Part shown: positions 1 through 42,878 of the stretch, one piece after another | Position numbering within the stretch: position 1 is the first letter of the stretch | Layout of the letters: each line of letters begins with the position of its first letter | Source: a virus | Direction: 5' to 3' (one strand) | IMG/VR virus record: IMGVR_UViG_3300043570_003418 | Coordinates: 1 to 42,878 of that record | DNA length: 42,878 bases | The notes under the pieces: model-generated | The model's database searches: none | Seen by the model: only the letters and a program-made list of their open reading frames with translations | What the model was told of the DNA's origin: nothing | Translations under genes and position numbers: made by a program

Positions 1-171
1 CCAGCAGTTGAATATGTTAGTGGAAGTAAAACGTGGTATGGTAATGGTAACCTTCATCGTCTTGATGGTCCAGCAGTTGAATGGACTGGTGGAGGTAAAG
101 AGTGGTTTGTTAATGATATATTCATTATGAAGGTTGATAGTAAAGGTGAGATAACAACCAGGATGAGATAA
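1..171 (+). CDS. DGPA-repeat protein, C-terminal part
   Basis: The reading frame is open from the first base and ends at TAA 169-171, so the gene starts outside the window. The 56 visible residues contain two copies of a repeat with the pattern DGPAVEW..G.KEW...G.LHR, followed by a short charged tail. Such repeats are frequent in uncharacterised proteins of large phages and bacteria and resemble MORN-type solenoids. Function is unknown; the fold assignment is an inference from the repeat pattern. Confidence 0.6.
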   Translation, partial: PAVEYVSGSKTWYGNGNLHRLDGPAVEWTGGGKEWFVNDIFIMKVDSKGEITTRMR

Positions 172-198
172 AGTAAGGGAACACCGATATAATTAGGT
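171..198 (+). repeat. Intergenic leader element, copy 1
   Basis: AAGTAAGGGAACACC followed by GATATAAT lies between the first stop codon and the next ATG. The same layout (TAAGGRA, ACAC, an ATATAAT-like box, then ATG) recurs at 396-422, 582-608 and 1694-1719. The AAGG is about 20 bases from the ATG, too far for a normal Shine-Dalgarno site, so a promoter -10 box or a regulatory leader is more likely. Confidence 0.5.
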
Positions 199-399
199 AT
201 GACCGAAACATTGCACTGCGAACCAATTAAGCTTAACCTCGTCGGCCTTGACGGAAATGCCTTCTCACTTATGGGAGCGTTCCGACGAGCAGCTCGCAAA
301 CAAGGACGTACCCCAGAAGAGATCAAAGCAGTGCTGGATGATTGCATGAGTGGTAACTACGACCACCTCCTTCAGACTCTAGTGCTGCACACTCGCTAA
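199..399 (+). CDS. Small conserved phage protein, unknown function
   Basis: 66 residues, acidic and basic mixed, no membrane segment. The central part (LVGLDGNAFSLMGAFRRAAR, residues about 14-33) followed by a YDHLLQTL tail resembles a small hypothetical protein I recall from many tailed phages, but no function is known to me. It is the first of a run of short genes spaced by the shared leader element, which suggests one early expression unit. Start is the only ATG after the leader. Confidence 0.6.
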   Translation: MTETLHCEPIKLNLVGLDGNAFSLMGAFRRAARKQGRTPEEIKAVLDDCMSGNYDHLLQTLVLHTR

Positions 400-422
400 G
401 GGAACACTAATATAATAATAAT
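396..422 (+). repeat. Intergenic leader element, copy 2
   Basis: CTAAGGGAACACTAATATAATA begins on the stop codon (TAA 397-399) of the preceding gene and runs to the next ATG at 423. It matches the copies at 171, 582 and 1694. Confidence 0.5.
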
Positions 423-587
423 ATGAAAGAGCTCATCGCATCCATCGCCGTTATCATCCTTATTATCATCGTCTGGGTCGGCAAATCCTCTATCGAAGCC
501 TCTATCTACACTCGCCTGACCGGTAAGAAGGTAACTGTTGTCGACGCAATGTTTATCGACCTCAAAGTCATTGATGGAGTTAAGTAA
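423..587 (+). CDS. Small single-span membrane protein
   Basis: 54 residues beginning MKELIASIAVIILIIIVWVG: a short start followed at once by a strongly hydrophobic stretch (about residues 4-20), then a polar tail of about 35 residues. This is the architecture of a small inner-membrane protein with one transmembrane helix. It sits between two copies of the shared leader element. No family is recognised. Confidence 0.55.
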   Translation: MKELIASIAVIILIIIVWVGKSSIEASIYTRLTGKKVTVVDAMFIDLKVIDGVK

Positions 588-608
588 GGAACACTAATAT
601 AATAAGGT
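582..608 (+). repeat. Intergenic leader element, copy 3
   Basis: AAGTAAGGAACACTAATATAAT then AAGGT and ATG 609. It overlaps the stop codon of the small membrane protein and is the copy closest to an apparent consensus. Confidence 0.5.
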
Positions 609-824
609 ATGACCAACGACAATATCAACATATCCATAGGAGATATTTTCATGAACTCCAACGAGATCTATCGCGTAACCAATGTTCAACAATCCAAGAT
701 GTTCCCAGATGATCCATACTTTGAAGTTGACTTGTTTGTGAGTGGGCAGGGTTGGACTGATATAGGCGATGATGGTTTTCTTCTTAGCGAAATCAAAACA
801 TTTTTTAAAGCAACCGAACTGTAA
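609..824 (+). CDS. Small early-region protein, paralogue of the gene at 1139
   Basis: 71 residues. The N-terminal segment SIGDIFMNSNEIYRVTNV aligns with KVGDIFIAADQIFKVTGV in the protein at 1139-1342, so the two are probably a duplicated pair. The pattern GDIF...I(Y/F)(R/K)VT suggests a small beta-barrel, but no function is recognised. A shared leader element lies directly upstream. Confidence 0.5.
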   Translation: MTNDNINISIGDIFMNSNEIYRVTNVQQSKMFPDDPYFEVDLFVSGQGWTDIGDDGFLLSEIKTFFKATEL

Positions 825-833
825 AACTACAAT

Positions 834-1142
834 ATGCAAAAATTAATTCATACAAGAGACACTACTGACCTAGAGTTGGACGAAACAACTATTGAACAGG
901 CGATTGAATACCTTCAATCATTAAAGGAAAAATATTCGGATGTATGGACAGATTTAAAAATCTATGAAGATCCTTGCTATGAAGGCGGTTATAATCTTAA
1001 GCTTCAAGGTAAACGCTTTGAAACTGATCTTGAATATGAAAACAGAACTCGGAATGATAAGGAACGCGAGATGCGCAAACTTAATTATGATCGCGCCGAA
1101 TATGAAAGATTGAAAGCCTTATTTGAAAAAGACGCACTATGA
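834..1142 (+). CDS. Hypothetical coiled, charged protein
   Basis: 102 residues, rich in Glu, Lys and Arg, with a predicted helical N-terminal part (about 15-35) and a highly charged C-terminal helix (RNDKEREMRKLNYDRAEYER). No known domain recognised. Its stop overlaps the next start (ATGA at 1139-1142), indicating translational coupling with the following gene. Confidence 0.5.
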   Translation: MQKLIHTRDTTDLELDETTIEQAIEYLQSLKEKYSDVWTDLKIYEDPCYEGGYNLKLQGKRFETDLEYENRTRNDKEREMRKLNYDRAEYERLKALFEKDAL

Positions 1143-1342
1143 AAAACATCAAAGTTGGAGACATATTCATTGCGGCTGATCAAATTTTTAAAGTGACAGG
1201 AGTCCTCAATGATGTAGGTACACGGGTATACACCTGCCATACATGGATTGCTGACAAAGGTTTTGTCTGGAATAGCGACTATGATATGTTTACTGACCGC
1301 GACATTGAGGATTTTGGATTTGAAGTTTACAGCTTAAAATAA
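1139..1342 (+). CDS. Small protein, paralogue of the gene at 609
   Basis: 67 residues sharing the GDIF...IFKVTGV pattern with the product of 609-824. It overlaps the preceding gene by ATGA and has a gene with an ATG four bases after its stop. Function unknown; phage small early proteins of this kind often bind host targets, but nothing in the sequence shows that here. Confidence 0.5.
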   Translation: MKNIKVGDIFIAADQIFKVTGVLNDVGTRVYTCHTWIADKGFVWNSDYDMFTDRDIEDFGFEVYSLK

Positions 1343-1345
1343 CAT

Positions 1346-1687
1346 ATGAAAAACATTATATACGACGAAATCATTATCTTCGGAGGAGAAACAAATAGCA
1401 ATCTTGACGATGCGATTGAAATGTGTGAGTGTGCTGAACAATTTGAGCTGTCATTTGGCTTAGATCTTTCATGCGGTGATGGTTTATTCTTGCCAGATAT
1501 TGACGGAGATGCAGAGCTTATGGAAAAGTATGATGGATTGGTATGTGGAAAAAGCGCGCCTCGATATTCGGATACTAAAAAACTACTTGATTGTGGTCGT
1601 AAATATCGCTTTACTATTACCAATCCTGATGAAAGTCCATACATTAGAGATTGTGTGTTTTATATCAACGGACAAACAGTAAACTAA
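1346..1687 (+). CDS. Hypothetical acidic protein
   Basis: 113 residues, strongly acidic, with six cysteines scattered through the chain but no clear zinc-finger spacing. No family recognised. It starts four bases after the previous stop and is followed by copy 4 of the shared leader element, which marks the end of this small operon. Confidence 0.5.
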   Translation: MKNIIYDEIIIFGGETNSNLDDAIEMCECAEQFELSFGLDLSCGDGLFLPDIDGDAELMEKYDGLVCGKSAPRYSDTKKLLDCGRKYRFTITNPDESPYIRDCVFYINGQTVN

Positions 1688-1693
1688 AATCAA

Positions 1694-1719
1694 AAAGTAA
1701 GGAGCACGGATAAAATAAT
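1694..1719 (+). repeat. Intergenic leader element, copy 4
   Basis: AAGTAAGGAGCACGGATAAAAT followed by AATATG. It is the most divergent copy: ATAAAAT replaces ATATAAT and GGAG replaces GGGA. Confidence 0.4.
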
Positions 1720-1917
1720 ATGACAGCTTTCCCAGACAAACTAAAAATGATTCATCAATACTCTTCGGAAGAAAGAATGTTTATTCTAAATCTGATCTGT
1801 GCTGAAATGTATATTGCACGAAACATGTCCATGAATCAAGATACCATCATTAAAAATCTCGAAAGAATTGACCGCTTGTATCGCACACCTAGCGAAGGCG
1901 AAGAATATGAATCCTAA
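1720..1917 (+). CDS. Hypothetical small helical protein
   Basis: 65 residues, mostly helical by composition (EERMFILNLICAEMYIARN). No recognised domain. It lies downstream of the leader element and is separated from the next gene by six bases, so the two are probably co-transcribed. Confidence 0.45.
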   Translation: MTAFPDKLKMIHQYSSEERMFILNLICAEMYIARNMSMNQDTIIKNLERIDRLYRTPSEGEEYES

Positions 1918-1923
1918 AACAAT

Positions 1924-2319
1924 ATGAATGCAGAAACAAGAGCCTACGAAAAGATGAATCAAATTCGCTACAAAAAGACTGGTAAGCAGTATGTGCAGGA
2001 TAATGACCCTTGGGCGTATGAAGGATTGCGAGAAGGTTGGTGGCTTGTAAAAGTAGCTCCAGGAAGTACTTCTATTCGTCAAGCCGTCTATCCTGCAAAG
2101 GCAGAGATTATGGCCGCGGCACGGGATAAAGAAGAACAGCTTGTTGACATTATTCTTAAAGCTAGTGAAGCAAGACCTCGAGGTTTGCTGTTATCAGAAC
2201 AAGCAAAAGCTGATTGGGACTGGTTCATCTCTCGTAATGGAAAGGAATTTAACACTCTTGAATATCCATCAGCGCAAGAGAATGCTGAGCTGATCATTGC
2301 CGCACTATTGCAAAAATAA
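1924..2319 (+). CDS. Hypothetical phage protein
   Basis: 131 residues. The N-terminal half contains a WAYEGLREGWWLVKVAPGST stretch and the C-terminal half is a helical region ending in a short ENAELIIAALLQK helix. No family is recognised. It ends just before a strong early promoter, so it closes the first transcription unit seen here. Confidence 0.5.
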   Translation: MNAETRAYEKMNQIRYKKTGKQYVQDNDPWAYEGLREGWWLVKVAPGSTSIRQAVYPAKAEIMAAARDKEEQLVDIILKASEARPRGLLLSEQAKADWDWFISRNGKEFNTLEYPSAQENAELIIAALLQK

Positions 2320-2322
2320 TCC

Positions 2323-2351
2323 TTTACAAACCACATCTAACTTGTTATAAT
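2323..2351 (+). promoter_or_regulatory. Early promoter (TTTACA-N17-TATAAT)
   Basis: TTTACA at 2323-2328 and TATAAT at 2346-2351, preceded by CC. The -10 box ends only six bases before the ATG at 2358, so the transcript should start at or next to the start codon (leaderless or nearly so). Confidence 0.85.
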
Positions 2352-2357
2352 AACATT

Positions 2358-2702
2358 ATGAAAAACGAAACCGTCTGGAGCCGACTAGGCCAAATGTTTA
2401 GCGCACGTCAAACTGGATCTGATGATCCATTGCGCGAATTGCTTTTTAGCAAAACCGTAAGCTTTGTTGAAAGCACAGAGTATGCGAATACCGATTGGAA
2501 CACCATTAGGAATGGTGCCGTGCTTAAAGACTTTTTGAGCGATGCATATACATATATTACACGTGATCGCCCACTTGCAATAGATCAAACTATTGAGCAA
2601 GAACTTCTTCAGGATGAAGAGCCGCGTGATCAGACTGTACTTGAGTATGATGATGTTCACAATATGCAAATCATTCTTAACTGCCGTAAACTTTTATTTT
2701 AA
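2358..2702 (+). CDS. Hypothetical protein, probably from a leaderless early mRNA
   Basis: 114 residues, acidic, no recognised domain. The start codon sits at the expected transcription start of the upstream early promoter, and no Shine-Dalgarno sequence is present. The gene is five bases upstream of the dCMP hydroxymethylase gene and is probably co-transcribed with it, which makes a role in early nucleotide or DNA metabolism possible but unproven. Confidence 0.55.
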   Translation: MKNETVWSRLGQMFSARQTGSDDPLRELLFSKTVSFVESTEYANTDWNTIRNGAVLKDFLSDAYTYITRDRPLAIDQTIEQELLQDEEPRDQTVLEYDDVHNMQIILNCRKLLF

Positions 2703-2707
2703 ACAGT

Positions 2708-3454
2708 ATGCACAACATTATTCAAACGAATGTAAATGACGTTCGCGAATTGCTCGCCGAACAATACCTAACCGAAAAATTCACAACCGATAAGAGCGGC
2801 GTAAAAACAGTAGAGCTGATTGGCGCAAGTTTTATTGCTGATGAAGCACTAATCTTTGGATCTGAGAATGCTGAGTATATTCAACACGAATTGGATTGGT
2901 ATCTTTCACAGAGCCTTAATGTAAATGATATCCCAGGCAAGACACCGGCCATCTGGACAGCTGTAGCTACTCCTGCAGGCTTCATCAACAGCAATTATGG
3001 TTACCTTGTGTTAAGCAAAGAGAATGGCTCACAGTATGGAAATGTACGCAATGAATTATGCGTTAACCCTGAAAGCCGCCGTGCTGTAATGATTTACACT
3101 CGACCTTCTATGCATACTGACTGGTGTGCTGGTGGAATGAGCGACTTCATTTGCACCAATGTTGTTCAGTTTCTACTTCGAGACTCGCAGCTGCATATGA
3201 TTGTTCAGATGCGCAGTAATGATGTTTGGGCCGGATATAGAAATGACTATGCATGGCAAAAGTATATTCAAGGCTGCTTGGTTGAAGATCTTGCATGCCG
3301 CACTGGCAATGTAATTAGTGCTGGCAGCATCACATGGCAAGTAGGATCGCTGCATGTGTATAGTCGACAATTTTACTTACTAGATCATTATATCAAAACG
3401 GAGGGAAAAGAATTTGTTATATCTAAAGAAGATTATAAAAAATTGTATGAATAA
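2708..3454 (+). CDS. 42: dCMP hydroxymethylase (T4 gene 42 type)
   Basis: 248 residues, close to the 246 of T4 gp42, with collinear similarity throughout. The protein converts dCMP to 5-hydroxymethyl-dCMP using methylene-tetrahydrofolate. Visible marks are TVELIGASFIADE (about 34-46), SRRAVMIYTRPSM (123-135), the catalytic Cys149 in MSDFICTN, and RSNDVWAGYRNDYAWQKY, where Asp180 replaces the Asn of thymidylate synthase and marks the cytosine specificity of gp42. The C-terminal GSLHVYSRQFYL motif is also conserved. The expected consequence is 5-hydroxymethylcytosine in the phage DNA. Sugar-metabolism and glycosyltransferase genes follow directly. The 3' end overlaps a homing endonuclease remnant. 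Confidence 0.93.
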   Translation: MHNIIQTNVNDVRELLAEQYLTEKFTTDKSGVKTVELIGASFIADEALIFGSENAEYIQHELDWYLSQSLNVNDIPGKTPAIWTAVATPAGFINSNYGYLVLSKENGSQYGNVRNELCVNPESRRAVMIYTRPSMHTDWCAGGMSDFICTNVVQFLLRDSQLHMIVQMRSNDVWAGYRNDYAWQKYIQGCLVEDLACRTGNVISAGSITWQVGSLHVYSRQFYLLDHYIKTEGKEFVISKEDYKKLYE

Positions 3455-3617
3455 AGCTGCAAATAAATTGCGAAAAAAATTATCAGATATTCATTTAGGC
3501 AAAAAGAAAACTTGGAATATTGTTCATTGTCCCTATTGTGCTAAAATCGGGCGGCGTCCAAACATGACAAGATATCATTTTAATAAATGCAAAAAAGTCC
3601 TTTACAAATCCATATAA
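3447..3617 (+). pseudogene. Remnant of a homing endonuclease (C-terminal zinc finger only)
   Basis: A 56-residue frame overlapping the end of gene 42. It carries HCPYCAKIGRRPNMTRYHFN followed by KCKK, the CxxC...H...C finger found at the C terminus of phage GIY-YIG and HNH homing endonucleases; compare CKHCNRD...RWHGDKC in the endonuclease at 10191. No nuclease domain remains. Its last codons run into an early promoter exactly as the end of the endonuclease at 10191-11069 does. It is best read as the scar of an earlier endonuclease insertion; it could still be made as a small DNA-binding peptide. Confidence 0.6.
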
Positions 3618-3629
3618 ACAGTATATAAT
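3601..3629 (+). promoter_or_regulatory. Early promoter
   Basis: TTTACA 3601-3606, 17 bp spacer, TATAAT 3624-3629. The ATG of the next gene is at 3636, so the transcript is again leaderless or has only a few untranslated bases. Confidence 0.85.
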
Positions 3630-3635
3630 AAATTT

Positions 3636-3761
3636 ATGAAAAACAATAACCCTAAGGTTAAGCCAAAGAAAATTCGTCGCAAGGGAATTCATGCCAAAAG
3701 CAAAACTTCTCATCTTAAACAAAGTAAAAACTACAAGAAACTGTCACGTGGCCAAGGTTAA
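3636..3761 (+). CDS. Small very basic phage protein
   Basis: 41 residues, about one third Lys or Arg, ending HLKQSKNYKKLSRGQG. Small basic proteins ending in a K.YKK..RGQG motif are common in T4-like and other large phages; the function is not known to me. It follows the early promoter directly, with the ATG at the predicted transcription start. Its 3' part overlaps the start of the next gene in another frame. Confidence 0.6.
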   Translation: MKNNNPKVKPKKIRRKGIHAKSKTSHLKQSKNYKKLSRGQG

Positions 3762-4119
3762 TCCAAACACAACTGCTGTGACTCCACCAGTTAAAGAAAG
3801 TATTCTGGTATTGAAAGAATGCGCCGAATTGCAAGAACGCAAGAGTCGTGACTATCAAAACCCAAACAGTCGCATTCGTCAAGCAAACTATTACCCACGC
3901 GGTGTAGCTAGCATTCTTGATATTATTCAAGCTAAGGTATTGCGAATGTATAGTGTGATTGAAGCTATGGAAAATGATCCTGAGTATCAACCCAACTTTG
4001 AGAGTATTGAAGATAGTGGTAAGGATCTAATCAACTACAGTTCATTCCTTGTAGCATATATGCGCGGCAAAGTTGATGGTCAAGAAGCTGATCGCGATTT
4101 TCTTAACCGCCGCATCTAA
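3691..4119 (+). CDS. Nmad1/DUF1599-like nucleotide-modification-associated protein
   Basis: Up to 142 residues. The core (about residues 40-125) has CAELQERKSRDYQNPNSRIR followed by YYPRGVASILDIIQAKVLRM and a helical segment with DLINYSSFLVAYMRGK. This pattern of a KxxDY motif, a central helix with a basic end and a C-terminal D.INY helix resembles the Nmad1/DUF1599 domain, which is associated with modified-base gene clusters. Its position directly after dCMP hydroxymethylase fits. ATG 3691 has an AAGGGA site five bases upstream; GTG 3778 is an alternative start that would avoid overlap with the basic protein gene. Confidence 0.5.
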   Translation: MPKAKLLILNKVKTTRNCHVAKVNPNTTAVTPPVKESILVLKECAELQERKSRDYQNPNSRIRQANYYPRGVASILDIIQAKVLRMYSVIEAMENDPEYQPNFESIEDSGKDLINYSSFLVAYMRGKVDGQEADRDFLNRRI

Positions 4120-4134
4120 GCATATATACATCAT

Positions 4135-5193
4135 ATGATTTCAGACTATACAACCACTCTTGTTGTTGACTTTGATGATACCATTGCTATTACTCACAAT
4201 CGTGATTGGGTAAATGCAATGCCAAATGTTGCGCTTGTCAACAAACTCAATGCTTTATGTGATGATGGCTGGAGCATTCATATTGTTACCGCACGAGGTC
4301 AACTCTCATGTAATGGTGATTGTGAAGCGGCCGATCTCAAGTACAGAGCACAAATTGAGAGCTGGCTTGCGCAGCATGATGTAAAGTATAGCTCGCTTAG
4401 CTTCCAAAAGAAGCTGGCAGCATACTATATTGATGACAAAGGTATTACACCAGAACAATTTGTTAAAAGTTTTGAGCGCACTCGTTTGGTTGGTGGTTGG
4501 AGTGGTGACTCTGTGTATTATGATAAAGTAACTGACAGCGTCTACAAGACATCAAAAAATACACAGAGTGTTGTGCGATGGTTTGAGGCCGCGCGATGGT
4601 ATGGTTATAATGTCCCAGGGGTGCATAGTGTTATTGGTGATACTATTCGTATGCAATATTTGCATACATACAGTGGTGACATAACCGACGTGCTGGAAAC
4701 CGTTCATACCTTCGCTTCTCATCCGCCTCTGCAATCTGAACCTGTTAGCGCCGATTCATATATTGCACGTTGCCGAGATCGCGTCAAAGATGTATTATCT
4801 TTAGAAGACTATAGCTTCATATACCTTATGCTGAGCGAAGCTATGCGTCAAACACCAGCCACATTCTCTCATGGTGATTGTAGCGTTAGCAATATTATGA
4901 GTGGCCCTAACGATTCCACTTCGGCATATTTCATTGACCCAATCAATGACCCTACTCTTTACAGCTCATGGGTTATAGACATTGCTAAACTATATACATC
5001 AATTGCGCTAAATGATCCACTAGATGGTCAATTGGATCATATTGAATATTATTCAAACATTGAGTTTGAGGTTCTCAAAGCACATGAGATTGGTCACCTT
5101 TGCAGAATGTATCCATATGCAAAAGACAAACCATCTTTACTACAACACTTAAAAAATAAAATCAATGCTGCTCGACAAACAATCACTGGCTAA
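4135..5193 (+). CDS. HAD phosphatase fused to an APH-like small-molecule kinase
   Basis: 352 residues in two domains. Residues 8-105 form a HAD-type phosphatase: motif I VVDFDDT (Asp12, Asp14), VTARG at 51-55 and YIDDKG around 98-103. Residues about 115-340 resemble aminoglycoside/choline phosphotransferases, with HGDCSVSNIM at 246-255 (catalytic Asp248, Asn253) and FIDPI at 266-270 as the metal-binding Asp motif. Such a fusion could dephosphorylate one sugar phosphate and phosphorylate another. It is followed, overlapping, by a cytidylyltransferase and then an epimerase, which suggests synthesis of a nucleotide-activated sugar. The substrate cannot be told from sequence. Confidence 0.72.
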   Translation: MISDYTTTLVVDFDDTIAITHNRDWVNAMPNVALVNKLNALCDDGWSIHIVTARGQLSCNGDCEAADLKYRAQIESWLAQHDVKYSSLSFQKKLAAYYIDDKGITPEQFVKSFERTRLVGGWSGDSVYYDKVTDSVYKTSKNTQSVVRWFEAARWYGYNVPGVHSVIGDTIRMQYLHTYSGDITDVLETVHTFASHPPLQSEPVSADSYIARCRDRVKDVLSLEDYSFIYLMLSEAMRQTPATFSHGDCSVSNIMSGPNDSTSAYFIDPINDPTLYSSWVIDIAKLYTSIALNDPLDGQLDHIEYYSNIEFEVLKAHEIGHLCRMYPYAKDKPSLLQHLKNKINAARQTITG

Positions 5194-5620
5194 ACTTATT
5201 GGCAAACCCATTGAAGAAATTCGTATAGGCTTTACGGCATCAACATTTGATCTCTTTCATGCAGGTCATACCGTTATGCTTATGGAAGCAAAACAATTGT
5301 GTGACTATCTAATTGTAGGATTATTGGTTGATCCCACAAAGGATCGTGCTGATACAAAGAACGCACCAGTTCAAAGTGTATTTGAGCGATACCTACAAGT
5401 ATCAGCATGCAAATATGTGGACGAAATTATTCCCTTTGAAACCGAAAAGGATCTGGAAGATATGATTCTTACAATCAATCCTGATGTGCGCATTGTTGGC
5501 GAGGAATACCAAGGTACCAATCACACCGGAAAAGACCTTTGCCCAATCCATTACAACAAAAGAAGACACAGTTTCTCTACAAGTGAATTGAGATCGCGCG
5601 TCATTGCAAAGAAAAATTAA
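5165..5620 (+). CDS. Cytidylyltransferase (TagD/RfaE-type nucleotidyltransferase)
   Basis: 151 residues. GFTASTFDLFHAGHTVMLME (22-41) contains the HxGH nucleotide-binding motif (32-35), followed by IVGLLVDPTKD and a C-terminal FSTSELRSRV that matches the (I/S)STS..R signature of the family. These enzymes join a phosphorylated sugar, sugar alcohol or alcohol to CMP or AMP. The start lies inside the end of the kinase gene (29-base overlap), so the two are translationally coupled. Its likely role is to make the activated sugar used by the glycosyltransferase at 6658. Confidence 0.8.
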   Translation: MLLDKQSLAKLIGKPIEEIRIGFTASTFDLFHAGHTVMLMEAKQLCDYLIVGLLVDPTKDRADTKNAPVQSVFERYLQVSACKYVDEIIPFETEKDLEDMILTINPDVRIVGEEYQGTNHTGKDLCPIHYNKRRHSFSTSELRSRVIAKKN

Positions 5621-5636
5621 CCACATATATAACTCT

Positions 5637-6656
5637 ATGAAGATACTTATTACTGGAGGCTGCGGCTTCGTCGGAACAAATCTTATTCCTGATTTGTTAG
5701 AACTAGGGCATGATGTGATTGTAATTGACAATCTTGCGCACGGCTCATATATCCCTGAAGTGCATGATCGTGTCCGTTTTTTCAAATGCGATATTCGTGA
5801 CCGTGAAGCAATGCATTTACACATTGGCAATATCAAACCTGACATTACTTTTCACTTTGCAGGCTTGGTTAGCATTTATGATTGCCATCGTGACACATCA
5901 AGTGCGGTTGACAACAACATTGTTGGTAGTGTAAATGTATTTGATGCACTGCTTGCAGCCGGTTGCCCACGCGTTGTTTTCTCTGAGACGAGTGCAGTAT
6001 ATGAAAATTGTGAGCTGCTACAAGATGGTTATTTTGAAGGCCAAAGCGATCCTACTACAGTGTATGCAAGCACTAAAGCAGCTGTTGCATTGCTTGCTGA
6101 AAGTTATGCACGCACCAAAGGATTGCGCTATACTGCATTGCGTTACTTTAATATTGCAGGGCCTATTCAAGACTACAAGCGCACTGTGCCTCCACTGTTT
6201 GCCGGCTTTGCTATTCGCATGATGGGAGGTAACAACCCAATCATCTTCGGCGATGGCCAACGTCGTAGGGACTTTATTCATGTTGATGACGTGAATGCTT
6301 TTCACGTTCAATGCTTAACCGATGATCGCACTATTGGCCAAACATACAATCTTGGGCGTGGACAAAGTTGTAGCCTATTTGAAATTGGTGATGCTGTTGC
6401 AGGTGTACTTAAAGCGCGTGGATATGAAGTGCCAGATGCAGTAGAATATACCTTTATGCCGGAAATCAACGGTGAAGCATTTGAAATATTTGCGGATATT
6501 CGCAAGGCGCTCTCGCTTGGCTGGTGCCCAAAGAAAAGTATCTCAACTGCACTTGATGATACAATTGCCTACCTTGAAAAAGAAATTGAGCGCGGCGGCA
6601 TTGATCCTCTAACCTACATGGTTGACTTGAATACAGACAGCGTTAAGATTGGATAA
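5637..6656 (+). CDS. NAD-dependent sugar epimerase/dehydratase (GalE-like SDR)
   Basis: 339 residues from ATG 5637. The N-terminal MKILITGGCGFVGTNLIPDL carries the GxxGxxG Rossmann motif (7-13). The catalytic Tyr143-x-x-x-Lys147 lies in VYASTKAAV, and SETSAVYEN supplies the active-site Ser/Thr. The family acts on UDP-, GDP- or CDP-sugars as epimerase or dehydratase. An upstream ATG at 5604 would overlap the cytidylyltransferase; 5637 begins exactly where the family fold begins. Context places it in a sugar-modification pathway for hydroxymethylated DNA. Confidence 0.85.
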   Translation: MKILITGGCGFVGTNLIPDLLELGHDVIVIDNLAHGSYIPEVHDRVRFFKCDIRDREAMHLHIGNIKPDITFHFAGLVSIYDCHRDTSSAVDNNIVGSVNVFDALLAAGCPRVVFSETSAVYENCELLQDGYFEGQSDPTTVYASTKAAVALLAESYARTKGLRYTALRYFNIAGPIQDYKRTVPPLFAGFAIRMMGGNNPIIFGDGQRRRDFIHVDDVNAFHVQCLTDDRTIGQTYNLGRGQSCSLFEIGDAVAGVLKARGYEVPDAVEYTFMPEINGEAFEIFADIRKALSLGWCPKKSISTALDDTIAYLEKEIERGGIDPLTYMVDLNTDSVKIG

Positions 6657-6657
6657 T

Positions 6658-7932
6658 ATGAATGTATATGTAGGAAAGATTGGCAAGAGCATATTGTTTA
6701 ATCGCGATTCATGGGGGAATATTGGCGGTGACTGCGAAGCGCCCAAGTATTATGAAAACCTATTTGCGCGTAATCCTAGCATTACATTTTACCTGTTGGG
6801 TTGCAATGACTTTTCACGTCTAAGCAGCAGCGAAAAGCAACGCATCAATGCGAATGGTAATGTGGTTGACATTTGGGGTAAGCAGTTTGTGGATTGGAAA
6901 AAGAACAATCCAATGGACAGTAAATTACACAATATAGAATACCTTAAAGAATATGTTGCACTCAATCATGTAAAGTTTGATGCTGGTGTTGTATTTACTG
7001 GTCCAACCGGTACTACCAACATTCCATTTAAGGTTACCAAAATGCGTAACCCTAGTGAGGTTGCAAGTCCTCTTGAAATGTTATGCAAATATGTTGCACC
7101 CATGACGGATTGGATGAATGATAATCGCCACATCCCATACATTCTCATTGTAAATGATCCACGCTTCTGGCCTCCTAATGCACGCGATTGGATTCATATG
7201 CCAACCATTGTCTTGTCACAATATGATGAAGATACGCGTGTAACAGTTCGTAAAAACTATACAGACAATGAAACGGTAGTGCACACCATTCCCAGTACCT
7301 ATAGTGCAATGGAAACCATCTTTCTTATTGGACAAGATAAAGAAAAGCAAAGCGCCGAAACGGAAACTTCGTCGTTGGATACATTCTTTGGTGAAGACAT
7401 ACCAGAGCCGGCTGGTATAAAAGACATCAACTTTATGATTGTTCTCAATGAGGGGCGACCATCACGATACAACCTGTTGAAAGAAACCATTCTTAACCAT
7501 GTACAAGATGTAGCAATCTATGGCAAATGGGATGAGCGTACTATTGGAACAGACTCTCGTTTTAAAGGCAGCTTACCGTTCCATGAATTGCAAAGCATGC
7601 TGCCCCGCGTAAAATATACTTATTGCATTCCTATCAAAAAAGGATGGGTCACCATGAAGTTCTGGGAGATGGCTCATTATGGAATCATACCATTCCTGCA
7701 TCCAACTTATGATGAACAAAACCATTTAAATGCTCCACAGTTCTTGCGTGTAAAGGACAGTAAAGACCTGTTTGATAAGATTGCATATCTTGAAAGTAAT
7801 CCAGACGCATATACTAAGTTGCGCGATACTCTTGATACTATGTTAAAGCCATCATACTATTCTGGTGAGCATTTGAATGATGTTACGCTAGCTGCATTGA
7901 ATAAGATTACGGGTCCCGGCAAAGTCCTATAA
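6658..7932 (+). CDS. Putative DNA glycosyltransferase, GT-B fold, T4 beta-GT-like
   Basis: 424 residues from ATG 6658, two bases after the epimerase stop; a TTG at 6649 is a less likely start. The C-terminal half (about 255-410) has the layout of T4 beta-glucosyltransferase: NFMIVLNEGRPSRYNLLKET, then VAIYGKWDE, KGSLPFHELQ, TMKFWEMAHYGIIPFLHPTY and FLRVKDSKDLFDKIAYLE. In T4 the matching order is YGGSFRSG, FFGNA, FTGKIP, TLRVWETMASDAVMLIDEEF. The N-terminal half is more divergent and would hold the DNA-binding lobe. I infer transfer of the sugar made by the preceding genes to hydroxymethylcytosine in DNA. Similarity is by eye; another acceptor is possible. Confidence 0.65.
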   Translation: MNVYVGKIGKSILFNRDSWGNIGGDCEAPKYYENLFARNPSITFYLLGCNDFSRLSSSEKQRINANGNVVDIWGKQFVDWKKNNPMDSKLHNIEYLKEYVALNHVKFDAGVVFTGPTGTTNIPFKVTKMRNPSEVASPLEMLCKYVAPMTDWMNDNRHIPYILIVNDPRFWPPNARDWIHMPTIVLSQYDEDTRVTVRKNYTDNETVVHTIPSTYSAMETIFLIGQDKEKQSAETETSSLDTFFGEDIPEPAGIKDINFMIVLNEGRPSRYNLLKETILNHVQDVAIYGKWDERTIGTDSRFKGSLPFHELQSMLPRVKYTYCIPIKKGWVTMKFWEMAHYGIIPFLHPTYDEQNHLNAPQFLRVKDSKDLFDKIAYLESNPDAYTKLRDTLDTMLKPSYYSGEHLNDVTLAALNKITGPGKVL

Positions 7933-7940
7933 ATCAATTT

Positions 7941-9212
7941 ATGGAGAACGCACAAAAGAAATACACATACGCATCAATCGTACCGCTTATTGGCGGTGAA
8001 TCACTTGGAGTCATGGAAGCACTAGATGGACAACTTCCAGAATACGTATTATCATATAGTCCCTTTGCAAGCAATGATGATCACTACATTCAATACATCC
8101 GCAACACAAAAGGATGGACTGGTGACTATATTCACCTTGACAAACAGCCTGATTATGTACCAGAATCGGTTGATGTTGTAAATTCCACCTGCCCTTGTGC
8201 TGGTTTGAGCAGCCTTAGCACTGCAAGCAGTGCAGATAGTGCAGTTAATGAATGGTTGTATACCACTGCTGAATATGTACTTGATAAAGTAGGTCCTAAA
8301 GTATTTTGGGGCGAGAATGCTCCACGTTTATACAGCAACATGGGTAAAAAAGTCGCAGACCGTTTGTTTGCTATCGGCGAAAAGTATGGGTATAGCTTAA
8401 ACTTGTATTATACTGAAAGCCGCCTTCACGGCCTGTCTCAAAAGCGCGGCCGCACATTCTACTTCTTTACTAAGAGTACATCTGCTCCGTTATTTAGTTG
8501 GTTTAATGTTCCTGGAGAACCCATTGAAAACATCTTTAATATGGCATATGCTGATGGTGATCCAATGAATATCTCTTGCAATGAAGACGATCCCAATACC
8601 AATGGTTGGGCTGCATACGCCATGCACAAGACTGGTACTAAAGATATTAAAGAACTATATGACACCCTGGATGATACACAGAATCTTATTGTCTGGGCCG
8701 ACGGCGGCTTAGGTGATAATCTTACAGTTGTATCGGAATGGATGGATGCGAATGGTTATACTAAAACTGCAGGACGTGCTCGGGATATGGCCGCTAAACG
8801 TGCAAAAGGTATGGGTTACTGGGCGCATGGCATTACTATGGTCAAAGGTATTATTCCTAGTCTGATTGGAGCATTGCCATTCTGGATGATTAATCCATTT
8901 ACTCAAAGCTTTCCAACTGTACGTGACTGTCTCCGTGTTATGAAGATGCCTGAAGACTTTAATCTTGCATCATTGCACCCGCTTAAAACCAAGATTAATC
9001 ACATCTGCCAAAATGTACCTGTAAGTACAGCTCGTGATATGATGCTTAATGTAGTAAAGTATCTTGATGGCGATGTTACTTGGAGTGAAAGTAACTATAC
9101 CAAACAAAGCAATAAGAATAAGACGGTTGAATATCCTACACGTGTGCTGCTAAATAATTCTCATGAACTTGATGAATTTTTTAGTTTACATTCCAAGAAA
9201 AACCTGTTATAA
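7941..9212 (+). CDS. DNA cytosine-C5 methyltransferase-like protein
   Basis: 423 residues. Motifs in order: ASIVPLIGGESLGVMEAL (11-28, motif I AdoMet site), NSTCPCAGLSSL (81-92, motif IV with catalytic Cys86 in PCAGLS), GENAPRL (124-130, motif VI) and GLSQKRGRTFYFF (164-176, motif VIII QxRxR). The C-terminal third has no clear target-recognition signature. Other C5 enzymes methylate cytosine at the carbon that dCMP hydroxymethylase has already occupied in this phage, so its job is unclear. It could modify unmodified host or incoming DNA, or act on an altered base. It ends with a coding region that contains the early promoter of uvsX. Confidence 0.7.
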   Translation: MENAQKKYTYASIVPLIGGESLGVMEALDGQLPEYVLSYSPFASNDDHYIQYIRNTKGWTGDYIHLDKQPDYVPESVDVVNSTCPCAGLSSLSTASSADSAVNEWLYTTAEYVLDKVGPKVFWGENAPRLYSNMGKKVADRLFAIGEKYGYSLNLYYTESRLHGLSQKRGRTFYFFTKSTSAPLFSWFNVPGEPIENIFNMAYADGDPMNISCNEDDPNTNGWAAYAMHKTGTKDIKELYDTLDDTQNLIVWADGGLGDNLTVVSEWMDANGYTKTAGRARDMAAKRAKGMGYWAHGITMVKGIIPSLIGALPFWMINPFTQSFPTVRDCLRVMKMPEDFNLASLHPLKTKINHICQNVPVSTARDMMLNVVKYLDGDVTWSESNYTKQSNKNKTVEYPTRVLLNNSHELDEFFSLHSKKNLL

Positions 9213-9213
9213 T
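9185..9213 (+). promoter_or_regulatory. Early promoter of the uvsX N-terminal half
   Basis: TTTACA 9185-9190, 17 bp spacer, TATAAT 9208-9213, lying over the last codons of the methyltransferase-like gene. The ATG of the uvsX half is 22 bases after the -10 box, giving a leader of about 15 bases. Confidence 0.85.
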
Positions 9214-9234
9214 AATATCTCAACGAAATAATAT

Positions 9235-10149
9235 ATGTCATCTGTACTAGAAAAACTAAAAAAGAATTGCCGAATTAAAGAAGCCGACGTCTTGGCTGAC
9301 AGCGATTTTTATGCTGAAAAAGACATCACCTCCACAAGTGTACCAATGGTCAATGTCGCATTAAGTGGCAGTATTGACGGTGGATTGACCAGCGGCCTTA
9401 CCGTTCTTGCTGGTCCATCAAAGCACTTTAAGACTAGCTTTGCATTGCTTATGGCCGGTGCATATCTTAAGAAACATAAAGATGCTTGTCTTATGTTTTA
9501 TGATAGTGAATTTGGTAGTCCTCAGCAATACTTTGAAAGCTTTGGTATTGATACCAACCGAGTATTGCATATTCCCATTAAAAATATTGAAGAACTCAAG
9601 TTTGATATTGTGAATCAACTTGAGCAGATGGAGCGCAAGGATAAAGTAATTATTGTTATTGATAGTGTTGGTAACCTTGCGTCCAAAAAAGAATTGGAAG
9701 ATGCAATGAATGAAAAGAGCGTGGCCGACATGACTCGTGCTAAAGCGCTTAAAGGATTGTTCCGTATGGTTACGCCATACCTTACAATGAAAAACATTTG
9801 CTTGCTTGCAATCAACCATACCTATCAAGAAATTGGATTGTTCCCAAAAGCTATTGTTAGTGGAGGTTGTGTTGCTGCGGGAACTCTTATTACTCTGCCT
9901 GATGGAACAACTAAACCGGTTGAAGACTTTATTGCTGGTGATAATGTTCAAACATTAGATGGCCCTAAAGAAGTTACTGCTGTTTGGAATCCAGACACGC
10001 TCGATGAAGGCGAACCGGAATGTTATGAAGTTACATTTGAGGATGGCCACACCATTGTTTGCAGTGATAAACACAAATTCATGATTGATGACCTTTGGGT
10101 AGAAGCAAAAGACCTAACGGTTGGACAAGATTGTAAAGTATTGATCTGA
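9235..10149 (+). CDS. uvsX: UvsX recombinase N-terminal part fused to the N half of a split intein
   Basis: 304 residues. Residues 1-211 are the N-terminal part of a T4-type UvsX/RecA: GPSKHFKT (60-67, Walker A), FYDSEFG (88-94), VIIVIDSVGNLAS (138-150, Walker B), MTRAKALKGLFR and AINHTY. At residue 212 the recombinase breaks off after VSGG and an intein starts: CVAAGTLITLPDG (block A, Cys212), then YEVTFEDGHTIVCSDKHKFM (block B with its Thr/Asp-His region). The chain ends in CKVLI and a stop at 10147-10149, giving a 93-residue N-intein. T4 UvsX continues ...GGTG.MYSAD at this point, and exactly that follows the C-intein at 11184. The full recombinase would form by trans-splicing. Confidence 0.93.
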   Translation: MSSVLEKLKKNCRIKEADVLADSDFYAEKDITSTSVPMVNVALSGSIDGGLTSGLTVLAGPSKHFKTSFALLMAGAYLKKHKDACLMFYDSEFGSPQQYFESFGIDTNRVLHIPIKNIEELKFDIVNQLEQMERKDKVIIVIDSVGNLASKKELEDAMNEKSVADMTRAKALKGLFRMVTPYLTMKNICLLAINHTYQEIGLFPKAIVSGGCVAAGTLITLPDGTTKPVEDFIAGDNVQTLDGPKEVTAVWNPDTLDEGEPECYEVTFEDGHTIVCSDKHKFMIDDLWVEAKDLTVGQDCKVLI

Positions 10150-10152
10150 TTC

Positions 10153-10200
10153 TTAAGTTCATCGGTTGTATAAATAAACCCATACAACCGATGAACTTAG
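10153..10200 (+). promoter_or_regulatory. Late promoter inside a long hairpin masking the endonuclease start
   Basis: An 18 bp perfect inverted repeat (10154-10171 with 10182-10199, plus one G-T pair) encloses a ten-base loop. TATAAATA at 10169-10176 is a T4-type late promoter, and the right arm contains the start codon ATG 10191. Read-through RNA from the early uvsX promoter would fold and hide the start. RNA starting at the late promoter would lack the left arm and leave the start free. This is the logic described for T4 homing endonuclease genes such as I-TevI. Confidence 0.85.
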
Positions 10201-11069
10201 TATATAAAATAACATTTAGTAAACGCAAAGTTGCTGGTATTTTACCATACCTTTATATTGGATCAAAGTCAAATTGCTCTTTTAAGAATGGCATAATATA
10301 TGACGGCCGTAATAAACCTTATTATGGATCTTCAACATGGGAAAACTATAAAGAGATGGTGCAATCTGATATATGTGAAATAGAAATTTTATATTCGTCT
10401 GAAGATTATGAAAAAGTTCTTCAGCGTGAAGCGGAAGAACAAATAAAAGTATCTGCAGTGTCATCACCGGAATATTTTAATAAATCTATAGCAATGGAAA
10501 ATACATTTCATAATCCAAATTATGCTACATATAAAAACAAAGAAACTGGAAAGATTGTTAGACTTTCCAGAGATGACTCATCAGTATTAAATGGTGAATA
10601 TGTTGGTGTGACGTTTGGCAATAAATTATCAGAAGAAACCAAACAAAAAATCATTCGTTCTGGTAAAGATAACGGTTTTTATGGAAAAACCCATACTGAA
10701 GAAACTAGAAAAATTATTGGAGATAAAAATAAAGGCAATAAAAGAAAGCCTGAAGATATTGAATGGTTTAGAGAAAATGTAGCTAAAATAAACCGCACTC
10801 CAGAATGGAAAGCTAAAATAGGTAGATCTGATCTTGTAACATTAAAAAATGTTATCACTGGTGAAAATATCCGTGTCAGTAAACATGAAGCAATACAGCT
10901 AGATTCCGATGAATGGATTAACCCATATCGTTATAAAGTAATTACTCAAGGTCTTCAAATGCAAACATGCAAGCATTGCAATAGAGATATAGACACATCA
11001 AATTTTAAAAGATGGCATGGCGATAAATGTAAAAAAAGACCTTTACAAACAGAAGAAAATATATTATAA
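10191..11069 (+). CDS. GIY-YIG homing endonuclease between the two uvsX halves
   Basis: 292 residues. The N-terminal YKITFSKRK...YLYIGSKS and PYYGSS (about residues 5-50) form a GIY-YIG nuclease module with an insert. Residues about 145-190 hold NUMOD3-like repeats (LSEETKQKI, GFYGKTHTEETRKII), and the C terminus has a zinc finger CKHCNRD...RWHGDKC. It is a separate gene, not an in-frame intein domain. Its codon use is more AT-rich than the flanking uvsX parts. The site it sits in, between the N- and C-intein genes, matches the fractured-gene arrangement reported for phage split inteins. Its last codons overlap the early promoter of the downstream uvsX part. Confidence 0.88.
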   Translation: MNLVYKITFSKRKVAGILPYLYIGSKSNCSFKNGIIYDGRNKPYYGSSTWENYKEMVQSDICEIEILYSSEDYEKVLQREAEEQIKVSAVSSPEYFNKSIAMENTFHNPNYATYKNKETGKIVRLSRDDSSVLNGEYVGVTFGNKLSEETKQKIIRSGKDNGFYGKTHTEETRKIIGDKNKGNKRKPEDIEWFRENVAKINRTPEWKAKIGRSDLVTLKNVITGENIRVSKHEAIQLDSDEWINPYRYKVITQGLQMQTCKHCNRDIDTSNFKRWHGDKCKKRPLQTEENIL

Positions 11070-11070
11070 T
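11042..11070 (+). promoter_or_regulatory. Early promoter of the uvsX C-terminal half
   Basis: TTTACA 11042-11047, 17 bp spacer, TATAAT 11065-11070, overlapping the endonuclease stop codon. The ATG is at 11079, so the mRNA leader would be about two bases. This promoter allows the C half to be made at the same time as the N half. Confidence 0.87.
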
Positions 11071-11078
11071 ATAACATA

Positions 11079-11657
11079 ATGAAAATTAAAGAAATTAAAT
11101 CAATAGGGCGGCAAAAAGTATATGACCTTAGCGTTAAAGATGCTGAACACTATATTCTTAAGAATGGTGTTGTGACGCATAACACAGGCATCATGTATAG
11201 TGCGGACAATGTTTGGATTATTGGTCGCCAACAAGATAAAGATGGTACTGAAATTCAAGGTTATCACTTTGTAATCAATGTAGAAAAGAGTCGCTTTGTT
11301 AAAGAAAAAAGCAAAATTCCAATCAGCGTAAGCTGGGAAGGTGGCGTTCAAAAATGGAGCGGCCTATTGGATATTGCTATTCTTGGTGGCTATGTTCGCA
11401 AGCCAAAGAATGGTTGGTACCAAGCATGGGACATTGCAAAGGATGTTGAGTTGACTGGCAACCTGCGTGCTGCTCAAACCATGACTAAAGAATTCTGGGA
11501 GACTGTATTTAAGAATACTGACTTTGCGGAATATCTCAAAAACAAGTATACCATCGGCCTGCGCGACATGATGAATGACGTTGAAGTTAATCTTGATCGT
11601 GTTCCTGAGAGTGCAATCACCTTTGAAGAATCGCCTGAAGAACAAACAGATGACTGA
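11079..11657 (+). CDS. uvsX: C half of the split intein fused to the UvsX C-terminal part
   Basis: 192 residues. Residues 1-35 are a C-intein: MKIKEIKSIGRQKVYDLSVK, then DAEHYILKNGVVTHN (blocks F and G) ending in the splicing Asn35. Thr36 is the +1 extein residue. From there TGIMYSADNVWIIGRQQ, GYHFVINVEKSRFVKEKSKI and KPKNGWYQ match T4 UvsX directly downstream of its GG site. The C-terminal tail is acidic (EESPEEQTDD), as in T4 UvsX. Together with the part at 9235 this restores a recombinase of about 368 residues. It catalyses strand exchange with UvsY-type mediators and the gp41 helicase encoded nearby. Confidence 0.93.
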   Translation: MKIKEIKSIGRQKVYDLSVKDAEHYILKNGVVTHNTGIMYSADNVWIIGRQQDKDGTEIQGYHFVINVEKSRFVKEKSKIPISVSWEGGVQKWSGLLDIAILGGYVRKPKNGWYQAWDIAKDVELTGNLRAAQTMTKEFWETVFKNTDFAEYLKNKYTIGLRDMMNDVEVNLDRVPESAITFEESPEEQTDD

Positions 11658-11958
11658 GAAAAAAGACTATATTTTTGTCGAAAATGATTTACATAGCGAT
11701 CAATACTCGATAAAATTATTGTCTGGACGTTGGGCGGGTGTGATCTATACATATGGACGCACCCGCCTTACTGAGGACAAAGAAAATGATGTCTTGAAGG
11801 TTTCATTTGTCTATAAGATTGAAAGCACTCCAGAAGGGCTGCTTAAGGAATCTCTAGACAAAGACACTGACTTTAAGAATCATATTGGAGACTTACTAAA
11901 TCATCTATTATCACAAAGCGAATTTAAAATTGGAAACAACGATGCAAAAGAATCTTGA
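11650..11958 (+). CDS. Conserved T4-type protein between uvsX and gene 41
   Basis: 102 residues from ATG 11650, overlapping the end of the uvsX C part by eight bases. The N-terminal half is beta-rich with the segments YSIKLLSGRWAGVIYTYGRT and LKVSFVYKIE, and the C-terminal half is helical (DFKNHIGDLLNHLLSQ). In T4 this place is taken by gene 40, but I see no membrane segment and no similarity to gp40. The protein pattern is one I associate with T4-like marine phages, function unknown. Its end overlaps the helicase start. Confidence 0.55.
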   Translation: MTEKKDYIFVENDLHSDQYSIKLLSGRWAGVIYTYGRTRLTEDKENDVLKVSFVYKIESTPEGLLKESLDKDTDFKNHIGDLLNHLLSQSEFKIGNNDAKES

Positions 11959-13342
11959 GGAAATAATCATTAAAAACCTGATACAAAATGAAATGTTTAC
12001 GCGCAAAGCGCTTCCTCATTTAAAACCCGAATACTTTGAAGGGCAGCACAAAGTATTGTATGAGCTGATCTTGTCATTTATCAGTAAGTACAACAAGCTG
12101 CCAACTAGCAGCGTACTAGACATTGAGTTTCAAAATAGCGATTACATTAATCGCAATGACCATCATGAAGTGTTGAGTAGCATTCGTGATATTGATAGTC
12201 CTGCAAGTGTTGACTATGATTGGCTGGTGGACAACACTGAAAAGTGGTGTAAGGATCGTGCTGTGCATCTTGCAATTATGGAAGCTGTCAGTATTATTGA
12301 CGGCAAAAGTAAAGATCAAACCGAAGGTGCAATTCCAACCATTCTTAGCAATGCATTGAGTGTTACCTTTGATACAAATGTTGGACATGACTATCTTGAG
12401 AATGCTGAAAGCCGCTATGACTTTTACCACAAGACCGAAGATAAAATTGCATTTGACCTTGAAATGCTTAACACCATTACAGGCGGAGGTATTCCTCGCA
12501 AGACGCTCAACATCATCTTGGCTGGCACAGCCTGCGGAAAAAGTTTAGGTATGTGCCATATGGCTAGTGCAGCACTATCAGAAGGGCGCAACGTATTGTA
12601 TATCACAATGGAAATGGCCGAAGAAAAGATTGCTGAGCGTATTGATGCCAATCTATTCGATGTGCGTATTGATCAGTTGAAGGACTTGACTAAAGCATCA
12701 TTCAATAATAAGGTTAAAGGTATCAGTGATAAAACCAAAGGCAAACTTGTTGTTAAGGAATATCCAACTGCGAGTGCACATGTCGGTCACTTCCGCGCAT
12801 TGTTGCTTGAACTAAAATTAAAAAAGAAGTTTGAGCCAGACATCATTTATATTGACTATCTAAACATTTGCGCGAGCAGCCGTATGAAAGGATTGAGCGG
12901 AAGCATCAATACATATAGTCTTATTAAAAGTATTGCCGAAGAGATTCGCGGATTGGCTGTTGAATTTAATGTACCCATTTGGAGTGCAACTCAAGTTACA
13001 CGATCGGGATATCAATCGTCGGATATTGAAATTACGGATACCAGCGAAAGTTTTGGACTACCTGCAACCGCTGACTTGATGATTGCATTTATTCGTACAG
13101 AACAACTTGACAAGATGAATCAAATTATGGTCAAACAACTTAAGAATCGTTACAATGATTCATCAACTAATAAACGATTCACAATTGGCATCGATCTTGC
13201 AAAGATGAGACTGTATGATGTTAGCGATCCAACCGCAAATATTATGAGTGATGACTCTTCGCAATCTGCTCCACAAACTCCTTTTGCTGCAGGGCGAAGC
13301 GGAGCAGCACGAAGTAATAAGTTTGACGATTTTAAAATCTAA
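11942..13342 (+). CDS. 41: Replicative DNA helicase, DnaB/gp41 family
   Basis: 466 residues from ATG 11942 (an ATG at 11930 is also possible). The N-terminal helical domain contains VGHDYLENAESRYDFY, and the RecA-like domain has LAGTACGKSLGM (Walker A), YITMEMAEEKIAERIDA, IIYIDYLNIC (Walker B) and GLPATADLM. All match T4 gp41 in order. The hexamer unwinds DNA at the fork and loads primase. The segment TQVTRSGY/QSSD is uninterrupted here; the well-studied split intein gp41-1 has TRSGY/SSS as its flanking residues, so this known insertion site is empty. Confidence 0.92.
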   Translation: MQKNLEEIIIKNLIQNEMFTRKALPHLKPEYFEGQHKVLYELILSFISKYNKLPTSSVLDIEFQNSDYINRNDHHEVLSSIRDIDSPASVDYDWLVDNTEKWCKDRAVHLAIMEAVSIIDGKSKDQTEGAIPTILSNALSVTFDTNVGHDYLENAESRYDFYHKTEDKIAFDLEMLNTITGGGIPRKTLNIILAGTACGKSLGMCHMASAALSEGRNVLYITMEMAEEKIAERIDANLFDVRIDQLKDLTKASFNNKVKGISDKTKGKLVVKEYPTASAHVGHFRALLLELKLKKKFEPDIIYIDYLNICASSRMKGLSGSINTYSLIKSIAEEIRGLAVEFNVPIWSATQVTRSGYQSSDIEITDTSESFGLPATADLMIAFIRTEQLDKMNQIMVKQLKNRYNDSSTNKRFTIGIDLAKMRLYDVSDPTANIMSDDSSQSAPQTPFAAGRSGAARSNKFDDFKI

Positions 13343-13348
13343 CTTTAT

Positions 13349-13356
13349 TATAAATA
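13349..13356 (+). promoter_or_regulatory. Late promoter
   Basis: TATAAATA, six bases before the ATG at 13363. It opens the block of tagged late genes. Confidence 0.8.
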
Positions 13357-13362
13357 ACATAT

Positions 13363-14895
13363 ATGTCAAACGTAGTAAGTTTTAAAAGTTATTTGGCTGA
13401 GGCCATGTCAACCTCGTCAGTCGATAAATCAGCATTCCTAATTGCTAAATATCTAAAGAAGAAAACTGGTGTAATCCTGTTTCGTTATCCTGGCCTTGAA
13501 GCATTTAAGAACGCTGATGGAGCAGGCTTTGGTTTGCGTTTCTATTCTAGCAAAAAGAATATGTCATTGCGTTTCAACTGGAAAAGCACTAGTCAAGCTG
13601 GCTATTCAAATCTTGCAAGCATTGATTTTTGGAATGGTAAAACACCAGCACCTTTCCATATTGAATTTGATCAGACTGTAAGCGTTGTTAAAGTATTGCC
13701 ACTCATTGCAGATGCACTTAAAAACAACAGCATTGAGCTGGGCAAGATTCGTACCATGCCTGATGATGTGCCACTCAACGAAGATTTTAATTATGATTTT
13801 TTAGCTGAAGCCGCTAGCCCAGTAGATATTCTTAATGATATCTTGGATATGGTTACCGAACCTTCCTTCGCAAAAGGCAAGGTATATACCAAACACAAGA
13901 GTGCTGGTCAGAAGATTTTTGATCAGCTTGAAACCTCATACCCATCGCTGTTTGTCAAGACTGGCACAAAGTTCACATGGGCTGGTAAAGCAAAGGACAT
14001 CGAAAAGATTCGCAAAGAACAAGGTGCGCTGCTTGATGCAACTGGCAGTGTTGAAGCAAAGGTAACGCGTGGCTCTGCTAAAGAAAAGTATGTTATATCT
14101 CAAGAGATCAACGCTCTTGAAAGCGATCAAGAGCGCCTCACCTTTGAAGCTCAATTGGTCGACCTAGAGAATCTAGTTAAAATGACTGTTAGCGGTGCTG
14201 CCAATGCATTGTTTGTCAGTGGTAAAGGTGGCGTTGGTAAAACACATACAACCGAACAAATCCTTAGTAACCTTGGATTGCGCGATGGCGCTGGTTACTT
14301 TAAAAATACTGGTAGTGCGAGCGCTGCTGGTTTATACTCATTGCTGTTCCGCTATAAGGATAAGATCATCTTCTTTGATGATTCCGACGATGCATTGGGT
14401 GATCAAGAAGCACGCAACTTGTTGAAGGCCGCTACCGATACCAAGAAGATTCGTAAGTTGGTGTGGAACAAAATGGGTAAAAATGTTGCTGATCCTGATG
14501 ACATGACCGATGAAGAAATTCTTGATGCAGGCTTGATTCCGCGTTATTTTGAATTTACAGGTAAAGTTATTTTTATTAGTAACCTTCCATTAAACAAACT
14601 TGATCCTGATGGCGCGCTGCGTACTCGTGCGTTCATTATCAATATTGATCCAACTGAAGCTGAAATTTATGATTTCATGGATAAAATTGTTGGTAAGATT
14701 ACTCTTGAGGATGGTCTTCAGCTGGATGATAAAGCACGTAAGCATGTTGTTGACCTGTTGCGCAAAGGCAAGAGCAAACAAAGTGCTAACCTTCGTAAAT
14801 TATCACGCGGCCTAAACATGAGTGCTGGTGCTATTGCAAGTGGCGTTGAAATTAGTGATGCCGAACTGTCACGAATGATTGAATCATATGCTTGA
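13363..14895 (+). CDS. AAA-type ATPase with N-terminal capsid-targeting-like tag
   Basis: 510 residues. The start MSNVVSFKSYLAEAMS carries the FKxYLxE/A tag seen in many neighbours. A second NYDFLAEAAS site lies near residue 140. The ATPase core is in the C-terminal half: VSGKGGVGKTHTTEQIL (about 285-301, Walker A), KIIFFDDSDDAL (Walker B) and KVIFISNLPLNKLDP, with a downstream arginine-rich segment (sensor/Arg finger region). The ATPase core is clearly AAA; what it acts on is unknown. The tag and late promoter suggest a virion-packaged enzyme or a head-assembly factor. Confidence 0.7.
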   Translation: MSNVVSFKSYLAEAMSTSSVDKSAFLIAKYLKKKTGVILFRYPGLEAFKNADGAGFGLRFYSSKKNMSLRFNWKSTSQAGYSNLASIDFWNGKTPAPFHIEFDQTVSVVKVLPLIADALKNNSIELGKIRTMPDDVPLNEDFNYDFLAEAASPVDILNDILDMVTEPSFAKGKVYTKHKSAGQKIFDQLETSYPSLFVKTGTKFTWAGKAKDIEKIRKEQGALLDATGSVEAKVTRGSAKEKYVISQEINALESDQERLTFEAQLVDLENLVKMTVSGAANALFVSGKGGVGKTHTTEQILSNLGLRDGAGYFKNTGSASAAGLYSLLFRYKDKIIFFDDSDDALGDQEARNLLKAATDTKKIRKLVWNKMGKNVADPDDMTDEEILDAGLIPRYFEFTGKVIFISNLPLNKLDPDGALRTRAFIINIDPTEAEIYDFMDKIVGKITLEDGLQLDDKARKHVVDLLRKGKSKQSANLRKLSRGLNMSAGAIASGVEISDAELSRMIESYA

Positions 14896-14901
14896 CCCTC
14901 A

Positions 14902-15357
14902 GTGATTAAATTTAGTATATACGGCTGCGGCGCAGATAAGCGATTAAAACGTCGCATTGGTGCTGCAGCCGTTTTCTTTTTGAAGGCGTTGATTCCGCGT
15001 AAGCGTAACATCGAAATACGTATAAAATTGGTCAAGGGTATGTTGGCTAATGAAAATACATACGGTGAATGCTATGATTTGGATGCGTCACAGCACAATG
15101 ATTATTATACAATTCGTCTAGACTATAATGATAATGATACTGATACTCTAATACGCACTCTTGCACATGAAATGATTCATATCAAACAGTTTTCTCGTGG
15201 AGAATTGAGGATGTTATATTCAGGATATTGTGCGCGATGGAAAGGTAAAAATTATGCTGACAATACCGACTATGAAGAATGCCCGTGGGAAATAGAAGCA
15301 AACACTTTAGAGCCAGCTTTATCAGCCGCATTTATATCCAAATACCCTTTGGTATAA
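14902..15357 (+). CDS. Zinc metallopeptidase-like protein (HExxH)
   Basis: 151 residues from a GTG start. LAHEMIHIKQF (about 108-118) is an HExxH zinc site, and ECPWEIEANTLE further on supplies a candidate third ligand Glu, as in SprT-like and other small phage metalloproteases. The N-terminal third is basic. It starts six bases after the ATPase stop, so it belongs to the same late unit. The substrate is unknown; no signal peptide is seen. Confidence 0.65.
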   Translation: MIKFSIYGCGADKRLKRRIGAAAVFFLKALIPRKRNIEIRIKLVKGMLANENTYGECYDLDASQHNDYYTIRLDYNDNDTDTLIRTLAHEMIHIKQFSRGELRMLYSGYCARWKGKNYADNTDYEECPWEIEANTLEPALSAAFISKYPLV

Positions 15358-15360
15358 ATA
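15353..15360 (+). promoter_or_regulatory. Late promoter
   Basis: TATAAATA overlapping the end of the metallopeptidase gene, with ATG 15376 fifteen bases downstream. Confidence 0.75.
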
Positions 15361-15375
15361 ACTATAATTCACATT

Positions 15376-16290
15376 ATGTCAAACTTAGCCGGAAAAGAAT
15401 TATATAAGTACGATTGGCGTGCCGAAGTTTTTCTTAAAAAACTTAAGAACAGTGAAGCGTTTGAATTGGAGAATGGCAAAAAAGTGGTATTCATACCAGC
15501 TAAAGACGTTATCAACATCATTACCAAAAGACTGCCCACAAGCGCTATACGATTACTTGATGGCAAAGGCAATACATATTCGCTAAAGGATATTGCAAAA
15601 AATTCAGAATTTGGTGGGCGTGGTAGCGGCGGCGGAACTGTTAAAGAGGACCGCGAATTGGCTTCTTTGATAGAACAAATTGATGCTGCAAAAAGCGACA
15701 TTGCCGCTGCTACAATCAAAATAAAAGTTGGCAATAAAACTTATGATGTGTATGGTGCAGCTAGTACTGCAGGAACTCCTAAGAGCGACTTTCACTTATT
15801 GGATATTGACGGCAAAGAGATTGTTTGGCTATCACATAAAGATGGCAATAAAGCAAAAGACTTTCAACAATGGGGTGGTATAAGTTCAGCAAAAGAACCA
15901 ACAATTTTTGCTCACAAAGAAACTCAAAAATTTATAGCCGATCTTAAAAGAGATTATCCTGATGGTTTGCCACCTGCTACTACACTATATCGTAAAATTA
16001 AAGATGACAAGTTGAAAATGCTTAGTGTATATGGCAATAAGTACGGTGGCACACTTGGTCAACAAAATGTTAGCATGCTGTTGCAAGGACCAGTTAAACT
16101 CGTCAAGAAGGGTAAGCATTATGAATTGTCTGCCAATCACGTTCATTATAATGGTGATAGCGTAGATGGCGATGGATATGATCCGGTTCTTATGGCTATA
16201 TACAAAGGTGATCGTAGTGATGCTGGCGTAAAAGGCACACGCATTGTAATCAGTCCAGTAGGTGGACGCAAAGGAATTGAATATAAATGA
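15376..16290 (+). CDS. Late protein with possible PD-(D/E)XK-like domain
   Basis: 304 residues. The N-terminal 75 residues (KELYKYDWRAEVFLKKLKNS, then SEFGGRGSGG) are shared with the next gene and form a common module. The second part has KSDFHLLDIDGKEIVWLSHK, then GNKAKDFQQWGGIS, an arrangement (D, then E-x-x-W-x-S-x-K) reminiscent of a PD-(D/E)XK nuclease core. Nuclease function is an inference. The typical FKxYLxE tag is missing at this start. It overlaps the next gene by ATGA at 16287-16290. Confidence 0.5.
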   Translation: MSNLAGKELYKYDWRAEVFLKKLKNSEAFELENGKKVVFIPAKDVINIITKRLPTSAIRLLDGKGNTYSLKDIAKNSEFGGRGSGGGTVKEDRELASLIEQIDAAKSDIAAATIKIKVGNKTYDVYGAASTAGTPKSDFHLLDIDGKEIVWLSHKDGNKAKDFQQWGGISSAKEPTIFAHKETQKFIADLKRDYPDGLPPATTLYRKIKDDKLKMLSVYGNKYGGTLGQQNVSMLLQGPVKLVKKGKHYELSANHVHYNGDSVDGDGYDPVLMAIYKGDRSDAGVKGTRIVISPVGGRKGIEYK

Positions 16291-17594
16291 TATCATTTAA
16301 ACAACACTATTTGACCGAAGGTGCAAACCTAGCACCAGCCGAACTATACAAATATGATTGGCGTGTTGACATGTTTCTTGACAAATACAAGAACAGTCAA
16401 CCATTAACATTAGCGGCGGGTGGCGAAGTGGTATTGCGTTATGACGCAAAGACTGCAGCTGACGTTAAAGCTAAAAATAACCCAGGCAAGATTGTTTTCC
16501 ATTCTGCTAAAGATGATGCAACATACGCTCTTAAAGACTTTGCTAAAACCAAAGAATTTGGTGGAGGAGGCGGCAAAGGTGCTGGTGCAGATGTTACACG
16601 TACTACAGAAAGTGCACAAGCCGTATATGCAGCTGCCCGATGGGCTGGCAGCAAAAACTATACCGCTATTGATTTGGAACGCGCATATAACAGCTGCAAA
16701 GTAGATGAACCATTTGAAAACATATTGAATGGTTTATCACCAGCATGGCGTGATAGCTGTATTCTTGGTGCTGAAGCATTGCATAAAAAATACAGCAAAA
16801 AGAATTATACTTTCCATCGTGGCAGCGACTGGGTAGAGTCACTTGAAAAAACATTCAAGAAACTCAACAGTGCCGAAAAGATATTTTTGAATGTCAACAA
16901 ATGGAGTCCAGCTGACATCTATATGGTATCGCCAGCTGGTGCTGCGGTTAAACTTGCGGCTGCTACAAATATTATAGAATTGAATGGATTGCTTCTTGAG
17001 GCAATGCGCGCTGGTGATATAGTTGGTGTATCTCTAAAGCTGCTCAAAGGAGGTGTCAAGATGTCAACTTACAATGCTGGTGATGAAAAGCATACCATTG
17101 AATTTGACAAGTTTACAACTGGCAATAAAGGATTCTTTAGCGGTAAGGATATCTATATGTATTTCTCACAGAATGGCAAAATACAATTCCGTACCTTTCC
17201 TGAAACTTTCCAAGGCGAAATCAAAGGGAAGAATGCTAATCAAGGTAAACTTAGCTATGGTCCAATTCAAACTGTATTGCGTCACCTTCGATTGCCGCAA
17301 CTGATTGACATCAAAACTTTACGTAAAGCATTGGCTGAAAGCGATGAGAAAACGTATAAAGAGTTTTACGAGAATTATACACGCTATTCGATGGACTCTT
17401 CAAAGTTGCAATACAACGCATTCGTTGAAGAATGTAAAGCCAAAGGTGTTAGCTGGGCCTTTAGCAAATTCCTAGGATGTCAGCTTATAGATATAGTCAA
17501 GAGCAGTCATCGCGAAGATGATTTTATTACTTCATGCATTCAATATGCAAGCAGCAGTTCAGACTTGAGCGCACCTTTTATCAAATTAGAATAA
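16287..17594 (+). CDS. Tagged late protein sharing a module with the gene upstream
   Basis: 435 residues. It starts with the tag MISFKQHYLTE/G. The next 80 residues (AELYKYDWRVDMFLDKYKNS, then KEFGGGGGKG) match the N-terminal module of the protein at 15376. The remaining 320 residues contain LNVNKWSPADIYMVSP and GDIVGVSLKLLKGG, patterns I recall from uncharacterised proteins of T4-like marine phages. No enzyme is recognised. The tag predicts cleavage after TE and packaging into the prohead. Confidence 0.55.
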   Translation: MISFKQHYLTEGANLAPAELYKYDWRVDMFLDKYKNSQPLTLAAGGEVVLRYDAKTAADVKAKNNPGKIVFHSAKDDATYALKDFAKTKEFGGGGGKGAGADVTRTTESAQAVYAAARWAGSKNYTAIDLERAYNSCKVDEPFENILNGLSPAWRDSCILGAEALHKKYSKKNYTFHRGSDWVESLEKTFKKLNSAEKIFLNVNKWSPADIYMVSPAGAAVKLAAATNIIELNGLLLEAMRAGDIVGVSLKLLKGGVKMSTYNAGDEKHTIEFDKFTTGNKGFFSGKDIYMYFSQNGKIQFRTFPETFQGEIKGKNANQGKLSYGPIQTVLRHLRLPQLIDIKTLRKALAESDEKTYKEFYENYTRYSMDSSKLQYNAFVEECKAKGVSWAFSKFLGCQLIDIVKSSHREDDFITSCIQYASSSSDLSAPFIKLE

Positions 17595-17595
17595 T

Positions 17596-17655
17596 ATGTT
17601 ATCATTTAAACAACACATAGCCGAAGCTAGCGTCTTCAATGTGGGTATATTATAA
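17596..17655 (+). pseudogene. Start of a tagged late gene cut off by an endonuclease insertion
   Basis: ATG 17596 opens a frame of only 19 residues, MLSFKQHIAEASVFNVGIL, ending at TAA within the late promoter of the endonuclease gene. The first eleven residues are the FKxxIAE/A tag found on the neighbouring late proteins. The rest of the gene is absent: the homing endonuclease gene follows at once and then a different, complete tagged gene begins at 18311. I read it as a gene destroyed by the insertion, with its tag surviving. Confidence 0.65.
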
Positions 17656-17680
17656 ATAACATTATGTTTATATACCTCAC
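17641..17680 (+). promoter_or_regulatory. Late promoter within a hairpin that covers an endonuclease start
   Basis: GTGGGTATAT (17641-17650) pairs with ATATACCTCAC (17670-17680) with one bulged base. TATAAATA is at 17651-17658 and ATG 17664 lies in the loop. Design and position resemble the element at 10153. Confidence 0.7.
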
Positions 17681-18314
17681 TACCAACGTAATTAACAATA
17701 AGAAATATATTGGAATGTGCACACGCGAGGCACCTAATTATTTAGGTAGCGGTACATTACTAAAACAGAGCATTAAAAAATACGGTAAAGAAAATTTTAA
17801 AAGACAAATACTGCAAGAATGTTTTACATTTGAAGAATTATGCAAGGCTGAAGATTATTGGATTATTAAATATAATGCCGTTGAATCTAAAGACTTTTAT
17901 AATTTAAATAAAGGTGGAATGGGTGGTAATTCTGAATTATTAAAATCATACTGGTCAACCCTATCGGAATCAGAACGAAAAACTAATAGAAATTGGAATG
18001 GCCATTTTTGCAATTCAAAGCTATCTCGTGACGTATATGACGATCCAAAATGGCGTGATAAAGTATCAAAAAGCGTAACTGAATCATGGGCAAATTTAAC
18101 AGCTGAAGAATCCATTGCTAGACGAGAAGCAATTAAAAAAGGTATTGCTGAAAAACGTGACTTTAGCGGAGATAAAAATCCAATGGCTGGTAGATCTATT
18201 GTAAAAGAAAAGAATTTAAAATGGTATACTGACGGAACATTAAGCATATATGTTACCGAAGGAACTCAACCGGATGGCTTTTATAAAGGAAGAAAATTTA
18301 AAAATAAACAATGA
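17664..18314 (+). CDS. GIY-YIG homing endonuclease (Seg-like)
   Basis: 216 residues. FIYLTTNVINNKKYIG followed by YLGSG is the GIY-YIG core (about 2-32), then helical residues with KYGKENFKRQIL and EDYWIIKYNA complete the nuclease domain. The C-terminal part has GDKNPMAGRSIVKEKN, a NUMOD-type DNA-binding motif. It has its own late promoter and hairpin and is more AT-rich than its neighbours. Its end overlaps the next start by ATGA (18311-18314). It interrupts a tagged late gene at 17596. Confidence 0.85.
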   Translation: MFIYLTTNVINNKKYIGMCTREAPNYLGSGTLLKQSIKKYGKENFKRQILQECFTFEELCKAEDYWIIKYNAVESKDFYNLNKGGMGGNSELLKSYWSTLSESERKTNRNWNGHFCNSKLSRDVYDDPKWRDKVSKSVTESWANLTAEESIARREAIKKGIAEKRDFSGDKNPMAGRSIVKEKNLKWYTDGTLSIYVTEGTQPDGFYKGRKFKNKQ

Positions 18315-19549
18315 AATCATTTAAAGAATATCTGTCTGAATCCACCACACCTGGTAAAAATGTTCATCTTATGCATCTTGAGGATGCTGTATTATACGGA
18401 GGTGTTGAAGGAACGCGGGATGCAATCAATGCACTGCGCAGCCTGCGTGATATGTTGGCTGGCAACAGCAATGGAGCAGTTGATGTTACTGTCAAATGGG
18501 ATGGTGCTCCGGCCGTGTTCTGTGGCGTTGATCCAAGTGACGGACAATTCTTCGTAGCTAAGAAAGGTATCTTCAATAAGAACCCAAAGGTATATAAAAG
18601 TATAGCTGATGTAAAAGCAGACACAAGTGGCGAACTTGCTGACAAACTGAGTGTTGCTTACGTCGAACTAAAGAAACTCGGTATTAAGAATGTTATACAA
18701 GGCGACCTGATGTTTACCAAAGGTGACCTAAAAAAGGTTAGTATTGAAGGAGAAAAGTATGTTGTGTTTCAACCCAATACCATTGCATATGCTGTCCCAG
18801 CTGAAAGCGAATTGGCTGATACGCTAAAGAAGGCAAATCTTGGCATTGTATTTCACACATCATACAATGGCAGTAGTTTTGAGAGTATGACTGCTAGTTA
18901 TGGCGTTGACACACGATCTCTTAAAAAGTTGCCTAGTGTATGGTATCAAGATGCAACCATCCATGACCTGAGCGGTAAGGCTACACTGACAGCAGCTGAT
19001 ACGGCACAAGTTACGGCTGCACTATCTGAAGCAGGTAAGATCTTTCAAAAGATTAGCAGCACCACTCTAAAAGCTATCGAACAGGATGCTGAATTTGCAA
19101 CTACTCTTGAAACATACAACAACACATACGTTCGCAAAGGAGAAACCGTAACCGATACAAAGGCTCATGTAAATGGACTTATTGCATGGGCAACCAAAAA
19201 GTTTGATGCTGATGTAGCAAGCAAGAAAAGTGAAAAAGGTCAGGCTGCGGCAAGCGCGCGCAAAGATGCTTACCTAGCATTTTTCAATGCTTCCAATAAA
19301 GCAAATCTTGACTTGATGTATCAGTTACAAAATGCTATTGTCAAGGCCAAGTTGATTATTATACAAAAGCTTGACAGCCTTAAAAAGATAAATACCTTTG
19401 TCAAAACAAGTGATGGATTCCGCGTAACCAGTCAAGAAGGCTTTGTTGCTATTGACCATCTTAAAGGCGGCGCAGTCAAACTGGTCGACCGCATGACATT
19501 TAGTAAAAACAATTTCGATCCAAACATAATCAAAGGCTGGCAAAAATGA
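18311..19549 (+). CDS. Tagged ligase-like nucleotidyltransferase-fold protein
   Basis: 412 residues beginning MKSFKEYLSE/S, the capsid-targeting-like tag. VTVKWDGAPAVFCG (about 59-72) matches motif I (KxDG) of ATP-dependent nucleic acid ligases, GEKYVVFQPNTIAY could be motif III, SQEGFVAI motif IV and GGAVKLVDRMTF motif V. The protein pattern resembles a DUF family of T4-like phages that I believe is numbered DUF6267. Lysine-adenylation activity is plausible but unproven. A packaged nucleic-acid ligase-like enzyme would be unusual. Confidence 0.6.
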   Translation: MKSFKEYLSESTTPGKNVHLMHLEDAVLYGGVEGTRDAINALRSLRDMLAGNSNGAVDVTVKWDGAPAVFCGVDPSDGQFFVAKKGIFNKNPKVYKSIADVKADTSGELADKLSVAYVELKKLGIKNVIQGDLMFTKGDLKKVSIEGEKYVVFQPNTIAYAVPAESELADTLKKANLGIVFHTSYNGSSFESMTASYGVDTRSLKKLPSVWYQDATIHDLSGKATLTAADTAQVTAALSEAGKIFQKISSTTLKAIEQDAEFATTLETYNNTYVRKGETVTDTKAHVNGLIAWATKKFDADVASKKSEKGQAAASARKDAYLAFFNASNKANLDLMYQLQNAIVKAKLIIIQKLDSLKKINTFVKTSDGFRVTSQEGFVAIDHLKGGAVKLVDRMTFSKNNFDPNIIKGWQK

Positions 19550-20217
19550 ATATACAAGACGACCCATTGGTAAATATAGCACGAGCTATACTTGAAGGCA
19601 CAGCCCATAAGTTTGGTGATATGGTAACAGCATCTAGCATCAATGCAACTGAGCTGCGGTATGAAACGCAAAAGATCGACCACAAGTATGGTAACTTTGC
19701 TGAATACATTGACCCTACTGAAGGCGCTGGTGGAGGTACAGATGGTATGTTTATTGACAAACAATGGGAGAAATTCTATAAAGCAAACGACCTGCGTTTT
19801 ACGGTATTTAGTTATATGCTTGATCTCTTTACTCCCAAGAGCAAAACACTACTTGCTCTTTCAAAACAGATGGTGGAATTGCCGGCATATCAAAGCAGCC
19901 CAGAAAAATATGCATTGATTGATGAAGTTAAAGAAACATACACTCATGTAGGTGTGGTACGTCCTACCGAAAAGTATCGTTTTATAGTTGATGAAGCAAC
20001 CTGGAAAGCATTGCCGAGTGAAGTGATTGGCAATACGTCATATGACTATAGCTTCCATGCTGGTGAAGGCACCGTTGACAGTTTCCTGATGGCAATTGGT
20101 GGCAGCGAAGCAGATGTTAAAAGCAAACTTAAAAAGGGCCTGAGTAAAGTCAAAGCAGAATATATTGGCAATGCGATGGAACTTAAATATGCACAGAAAG
20201 GTGCAGTAGGACGCTAA
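19546..20217 (+). CDS. Late protein, unknown function, possible tag
   Basis: 223 residues. The N-terminal DDPLVNIARAILEGTAH contains an I-L-E/G site compatible with the prohead protease consensus, though the tag differs from the FKxYLxE form. A glycine-rich turn (EGAGGGTDG) lies near residue 62. No known domain. It overlaps the previous gene by ATGA (19546-19549). Confidence 0.45.
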   Translation: MNIQDDPLVNIARAILEGTAHKFGDMVTASSINATELRYETQKIDHKYGNFAEYIDPTEGAGGGTDGMFIDKQWEKFYKANDLRFTVFSYMLDLFTPKSKTLLALSKQMVELPAYQSSPEKYALIDEVKETYTHVGVVRPTEKYRFIVDEATWKALPSEVIGNTSYDYSFHAGEGTVDSFLMAIGGSEADVKSKLKKGLSKVKAEYIGNAMELKYAQKGAVGR

Positions 20218-20225
20218 TATAAATA
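20218..20225 (+). promoter_or_regulatory. Late promoter
   Basis: TATAAATA directly after the previous stop and seven bases before ATG 20233. Confidence 0.75.
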
Positions 20226-20232
20226 TAATACT

Positions 20233-20460
20233 ATGAGTAAACCGTTTTCATTTCGTGACTTGATGGTAGTTGACCAGACCGAAGGGTCTTGGGATGACGC
20301 CATCGGATTGATTGCCTACCAATATAAAAAGCGGCGCCGTGGACTACTTGGCGAAGCTGTTGAGGACAAGTGTGCAGAATGCGATTGTGAACCTTGTGTT
20401 TGTGATGAATCTCTTGAAGCACAATTTGACGCATTGACAGCGGTTGATGATAGCCTATAA
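20233..20460 (+). CDS. Small late protein with Cys-rich centre
   Basis: 75 residues: MSKPFSFRDLMVVDQTE, a basic YKKRRRGLLGEA stretch, then a CAECDCEPCVC cluster that could bind metal, and an acidic end. The start FSFRDLM...TE resembles a variant tag, and LLGE/A is a second possible prohead-protease site. Small tagged proteins with a basic centre recall T4 prohead core proteins, but this is only an analogy. Confidence 0.5.
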   Translation: MSKPFSFRDLMVVDQTEGSWDDAIGLIAYQYKKRRRGLLGEAVEDKCAECDCEPCVCDESLEAQFDALTAVDDSL

Positions 20461-20468
20461 ATCATAAT

Positions 20469-21305
20469 ATGATCAAGTCCTTTAAGTCATTTACTGAAGA
20501 ACGCACTAATGGCGTAGTAGTTACCTTTGGGCGATACAATCCACCAACTATTGGCCATGAAAAATTATTTGATGCGGTCTCAAAAATTGCAAAAGGTAAA
20601 AACTTTCTAATCTATTCATCTCAAAGCCATGACCTTAAAAATCCATTGGCCTATGAAGAAAAGATCAAGTTTCTTCGCAAAATGTTTCCACAATATGGAC
20701 GCAGCATTATATCCGATAAAGGTGTAAAGAATGTATTTGATGTTGCGGTCAAAGCATATGAAGCTGGATATACCAAACTGACACTCGTTGTTGGCAGTGA
20801 CCGTATTGATGAATTCACCAAGCTGCTAAACAAATATGATGCTGTTAAAGCTGGCCATGGTTACTATACATTCCGTGATGGCATTGAAGTAAAGAGTGCT
20901 GGAGAACGCGATCCTGATAGCGAAGGCGTAAGCGGCATGAGCGCTAGCAAAATGCGAGCAGCCGCTGCAGACAATGACCTTGAAGCTTTTGCAAAAGGCG
21001 TGCCCAAAACATTTGGTGAAGTTAAAGAATTGTTTAATGCAGTGCGAGTTGGATTGGGACTTAAAGAAAGCCACAACTTTCGCAAGCATGTACAATTTGT
21101 ACCCATTTCAGAAAATCGCGAGCGCTATATTGCTGGCGAGATTTTCAACAAAGGCGATGTAATATACAGCGTCAAAACCGGAGAAGCTGAACTGATGGTA
21201 TTGGAAAAGAAACCAAACTATGTGGTGTGTAAGAACCTACATACACTAGATGAAAGTAAAATTTTTGTTGCGGATCTCCGCCTAACCTTAGAACAAACAA
21301 TATGA
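20469..21305 (+). CDS. Tagged nucleotidyltransferase (NMN adenylyltransferase/cytidylyltransferase type)
   Basis: 278 residues. The tag is MIKSFKSFTE. VVTFGRYNPPTIGHEKLFDA (about 18-37) has the TxxHxGH-like nucleotide-binding site, LVVGSDRIDEF follows, and GVSGMSASKMRAAA holds the SxSxxR signature of the HIGH-family nucleotidyltransferases. Relatives include NadM/NadR and phage proteins of this type. The C-terminal 80 residues form a separate small beta domain (GDVIYSVKTGEAELMVLEKK). If packaged, it could act on NAD precursors early in infection. A weak late promoter (TATAAATC, 20456-20463) lies upstream. Confidence 0.72.
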   Translation: MIKSFKSFTEERTNGVVVTFGRYNPPTIGHEKLFDAVSKIAKGKNFLIYSSQSHDLKNPLAYEEKIKFLRKMFPQYGRSIISDKGVKNVFDVAVKAYEAGYTKLTLVVGSDRIDEFTKLLNKYDAVKAGHGYYTFRDGIEVKSAGERDPDSEGVSGMSASKMRAAAADNDLEAFAKGVPKTFGEVKELFNAVRVGLGLKESHNFRKHVQFVPISENRERYIAGEIFNKGDVIYSVKTGEAELMVLEKKPNYVVCKNLHTLDESKIFVADLRLTLEQTI

Positions 21306-21985
21306 AAGAAAATCAATTATCTGAAGTTAAATCTTCTGCAAATCTTAAAGTAGGTGACGCCGTAAAAGTTACGGTTAGCAGTGGATCATACAATTGGTCA
21401 ACTGGTAAAACTACAAGTCCTGAGGTTACAGCCAAAGGTAAAATCCTTAAGATTGATCACAAAGAAAAAAGTGTTCACGCTGGAGATGTAGGCCCAATGT
21501 ATACTGTGAAATTTAAAAATCCGCTCTCTGGTAGAATTGAAACAAATGAGTTTGGCAGTGTCATGCCTGAAAGCATTGAAACATCCTCTTTACAAACCGC
21601 CCGCCAAAAGCGTATTGTTGAACTTGCAACAAATAGTCCGTATGATGACTTGATCACATCCTTTGTTGAAAGCACAGGCGACTTTGAAAGCCTTAGCATT
21701 CTTGATATTAAAGAAAAGTATCACGCATTCATTGAAGCAAATACACCAGACTCCTATGAAGAAGGCGGTATTGTTGAAGGTGAATGCTTTAAGATTCGCT
21801 GCGTTGAAAGCCATGGCGGGTGCAGAGTAGGTGATACCTACCATGGCCGCTGGGTTGCTGGCCAAACCTCTAACCTATTGCGGCTACAAGTTGAAGATCT
21901 CCCAGGTGCTACTCAACATCCTATTGCTTTTTACAATAAAACAACCAACTACATCTCAATCCCAAAACAATTCACACTCTTATGA
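21302..21985 (+). CDS. Late protein, unknown function
   Basis: 227 residues. The N-terminal domain (LKVGDAVKVTVSSGSYNWST) looks like a small beta barrel, a helical middle follows, and the C-terminal third is another beta domain (FKIRCVESHGGCRVGDTYHG). The short start MKENQLSE/V could be a tag remnant. It overlaps both neighbours by ATGA. Confidence 0.45.
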   Translation: MKENQLSEVKSSANLKVGDAVKVTVSSGSYNWSTGKTTSPEVTAKGKILKIDHKEKSVHAGDVGPMYTVKFKNPLSGRIETNEFGSVMPESIETSSLQTARQKRIVELATNSPYDDLITSFVESTGDFESLSILDIKEKYHAFIEANTPDSYEEGGIVEGECFKIRCVESHGGCRVGDTYHGRWVAGQTSNLLRLQVEDLPGATQHPIAFYNKTTNYISIPKQFTLL

Positions 21986-22749
21986 AAACACTATCACAAA
22001 TCTTAAATTCAGCTTCCATTGTTGAAGACGCCAACTTGACAGAAGGTACCGCATGGAAGATTCTTAATACCACATTGCGTGGGCTCGGTTTTGAAGCGGC
22101 TACAGGCAATGACCTGCGTGGCTTTAAAGGTGTTCCAAAAGAAGATATTCTTAACTTGTTTGGTATTCCAATGCGTGCTGGCAAGTGGGCAGACGTATGG
22201 TTTGCTATTCTTGAAGACGATGTTTATATTGTAGTTAGCGGCAATCAAGTATATGAATATGGTCATATGGGCGATGCAATCAAAAGTATTCAAAAAATTG
22301 CCGTTCAACAAAAGAAGAATGTTACTGAGGAAACACTTGAAGAGAAGTTGAGCGCAGACGATGATGCAGGTGTATGGATTAGCGATTTTGTAAAGAGTGC
22401 CGATCCACGTTTTGAAGGCAAGAGTAAAAAGGAACGCATCAAGATGGCACTAGGTGCTTATTATGCTGCGCAAAACGAAGAGTTTGAAACCGAAGGAACT
22501 CAACTTGACGAAGAAGTTGACTATTATAAATTCAAACAGTTGGCTATCCTTGGATTGTTAACTCCAGGCGATGCAAATAAAGCAGCTCTTGGTATGAAAG
22601 CTATTGAAGGCGGTCATCCTCCAACTCAAGAACAAAAGAAAATCATTGGTGATACTCTTGTTCTATTGGTTAGTATGATTACAGGCGATAGCGCAATATT
22701 AAACAAACTAAAGAAGACTGCTCGTGACGCTAAAACACCTGCGGCATAA
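21982..22749 (+). CDS. Tagged late protein
   Basis: 255 residues. The start MKTLSQILN...DANLTE/G carries a tag-like segment with a predicted cleavage after LTE at residue 21. The middle has DAGVWISDFVKSADPRFEGK followed by SKKERIKMALGAYYAA, a motif I recall from several T4-like phage late proteins, where it reads as a short helical unit. No enzyme activity recognised. A 194-base gap with regulatory signals follows. Confidence 0.5.
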   Translation: MKTLSQILNSASIVEDANLTEGTAWKILNTTLRGLGFEAATGNDLRGFKGVPKEDILNLFGIPMRAGKWADVWFAILEDDVYIVVSGNQVYEYGHMGDAIKSIQKIAVQQKKNVTEETLEEKLSADDDAGVWISDFVKSADPRFEGKSKKERIKMALGAYYAAQNEEFETEGTQLDEEVDYYKFKQLAILGLLTPGDANKAALGMKAIEGGHPPTQEQKKIIGDTLVLLVSMITGDSAILNKLKKTARDAKTPAA

Positions 22750-22849
22750 ACAGTCTAATGGTTCTTTCTCTATTGCAACGGTACTCCCTTCGGGAACCTA
22801 CGGTAACAACTGATGTAACAAGATTGTTTAATTAAGCAACCTTAACGTA

Positions 22850-22901
22850 TCATATGGTATACAATATTGCACCATTTCGTATAAAGTATTATACCATATG
22901 A
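22850..22901. repeat. 12 bp inverted repeat in the gap before the endolysin gene
   Basis: TCATATGGTATA (22850-22861) and TATACCATATGA (22890-22901) are perfect reverse complements separated by 28 bases. The right arm overlaps the -10 box of a minus-strand early promoter. The site could be an operator, a cruciform or an origin-type element. The rest of the gap (22750-22849) contains a weak TCCC-TTC-GGGA hairpin and no ORF. Confidence 0.6.
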
Positions 22902-22916
22902 CATTAAACTTGTAAA
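22888..22916 (-). promoter_or_regulatory. Minus-strand early promoter
   Basis: Read on the minus strand: TTTACA (22911-22916), 17 bp spacer, TATAAT (22888-22893), preceded by CC as at the other early promoters. It points back toward the late gene at 21982, where no minus-strand gene is present, so the product would be a non-coding or antisense RNA. Confidence 0.7.
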
Positions 22917-22943
22917 GGATAAAATTCATAAATTACAAAATAA

Positions 22944-23714
22944 ATGCAATTCGACGGAAGAAAACAAATTGTTAAGAGTGTTCAAGCTGCATTGGGTTTG
23001 GATGCTGATGGTGTTGACGGCGCACACACATGGACTGCTATTGCAGCTAAGATTGGTGTAGCTGCAGCTACTGTTGCACCAGTATCAACCTCAACCGTTG
23101 TTGGTATTGGTGACGCTGCCTATAAACTTATTCTTAAGTATGAAGTGGGTGGAGGGGCAAGCTATTACAATAAAGCATTGAAGCACCCATGTTACCCAGG
23201 TGGTGAAAGTGGTGTTACCATTGGTATTGGTTATGATATGGGTTACAATACTACTGCTCAATTTGCAGACGACTGGAAAGGTGTATTGAGCGATTCGGAT
23301 TATGGTCGCCTTGTGTCACACCTTGGCAAAAAGAGTGGCGCTGCAAAGGCTGCAATCAGTAGTGTTAAAGATATTAGTATACCTTGGGAAGATGCTGAAG
23401 TTGTATTCAAAAGCAATACACTACCGCGCTTTATCAAGGAAACTGTTCGTGCATTCCCAGGCTCTGAACGACTACACGAGGACGCCTTTGGCGCACTTGT
23501 AAGTTTGGTATTTAATCGTGGTGGCAGCACAACTGGCAGTTCACGTGCTGAAATGTTAAACATCAAGAATGCGATTGCTGCCAATCGTGCCGACATTTAC
23601 AACTACATTGCAGATCAAATCGTTGATATGAAACGTCTTTGGGTTGGCAAAGGTTTGGATGGATTACTTACACGCCGCGATGAAGAAGCAAAGATGGTTA
23701 AAAGCTGTGCTTAA
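22944..23714 (+). CDS. Endolysin: peptidoglycan-binding domain plus lysozyme-like muramidase
   Basis: 256 residues. Residues 1-40 (IVKSVQAALGLDADGVDGAH) form a short peptidoglycan-binding-type helix bundle. From about 55 on the protein is lysozyme-like: LILKYEVGGGASYY with the candidate catalytic Glu, GVTIGIGYDMGY with the Thr/Asp region of GH24/pesticin-type muramidases, AFGALVSLVFNRG, and a final GLLTRRDEEAKM. No signal peptide, so it needs a holin, which is not evident here. It cleaves the host wall at lysis or in tail entry. A -10-like element is not obvious upstream; late read-through is likely. Confidence 0.82.
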   Translation: MQFDGRKQIVKSVQAALGLDADGVDGAHTWTAIAAKIGVAAATVAPVSTSTVVGIGDAAYKLILKYEVGGGASYYNKALKHPCYPGGESGVTIGIGYDMGYNTTAQFADDWKGVLSDSDYGRLVSHLGKKSGAAKAAISSVKDISIPWEDAEVVFKSNTLPRFIKETVRAFPGSERLHEDAFGALVSLVFNRGGSTTGSSRAEMLNIKNAIAANRADIYNYIADQIVDMKRLWVGKGLDGLLTRRDEEAKMVKSCA

Positions 23715-23715
23715 T

Positions 23716-23723
23716 TATAAATA
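23716..23723 (+). promoter_or_regulatory. Late promoter
   Basis: TATAAATA directly after the endolysin stop, seven bases before ATG 23731. Confidence 0.8.
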
Positions 23724-23730
23724 GATTGTT

Positions 23731-25062
23731 ATGCCACACTATACCGCTCCTCGCACGTTGTCTCGTAAGATTGAGGATTATCTTGACTATGGGTTTACCA
23801 GCAATTCTTCAAGTGCTGCAACTGCAACCTCAACAGCATCTGACGGGTTTGGGCGCCTTCGTGTGGCTGAACCTTATACATTATTTGATAGTCAGCATCG
23901 ATATTCAGAAAATAAAAAATGGAATAATGTTCTTACCGGAACTGGTGCAGTAGCTTATATACAAAGTGAAAGCGCTGTTGACTTAAAGGCGCCAGCCGGT
24001 GCTGGAACTGTGACGAGACAAAGCAATGTTGTATTTCCTTATCAGCCAGGAAAATCATTGCTCTTAATGAATAGTTTTGCTTTCAGTGCCCGTACCACAA
24101 CCGGATCAAAAACAGTTACGCAACGAATCGGTTATTTTAGCAGTGATAATGGCATTTATCTTGAACAAACAAACGGCACCGCCGATGTAGTGACGCCTCG
24201 TAATGGTAATGGCTTACGATTTGTATTGCGATCAGACAGCACAAATACAACAGTTGGCAATTCAACAGAAATTTCTGTTGAGCAGGCAAATTGGAATGGC
24301 GATAAGTTTGACGGAACCGGAATTAGTGGCAGAATTTTAGATATTAGTAAATCAAATATATTCTGGATGGATATCGAATGGCTGGGTGTTGGTGATGTTC
24401 GTTGCGGATTTATTGTTGACGGCCGAATGGTTGTTGCACATACATTCCATAATGATAATATCAACACCACTTCCTATATGACAACCGCGGTGTTGCCTAT
24501 AAGATATGAATTGACCAACACTGGTTCTACAAGCCCATTCATTAAACAGGTATGTAATACTGTAATTAGTGAAGGTGGTTTTAACCCAACTAGCATTACA
24601 TATAATCAATTAGCAACCGCTAATATATCATCGGCCAATCTTCGTACTGCAGCCACAGATGGATTATTCTATAATGTAGTTTCAATACGATTGGCCACAG
24701 GCAAAACTGATGGTATAATTATTCCTACTGATATTGAATTGCTAGGAGAAAGTAACAAATCATATCAATGGGCTTTACTTCGTAACGCTACATTTGGCAC
24801 CGCTCCTACATGGACAACACATGCGGATTGTGACACAGCCGAATTTACAACTAGTGTATCAACGATCACCGGCGGTGTGTTGGTAAAGACTGGATATTTC
24901 ACAAGTAATAGTGGAAGTGTTAACACCACACTGGCTGCCGATGTTACATTACAAATTGGTAGAACTATAGCTGGAGTGTCTGATACGTATACTGTTGCAA
25001 TTACATCGACTGGCACAAACACAAAATATACAGGCAGCCTTGCATGGTATCAAATCATATGA
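23731..25062 (+). CDS. Virion structural protein (capsid decoration or fibre-like)
   Basis: 443 residues, rich in Thr, Ser, Gly and Asn and beta-structured throughout. Near the N terminus SDGFGRLRVAEPYTLFDSQH is a motif I associate with structural proteins of cyanophages and other T4-like viruses. The remainder reads like jelly-roll and Ig-like strands (NGLRFVLRSD, DVRCGFIVDGRMVV), and the end has an AAVSDTYTVAIT-like beta domain. It has its own late promoter. Whether it is a fibre, head decoration or lectin-like protein cannot be told. Confidence 0.65.
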   Translation: MPHYTAPRTLSRKIEDYLDYGFTSNSSSAATATSTASDGFGRLRVAEPYTLFDSQHRYSENKKWNNVLTGTGAVAYIQSESAVDLKAPAGAGTVTRQSNVVFPYQPGKSLLLMNSFAFSARTTTGSKTVTQRIGYFSSDNGIYLEQTNGTADVVTPRNGNGLRFVLRSDSTNTTVGNSTEISVEQANWNGDKFDGTGISGRILDISKSNIFWMDIEWLGVGDVRCGFIVDGRMVVAHTFHNDNINTTSYMTTAVLPIRYELTNTGSTSPFIKQVCNTVISEGGFNPTSITYNQLATANISSANLRTAATDGLFYNVVSIRLATGKTDGIIIPTDIELLGESNKSYQWALLRNATFGTAPTWTTHADCDTAEFTTSVSTITGGVLVKTGYFTSNSGSVNTTLAADVTLQIGRTIAGVSDTYTVAITSTGTNTKYTGSLAWYQII

Positions 25063-25394
25063 AGACATTACAACAAATCCTGGAGACTCCAACATTTACG
25101 CTGTTTGAAGCGGCCGAATATGATGGGCGAGAAGTAACACTCAACAAGCCATTTCGCAGCGATGACGATAAACATAAGTTTTATGTATATGTCAAAAATG
25201 AAAAAGGTAATGTAATCAAACTTGGTTTTGGCGATCCTAATATGGAAATCAAACGAGACGACCCAGCACGTCTAAAAAGTTATCGTGCACGCCATGGATG
25301 TGATACAGATCCCGGCCCAAAGTGGAAAGCTAACTATTGGAGCTGCAGATTCTGGGAAGCAGGCAAGAGTGTTAGCGACTTGCTTAAAAAATAA
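25059..25394 (+). CDS. Tagged small late protein with conserved GDPNMEIKRDD domain
   Basis: 111 residues from ATG 25059 (overlap ATGA with the structural gene). The N-terminal MKTLQQILE...TLFE/A is tag-like. The rest is one compact domain: KGNVIKLGFGDPNMEIKRDD, then RARHGCDTDPGPKWKANYWS and CRFW. I recall this domain in T4-like phages and some bacteria, usually attached to other head or protease proteins, function unknown. Cys and His positions could bind zinc. Confidence 0.6.
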   Translation: MKTLQQILETPTFTLFEAAEYDGREVTLNKPFRSDDDKHKFYVYVKNEKGNVIKLGFGDPNMEIKRDDPARLKSYRARHGCDTDPGPKWKANYWSCRFWEAGKSVSDLLKK

Positions 25395-26119
25395 TGTATA
25401 TAACTAAAAATGCAGTATACTTGCATGTGCCTAAAACCGGCGGAACATGGATGGATTCTGTATTAAGCAGCATTATAACAGAAGGCCATGATTGCAATTT
25501 GGATTGGATGCCAAAAGAATATACTCATTGCTTTGCAGCAGTAAGAAATCCTTGGGCATGGTATGTTTCTCTTTATAAGTTTTGTATATACGGTTCAGAA
25601 ATGGAAATGCCAATTTGGCCGCAAAGCATTATGATGACATTTGGTGTTAAGACTGTATCATTTGAAACATTCTTAAAAACTCTATTGTCGCCATCACATC
25701 AATTTAAGCATGACCTTATTAAAAACAACCGCATTGTAATGATGCAAAATTATTTTGTTGATTCGGATGATTGGGAATTGCAAAAAAGATTAAAGAATAC
25801 ATATAAGCCTATTGCTCGTGAATGGTTAAATAATCAATATGATTATTATACACACGTTTGTAACCTTTATTTACAACATGCAACAGTAATTGGTAAAACC
25901 GAAACATTAAAAGATGACTTGTCAGCATTTATAACAGCTGTAGGAGATATGACACCACAGGTAAAGTACCAACTTAACAATATGTTGCCAATAAATACTA
26001 CTACAAAGGATGACTATTGTGAATACTATTCAAAATCATTGCGTGATTTGGTATATGATCATGCTAAAGAAGTCATAAATAAATTTGGTTATACATTTGA
26101 ATATGAAACGTACGCATGA
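25394..26119 (+). CDS. Sulfotransferase-family protein
   Basis: 241 residues. YLHVPKTGGTWMDSVL (about 9-24) is the 5'-phosphosulfate-binding loop of PAPS-dependent sulfotransferases, and FAAVRNPWAWYVSLYKF (48-64) is the 3'-phosphate-binding RNPxxxxxSxY motif. The C-terminal half is helical (DDLSAFITAVG, then DYCEYYSKSLRDLVYDHAKE), as in the family. It would transfer sulfate to a sugar, protein or small molecule. No PAPS-synthesis genes are in view. It starts on the stop codon of the previous gene. A phage sulfotransferase in a late operon is uncommon. Confidence 0.8.
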   Translation: MYITKNAVYLHVPKTGGTWMDSVLSSIITEGHDCNLDWMPKEYTHCFAAVRNPWAWYVSLYKFCIYGSEMEMPIWPQSIMMTFGVKTVSFETFLKTLLSPSHQFKHDLIKNNRIVMMQNYFVDSDDWELQKRLKNTYKPIAREWLNNQYDYYTHVCNLYLQHATVIGKTETLKDDLSAFITAVGDMTPQVKYQLNNMLPINTTTKDDYCEYYSKSLRDLVYDHAKEVINKFGYTFEYETYA

Positions 26120-26471
26120 CTTGACAGAAAAGAATTTTCTACTGTATGCAGCTACCAATTATAACAATCCACGCTGCCTTGATGTAAAAGAATTTCATGA
26201 GGACCTTAATCGTCTTAAATATATCAAAAAGCTTTTAAAGAAATACCAAGAAAAAAGTATACTTCAGGAACGACTGATTTTAAATCATTTGATCATTATG
26301 CACAACGTGTTTAACATCTCTGCAGCAACGCGCATGTGCTTTTTTAAAATCAAAGAAACACATTGGCCCGCATTAAAAACTTTTTTGCTCTATCTTAACT
26401 ATATTCCTGAAGGAGAATATCTTAACATACCTATTGACTTGCGGGTTGCACGAGTACTTCAAAAATTATAA
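26103..26471 (+). CDS. Conserved T4-type late protein (DUF7207-like)
   Basis: 122 residues from ATG 26103. DLTEKNFLLYAATNYNNPRC and EFHEDLNRLKYIKKLLKKYQ, followed by ERLILNHLIIMHNVF and LKTFLLYLNYIPEG, form a highly characteristic all-helical pattern that I recall from very many T4-like phages. I believe the family is DUF7207, but the number is from memory. Function unknown. Its 3' end carries the late promoter of the next gene. Confidence 0.65.
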   Translation: MKRTHDLTEKNFLLYAATNYNNPRCLDVKEFHEDLNRLKYIKKLLKKYQEKSILQERLILNHLIIMHNVFNISAATRMCFFKIKETHWPALKTFLLYLNYIPEGEYLNIPIDLRVARVLQKL

Positions 26472-26474
26472 ATA
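26467..26474 (+). promoter_or_regulatory. Late promoter
   Basis: TATAAATA overlapping the stop codon of the previous gene, four bases before ATG 26479. Confidence 0.75.
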
Positions 26475-26478
26475 CATT

Positions 26479-27063
26479 ATGGGATTCTTTTCAACTGCTA
26501 CAGACACATACTTTGCATTTCGTTTCCTGCGACTGCTTACTACTCCTTGGGAAAAAACAGGTGCTTACAAACTGGGTATAGTTGATGCCGAAGGAAAGGT
26601 ATTGCGTAAGCCAATCGACATGAGCGAACGCAGTAAATACAACATCTTTCACAGATTGGTATTTCGCATAAAGCGACTGCTCAATAAGATTCCATTTGGT
26701 AAAACAACCGTAGCTAGCTATCTTGCTGCGCTGTGGCTTATTAAAGAACATACAGGTATCAGCGACAAAAGAATGCACAGTATATTGCATGAAGTTACTG
26801 GCGTTGACATTGACATGAATAGCCTCATTGAAAGCACATGGTATATCAATGAGGACTCTACGCTGCAAGGCGGTGTATATTCACTTGCAAGAAACATTGC
26901 ATTCCCAAGCACAGGTGAAGAACTTCAAATTATAAATACCCAAGTGGTTGTAAAAGAAAACGCGGTTGCGGTTGGATCAATTTTAGGTGTGCCCGTTTAT
27001 GAAGTATGCCATGTAAAAACCAAACAGACCCTATTTGTAACACCGCACGACCTTAAAAGATGA
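26479..27063 (+). CDS. Conserved T4-type late protein, unknown function
   Basis: 194 residues from ATG 26479, the first ATG after the late promoter. TDTYFAFRFLRLLTTPWEKT, then RLVFRIKRLLNKIPFGKTTV and ASYLAALWLIKEH are amphipathic helices with a pattern I know from uncharacterised late genes of T4-like marine phages. The C-terminal third is a small beta domain (AVGSILGVPVYEVCHV). No signal peptide and no FKxYLxE tag. Confidence 0.55.
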   Translation: MGFFSTATDTYFAFRFLRLLTTPWEKTGAYKLGIVDAEGKVLRKPIDMSERSKYNIFHRLVFRIKRLLNKIPFGKTTVASYLAALWLIKEHTGISDKRMHSILHEVTGVDIDMNSLIESTWYINEDSTLQGGVYSLARNIAFPSTGEELQIINTQVVVKENAVAVGSILGVPVYEVCHVKTKQTLFVTPHDLKR

Positions 27064-27581
27064 ACGCTAAAGAAGATACCACCACCGCAAATGTAGCATT
27101 GCCAGCAACTGGTAATCGCCCTCATGACAACAGCGACAGCATGATTCGTCGCAAAAAGTTTATGCAGTTTGATGTTAATAGCGATACATTTCGCAAGTTT
27201 GAAACTGGTCGCAATCGGTTTGAGCGCTGGAGCAAATACTTAAATCTGCAAGATGACGCTGAAAAAGCAATTTACGATTATGCAATGAAAAATCGTGATC
27301 ATACCATCATACTGCGCAATGGAGATACTGGTGCAATGCGCAGCATACGTCGTCGTGCGCTTAATGAAGCCGACACAAAAATAGCAAACTATGAGGGATT
27401 CTTTAAACCGGTTGACACTCAAATTGACTATGACCCAACTCAATTAAAAGCGGGTATAAGTGTAGAGTCAGAACATACACCGCATACAGAAATTGCTACC
27501 ATAATAGCTAAACATCATTTAGCTGAGGATCCTGAGTATTATGTTAAGCTCAAGAAGTACGTCGAGACTAAAGGCGCATAA
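27060..27581 (+). CDS. Conserved T4-type late protein, unknown function
   Basis: 173 residues, overlapping the previous gene by ATGA. The segments DSMIRRKKFMQFDVNSDTFR, RFERWSKYLNL and AEKAIYDYAMKNRDHTIILR resemble a phage protein usually next to the preceding one. No domain of known function. It ends the late operon: a promoter and an intrinsic terminator follow. Confidence 0.5.
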   Translation: MNAKEDTTTANVALPATGNRPHDNSDSMIRRKKFMQFDVNSDTFRKFETGRNRFERWSKYLNLQDDAEKAIYDYAMKNRDHTIILRNGDTGAMRSIRRRALNEADTKIANYEGFFKPVDTQIDYDPTQLKAGISVESEHTPHTEIATIIAKHHLAEDPEYYVKLKKYVETKGA

Positions 27582-27596
27582 ACTGCAAAATAAAGA

Positions 27597-27625
27597 TTTA
27601 CATATGTAGAAATTTGATATATAAT
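27597..27625 (+). promoter_or_regulatory. Early promoter upstream of nrdB
   Basis: TTTACA 27597-27602, 17 bp spacer, TATAAT 27620-27625. Transcription should start near 27632, just ahead of a terminator hairpin. Confidence 0.85.
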
Positions 27626-27637
27626 TTCTATAGAAGC

Positions 27638-27666
27638 GGGCTACTTCACTGTAGCCTATTTTTTTA
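27638..27666 (+). terminator. Intrinsic terminator between promoter and nrdB
   Basis: GGCTAC (27639-27644) pairs with GTAGCC (27651-27656) around a six-base loop, followed by TATTTTTTT. It lies between the early promoter and the nrdB start (27686), so it may act as an attenuator as well as ending the late transcript from upstream. Confidence 0.8.
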
Positions 27667-27685
27667 CTAAACTTTCTTTAAACAA

Positions 27686-28678
27686 ATGAATAACACTACT
27701 GCAACCACAATCTTTGACGAGCAAGTCTCGCGCAAACCAAACAGATACCCATGGACCGAACAATTCATTCAAGCAATGCATGATGGATTTTGGACTGACA
27801 AAGAATTTAGTTTTCAGCCGGATGTACATGACTTTAAAACAGTTCTTGATGATCGCCGTCGCGAAATTGTTATACGTACATTAAGCGCAATTGGTCAAAT
27901 TGAGGTTGCTGTAAAAACCTTTTGGGCAAAGCTTGGCGATAACTTGCCGCATCCATCGCTGCAGGACTTAGGTTTTGTTATGGCTAATACTGAAGTGATT
28001 CACAACAACGCATATGAGCGTTTGATTAGTGTATTGGATATGGAAGATGTATTTGAAGAGAATCTTAAATTGGAATGGATTCAAGGGCGTGTTAAATATC
28101 TAAAGAAGTATACACACCGCTTTTATAAGGACAGCAACAAACAATACTTGTATGCATTAACGCTCTTTACACTGTTTGTTGAGAACGTTAGCTTGTTTAG
28201 CCAATTTTATATTATCAATTGGTTTAAGACTTTTGAAAATGTATTGCCGCATGCTGATCAACAAGTTAAGTATACGCGCAATGAAGAAAACATTCATGCG
28301 TTGGTTGGTGTTCAAATTATCAATACTATGAGGAAGGAATTGCCTGATATGTTTGATGATGAGTTGGAAGAGCGTATTATTGCTGCTGCACATGAAGCAT
28401 ATAAAGCAGAAAGCAAGATTGTGGATTGGATGATTAACGGCATCAATGAAACAGGCTTGAGCGCACCAATTCTTAAAGAGTTTATCAAGAATCGTATCAA
28501 TGAAAGCATGACCCAAATTGGATTCCGCAAACCATTTGATATTGATGAAGCATTGATTGCTGAGACAATGTGGTTTGACGAACAGCTTCATGGCAACAAC
28601 ATGACTGACTTTTTTGCAAGCCGCCCAGTTGAATATAGCAAGAAAAATCAAAGCTTTGGCGAGGATGACTTGTTCTAA
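27686..28678 (+). CDS. nrdB: Class I ribonucleotide reductase small subunit
   Basis: 330 residues. The diiron site is visible: Glu73 in IGQIEVAV, Glu103 and His106 in NTEVIHNNAY, Glu166 in FVENVSLF, and Glu201 and His204 in EENIHALV. Tyr110, four residues after His106, is in the place of the radical tyrosine Y122 of E. coli NrdB. The protein supplies the radical for reduction of ribonucleotides. It lies 15 bases upstream of nrdA, in the reverse of the usual bacterial order. The promoter and terminator upstream suggest controlled read-through. Confidence 0.93.
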   Translation: MNNTTATTIFDEQVSRKPNRYPWTEQFIQAMHDGFWTDKEFSFQPDVHDFKTVLDDRRREIVIRTLSAIGQIEVAVKTFWAKLGDNLPHPSLQDLGFVMANTEVIHNNAYERLISVLDMEDVFEENLKLEWIQGRVKYLKKYTHRFYKDSNKQYLYALTLFTLFVENVSLFSQFYIINWFKTFENVLPHADQQVKYTRNEENIHALVGVQIINTMRKELPDMFDDELEERIIAAAHEAYKAESKIVDWMINGINETGLSAPILKEFIKNRINESMTQIGFRKPFDIDEALIAETMWFDEQLHGNNMTDFFASRPVEYSKKNQSFGEDDLF

Positions 28679-28693
28679 TATATACTTTAGATT

Positions 28694-30355
28694 ATGAGTA
28701 AAGAAGACATTTATTGGTTGAATAAAGATAGCCGCAAGTTCCTAAGCAGAGGCTATGTACTTGAGGAAGCTGGAGAAACTGCGGAAAGCCGCATGCGTGA
28801 TATTGCTGTTGCGGCTGAAACACGATTAGGAATCTCTGGATTTGCTGACAAGTTTGAAAGCTATCTACACAAAGGATTCTATTCACTAAGCAGCCCAATT
28901 TGGAGTAATAGTGGTCGTGAGCGTGGATTGCCTATCAGTTGTTTTGGTACATACATTGATGATACCCTTGAAGAGATTGCTGGTTATAAAATCTCTGAAA
29001 TCACAATGATGACAAAAAATGGAGGAGGTACTAGTGCATACTTTGGAGCATTGCGCGGCCGCGGCACTCCTATTAGTACTGGTGGAACAAGCACCGGCGC
29101 GGTTCACTTCATGGAGCTTTATGACAAACTGATGAGTGTGGTATCTCAAGGTAATGTTCGTCGTGGCAGCTTTGCGGCATACCTGCCAATTGACCATCCT
29201 GACATTGAAGAATTCTTAAAAATCAAAGGAGAAGGCCACACCATTCAGGACATGAGTATTGGCGTTACGGTTAGTGACGCATGGATGAAGCGCATGATTG
29301 ATGGTGATAAAGATGCACGCAAGACATGGGGATTAGTCATCAAGAAGCGTTTTGAAAGTGGTTATCCATACCTGTTCTTTAGTGATACCGCAAACAATGG
29401 CGCGCCTCAAGTATACAAGGACAAAGGTAAAACAATTTTTGCTAGCAACCTTTGCAATGAAATTTACCTAAGCACAAGTAAAGATGAAAGCTTTGTGTGT
29501 AACCTATCTTCCATCAACCTTGAGCGTTGGGATGACCTAAAAGATACTGACGCAATTGAAACATTGGTATATTTCCTTGATAGTGTTATGACTGAATTTA
29601 TTGACAAGACCGAAGGAATGGCGCATATGGATGCTCCGCGTCGTTTTGCAATCAATCAGCGCGCATTGGGTGTAGGTGTTCTTGGCTGGCACAGTTACCT
29701 GCAAAGTAAAGCCTTGCCATTTGAAAGTATGGAAGCCAAGATGGAAAATATTGGTATCTTTAAGACGCTGCGCGAAAAGTGTGACTCTGCTACAGAGCAA
29801 CTTGCGGCCTTGTATGGCGAACCTGAATTGCTAACTGGCTATGGCCGACGCAACGCAACAACCATTGCAATTGCACCAACCACAAGTTCATCATTTATTC
29901 TAGGCCAAGTAAGCCCAAGCATTGAACCTCTTAACAGTAACTATTTTGTTAAGGATCTTGCAAAGGGTAAATTTACATATAAGAATCCATACCTAACAAA
30001 GTTGCTTAAGAGTAAAGGTTTGGACAACAGCGAAACTTGGCGTGATATTCTTATTCATGGCGGAAGTATTCAACATCTAACAACACTAACGGATGAAGAA
30101 AAAGCAGTATATAAAACCTTTGGTGAAATTGCTCAAAAGGAAATTGTTATACAGGCCGCTCAAAGACAACGATATATAGATCAAGGGCAAAGTCTCAATC
30201 TAATGATTGCGCCTAATGCCAAACCAAAAGAAGTAAACGAACTAATGATTTTTGCATGGGAAAGTGGAGTCAAAGGATTGTATTATCAACGTAGCGCAAA
30301 TCCTGCTCAAGAGTTGGCGCGCAGTATCATGACATGTTCAACCTGTGAAGCATAA
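28694..30355 (+). CDS. nrdA: Class I ribonucleotide reductase large subunit
   Basis: 553 residues, shorter than E. coli NrdA (761) because the N-terminal ATP-cone is missing. Key residues: Cys83 in LPISCFGTYI, Asn252, Cys254 and Glu256 in SNLCNEI, Cys269 in VCNLSSINL, the Tyr pair in KGLYYQRS, and the C-terminal CSTCEA redox pair. It reduces ribonucleoside diphosphates with NrdB. Loss of the ATP-cone means no dATP shut-off of the usual kind, as in several phage enzymes. It is intact, with no intein. The last base of its stop codon is the first base of the next ATG. Confidence 0.94.
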   Translation: MSKEDIYWLNKDSRKFLSRGYVLEEAGETAESRMRDIAVAAETRLGISGFADKFESYLHKGFYSLSSPIWSNSGRERGLPISCFGTYIDDTLEEIAGYKISEITMMTKNGGGTSAYFGALRGRGTPISTGGTSTGAVHFMELYDKLMSVVSQGNVRRGSFAAYLPIDHPDIEEFLKIKGEGHTIQDMSIGVTVSDAWMKRMIDGDKDARKTWGLVIKKRFESGYPYLFFSDTANNGAPQVYKDKGKTIFASNLCNEIYLSTSKDESFVCNLSSINLERWDDLKDTDAIETLVYFLDSVMTEFIDKTEGMAHMDAPRRFAINQRALGVGVLGWHSYLQSKALPFESMEAKMENIGIFKTLREKCDSATEQLAALYGEPELLTGYGRRNATTIAIAPTTSSSFILGQVSPSIEPLNSNYFVKDLAKGKFTYKNPYLTKLLKSKGLDNSETWRDILIHGGSIQHLTTLTDEEKAVYKTFGEIAQKEIVIQAAQRQRYIDQGQSLNLMIAPNAKPKEVNELMIFAWESGVKGLYYQRSANPAQELARSIMTCSTCEA

Positions 30356-30537
30356 TGACCGAAAAATCACCATCCGATAATCTTTCACCATTCTGGTATG
30401 CAGTTGGAACGCTGTTTAGTGTTCCACTATTGGTAATCATATTATTGATTACATCCGTTGTGTTTTTATGCACATGGCCAATCATTCCAATATTAGCTTA
30501 CCATCAACGCAAAGAAGAACTAAAAGATAATGATTGA
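30355..30537 (+). CDS. Small membrane protein
   Basis: 60 residues with a long hydrophobic segment (about 12-47, LLVIILLITSVVFLCTWPII) that may form one or two membrane helices, and a charged C-terminal tail (YHQRKEELKDND). Starts on the nrdA stop codon and overlaps the next gene by eight bases, so it is co-translated with the nrd genes. Function unknown; a holin-like role is possible only by size and topology. Confidence 0.5.
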   Translation: MTEKSPSDNLSPFWYAVGTLFSVPLLVIILLITSVVFLCTWPIIPILAYHQRKEELKDND

Positions 30538-30742
30538 AACAAACAAATGCCCTAGTTGCAAACATGTGTATGAAATCATTTGGGACGATGATAACAGCGA
30601 ATACTATAATGATATTCAAGATGAAGATGAGTTAGAAGAATTTGACGAATCAGAAGAGCTGTATCCTGAGTATTGCCCTTTCTGTGGTATTCATCGTGAT
30701 TATAATGGAGAGGTTGACGCCAGCGATGATGAATTGCTTTGA
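30530..30742 (+). CDS. Small acidic zinc-ribbon protein
   Basis: 70 residues with two CxxC pairs, CPSC near residue 8 and CPFC near 49, separated by a very acidic loop. This is the shape of a zinc ribbon. It overlaps the small membrane protein gene. Role unknown; a nucleic-acid or protein contact site is likely. Confidence 0.55.
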   Translation: MIETNKCPSCKHVYEIIWDDDNSEYYNDIQDEDELEEFDESEELYPEYCPFCGIHRDYNGEVDASDDELL

Positions 30743-30752
30743 TATATAATAC

Positions 30753-31184
30753 ATGGAATGGTATTACGATGGAGAAGTATTTAGTGTTACACACGCGGTT
30801 GAAAAGATAGCTGAAGGTTACATTGGATTCATATATGAAGTAACCGACAATACCAATGGTAAAAAATACATTGGTAAAAAGCTATTAACCACAACCAAAA
30901 AATTACCTCCACTTAAAGGAACAAAGCGCAAGCGCAAAAAAATAGTACACAGCGATTGGCAAACATATTATGGAAGTAGCGAACTCGTTAAGCAGCTGGT
31001 TGAAGAACGGGAGGACACCTTCTCAAGAGAGATACTTGCGTTTGGTAAAGCAAAAGGCGAGCTGTCATACATTGAAGCAAAGTACCATTTTGACCGAGAA
31101 GTGCTCCTAAGTGACGATTACTATAATGCTTTTATCGGCTGCCGCATTCATTCGAAACATATAAAAAATCTGTGGAAAAAGTAG
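30753..31184 (+). CDS. GIY-YIG-like nuclease domain protein, T4-type
   Basis: 143 residues. GYIGFIYEVTDNTNGKKYIG (about 23-42) and WQTYYGSSELVKQLV (70-84) form a GIY-YIG core with an intervening Lys/Arg-rich loop (KGTKRKRKK). The C-terminal part completes the fold (EAKYHFDREVLLS). It has no NUMOD repeats or zinc finger, no late promoter and codon use like its neighbours. It therefore looks like a resident phage gene rather than a recent homing element. Confidence 0.7.
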   Translation: MEWYYDGEVFSVTHAVEKIAEGYIGFIYEVTDNTNGKKYIGKKLLTTTKKLPPLKGTKRKRKKIVHSDWQTYYGSSELVKQLVEEREDTFSREILAFGKAKGELSYIEAKYHFDREVLLSDDYYNAFIGCRIHSKHIKNLWKK

Positions 31185-31213
31185 TTTACATTCTTTCGTT
31201 TTTAGATTATAAT
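31185..31213 (+). promoter_or_regulatory. Early promoter of the RNase H gene
   Basis: TTTACA 31185-31190, 17 bp spacer, TATAAT 31208-31213; ATG 31233 follows 19 bases later. Confidence 0.85.
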
Positions 31214-31232
31214 TACATACAACCAAATCAAA

Positions 31233-32099
31233 ATGATTATAATCGACTATAGCGGAATCGCCATTTCAAGTGTCTTTAGCCAAGCAAAGAGCAATAAAAT
31301 TGAAGAAGACTTTCTTCGACATATTATTCTAAATAGCCTGCGCATGTATAACCTCAAGTACCGTGATAAGTATGGTAAGATGGTTATTGCCTGCGACGGC
31401 GGCAGCTGGCGCAAAGATTACTATCCACAATATAAAGCAGCACGCCGTAAGAATCGCGAAGAAAGCAGCATGGACTGGAAGGAAATCTTCCGCATTCTCA
31501 ATAATGTCAAAGCTGAAATTGTCGAGCATTTGCCATACACTGTAGTACAAACTGATAAGGCAGAAGCTGACGATGTTATTGCTGCACTCGTAGAAACCAC
31601 TCAAGAATTTGGCAACTATGAGCCAGTCATGATTATTAGTGCCGACAAAGACTTTATTCAATTGCAGCGATATGATAATGTCGCACAATGGAGTCCAATG
31701 ACCAAGAAGCTTATTAGCGATAAAAATCCTGCACGTTATCTGATGGAGCATGTTCTCAAAGGTGATAGCGGTGATGGCGTACCAAATGTTCTTAGTCCCG
31801 ACAATACATTTACTGATAGCATTCGTCAAACCGCATTGCGTGCAACTAAAATTGATGAATGGATCTCAGCTGATAAAGCTGGCAAGCTGCAAAATGTTAT
31901 GCCTGAGGAAACTTACCGCAATTATATTCGTAACCGTACCGTGATTGATCTTGAGCGAGTGCCTGCGGAAGTGCGTGATGCTATCCTTACAGAATACAAC
32001 TCAGCTCCAGTTAAAAACAATAGTAAGGTTCTTAACTATCTGATATCTAAACGTTGCAATATGCTTATTAGCAGTGCATCAGAATTTTTCACCAAATAA
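31233..32099 (+). CDS. rnh: RNase H / 5'-3' exonuclease, T4 Rnh type (FEN family)
   Basis: 288 residues. Metal-binding motifs: MIIIDYSGIA (Asp5), MVIACDGGSWRKDYYPQYKA, DKAEADDVIAAL, IISADKDFIQL and the H3TH-region GDSGDGVPNVL. These match T4 RNase H in order and spacing. The enzyme removes RNA primers and flaps from lagging-strand fragments at the fork driven by gp41. It has its own early promoter. Confidence 0.9.
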   Translation: MIIIDYSGIAISSVFSQAKSNKIEEDFLRHIILNSLRMYNLKYRDKYGKMVIACDGGSWRKDYYPQYKAARRKNREESSMDWKEIFRILNNVKAEIVEHLPYTVVQTDKAEADDVIAALVETTQEFGNYEPVMIISADKDFIQLQRYDNVAQWSPMTKKLISDKNPARYLMEHVLKGDSGDGVPNVLSPDNTFTDSIRQTALRATKIDEWISADKAGKLQNVMPEETYRNYIRNRTVIDLERVPAEVRDAILTEYNSAPVKNNSKVLNYLISKRCNMLISSASEFFTK

Positions 32100-32103
32100 A
32101 CAT

Positions 32104-32550
32104 ATGATTAGAAGAATGCATGAAAAGTTACCGCATGAGGTATTTGAGCTGCTTGAAAAAACCACAAAGCTCAACGAGAGAATTGATACTCTAAAAAACA
32201 ATAACAGCTATGTAATTGAGTTGCTGTTGCAATTGGCATTTATCCCAGGAGTTAAGTTTGATCTTCCTGAAGGAGCTCCTCCATTTAAGGCTGATGAAAG
32301 CCCTGCTGGATTGCAACCAACTCCTCTTAAGAAGCAGATTGATATACTGCGGAGGCTGCTAATTAGCAATCCTAATTTGCCGCGCTTAAAAAAAGAAATG
32401 CTGTTTATCAAATTGCTTGAGAATAGTCATGTCAAAGATGCAGAAATTATAATTGCGGTTAAAGATCAAAAGCTTAGTGAATTGTATCCATTGCTTACTG
32501 TTAGTTTAGTTAAGCAAGCATTTCCAAATCTGCTTCCACCAACAGCATGA
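32104..32550 (+). CDS. Conserved T4-type protein (DUF6433-like)
   Basis: 148 residues from ATG 32104. It is helical, with VIELLLQLAFIPGVKFDLPE in the first half and FIKLLENSHVKDAEIIIAVK DQKL near the end. The latter pattern (LLE..H.KDAE....K...L) is one I recall as a conserved family of T4-like phages, possibly DUF6433. Function unknown. It overlaps the next gene by four bases. Confidence 0.6.
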   Translation: MIRRMHEKLPHEVFELLEKTTKLNERIDTLKNNNSYVIELLLQLAFIPGVKFDLPEGAPPFKADESPAGLQPTPLKKQIDILRRLLISNPNLPRLKKEMLFIKLLENSHVKDAEIIIAVKDQKLSELYPLLTVSLVKQAFPNLLPPTA

Positions 32551-32819
32551 CCTATACATTTAAATGTACATCATGTGAGCATGAATGGGACGCAAGTCTG
32601 AGTATGGCTGACCGAGATGTTCCACTAACACAGCATTGTGTAGCATGTGCAGCTGAAGGTGAAGGAGTAATCAAACGCATCATTAGCAGCGCGCCGCGCA
32701 TTTCATATGAGGGCGCTCAAACAGTATTACAACGCGCTGGTAGTGGATGGAATGATGTGCTGAAAAAGATTCAAAAGGCAAATGGCCGATACGCAAAGAA
32801 AAATATGGAAACCCGATAA
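32547..32819 (+). CDS. FmdB-like zinc-ribbon protein
   Basis: 90 residues. TYTFKCTSCEHEWDASLSMA followed by QHCVACAAEG gives CxxC...CxxC in the layout of FmdB/regulatory zinc ribbons. The C-terminal half is basic with a helix (DVLKKIQKANGRYAKKN). Likely a small nucleic-acid-binding protein. Confidence 0.6.
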   Translation: MTYTFKCTSCEHEWDASLSMADRDVPLTQHCVACAAEGEGVIKRIISSAPRISYEGAQTVLQRAGSGWNDVLKKIQKANGRYAKKNMETR

Positions 32820-32824
32820 AGAGT

Positions 32825-32989
32825 ATGGGAAAGAGTCGCAAAAGCAAAGGGTCTAATGGTCGCAAACAATCATATTATGATGACGACTATAATGCTGGAA
32901 ATAAAAAACTCAAAAAGAGTAAACACTCCGATAGTCGCAAAGACAAAAGCGTTGAAAGGGGTATCTTTATTGATTGGGGTACATTATGA
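32825..32989 (+). CDS. Small basic, disordered protein
   Basis: 54 residues, low complexity, rich in Lys, Ser and Asp (MGKSRKSKGSNGRKQSYYDD), ending ERGIFIDWGTL. The stop overlaps the next start (ATGA at 32986). No domain. Spacing and overlap make it a real gene in the same operon. Confidence 0.55.
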   Translation: MGKSRKSKGSNGRKQSYYDDDYNAGNKKLKKSKHSDSRKDKSVERGIFIDWGTL

Positions 32990-33684
32990 ATGAACGCAAA
33001 ACTTTTGTTCATGATCCTGTAGATCTAGGTTATAACGAGCTGGGCGATGCTAGCGTCCCAGGCACTCGACTATATGTTACGCCTCAAGGAAAGAAGTATC
33101 CTAGTATTACAACTGTATTGAGCGTTCGCGGCAAAGAAGCTATCTATGAATGGCGCCGCCGTGTTGGTGAAGAAGAAGCTAATCGCGTCACTCGTCACGC
33201 CTGTGCTCGAGGAACAGCGCTACACACCATTGCTGAAAAGTATCTTAATAACGAACCTGATATATACAAAAAGGATGAGATGCCTCATGTTGTAGCATTA
33301 TTCCGTAGTATTCAACCAATCCTTGACAACAACATAGGACGCGTTGTAATGCAGGAACGACCGCTATATAGTGATCATCTTGGAATTGCTGGAAGAGTTG
33401 ATCTCGTTGCAGAATATGAAGGAAAACTTAGTGTCATTGATTTTAAAACCAGTAAGCGCGTTAAAACTCGAGAAGAGATTAGCAACTACTTCATACAAGC
33501 TGCCTTTTATGCCGCCGCCTTTTATGAAAGAACCGATATACCAGTTACGCAAAGCGTGATTATTATGGCTATAGATGATAATCCGGTTCCTATTGTTTTT
33601 AAAGAAAAAACTTATGGCTGGTTACCAAAGGTAATCGAATCAATAAAGTATTATAATCGAACTAAATTATTTGGCCATACTTAA
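32986..33684 (+). CDS. RecB/Cas4-like PD-(D/E)XK exonuclease
   Basis: 232 residues from ATG 32986. YPSITTVLSVRGKEAIYEWR and ARGTALHTIAEKYL are the entry motifs of this nuclease group; HLGIAGRVDLVAEYEGKLSV with IDFKTSKR is the PD-(D/E)XK active site (D...DxK), and FIQAAFYAAAF completes the core (Q-x3-Y). Similar genes are frequent in T4-like cyanophages. The last ten codons (KYYNRTKLFGHT) are repeated, slightly changed, at 34478-34537 beyond the inserted endonuclease. So this 3' end may have come with the insertion. Confidence 0.8.
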   Translation: MNERKTFVHDPVDLGYNELGDASVPGTRLYVTPQGKKYPSITTVLSVRGKEAIYEWRRRVGEEEANRVTRHACARGTALHTIAEKYLNNEPDIYKKDEMPHVVALFRSIQPILDNNIGRVVMQERPLYSDHLGIAGRVDLVAEYEGKLSVIDFKTSKRVKTREEISNYFIQAAFYAAAFYERTDIPVTQSVIIMAIDDNPVPIVFKEKTYGWLPKVIESIKYYNRTKLFGHT

Positions 33685-34437
33685 ATTATGATATTTACAT
33701 TTTGAATTATGCCATCTTCTTATGGTAACAGCATTTAATGTAATTCCACAACAATCACACGTTAATAAACGAGTTTTAGCTTTTTCGCTTTGTTTAAGTT
33801 TTGTTTCATCACTTACATTTTTATCTTTGTGAGCAATTCCAATTTTATCTTTAGCTTCTTGCGTATGCAATCTTCCAGTACCAGCTATAGAAATTTTCAT
33901 TTTAGTTTCTTCTGAAATTTCGCGTGGATTATTAGCCCATGCTTCTTTTAATTTACGAGATACTTTATCTTTAGCTTCTTGGGTATGCAATCTTCCAGTA
34001 CTTCTAATTCTTATTTGTTCTTTAACTATATCACTTCTTTTTTTACCAGTATTTGAGAGTTTTATACGTTCTTTAACTTCATCACTTCTAGCTAACAAAG
34101 CATTAGTTATTTTTTGTTTAGTTTCTCCTGAGCGCTTTACTCCAAGTGGTGATCCGTCTAATGCGTTTTCCTCTATTAAATTTGCCCATTCTTCAGATTT
34201 AACTATATCGTTTGCATTAGAATATTCTAATGCAAATTTTGTAGCTTCATCAGCTATTTCAAATTCCCATACATTTAACGTGACTACAAATTGAGTTCCG
34301 TGTTTTTTAATATGCCTTAACCAATACTTACCAGATCCTAAATATGTTAACGGATCGCGTGTTGTGCATTTGCCAAAATACTTTAAACCTGTAACGGAAT
34401 GTTGTTTTACATATATATAGATTATTAGAGGGCTCAT
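33667..34437 (-). CDS. GIY-YIG homing endonuclease inserted at the exonuclease 3' end
   Basis: 256 residues on the minus strand, the only clear minus-strand gene. IIYIYVKQHSVTGLKYFG and YLGSGKYWLRHIKKHG form the GIY-YIG domain. About residues 105-225 carry at least four NUMOD3-like repeats (SGETKQKI, EAKDKVSRKL, SEETKMKISIAGTGR, SDETKLKQSEK). The C terminus has a zinc finger CDCCGIT...RWHNSKC like the endonuclease at 10191. Two repeats are nearly identical in DNA over about 39 bases (33845-33883 and 33965-34003). It has its own minus-strand late promoter. Its 3' end overlaps the exonuclease stop. Confidence 0.87.
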   Translation of the reverse strand: MSPLIIYIYVKQHSVTGLKYFGKCTTRDPLTYLGSGKYWLRHIKKHGTQFVVTLNVWEFEIADEATKFALEYSNANDIVKSEEWANLIEENALDGSPLGVKRSGETKQKITNALLARSDEVKERIKLSNTGKKRSDIVKEQIRIRSTGRLHTQEAKDKVSRKLKEAWANNPREISEETKMKISIAGTGRLHTQEAKDKIGIAHKDKNVSDETKLKQSEKAKTRLLTCDCCGITLNAVTIRRWHNSKCKYHNLSMAK

Positions 34438-34480
34438 AATTGTATTTATAAAAATTCAAGATTCAGTATATGCAATTATG
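34436..34480 (-). promoter_or_regulatory. Minus-strand late promoter within an 8 bp inverted repeat
   Basis: On the minus strand TATAAATA (34443-34450) is followed by CAATTATG, whose ATG is the endonuclease start. CATAATTG (34436-34443) and CAATTATG (34473-34480) are perfect reverse complements, so an RNA from further upstream would pair over the start codon. The leader TATAAATACAATTATG is identical to that of the endonuclease at 39036. Confidence 0.65.
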
Positions 34481-34537
34481 TTTGATAAGAAAGTAATTAA
34501 AGAATACAATACCAAAAAACTATTCGGACATGGATAA
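34478..34537 (+). pseudogene. Displaced original 3' end of the exonuclease gene
   Basis: Frame MFDKKVIKEYNTKKLFGHG ending at TAA 34535-34537. Its end matches KVIESIKYYNRTKLFGHT of the intact exonuclease at 33684. The downstream protease gene begins inside it (ATG 34530), as expected for the original overlapping gene order. I interpret it as the old exonuclease tail left behind when the endonuclease arrived with a foreign copy of the tail. Confidence 0.65.
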
Positions 34538-35147
34538 TACAAAAACTAAAAACAACAAAGGCCTGCTTGATCTGCTAACAAGTGGACCACCAGACAGTTT
34601 CTCAAGCGATTATGGATGTGTACGTGAGTATTACCTGAGCGATGAAATTGGACCACCCAGTGAATATATCAGTTGGTTCCATGAGATTCGCAACTGTCGT
34701 GAAACTGATGCAATCAAGATTCACATCAATTGCCCAGGAGGAAACTTATTTACAACCATTCAATTCCTTCAGGCATTACAGGAAACTGAAGCACATATCA
34801 TTGTAAGTGTTGAAGGTGCATGCATGAGCGCAGCAACACTTATCTTTTTGGTGGCCGATGAATATATGATTACCAATCACAGCATGTTCTTGTTTCATAA
34901 CTATAGTGCTGGAACAGTTGGCAAAGGTGGTGAAATGTATCATGGTATGGTGCATGAGCGCAAATGGAGTACTGGATTGTTTCAAGATATGTATACCGAC
35001 TTCCTTACGCCTGAGGAAATTGTTGACATGACAAATGACAAAGATATTTGGCTGGATGCAAATCAAGTTCTTGAGCGCCTTGAAAAGCGCGGCAAGCTGA
35101 TGGAGAAAAAAGCTAAAAAGGCTGGACAGACCAAAAAAATCGAATAA
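34530..35147 (+). CDS. ClpP-like serine protease
   Basis: 205 residues. KIHINCPGGNLFTTIQFLQA (63-82), VEGACMSAATLIF (94-106, nucleophile Ser100) and MFLFHNYSAGTVGKGGEM (119-136, His123) are the ClpP hallmarks. A candidate Asp lies in NDKDIWLDANQ. Phage ClpP-like proteins often process head proteins or act on host targets; here the genuine prohead protease gene is not in view. No Clp ATPase gene is near, and the tag-bearing ATPase at 13363 is not of Clp type. Confidence 0.8.
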   Translation: MDNTKTKNNKGLLDLLTSGPPDSFSSDYGCVREYYLSDEIGPPSEYISWFHEIRNCRETDAIKIHINCPGGNLFTTIQFLQALQETEAHIIVSVEGACMSAATLIFLVADEYMITNHSMFLFHNYSAGTVGKGGEMYHGMVHERKWSTGLFQDMYTDFLTPEEIVDMTNDKDIWLDANQVLERLEKRGKLMEKKAKKAGQTKKIE

Positions 35148-35153
35148 AAGTCC

Positions 35154-35182
35154 TTTACATGTTGTGGTTTTCTGTGTATAAT
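35154..35182 (+). promoter_or_regulatory. Early promoter
   Basis: TTTACA 35154-35159, 17 bp spacer, TATAAT 35177-35182. A TAAGGAA site nine bases before ATG 35205 is a rare example of normal ribosome-site spacing in this window. Confidence 0.85.
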
Positions 35183-35204
35183 AATACTCTAAGGAAACCA
35201 CAAC

Positions 35205-35390
35205 ATGACACCTACTTCTTATGCAAATCTCGCTGGCACTCTTCGTGGATCATTGCTTTCGCTAAAATACAATCGAGACATCTCTAGCTTATTGGATAAT
35301 GACGCTGCGAAACTTAAAGAGTTTCAGGCCATTATTGACTCTGCGATTGAGCGTGCCGAAAAACAAAATGTAAAGGAGGCTGTGGTGTGA
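35205..35390 (+). CDS. Small hypothetical helical protein
   Basis: 61 residues, helical, ending AIERAEKQNVKEAVV. No family. It follows an early promoter with a good ribosome binding site and overlaps the next gene (GTG 35387). Confidence 0.5.
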   Translation: MTPTSYANLAGTLRGSLLSLKYNRDISSLLDNDAAKLKEFQAIIDSAIERAEKQNVKEAVV

Positions 35391-35971
35391 CGCCTGTAGC
35401 ACCCAAAACAAAAACCACACTCGTCTTGACTGCAGGCTTTCAGGCCTGCGGATTCTTTAGTGCGCGCAGTGCAGTTCGCAATATGATTGTGGGCGGCGTT
35501 AAAGCATATGACTTGTATGGCAATATTCATGATTGGGATAGCTGGATTGCAAATGATGAATATCTTGTGCCAGATCATCCAGCGCTGCGCAGCGTTGACA
35601 GCTGTTGGGCCGTGCCTACAATTGTGGTGATCCCAGGATACTTTGGTACTTTTGGCAAGAGACGCAATCGTGTCATCAACTTGAGACAGCTATATTATGT
35701 GTATGATGGAGAATGTCAATACTGTCTCAAAAAGATTCCTTTTACGGCTGCAACACGAGATCATGTATTGCCACGCAGCAGAGGTGGAAGCAATGATGAT
35801 AGCAACATTGTATTGAGTTGCAAAAAATGCAACAGCAAAAAGAGCAACAAGTTTCCATATCAAAACATCAAAGGCAGCAGTGTAAAACCAAAGATTCTTA
35901 ATGATGTGGAGTTTGCTGCACTTAGCGAAAAAGTAGAGATTCGAGAAGAGTGGAAAACCTTCCTTGTATAA
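35387..35971 (+). CDS. HNH endonuclease (T4-type resident gene)
   Basis: 194 residues from GTG 35387, preceded by a strong GGAGG. The C-terminal domain has CQYCLKKI (about 105-112), RDHVLPRSRGGSNDDSNIVL and CKKCNSKKSNK, the zinc-supported HNH fold. The N-terminal 100 residues resemble those of HNH proteins in many T4-like phages, which are standalone and conserved. Its codon use matches its neighbours, unlike the homing endonucleases. Its function may be in packaging or late DNA processing. Confidence 0.8.
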   Translation: MTPVAPKTKTTLVLTAGFQACGFFSARSAVRNMIVGGVKAYDLYGNIHDWDSWIANDEYLVPDHPALRSVDSCWAVPTIVVIPGYFGTFGKRRNRVINLRQLYYVYDGECQYCLKKIPFTAATRDHVLPRSRGGSNDDSNIVLSCKKCNSKKSNKFPYQNIKGSSVKPKILNDVEFAALSEKVEIREEWKTFLV

Positions 35972-35974
35972 ATA
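35967..35974 (+). promoter_or_regulatory. Late promoter
   Basis: TATAAATA overlapping the HNH gene stop, seven bases before ATG 35982. Confidence 0.8.
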
Positions 35975-35981
35975 AGGTATA

Positions 35982-36284
35982 ATGAATATCACTACAGCAT
36001 ATCGTCAAATGGCTCAAGCTTCATATGACCAAGCAATTGAAGCCAACCACGCTCTGGTTGAAGCCGCATCTTTTTATCGACTTCCAGGGAATGTTGTAGG
36101 CAATGAATTGTATGTTGTTGCTCGTGATCTCAAAAGCTTTGCGGACAGTCAAATGAATGGCGATGATTTTGATGTAAAATCATTTGCGGCTATTATTGAT
36201 AAACTCAACAAAATTAAAAAGGAAGCAAAGGCGTTCAACTCAGAAGATGAGGTTCCAGTTTCATATGTGTATAAGAAAAAATAA
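35982..36284 (+). CDS. Late hypothetical protein
   Basis: 100 residues. The start MNITTAYRQMAQAS resembles the AYRxML tag of the four following genes but lacks the LxE cleavage site. The middle is helical (ALVEAASFYRLPG...VVARDLKSFADSQ). No known family. It begins a late cluster with its own TATAAATA. Confidence 0.45.
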   Translation: MNITTAYRQMAQASYDQAIEANHALVEAASFYRLPGNVVGNELYVVARDLKSFADSQMNGDDFDVKSFAAIIDKLNKIKKEAKAFNSEDEVPVSYVYKKK

Positions 36285-36285
36285 T

Positions 36286-36293
36286 TATAAATA
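36286..36293 (+). promoter_or_regulatory. Late promoter
   Basis: TATAAATA four bases before ATG 36298. Confidence 0.8.
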
Positions 36294-36297
36294 AGGT

Positions 36298-36708
36298 ATG
36301 AATCCAAATATTTCAATCCCACCAACAGCAGCCGACGCATATCGTGCGATGTTAGATGAACAAACATACGCTTCTCTTGAAGAAGTTACTGTTGAAAGTA
36401 CTCTTCAACTCAACGAAGCTGCAATTAAAGCACAAATCATTGCAGCAGGTTATGTATACTTTCCAGATGACGACCAACTATATAAGGTTAGCCCATACAA
36501 GCTTATTGGCAACTCTGGCAAACTAGCTACACTTGGTGTACAAAAATGGTATAGCGTAAATGTTGCAACTGGTGAGGATCTTGCTGATGCTGGACTGGCT
36601 GAAGTGGATGTTGACAATAAAGGAAATTATTTTGTTGTAAATTCTAATAACAGTAAACTAACTGCACCAGCTCTTATTTCAAGCGAGCCCAATAAAATTT
36701 ACTTATAA
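36298..36708 (+). CDS. Tagged late protein, first of four tandem tag-sharing genes
   Basis: 136 residues. The first 21 residues (ISIPPTAADAYRAMLDEQTY as core) are nearly identical to those of the next two genes and related to the fourth, with a cleavage-like MLDE/Q site. The rest is unrelated to the others: YVYFPDDDQLYKVSPYKLIG and a beta-rich tail. A constant start with a variable body is the layout of T4 internal head proteins, which carry a common N-terminal peptide removed by the prohead protease. Confidence 0.6.
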   Translation: MNPNISIPPTAADAYRAMLDEQTYASLEEVTVESTLQLNEAAIKAQIIAAGYVYFPDDDQLYKVSPYKLIGNSGKLATLGVQKWYSVNVATGEDLADAGLAEVDVDNKGNYFVVNSNNSKLTAPALISSEPNKIYL

Positions 36709-36711
36709 ATA
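36704..36711 (+). promoter_or_regulatory. Late promoter
   Basis: TATAAATA overlapping the stop of the first tagged gene, eleven bases before ATG 36723. Confidence 0.75.
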
Positions 36712-36722
36712 AACTACAATCT

Positions 36723-37289
36723 ATGAATAACCACATCTCAATCCCACCAACAGCAGCTGATGCGTATCGTGCAATGTTAGCCGAACAAACATACGCTTCA
36801 CGTGAAGAAGCTGCAGCTGAAAATGTATCTCAACTTGATGAAGCAAAGATAGTCACATTGACTGTTCCATTTCCTGGGTCAAACGAAGATAAAATTATGG
36901 CTCAGGCTAAAACTCTCGGTAAGACTCATGGCTTTACTGTTCTTGGTGGTGAATACAACCGTTATGACAAAACTGTTGATATTGAACTTAAAGGCGATCT
37001 TAGCAAGTTAGCTAAATTTGTTAATATGTGGATGCGTACTGACGACAGTGACGAAGAAATTTTAAATGACTATAGCGAATCATATGATTCCTCTATAGCT
37101 GAAGAAATCGAAGCACCTGATTATGGGTTTGCATCAACTCCTCCTAAAGTTAAGCTTAAGCAATTGAAGGCAGTCATTAAAAAAATTCCTGACAATAAAG
37201 TTGATTACATTGTACATGTTCTTGCGCGCCTTGCAAACTTTGAACAAATCAAAGAAATTATGAAGGGTATGAGCGTAAAGAGTAACTAA
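36723..37289 (+). CDS. Tagged late protein, second of the tandem family
   Basis: 188 residues: tag ISIPPTAADAYRAMLAE/Q, then a core VTLTVPFPGSNEDKIMAQAK...GFTVLGGEYNRYD...LKGDLSKLAKFVNMWM (about 40-105) shared with the third and fourth genes, then an acidic DDSDEEILNDYSES stretch and a basic helical C terminus. The core looks like a small alpha-beta domain. Role unknown; the tag suggests head packaging. Confidence 0.65.
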   Translation: MNNHISIPPTAADAYRAMLAEQTYASREEAAAENVSQLDEAKIVTLTVPFPGSNEDKIMAQAKTLGKTHGFTVLGGEYNRYDKTVDIELKGDLSKLAKFVNMWMRTDDSDEEILNDYSESYDSSIAEEIEAPDYGFASTPPKVKLKQLKAVIKKIPDNKVDYIVHVLARLANFEQIKEIMKGMSVKSN

Positions 37290-37295
37290 TAATTT

Positions 37296-38033
37296 ATGAA
37301 CACCTACATTTCAATCCCACCAACAGCAGCTGACGCATACCGTGCAATGTTAGCCGAACAAACATACTCATCACTTGAAGACGTTTCGCTAAACGAAGGA
37401 AAGATGGTTACTCTAAGTATTCCATTTCCTGGCACAAATGAAAAAAAAGTTCTTGCTCAAGCTAAAGAGATTGGCTCTAAGAATGGCTTCACCGTTCATG
37501 GTGGAGAATATGACCGCTATGATGAAGCAGTATATGTCACAATCAAAGGTGACAGCAGCAAGTTAGCTAAATGGGTCAACAAGTGGATGCGCACTGACGA
37601 CAGCGAAGAAGAAATTGTTAATGATTATAGCGAAAGCGTAGATGCAACTGAATCGGCTTTAAATGAAGCTGAAGAAGATGAGTTTTCGCATTCAAAAGAT
37701 AAGAAGCAAAACTACGCTAAATTTTTAGCTGCAAACGCAAAACGAGTTGGCAAGCCAATGATTGACGGCGGTCTAAAAGTTGACCATTCAAAGGCGGCTA
37801 ATGTAAACGGACAACCAGTTAATGACGTAATTTATGTTGGAGATGGTTGCCTTACTTTTATTTCTAGTGGTAAAAAAGTATTCATGCAGCTGAATCCTGG
37901 TAATCTTAATACATCCGATGGTACAGTCCCTTGGTCGGTATGGAAAAGCTATAGTGGAAATGCTTATATCTCTGCATCCGAGAGCGAATTTAAAGAGATT
38001 GCAAAGGCACTAACTGTTGCTGCAAAAGTATAA
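37296..38033 (+). CDS. Tagged late protein, third of the tandem family
   Basis: 245 residues: the same tag (ISIPPTAADAYRAMLAE/Q), the same core domain (VTLSIPFPGTNEKKVLAQAK...WVNKWMRTDDSEEE), and an added C-terminal domain of about 120 residues (NYAKFLAANAKRVGKPMIDG...VIYVGDGCLTFISSGKKVFM). It begins six bases after the second gene, without its own TATAAATA. Confidence 0.65.
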   Translation: MNTYISIPPTAADAYRAMLAEQTYSSLEDVSLNEGKMVTLSIPFPGTNEKKVLAQAKEIGSKNGFTVHGGEYDRYDEAVYVTIKGDSSKLAKWVNKWMRTDDSEEEIVNDYSESVDATESALNEAEEDEFSHSKDKKQNYAKFLAANAKRVGKPMIDGGLKVDHSKAANVNGQPVNDVIYVGDGCLTFISSGKKVFMQLNPGNLNTSDGTVPWSVWKSYSGNAYISASESEFKEIAKALTVAAKV

Positions 38034-38037
38034 AAAT

Positions 38038-38379
38038 ATGAACAATAATATCTCAACTGCAGCCGATGCATATCGTACTATGCTAACAGAAGGAAAACCG
38101 GTTACATTGACTGTTCCTTTTCTTGGCTATGCGCATGAAGAGAAAGGTATTATTGCCAAAGCAAAAAAGCTTGGTACAGCCAACGGCTTTAAATTTGTTA
38201 GCAGTCGGTATAACCGCTTTGATAAAGCCGCGTATGTAACATTCAAAGGTGACAGCCCTAAGTTGCAAAAATGGTTAGACAAGTGGAAACACACCGAGGA
38301 AGGCGCATCTGTTCGTCATCTTGGCACTATGTGGGATTGGACCGCAGGCGGAGAAAGTGATGTAAGAGATCAAATTTAA
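38038..38379 (+). CDS. Tagged late protein, fourth of the tandem family
   Basis: 113 residues from ATG 38038. The tag is shortened: NNISTAADAYRTMLTE/G. The core PVTLTVPFLGYAHEEKGIIA...GFKFVSSRYNRFDKAAYVTF...LQKWLDKWKHTEE is a divergent copy of that in the second and third proteins. A TATAAAAA sequence six bases before the ATG is a one-mismatch late promoter. Confidence 0.6.
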   Translation: MNNNISTAADAYRTMLTEGKPVTLTVPFLGYAHEEKGIIAKAKKLGTANGFKFVSSRYNRFDKAAYVTFKGDSPKLQKWLDKWKHTEEGASVRHLGTMWDWTAGGESDVRDQI

Positions 38380-38421
38380 TTGTAAAGGTGTAATATTTTT
38401 CTTTAAACGCACAACAACTTA

Positions 38422-38429
38422 TATAAATA
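38422..38429 (+). promoter_or_regulatory. Late promoter
   Basis: TATAAATA six bases before the small ORF at 38436. Confidence 0.7.
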
Positions 38430-38435
38430 AAGCGT

Positions 38436-38534
38436 ATGGTACAGGACAAACATAATAATACAGCAAACGAGCAGCTCGCAGGACCTGCGCCGTTCCGCTG
38501 CAGTATTATATCAAAGGGATATCCGCCTGCATAG
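38436..38534 (+). CDS. Possible 32-residue late peptide
   Basis: Frame MVQDKHNNTANEQLAGPAPF plus twelve more residues ending in PPA. It has a perfect late promoter at the standard distance and a terminator behind it. No homologue recognised. It could be a real small peptide, or the promoter may serve only a short RNA. Confidence 0.35.
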   Translation: MVQDKHNNTANEQLAGPAPFRCSIISKGYPPA

Positions 38535-38564
38535 AATCCAGACACTGTAAATTTAAAACACTTA

Positions 38565-38596
38565 CCTTTGTTCTGGAAACGGAACAAAGGTTTTTT
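38565..38596 (+). terminator. Strong intrinsic terminator
   Basis: CCTTTGTTC (38565-38573) pairs perfectly with GAACAAAGG (38582-38590), followed by TTTTTT. It closes the tagged late cluster and separates it from the tRNA region. Confidence 0.88.
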
Positions 38597-38622
38597 ATTT
38601 TTACATTTTAGACAAAAACTCC

Positions 38623-38651
38623 TTTACAAATCTCAATTTTTAGATTATAAT
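38623..38651 (+). promoter_or_regulatory. Early promoter of the tRNA region
   Basis: TTTACA 38623-38628, 17 bp spacer, TATAAT 38646-38651. No ORF follows; the transcript enters structured RNA and tRNA genes. Confidence 0.85.
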
Positions 38652-38657
38652 AATCGC

Positions 38658-38845
38658 ATAACAAACGGCAACAACACGTTGCCCAACAATTTTTCAAAAT
38701 CTCAATGCGCGCCTTGTGCTACAAACAAGGTAACGACCGTGGTTGAACGGCTTGGATCTGAAAAGAGATGCAATGACAGTAAGTTTAAATATGGAGCCGT
38801 GAGTCCCTTAGCGCACACCAATGCGCAACTCACAAATTTTCAAAA
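38658..38845 (+). ncRNA. Structured non-coding stretch at the start of the RNA cluster
   Basis: No ORF with start and likely function. Two hairpins are visible: CCTTGT/ACAAGG (38712-38717, 38725-38730) and a two-part one with GTGAGT/ACTCAC (38799-38804, 38828-38833) enclosing GCGCA/TGCGC (38811-38815, 38822-38826). They may be processing sites or small stable RNAs like the non-tRNA species of the T4 tRNA cluster. Confidence 0.4.
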
Positions 38846-38880
38846 CCTCCTGTAGCTCATCGGAAGAGCGGATTGGATAA
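38846..38880 (+). pseudogene. 5' fragment of a tRNA gene
   Basis: CCTCCTGTAGCTCATCGGAA continues to GAGCG and looks like a tRNA acceptor strand, TA at positions 8-9 and a complete GCTC/GAGC D-arm. No anticodon arm with U33 can be formed and no matching 3' acceptor strand is nearby. The next tRNA starts one base later. Confidence 0.5.
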
Positions 38881-38881
38881 T

Positions 38882-38974
38882 GCTAGTGTGACCTGAATGG
38901 TAAAGGCCGTTCTTTATAAGGGCGTAAAATCCGGCTAGACCGGTATGTGGGTTCGACCCCCACCACTAGTACCA
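38882..38974 (+). tRNA. Class II tRNA with apparent UAU anticodon
   Basis: Acceptor GCTAGTG/CACTAGT (G1-U72 wobble), discriminator A, encoded CCA. The T arm is GTGGG-TTCGACC-CCCAC and a long variable arm has CCGG-CTAGA-CCGG. The anticodon stem CGTTC/GGGCG (two G-U pairs) encloses loop TTTATAA, which reads as anticodon UAU (Ile AUA). A long variable arm is normally found in Leu, Ser and Tyr tRNAs, so either identity or structure is unusual. The D-stem is weak (A10-C25). Confidence 0.7.
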
Positions 38975-38987
38975 AAACTTTATAAAA

Positions 38988-39022
38988 AAAGATGTAGCTT
39001 AGTGATAAAGCGGGTGCTTTTG
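38988..39022 (+). pseudogene. 5' half of a tRNA interrupted by a homing endonuclease gene
   Basis: Acceptor strand AAAGATG, TA, D-arm GCTT/AAGC, G26, anticodon stem strand GGTGC and the loop TTTTG, where the endonuclease cassette (TATAAATA) begins. The anticodon would be UUG (Gln); reading the stem one base earlier gives UUU (Lys). The 3' half, which should end near CATCTTT plus CCA, was not found before the next tRNA. Confidence 0.6.
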
Positions 39023-39030
39023 TATAAATA
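39023..39030 (+). promoter_or_regulatory. Late promoter of the inserted endonuclease
   Basis: TATAAATA fused directly to the broken tRNA anticodon loop; ATG 39036 follows after five bases. The leader TATAAATACAATTATG is shared with the minus-strand endonuclease at 34437. Confidence 0.8.
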
Positions 39031-39035
39031 CAATT

Positions 39036-39815
39036 ATGCAACGTATTACAAAAGAATGCCCACAATGTAAGAAACACATTTCATTAAGCAATTTTAACAA
39101 ACATATTACACGTTGTATTGATGGAATAATAATTCAAAAACATATGCCAAAAAAGGAGTGTGAAAACTGCGGAAAGGAATTTAATGTTTCAAATTATAAT
39201 ACTCATTATAATGCTTGCTTACAAGGTTATGTAAGACAACCCATAGTTGGTTTAGGGCCACAAAATCAACATACTAAAGCTAAACGTTTAGGTTTACCTA
39301 AGCCAATAATTTCCGAAGAAACACGTAATAAATTAAGTGAAAAATGCGGTAAATGCATTTGGACTGATGAAATGAGAAAATCTCAATCCGATCACGCAAA
39401 ACGTCGTGGAATTGGAGGTAAATTTATCAATAACCGTATTGAATATAAAGATGTTAAATTAGGCTCAGGCTACGAATTAAAGGTAGCAATTTCATTAGAT
39501 GAAAATAATATCATATGGGAAAAACCAAAATCATTTGAATATACTGATCCTAATGGAAAAAACAGAAAATATACTCCTGATTTTTATCTACCTGAATATG
39601 ATGTATATCTTGATCCAAAAAATGATTTTTTAATTAATAATGTAAATCCAGCTATGGGGTTTTCAGATATAACAAAAATTGAGTTGGTTGAAATACAAAA
39701 TTCAATTAAAGTTTTCATTTTAGATAAAACTCAATTATCATGGTATAGTATTTCAAAAATGATTAATTTTGCAACTGCACTCAGGAACAGTAGCGATGCT
39801 CACGGTGTGGATTAA
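39036..39815 (+). CDS. PD-(D/E)XK (Vsr-like) homing endonuclease with tandem zinc fingers
   Basis: 259 residues. Two N-terminal zinc fingers, CPQCKKHISLSNFNKHITRC (8-27) and CENCGKEFNVSNYNTHYNAC, then a NUMOD-like helix (SEETRNKLSEKCGK). Residues about 140-200 carry the nuclease: GSGYELKVAISLDENNIIWE, then YTPDFYLPEYDVYLDPKNDF with the PD...DxK signature. This fold class resembles Vsr-like homing endonucleases reported with phage split inteins. The gene sits in the anticodon loop of a tRNA and is strongly AT-rich. Confidence 0.75.
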   Translation: MQRITKECPQCKKHISLSNFNKHITRCIDGIIIQKHMPKKECENCGKEFNVSNYNTHYNACLQGYVRQPIVGLGPQNQHTKAKRLGLPKPIISEETRNKLSEKCGKCIWTDEMRKSQSDHAKRRGIGGKFINNRIEYKDVKLGSGYELKVAISLDENNIIWEKPKSFEYTDPNGKNRKYTPDFYLPEYDVYLDPKNDFLINNVNPAMGFSDITKIELVEIQNSIKVFILDKTQLSWYSISKMINFATALRNSSDAHGVD

Positions 39816-39896
39816 GTTCCTGTCTTCGGATTGCCGTGGTTGTATGCTTGTTAAAGCTGTTCATAAAAAGCCATACAGAGGTTACGGGCTTCCTCT
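39782..39896 (+). ncRNA. Structured RNA between the endonuclease and tRNA-Pro
   Basis: Helices visible: CAGGAAC/GTTCCTG (39782-39788, 39816-39822), CACGG/CCGTG (39801-39805, 39834-39838, crossing the first as a possible pseudoknot), TGTATGCTT/AAGCCATACA (39841-39849, 39868-39877, one bulge) and AGAGG/CCTCT (39877-39881, 39892-39896). The first helix overlaps the end of the endonuclease gene. It does not read as the missing tRNA 3' half. No group I intron core motif was found. Confidence 0.45.
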
Positions 39897-39908
39897 AAAT
39901 TTTAATAT

Positions 39909-39984
39909 CTTCTACGGGCAAGGCTGGGTAGGCGCTTAGTTTGGGGCTAAGATGAGCAAGGTTCGATTCCTTGGTAGGAGACCA
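39909..39984 (+). tRNA. tRNA-Pro (UGG)
   Basis: Acceptor CTTCTAC/GTAGGAG, T arm CAAGG-TTCGATT-CCTTG, anticodon arm CTTAG-TTTGGGG-CTAAG with anticodon TGG, discriminator A and encoded CCA. The D-arm is short (GC/GC), as in other Pro tRNAs. Confidence 0.85.
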
Positions 39985-39990
39985 ATTTAC

Positions 39991-40069
39991 GGAGATGTGA
40001 CAGAGTGGCAATGTATCTGTTTGCTAAACAGAAGTCACCTTTAATAGGGTGCTCCGGTTCACAGGTTCG
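39991..40069 (+). tRNA. tRNA-Ser (GCU), broken in the T loop by a homing endonuclease gene
   Basis: Acceptor strand GGAGATG, D arm, anticodon arm CTGT-TTGCTAA-ACAG with anticodon GCT, a long variable arm and the first T-arm half ACAGG-TTCG. The sequence then changes to the late-promoter leader of the HNH gene. The expected 3' strand (AATCCTGT then CATCTCC) is not found after that gene, so the tRNA appears inactivated. Confidence 0.75.
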
Positions 40070-40076
40070 TAATTTG

Positions 40077-40084
40077 TATAAATA
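40077..40084 (+). promoter_or_regulatory. Late promoter of the HNH gene
   Basis: TATAAATA seven bases after the tRNA break and eight bases before ATG 40093. Confidence 0.75.
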
Positions 40085-40092
40085 GTTTTATA

Positions 40093-40881
40093 ATGGACTA
40101 TGAACGAATTTACAATCAACTTATTCAGTATAGGAAAACAAATCCTATACTTTCCGGATATAAAGAAAATCATCATATAATTCCTTCATCACTAGGAGGA
40201 TCTGATGATAAGACAAATAAGGTTGCATTAACCGGTCGTGAACATTACATAGCCCATTTACTTCTTGCGAGATTTAATAGATGCGCTGAGAATGCTCATG
40301 CTATTTGGGCAATGCAAATGAAACCTTCTAAAAATTCAGATCGCCCATGTATTAAATCTGGTCGGATGTATGAATGGGCTCGCAAAGAATGTGCTAAATA
40401 TATTTCACGGAATAACAAGATTACTCAAAAAGGCGAACGAAATTCGCAATTTGGAAAGCATTGGATTTCAAATATTGATCTCAAGGAAAGTAGATGCATT
40501 GATAAAACATTGCCGATTCCCGAAGGATGGATTAAAGGCCGCAACAAATGGATAGTTTTTAAACGAAAACCTCGCCCATCACGAGCAAAAAATTTAAGGC
40601 CGCGTCAAAATAAAAAACAAATTGCTCGTGAGCTAAGGAGAGAAACCTTAAAAAGCAGAAAAGAAACAAATCAGTTATTAGCAAAATCATATTGGATTCA
40701 ATTTAATAATGGCAGTTATTCATCATTATGTGATTTTGCTAGAAATATTCTGATACCCGAATATAAGATTCGCAGATTATTCGTAGAATATATTTTAGAG
40801 TATCTTCCCATTAAAGGCGTTCCATTTAAATCAAAATTATACAAATCTCATTATATGGATGTTGATCTAGTTAAGAACTAG
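40093..40881 (+). CDS. HNH homing endonuclease inserted in a tRNA-Ser gene
   Basis: 262 residues. NHHIIPSSLGGSDDKTNKVA then LTGREHYIAHLLL (about 26-58) is the typical HNH core of phage homing endonucleases. The central part is basic with KGERNSQFGKHW (NUMOD-like) and the C-terminal third has a helix-turn-helix-like segment (SYSSLCDFARNILIPEYKIR). Own late promoter, AT-rich codon use. The insertion point is after TTCG of the T loop, a position used by many integrating elements. Confidence 0.85.
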   Translation: MDYERIYNQLIQYRKTNPILSGYKENHHIIPSSLGGSDDKTNKVALTGREHYIAHLLLARFNRCAENAHAIWAMQMKPSKNSDRPCIKSGRMYEWARKECAKYISRNNKITQKGERNSQFGKHWISNIDLKESRCIDKTLPIPEGWIKGRNKWIVFKRKPRPSRAKNLRPRQNKKQIARELRRETLKSRKETNQLLAKSYWIQFNNGSYSSLCDFARNILIPEYKIRRLFVEYILEYLPIKGVPFKSKLYKSHYMDVDLVKN

Positions 40882-40952
40882 GACCGATTGCTAATCGGAT
40901 CGAGGCAGTGATCCTGACCTTGGGGCGCAATACCTCCGGCATCCGCTTTTCT
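40882..40952 (+). ncRNA. Structured tRNA-like remnant after the HNH gene
   Basis: CCGA-TTGCTAA-TCGG (40885-40899) forms an anticodon-arm-like hairpin whose loop again reads GCT (Ser). GGATC/GATCC (about 40898-40915) and a GGGG...CCTC hairpin with loop CGCAATA follow, ending CATCCGC. This looks like a degenerate 3' part of a second tRNA-Ser, perhaps carried in with the endonuclease, but it does not pair fully with the 5' part at 39991. Confidence 0.4.
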
Positions 40953-40966
40953 AATATATAAACTAT

Positions 40967-41203
40967 ATGAAACAAACATACACACTAGCAAGCAGCGAAT
41001 TTTGCGGACCATGCGCAATGATTAAGAAGTATCTCTCAGAGAATAGCATCACCGTGGGAGTGATCAATATGGAAGATGATCAGCAGTTTTTTAGCGACAA
41101 CGGCATAAAGACTGTTCCGCTTCTCCTAAGCTCTGATGGCGCCAGATATGCTGGAGTTGATGCCATTCTGGGCCATTTTTCCGCAAAATCCGTAACCTGT
41201 TGA
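40967..41203 (+). CDS. Small thioredoxin/glutaredoxin-like protein
   Basis: 78 residues. SSEFCGPCAMIKKYL (9-23) has the CGPC redox site of thioredoxin, and IKTVPLLLSSDG supplies the cis-Pro. The length matches NrdC/NrdH-type glutaredoxins. It is the likely electron donor for the NrdA/NrdB reductase. It lies alone within the tRNA region. Confidence 0.82.
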   Translation: MKQTYTLASSEFCGPCAMIKKYLSENSITVGVINMEDDQQFFSDNGIKTVPLLLSSDGARYAGVDAILGHFSAKSVTC

Positions 41204-41246
41204 TTTTCAACGGCTGAAAATAAATGCAAAAACATGCATTTTTTCC

Positions 41247-41275
41247 TTTACAAAGCCGATTTTTTGTGGTATAAT
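41247..41275 (+). promoter_or_regulatory. Early promoter
   Basis: TTTACA 41247-41252, 17 bp spacer, TATAAT 41270-41275. No ORF begins behind it. Confidence 0.85.
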
Positions 41276-41887
41276 AATTCTGTAAGGCGAATCCAATTAG
41301 TCAAACGTAAATCGCAAAGTGAAATTAAACGCATTTTGTCCTTTACAAGGCCGACAAAATAGATTACAATTACAACACGATCAAACTGGTTGAGATTCAA
41401 AAACTCGGCTGATGCGATTCCTTCAAGGCAAAGTCTTGATTGTAGCTTGTTCTCCAAATACGATTGTTGCTAGGCGAAGGGCTAATAACCCTGCTGAATG
41501 GTGAAAATCCGTTCCGTTAATCACTACGCTCTAAATGAGGTTACCGCCTCGGAATGAGAAGCCCTAGTTAAAATCATTGAGGTCATGCTGAGTGACAATC
41601 GTGTTTGGACAACAACATTTCTTTGACAACATTTTGATTTAAAAACCCAGGAGCATTCAGTCCCTGGTACCAAACAAGAAGAATGTGATTCCGCTCCTCG
41701 CTTTGAGTTGAAGCCGTTCACAAGTAAAACTTCACTGAAACACTTTTAGGTGCCCATCCGCCGAATGCTGGGGTTAAACGTGCGAAGAGTACGGCCTTTA
41801 AATTTTAATAGCACGTTTATGAAACTGAGGTTGGTGTATATTGAGCATGCAGACAATCATAAAAGGTATTGGTGTAAATTTTTTAAT
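41276..41887 (+). ncRNA. Long non-coding stretch between the thioredoxin gene and the tRNA cluster
   Basis: About 680 bases lie between 41204 and the first tRNA at 41888, with no convincing ORF on either strand. Two early promoters start here. Hairpins include CCAGG/CCTGG (41647-41651, 41663-41667) and AAACGTGC/GCACGTTT (41776-41783, 41811-41818). It may hold one or more stable RNAs or a long leader for the tRNA operon; no family is recognised. Confidence 0.4.
41342..41370 (+). promoter_or_regulatory. Second early promoter, TACAAT at -10
   Basis: TTTACA 41342-41347, 17 bp spacer, TACAAT 41365-41370, 95 bases after the previous promoter. Confidence 0.7.
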
Positions 41888-41962
41888 CGCGGGTTAATCG
41901 AGTGGTTCAGATAGGTGTCTCATAAGCATCTCACGGGAGTTCGAATCTCCCACCCGCAACCA
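41888..41962 (+). tRNA. tRNA with CAU anticodon (Met or Ile2)
   Basis: Acceptor CGCGGGT/ACCCGCA with an unpaired C1-A72, a mark of bacterial initiator tRNA. The anticodon arm GGTGT-CTCATAA-GCATC gives CAT but lacks the three G-C pairs of initiators. T arm GGGAG-TTCGAAT-CTCCC, encoded CCA. Elongator Met, initiator Met or a lysidine-modified Ile tRNA cannot be separated here. Confidence 0.8.
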
Positions 41963-41969
41963 ATTTTAT

Positions 41970-42055
41970 GGGTAGGTATACCGTTAAGGAGACGGTTCAG
42001 ACTGTAAATCTGACGCCGCAAGGCTCGCTGGGATCGTTCCCCAGACTACCCACCA
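41970..42055 (+). tRNA. tRNA-Tyr (GUA)
   Basis: Acceptor GGGTAG with CTACCC, anticodon arm TCAGA-CTGTAAA-TCTGA with anticodon GTA, a long variable arm (ACGCCGCAAGGCTCG) typical of bacterial Tyr, T arm CTGGG/CCCAG, discriminator A and CCA. The T-loop ATCGTTC is atypical. Confidence 0.85.
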
Positions 42056-42060
42056 ATTTA

Positions 42061-42135
42061 CCTGATGTAGCTCAGAGGAAGAGCATCCGCTTGATAAGCG
42101 GAAGGTCGAGATATCGTAATTCTCCATCAGGACCA
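42061..42135 (+). tRNA. tRNA-Ile (GAU)
   Basis: Acceptor CCTGATG/CATCAGG, D-arm GCTC/GAGC, anticodon arm TCCGC-TTGATAA-GCGGA with anticodon GAT, T arm GAGA/TCTC, discriminator A and CCA. Confidence 0.85.
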
Positions 42136-42137
42136 AT

Positions 42138-42211
42138 TGAGGATTAGCATAATGGTAATGCATCTGACTTTGACTCAGAACATAGAAGTTCGATTCTTCT
42201 ATCCTCTACCA
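42138..42211 (+). tRNA. tRNA-Gln (UUG)
   Basis: Acceptor GAGGAT/ATCCTC with an unpaired first position (U1), as in Gln tRNAs. Anticodon arm CTGA-CTTTGAC-TCAG with anticodon TTG, T arm TAGAA/TTCTA region with TTCGATT loop, CCA encoded. It means a complete Gln tRNA exists apart from the interrupted one at 38988. Confidence 0.82.
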
Positions 42212-42220
42212 ATTTTCAAT

Positions 42221-42297
42221 CGTGGGTAGAACAAGATGGTTAGTTGAGTGTCTCATAAGCACTATTCTGGAGGATTCGAGCGCCTCACCCGCAACCA
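42221..42297 (+). tRNA. Second tRNA with CAU anticodon
   Basis: Acceptor CGTGGGT/ACCCGCA again with C1-A72 unpaired, anticodon arm AGTGT-CTCATAA-GCACT with the same loop as the tRNA at 41888, T loop TTCGAGC, CCA encoded. The T stem has one mismatch. It looks like a diverged duplicate of the first CAU tRNA. Confidence 0.72.
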
Positions 42298-42487
42298 ATT
42301 TAAGGTAATGACCCAGTTGTAAGAGTCCGCGGCTCGAGAAAACAAAATGTGTAAAGCTGCAGATGGTTTCGCAGCGCCGTTTGTGATGATAGGAAGACCC
42401 CAGGGCGCAAAAAAGAAACTGCGAAGTAAGGAAACCGAACATACCCGTGTTCATCACAATACAGTTATTCACGGGAATTTTTAAAAT
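42298..42487 (+). ncRNA. Candidate structured RNA between two tRNAs
   Basis: No tRNA and no ORF. Nested helices TTCGCAG/CTGCGAA (42368-42374, 42419-42425) and CGCC/GGCG (42375-42378, 42404-42407) form one arm. TTGTGATGA/TCATCACAA (42381-42389, 42451-42459) and CCCGTG/CACGGG (42444-42449, 42470-42475) are alternative or further helices, and an ATTTTT run follows the last. Size and place resemble the extra stable RNAs of the T4 tRNA cluster. Confidence 0.5.
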
Positions 42488-42562
42488 GGAGGTAAAGCTT
42501 TAATGGTGAAGCATCGAGCTTTTAACTCGAAGAACTGGGATCGTTACCCAGTGCCTCTACCA
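42488..42562 (+). tRNA. tRNA-Lys (UUU)
   Basis: Acceptor GGAGGTA/TGCCTCT (with G-U pairs), anticodon arm CGAG-CTTTTAA-CTCG with anticodon TTT, T stem CTGGG/CCCAG, discriminator A and CCA. Confidence 0.84.
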
Positions 42563-42567
42563 ATTTC

Positions 42568-42662
42568 CCTTGGTATCTACCCGCAATTTGGGTATTGCTC
42601 ACGAGTGTGAAGCAAGTCAGAAGTTAGGCTGGTCGCGACAGTAATCCTTCTGATGGCCAAGG
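42568..42662 (+). ncRNA. Candidate four-way-junction small RNA
   Basis: A closing helix CCTTGG/CCAAGG (42568-42573, 42657-42662) encloses three hairpins: TACCC/GGGTA with a seven-base loop (42578-42582, 42590-42594), TTGCTCAC/GTG-A-AGCAA with a GAGT loop (42595-42602, 42607-42615) and TCAGAAG/CTTCTGA (42617-42623, 42647-42653). The cloverleaf-like layout without an anticodon, T loop or CCA suggests a stable non-tRNA RNA. Confidence 0.6.
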
Positions 42663-42670
42663 CTCTTTCC

Positions 42671-42744
42671 GCGGGATTAGTTTAATGGTAAAATGATAGT
42701 CTTCCAAACTGAAGTCGAGAGTTCGATTCTCTCATCCCGCACCA
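42671..42744 (+). tRNA. tRNA-Gly (UCC)
   Basis: Acceptor GCGGGAT/ATCCCGC, anticodon loop CTTCCAA with anticodon TCC, T arm GAGAG-TTCGATT-CTCTC, discriminator A and CCA. Confidence 0.87.
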
Positions 42745-42752
42745 ATCATAAT

Positions 42753-42827
42753 GGGCTGTTAGTAGAATGGATATAACGTTGCGCTACGAACGCAAAGATC
42801 TAGGTTCAATTCCTGGGCGGCCTACCA
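42753..42827 (+). tRNA. tRNA-Arg (ACG)
   Basis: Acceptor GGGCTGT/GCGGCCT (several G-U pairs), anticodon arm TTGCG-CTACGAA-CGCAA with anticodon ACG, which needs A34 editing to inosine by a host TadA. T loop TTCAATT, discriminator A, CCA encoded. Confidence 0.85.
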
Positions 42828-42878
42828 ATTTTCGCTAATGCATTCGGGATACGATGCATCGGCAACTCTACCAGTGAA

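Follow-up and report, generated by a model that had tools for sequence, protein, structure and literature searches.

Four tandem genes with a shared N-terminal tag, found in a fragment of a T4-like phage, probably encode internal head protein precursors that deliver injected anti-defence domains; packaging, cleavage, injection and inhibition are each steps that we infer. The fragment analysed, hereafter the window, is the whole stretch of 42,878 bases, in which tag genes 1–4 lie at 36298–38379 as tandem intact open reading frames (ORFs) and form part of a larger swapping family. In the proposed pathway, a leader with the core AYRxMLxE would dock the precursors in the prohead core, and a gp21-type (S77) protease would cut after [LI]xE, both at the leader and at every boundary between modules. 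The freed small domains would stay with the packaged DNA, be injected along with it and block immediate host defences. Since neither the leader nor the cut sites belong to the bodies, these could be exchanged, fused in series and moved between two leader types. In T4, the internal proteins Ip1, Ip2 and Ip3 are injected, and each inhibits a different GmrSD, with the leader alone in common (PMC12373910); IPIII deprived of its leader functions in the cytoplasm (PMC9391042). A sequence-only reading of the window had likened the tag proteins to T4 IPI–IPIII, and this comparison has been largely supported by the residues of the capsid-targeting sequence (CTS), by an LxE|G capsid site and a protease in relatives, and by the apparent homology of one module, C, to IPI.

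Source phage and gene array

Contig G001 (73.7 kb) is 99.98% identical to the window over 42.1 kb and extends 31.6 kb upstream, and a sister strain (G002/G004), with about 85–93% identity to the window in aligned blocks, adds approximately 63 kb downstream. Conserved window proteins match those of cyanophages, of Pelagibacter and Methylophilales phages, and of the complete phage C48C1, which is filed under Kyanoviridae. At 4135–9212, a C-5 cytosine methylase-like gene stands beside glycosyltransferase-like, epimerase and cytidylyltransferase genes, which may together form a cassette for modifying DNA or surface sugars; because the methylase-like gene adjoins glycosyltransferase-like and epimerase genes, modified cytosines or DNA in the window phage are a plausible guess. 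Judging from the translations, a RecA/UvsX-like gene at 9235–11657 is apparently split by an insertion that resembles an intein and includes a homing-endonuclease-like ORF.

The tag array lies near the tRNA cluster, and its genes, together with the features described within them, lie on the (+) strand. As the sequence-only reading had proposed, the four tandem genes have a common start, namely the leader ISIPPTAADAYRAMLxE or a shortened form, ISTAADAYRTMLTE; its layout of the bodies, with domain B in genes 2–4, another body (A) in gene 1 and an extra C-terminal domain (C) in gene 3, was borne out as well. Gene 1 (P0001; 36298..36708; 136 aa) joins the leader ISIPPTAADAYRAMLDE (36310..36360, placed, as in genes 2 and 3, by the leader alignment) to module A, with LNE|AAIK at residue 40 (36409–36417). 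In gene 2 (P0002; 36723..37289; 188 aa), the leader ISIPPTAADAYRAMLAE (36735..36785) is followed by LDE|AKIV at residue 40 (36834–36842), module B, IAE|E at residue 127 and a tail module. Gene 3 (P0003; 37296..38033; 245 aa) encodes a two-module precursor in the order leader, LNE|GKMV, B, LNE|AEED, C. Its leader, again ISIPPTAADAYRAMLAE (37308..37358), is separated from module B (37398..37640) by a predicted cleavage site, LNE|G (37389..37397), of the same form as the capsid-propeptide FLNE|G discussed below, and a second predicted site, LNE|A (37659..37667), recognized by comparison of module junctions, precedes module C (37668..38030). Gene 4 (P0004; 38038..38379; 113 aa), for which the ATG at 38038 was preferred over the listed TTG at 38017, has the shortened leader ISTAADAYRTMLTE fused straight to module B (MLTE|GKPV), with a single tripeptide, LTE|G (38083..38091), as both leader site and module-junction site. 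Directly before these genes, gene 0 (35982..36284) encodes a body of its own behind the variant leader NITTAYRQMAQ, with LVE|A at residue 27; the targeting residues Y and M are kept in this leader, and the MLAE site is absent.

The T4-type late promoter box, TATAAATA, was counted 15 times, compared with 4.2 occurrences expected. Copies lie directly 5' of gene 0 (35967..35974, 7 nt from the ATG), gene 1 (36286..36293, 4 nt) and gene 2 (36704..36711, 11 nt), in support of the earlier description of the array as late genes; no exact TATAAATA box was found before genes 3 and 4. The spacing from TATAAATA to the start codon is 4–15 nt window-wide (median about 7), as at 13349, 17651, 20218, 23716, 35967, 36286, 36704, 39023 and 40077, compared with 13–32 nt in a stretch of T4 and mostly 20–37 nt in C48C1. 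Since the boxes stand only 4–15 nt from start codons, the late messages of the window phage may be leaderless or nearly so.

Leaders, cut sites and module exchange

In an alignment of seven leader copies from the window and the sister strain, 12 columns are invariant, including T-A-A-x-A-Y-R-x-M-L-x-E. Over 12 codons in ten tag copies, pS is 0.45 and pN 0.056, which points to selection on the leader peptide; the same values rule out a DNA-level relic, DNA-level identity or recent gene conversion. Four residues of the T4 CTS have been mapped experimentally, Y4, F7, I8 and E10, with residues 4 and 7 serving targeting and residues 8 and 10 serving processing (reviewed in PMC9026906). When the leader core AYRAMLAE is aligned with TYQEFIAE of T4 IPII and IPIII, all four mapped residues match in kind, and the core AYRxMLxE fits a variant of the T4 CTS. 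The 265 proteins of two phages contain 11 matches to a CTS-like pattern, [YF][KRQ]x[FYM][LI]xE, 10 of these within the first 22 residues; the count is descriptive, since R and M were allowed in a broadened pattern after the tags had been seen.

The second leader type, NITTAYRxM, which is found in gene 0 and its counterparts, keeps the targeting positions and has lost the processing positions. A search of GTDB genome contigs for relatives of the leader confirmed none, and phage C48C1 yielded no equivalent of the TAADAYR leader, its only type being SFKxxLxE. This T4-like leader, common to the window and C48C1, appears in the same or a close form at 13363–14895, 16287–17594, 18311–19549 and 20469–21305, its carriers being AAA ATPase-like, phrog_1462, DUF6267 and cytidyltransferase proteins; large proteins may thus be packaged too. 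A possible third N-terminal class, carried by late genes and ending in (I/V)xxAxxxLE|G, was seen at 19546–20217, in L139 (6441–6860) and in L026 (9137–9397; G002 29137–29397). The sister strain additionally has a 47-residue ORF (L145 4741; G002 18687) that is nearly leader alone, perhaps the remnant of a lost body.

The contigs of the window phage stop short of the head-gene region; a PF03420 search of them, like its controls, gave no hit, and the head genes were taken instead from relatives whose UvsW is 88–96% identical. One close relative, L040, encodes a portal, a Peptidase_S77 protease (PF03420, 1.3e-41; phrog_207, 1.6e-78), a scaffold and a major capsid protein. Among the relatives, the major-capsid propeptide ends in FLNE|G, FLNE|N, YLAE|G, YLSE|G or FIAE|G, with cut positions deduced from the motif and from alignment to gp23. 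The prohead protease of T4, gp21, cleaves after L/I-x-E (PMC9026906), and the predicted junctions of the tag proteins share the form of the capsid site of their own phage group, with protease and capsid as read in the relatives.

Relatives of the tag genes were collected using the leaders and module C as queries. The window and these relatives together supply 21 module junctions, and the motif [LI]xE is present in each (next residue A in 14, G in 5, otherwise Q or V); the list was assembled by eye from homologous modules, and its entries are mutually non-independent. Next to the bodies of the window, the junctions take the forms LNE|A, LDE|A, LNE|G and LTE|G. A cut after MLAE, as previously proposed, stands as one of two likely sites, because the module-edge LxE is constant at all junctions; the latter is the constant predicted site, and MLAE is missing in the ITTAYRQMAQ variant.

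Modules recur behind different leaders. In gene 1 of the window, module A stands behind the TAADAYR leader, and in L006, L139 and L150 behind a NITTAYRQMAQ or ITTAYR leader; module F follows ITTAYR in L121 and L123, ITDAYR in L139 and a SAADAYR leader in L150; a leader of the gene 0 type accordingly carries module A or F in relatives. Module B, situated behind the leader in genes 2–4, is present in L006 as two copies joined by INE|G, and modules E and G occur in relatives only. In L120, a leaderless ORF (4560–4877) has a C-terminus that by eye resembles module G of L006 (7523–8218). The comparison of body diversity among relatives agreed with what had been anticipated for anti-defence genes, in that bodies vary fast and different bodies stand behind the same leaders. 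It is about an even chance that the prohead-protease sites serve as joints, in which case multi-domain anti-defence precursors behind two interchangeable leaders would be cut in the head and would gain additions by recombination at LxE.

Pfam and PHROG searches with modules A, B, E, F and G returned matches at chance level and no known inhibitor. Searches at BLAST level among annotated phages gave no match for gene 2 or for module C of L121, and Foldseek gave no significant PDB match for the model of gene 3, module B included. This AlphaFold model is of low confidence overall; within it, module B is predicted to adopt a beta-alpha-beta-beta-alpha fold (pLDDT about 70–80).

Module C and T4 IPI

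Profile comparison identifies module C as a distant homologue of the mature form of T4 IPI. It matches phrog_4363 weakly among PHROGs (E 0.013 and 0.0042), and T4 IPI is a member of this family (1.8e-48). With the leaders removed, hhalign of module C against mature IPI yielded a probability of 94–95% (score 44–46), and 350 column shuffles used as controls gave at most 4.3% (score at most 18.8). Gene 3 was the best of 255 ORFs in the hhalign comparison with IPI, the next unrelated ORF reaching 11%. When a mature-IPI profile was run against 702 ORFs, the top three were L121, gene 3 and L139 (E 1e-4 to 6e-3); in the converse run against 1252 ORFs, a module-C profile placed four IPI proteins on top (Salicola SCTP-2, T4, KM16 and dhabil).

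Identity between module C and IPI is about 30% over 47 columns. Common to both are the pattern N-x-x-R-x-G-K-P-M-I ... G-x-x-[IV]-x-x-x-[IV]-Y-x-G-D-G, comparable helix regions at the C-terminus and a position after an LxE site. Unlike T4 IPI, module C has a 12-residue insertion and a longer middle, and it is the second domain of its precursor in the window (gene 3), standing directly behind the leader in relatives (L121, L122, L139 and L150). AlphaFold predicted a helix-strands-helix order for module C, in a model too poor (pLDDT 40) to bear on the relationship with T4 IPI (structure 2JUB).

T4 IPI is injected and inhibits the Type IV restriction enzyme GmrSD (GmrS/GmrD). By analogy, module C probably inhibits a GmrSD-like restriction enzyme of the modification-dependent kind (Type IV), and it is the best candidate for this role in the array. 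For other variants of such enzymes, or for other early defences, the modules besides C would be the candidates.

Alternative roles and known systems

The tag proteins might instead be packaged and cut, but serve mainly in head assembly, for example in core or size control (cf. gp67/gp68 and the partial role of IPIII), with bodies that vary because little of their sequence matters. Conserved leaders and sites combined with variable bodies would suit such a role, and T4 IPIII mutants show reduced head assembly (PMC9026906). We nevertheless consider it fairly unlikely, given that the modules are kept as distinct folded domains between relatives and exchanged whole, and that IPI, to which module C appears related, is known for anti-restriction rather than assembly. 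We likewise give only a small chance to the idea that the leader packages the bodies and that these, once injected, act as host-takeover factors and not as restriction inhibitors. The model here would be Alt, a modifier of RNA polymerase that is packaged by the same route in T4 (PMC9026906), and most modules are without known relatives; module C, however, resembles IPI and not Alt, and rapid turnover with several non-homologous bodies fits anti-defence arrays (PMC12373910).

Strong constraint at the protein level with synonymous change left free, matches to the mapped CTS residues, and an LxE at 21 of 21 junctions in the form of the capsid cleavage site all argue against a common N-terminus that is a mere relic of duplication or recombination, such as a promoter-plus-start cassette, with no targeting function. 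Such a relic seems highly improbable, although the cassette does take in the late promoter box and the start, and the sister strain does possess a 47-residue tag almost without a body (L145 4741).

The preferred reading, that of injected anti-defence proteins, places the tag array close to T4 IPI, IPII and IPIII, which are likewise late genes combining a short conserved N-terminal leader, an L/I-x-E site and unrelated bodies. Gene order is also alike, with ipII and ipIII in tandem in T4 and T4 ipI close to a tRNA cluster, as is the tag array. The tag proteins differ from the T4 proteins in their longer, distinct leader (ISIPPTAADAYRAMLxE or NITTAYRxM versus MKTxxEF), in precursors that hold several modules separated by LxE, and in modules that switch leader between relatives. 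The Dar proteins (DarA, Hdf and others) of P1, a phage of another kind, are directed at Type I enzymes. Compared by description alone, as another precedent, they resemble the proposed products in being head-packaged and in shielding injected DNA from restriction (PMC12810830). The internal or ejection proteins of phiKZ and SPN3US offer another parallel, comprising many cargo proteins with removable N-terminal propeptides, redundant x-x-E sites and gp21-like proteases; their protease motif, by contrast, is S/A-x-E, and the available portion of the source describes no shared leader or leader/module swapping of the tag-array kind (PMC9026906).

The principle is thus already known from T-even phages; what is new is the presence of two leader types outside Tevenvirinae and of an IPI relative in the window lineage, along with serial modules separated by head-protease sites and modules swapped between leaders. 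The use of internal proteins, which is known at the functional level from enterobacterial T-even phages, would thereby be extended to uncultivated Kyanoviridae-like phages, with the IPI relative as anchor. AYRxM leaders followed by LxE may provide a sequence rule for finding more injected anti-defence proteins, and modules A, B, C, E, F and G are candidates against modification-dependent restriction enzymes. If the reading is true, a single signal would load several effectors in a new way, by means of multi-domain precursors that the head protease cuts. Among the IPI relatives, that of Salicola phage SCTP-2 (440 kb; gene 68; L132 1438–1716) is annotated as hypothetical and has a leader-like start, MRKYMDLIKE.
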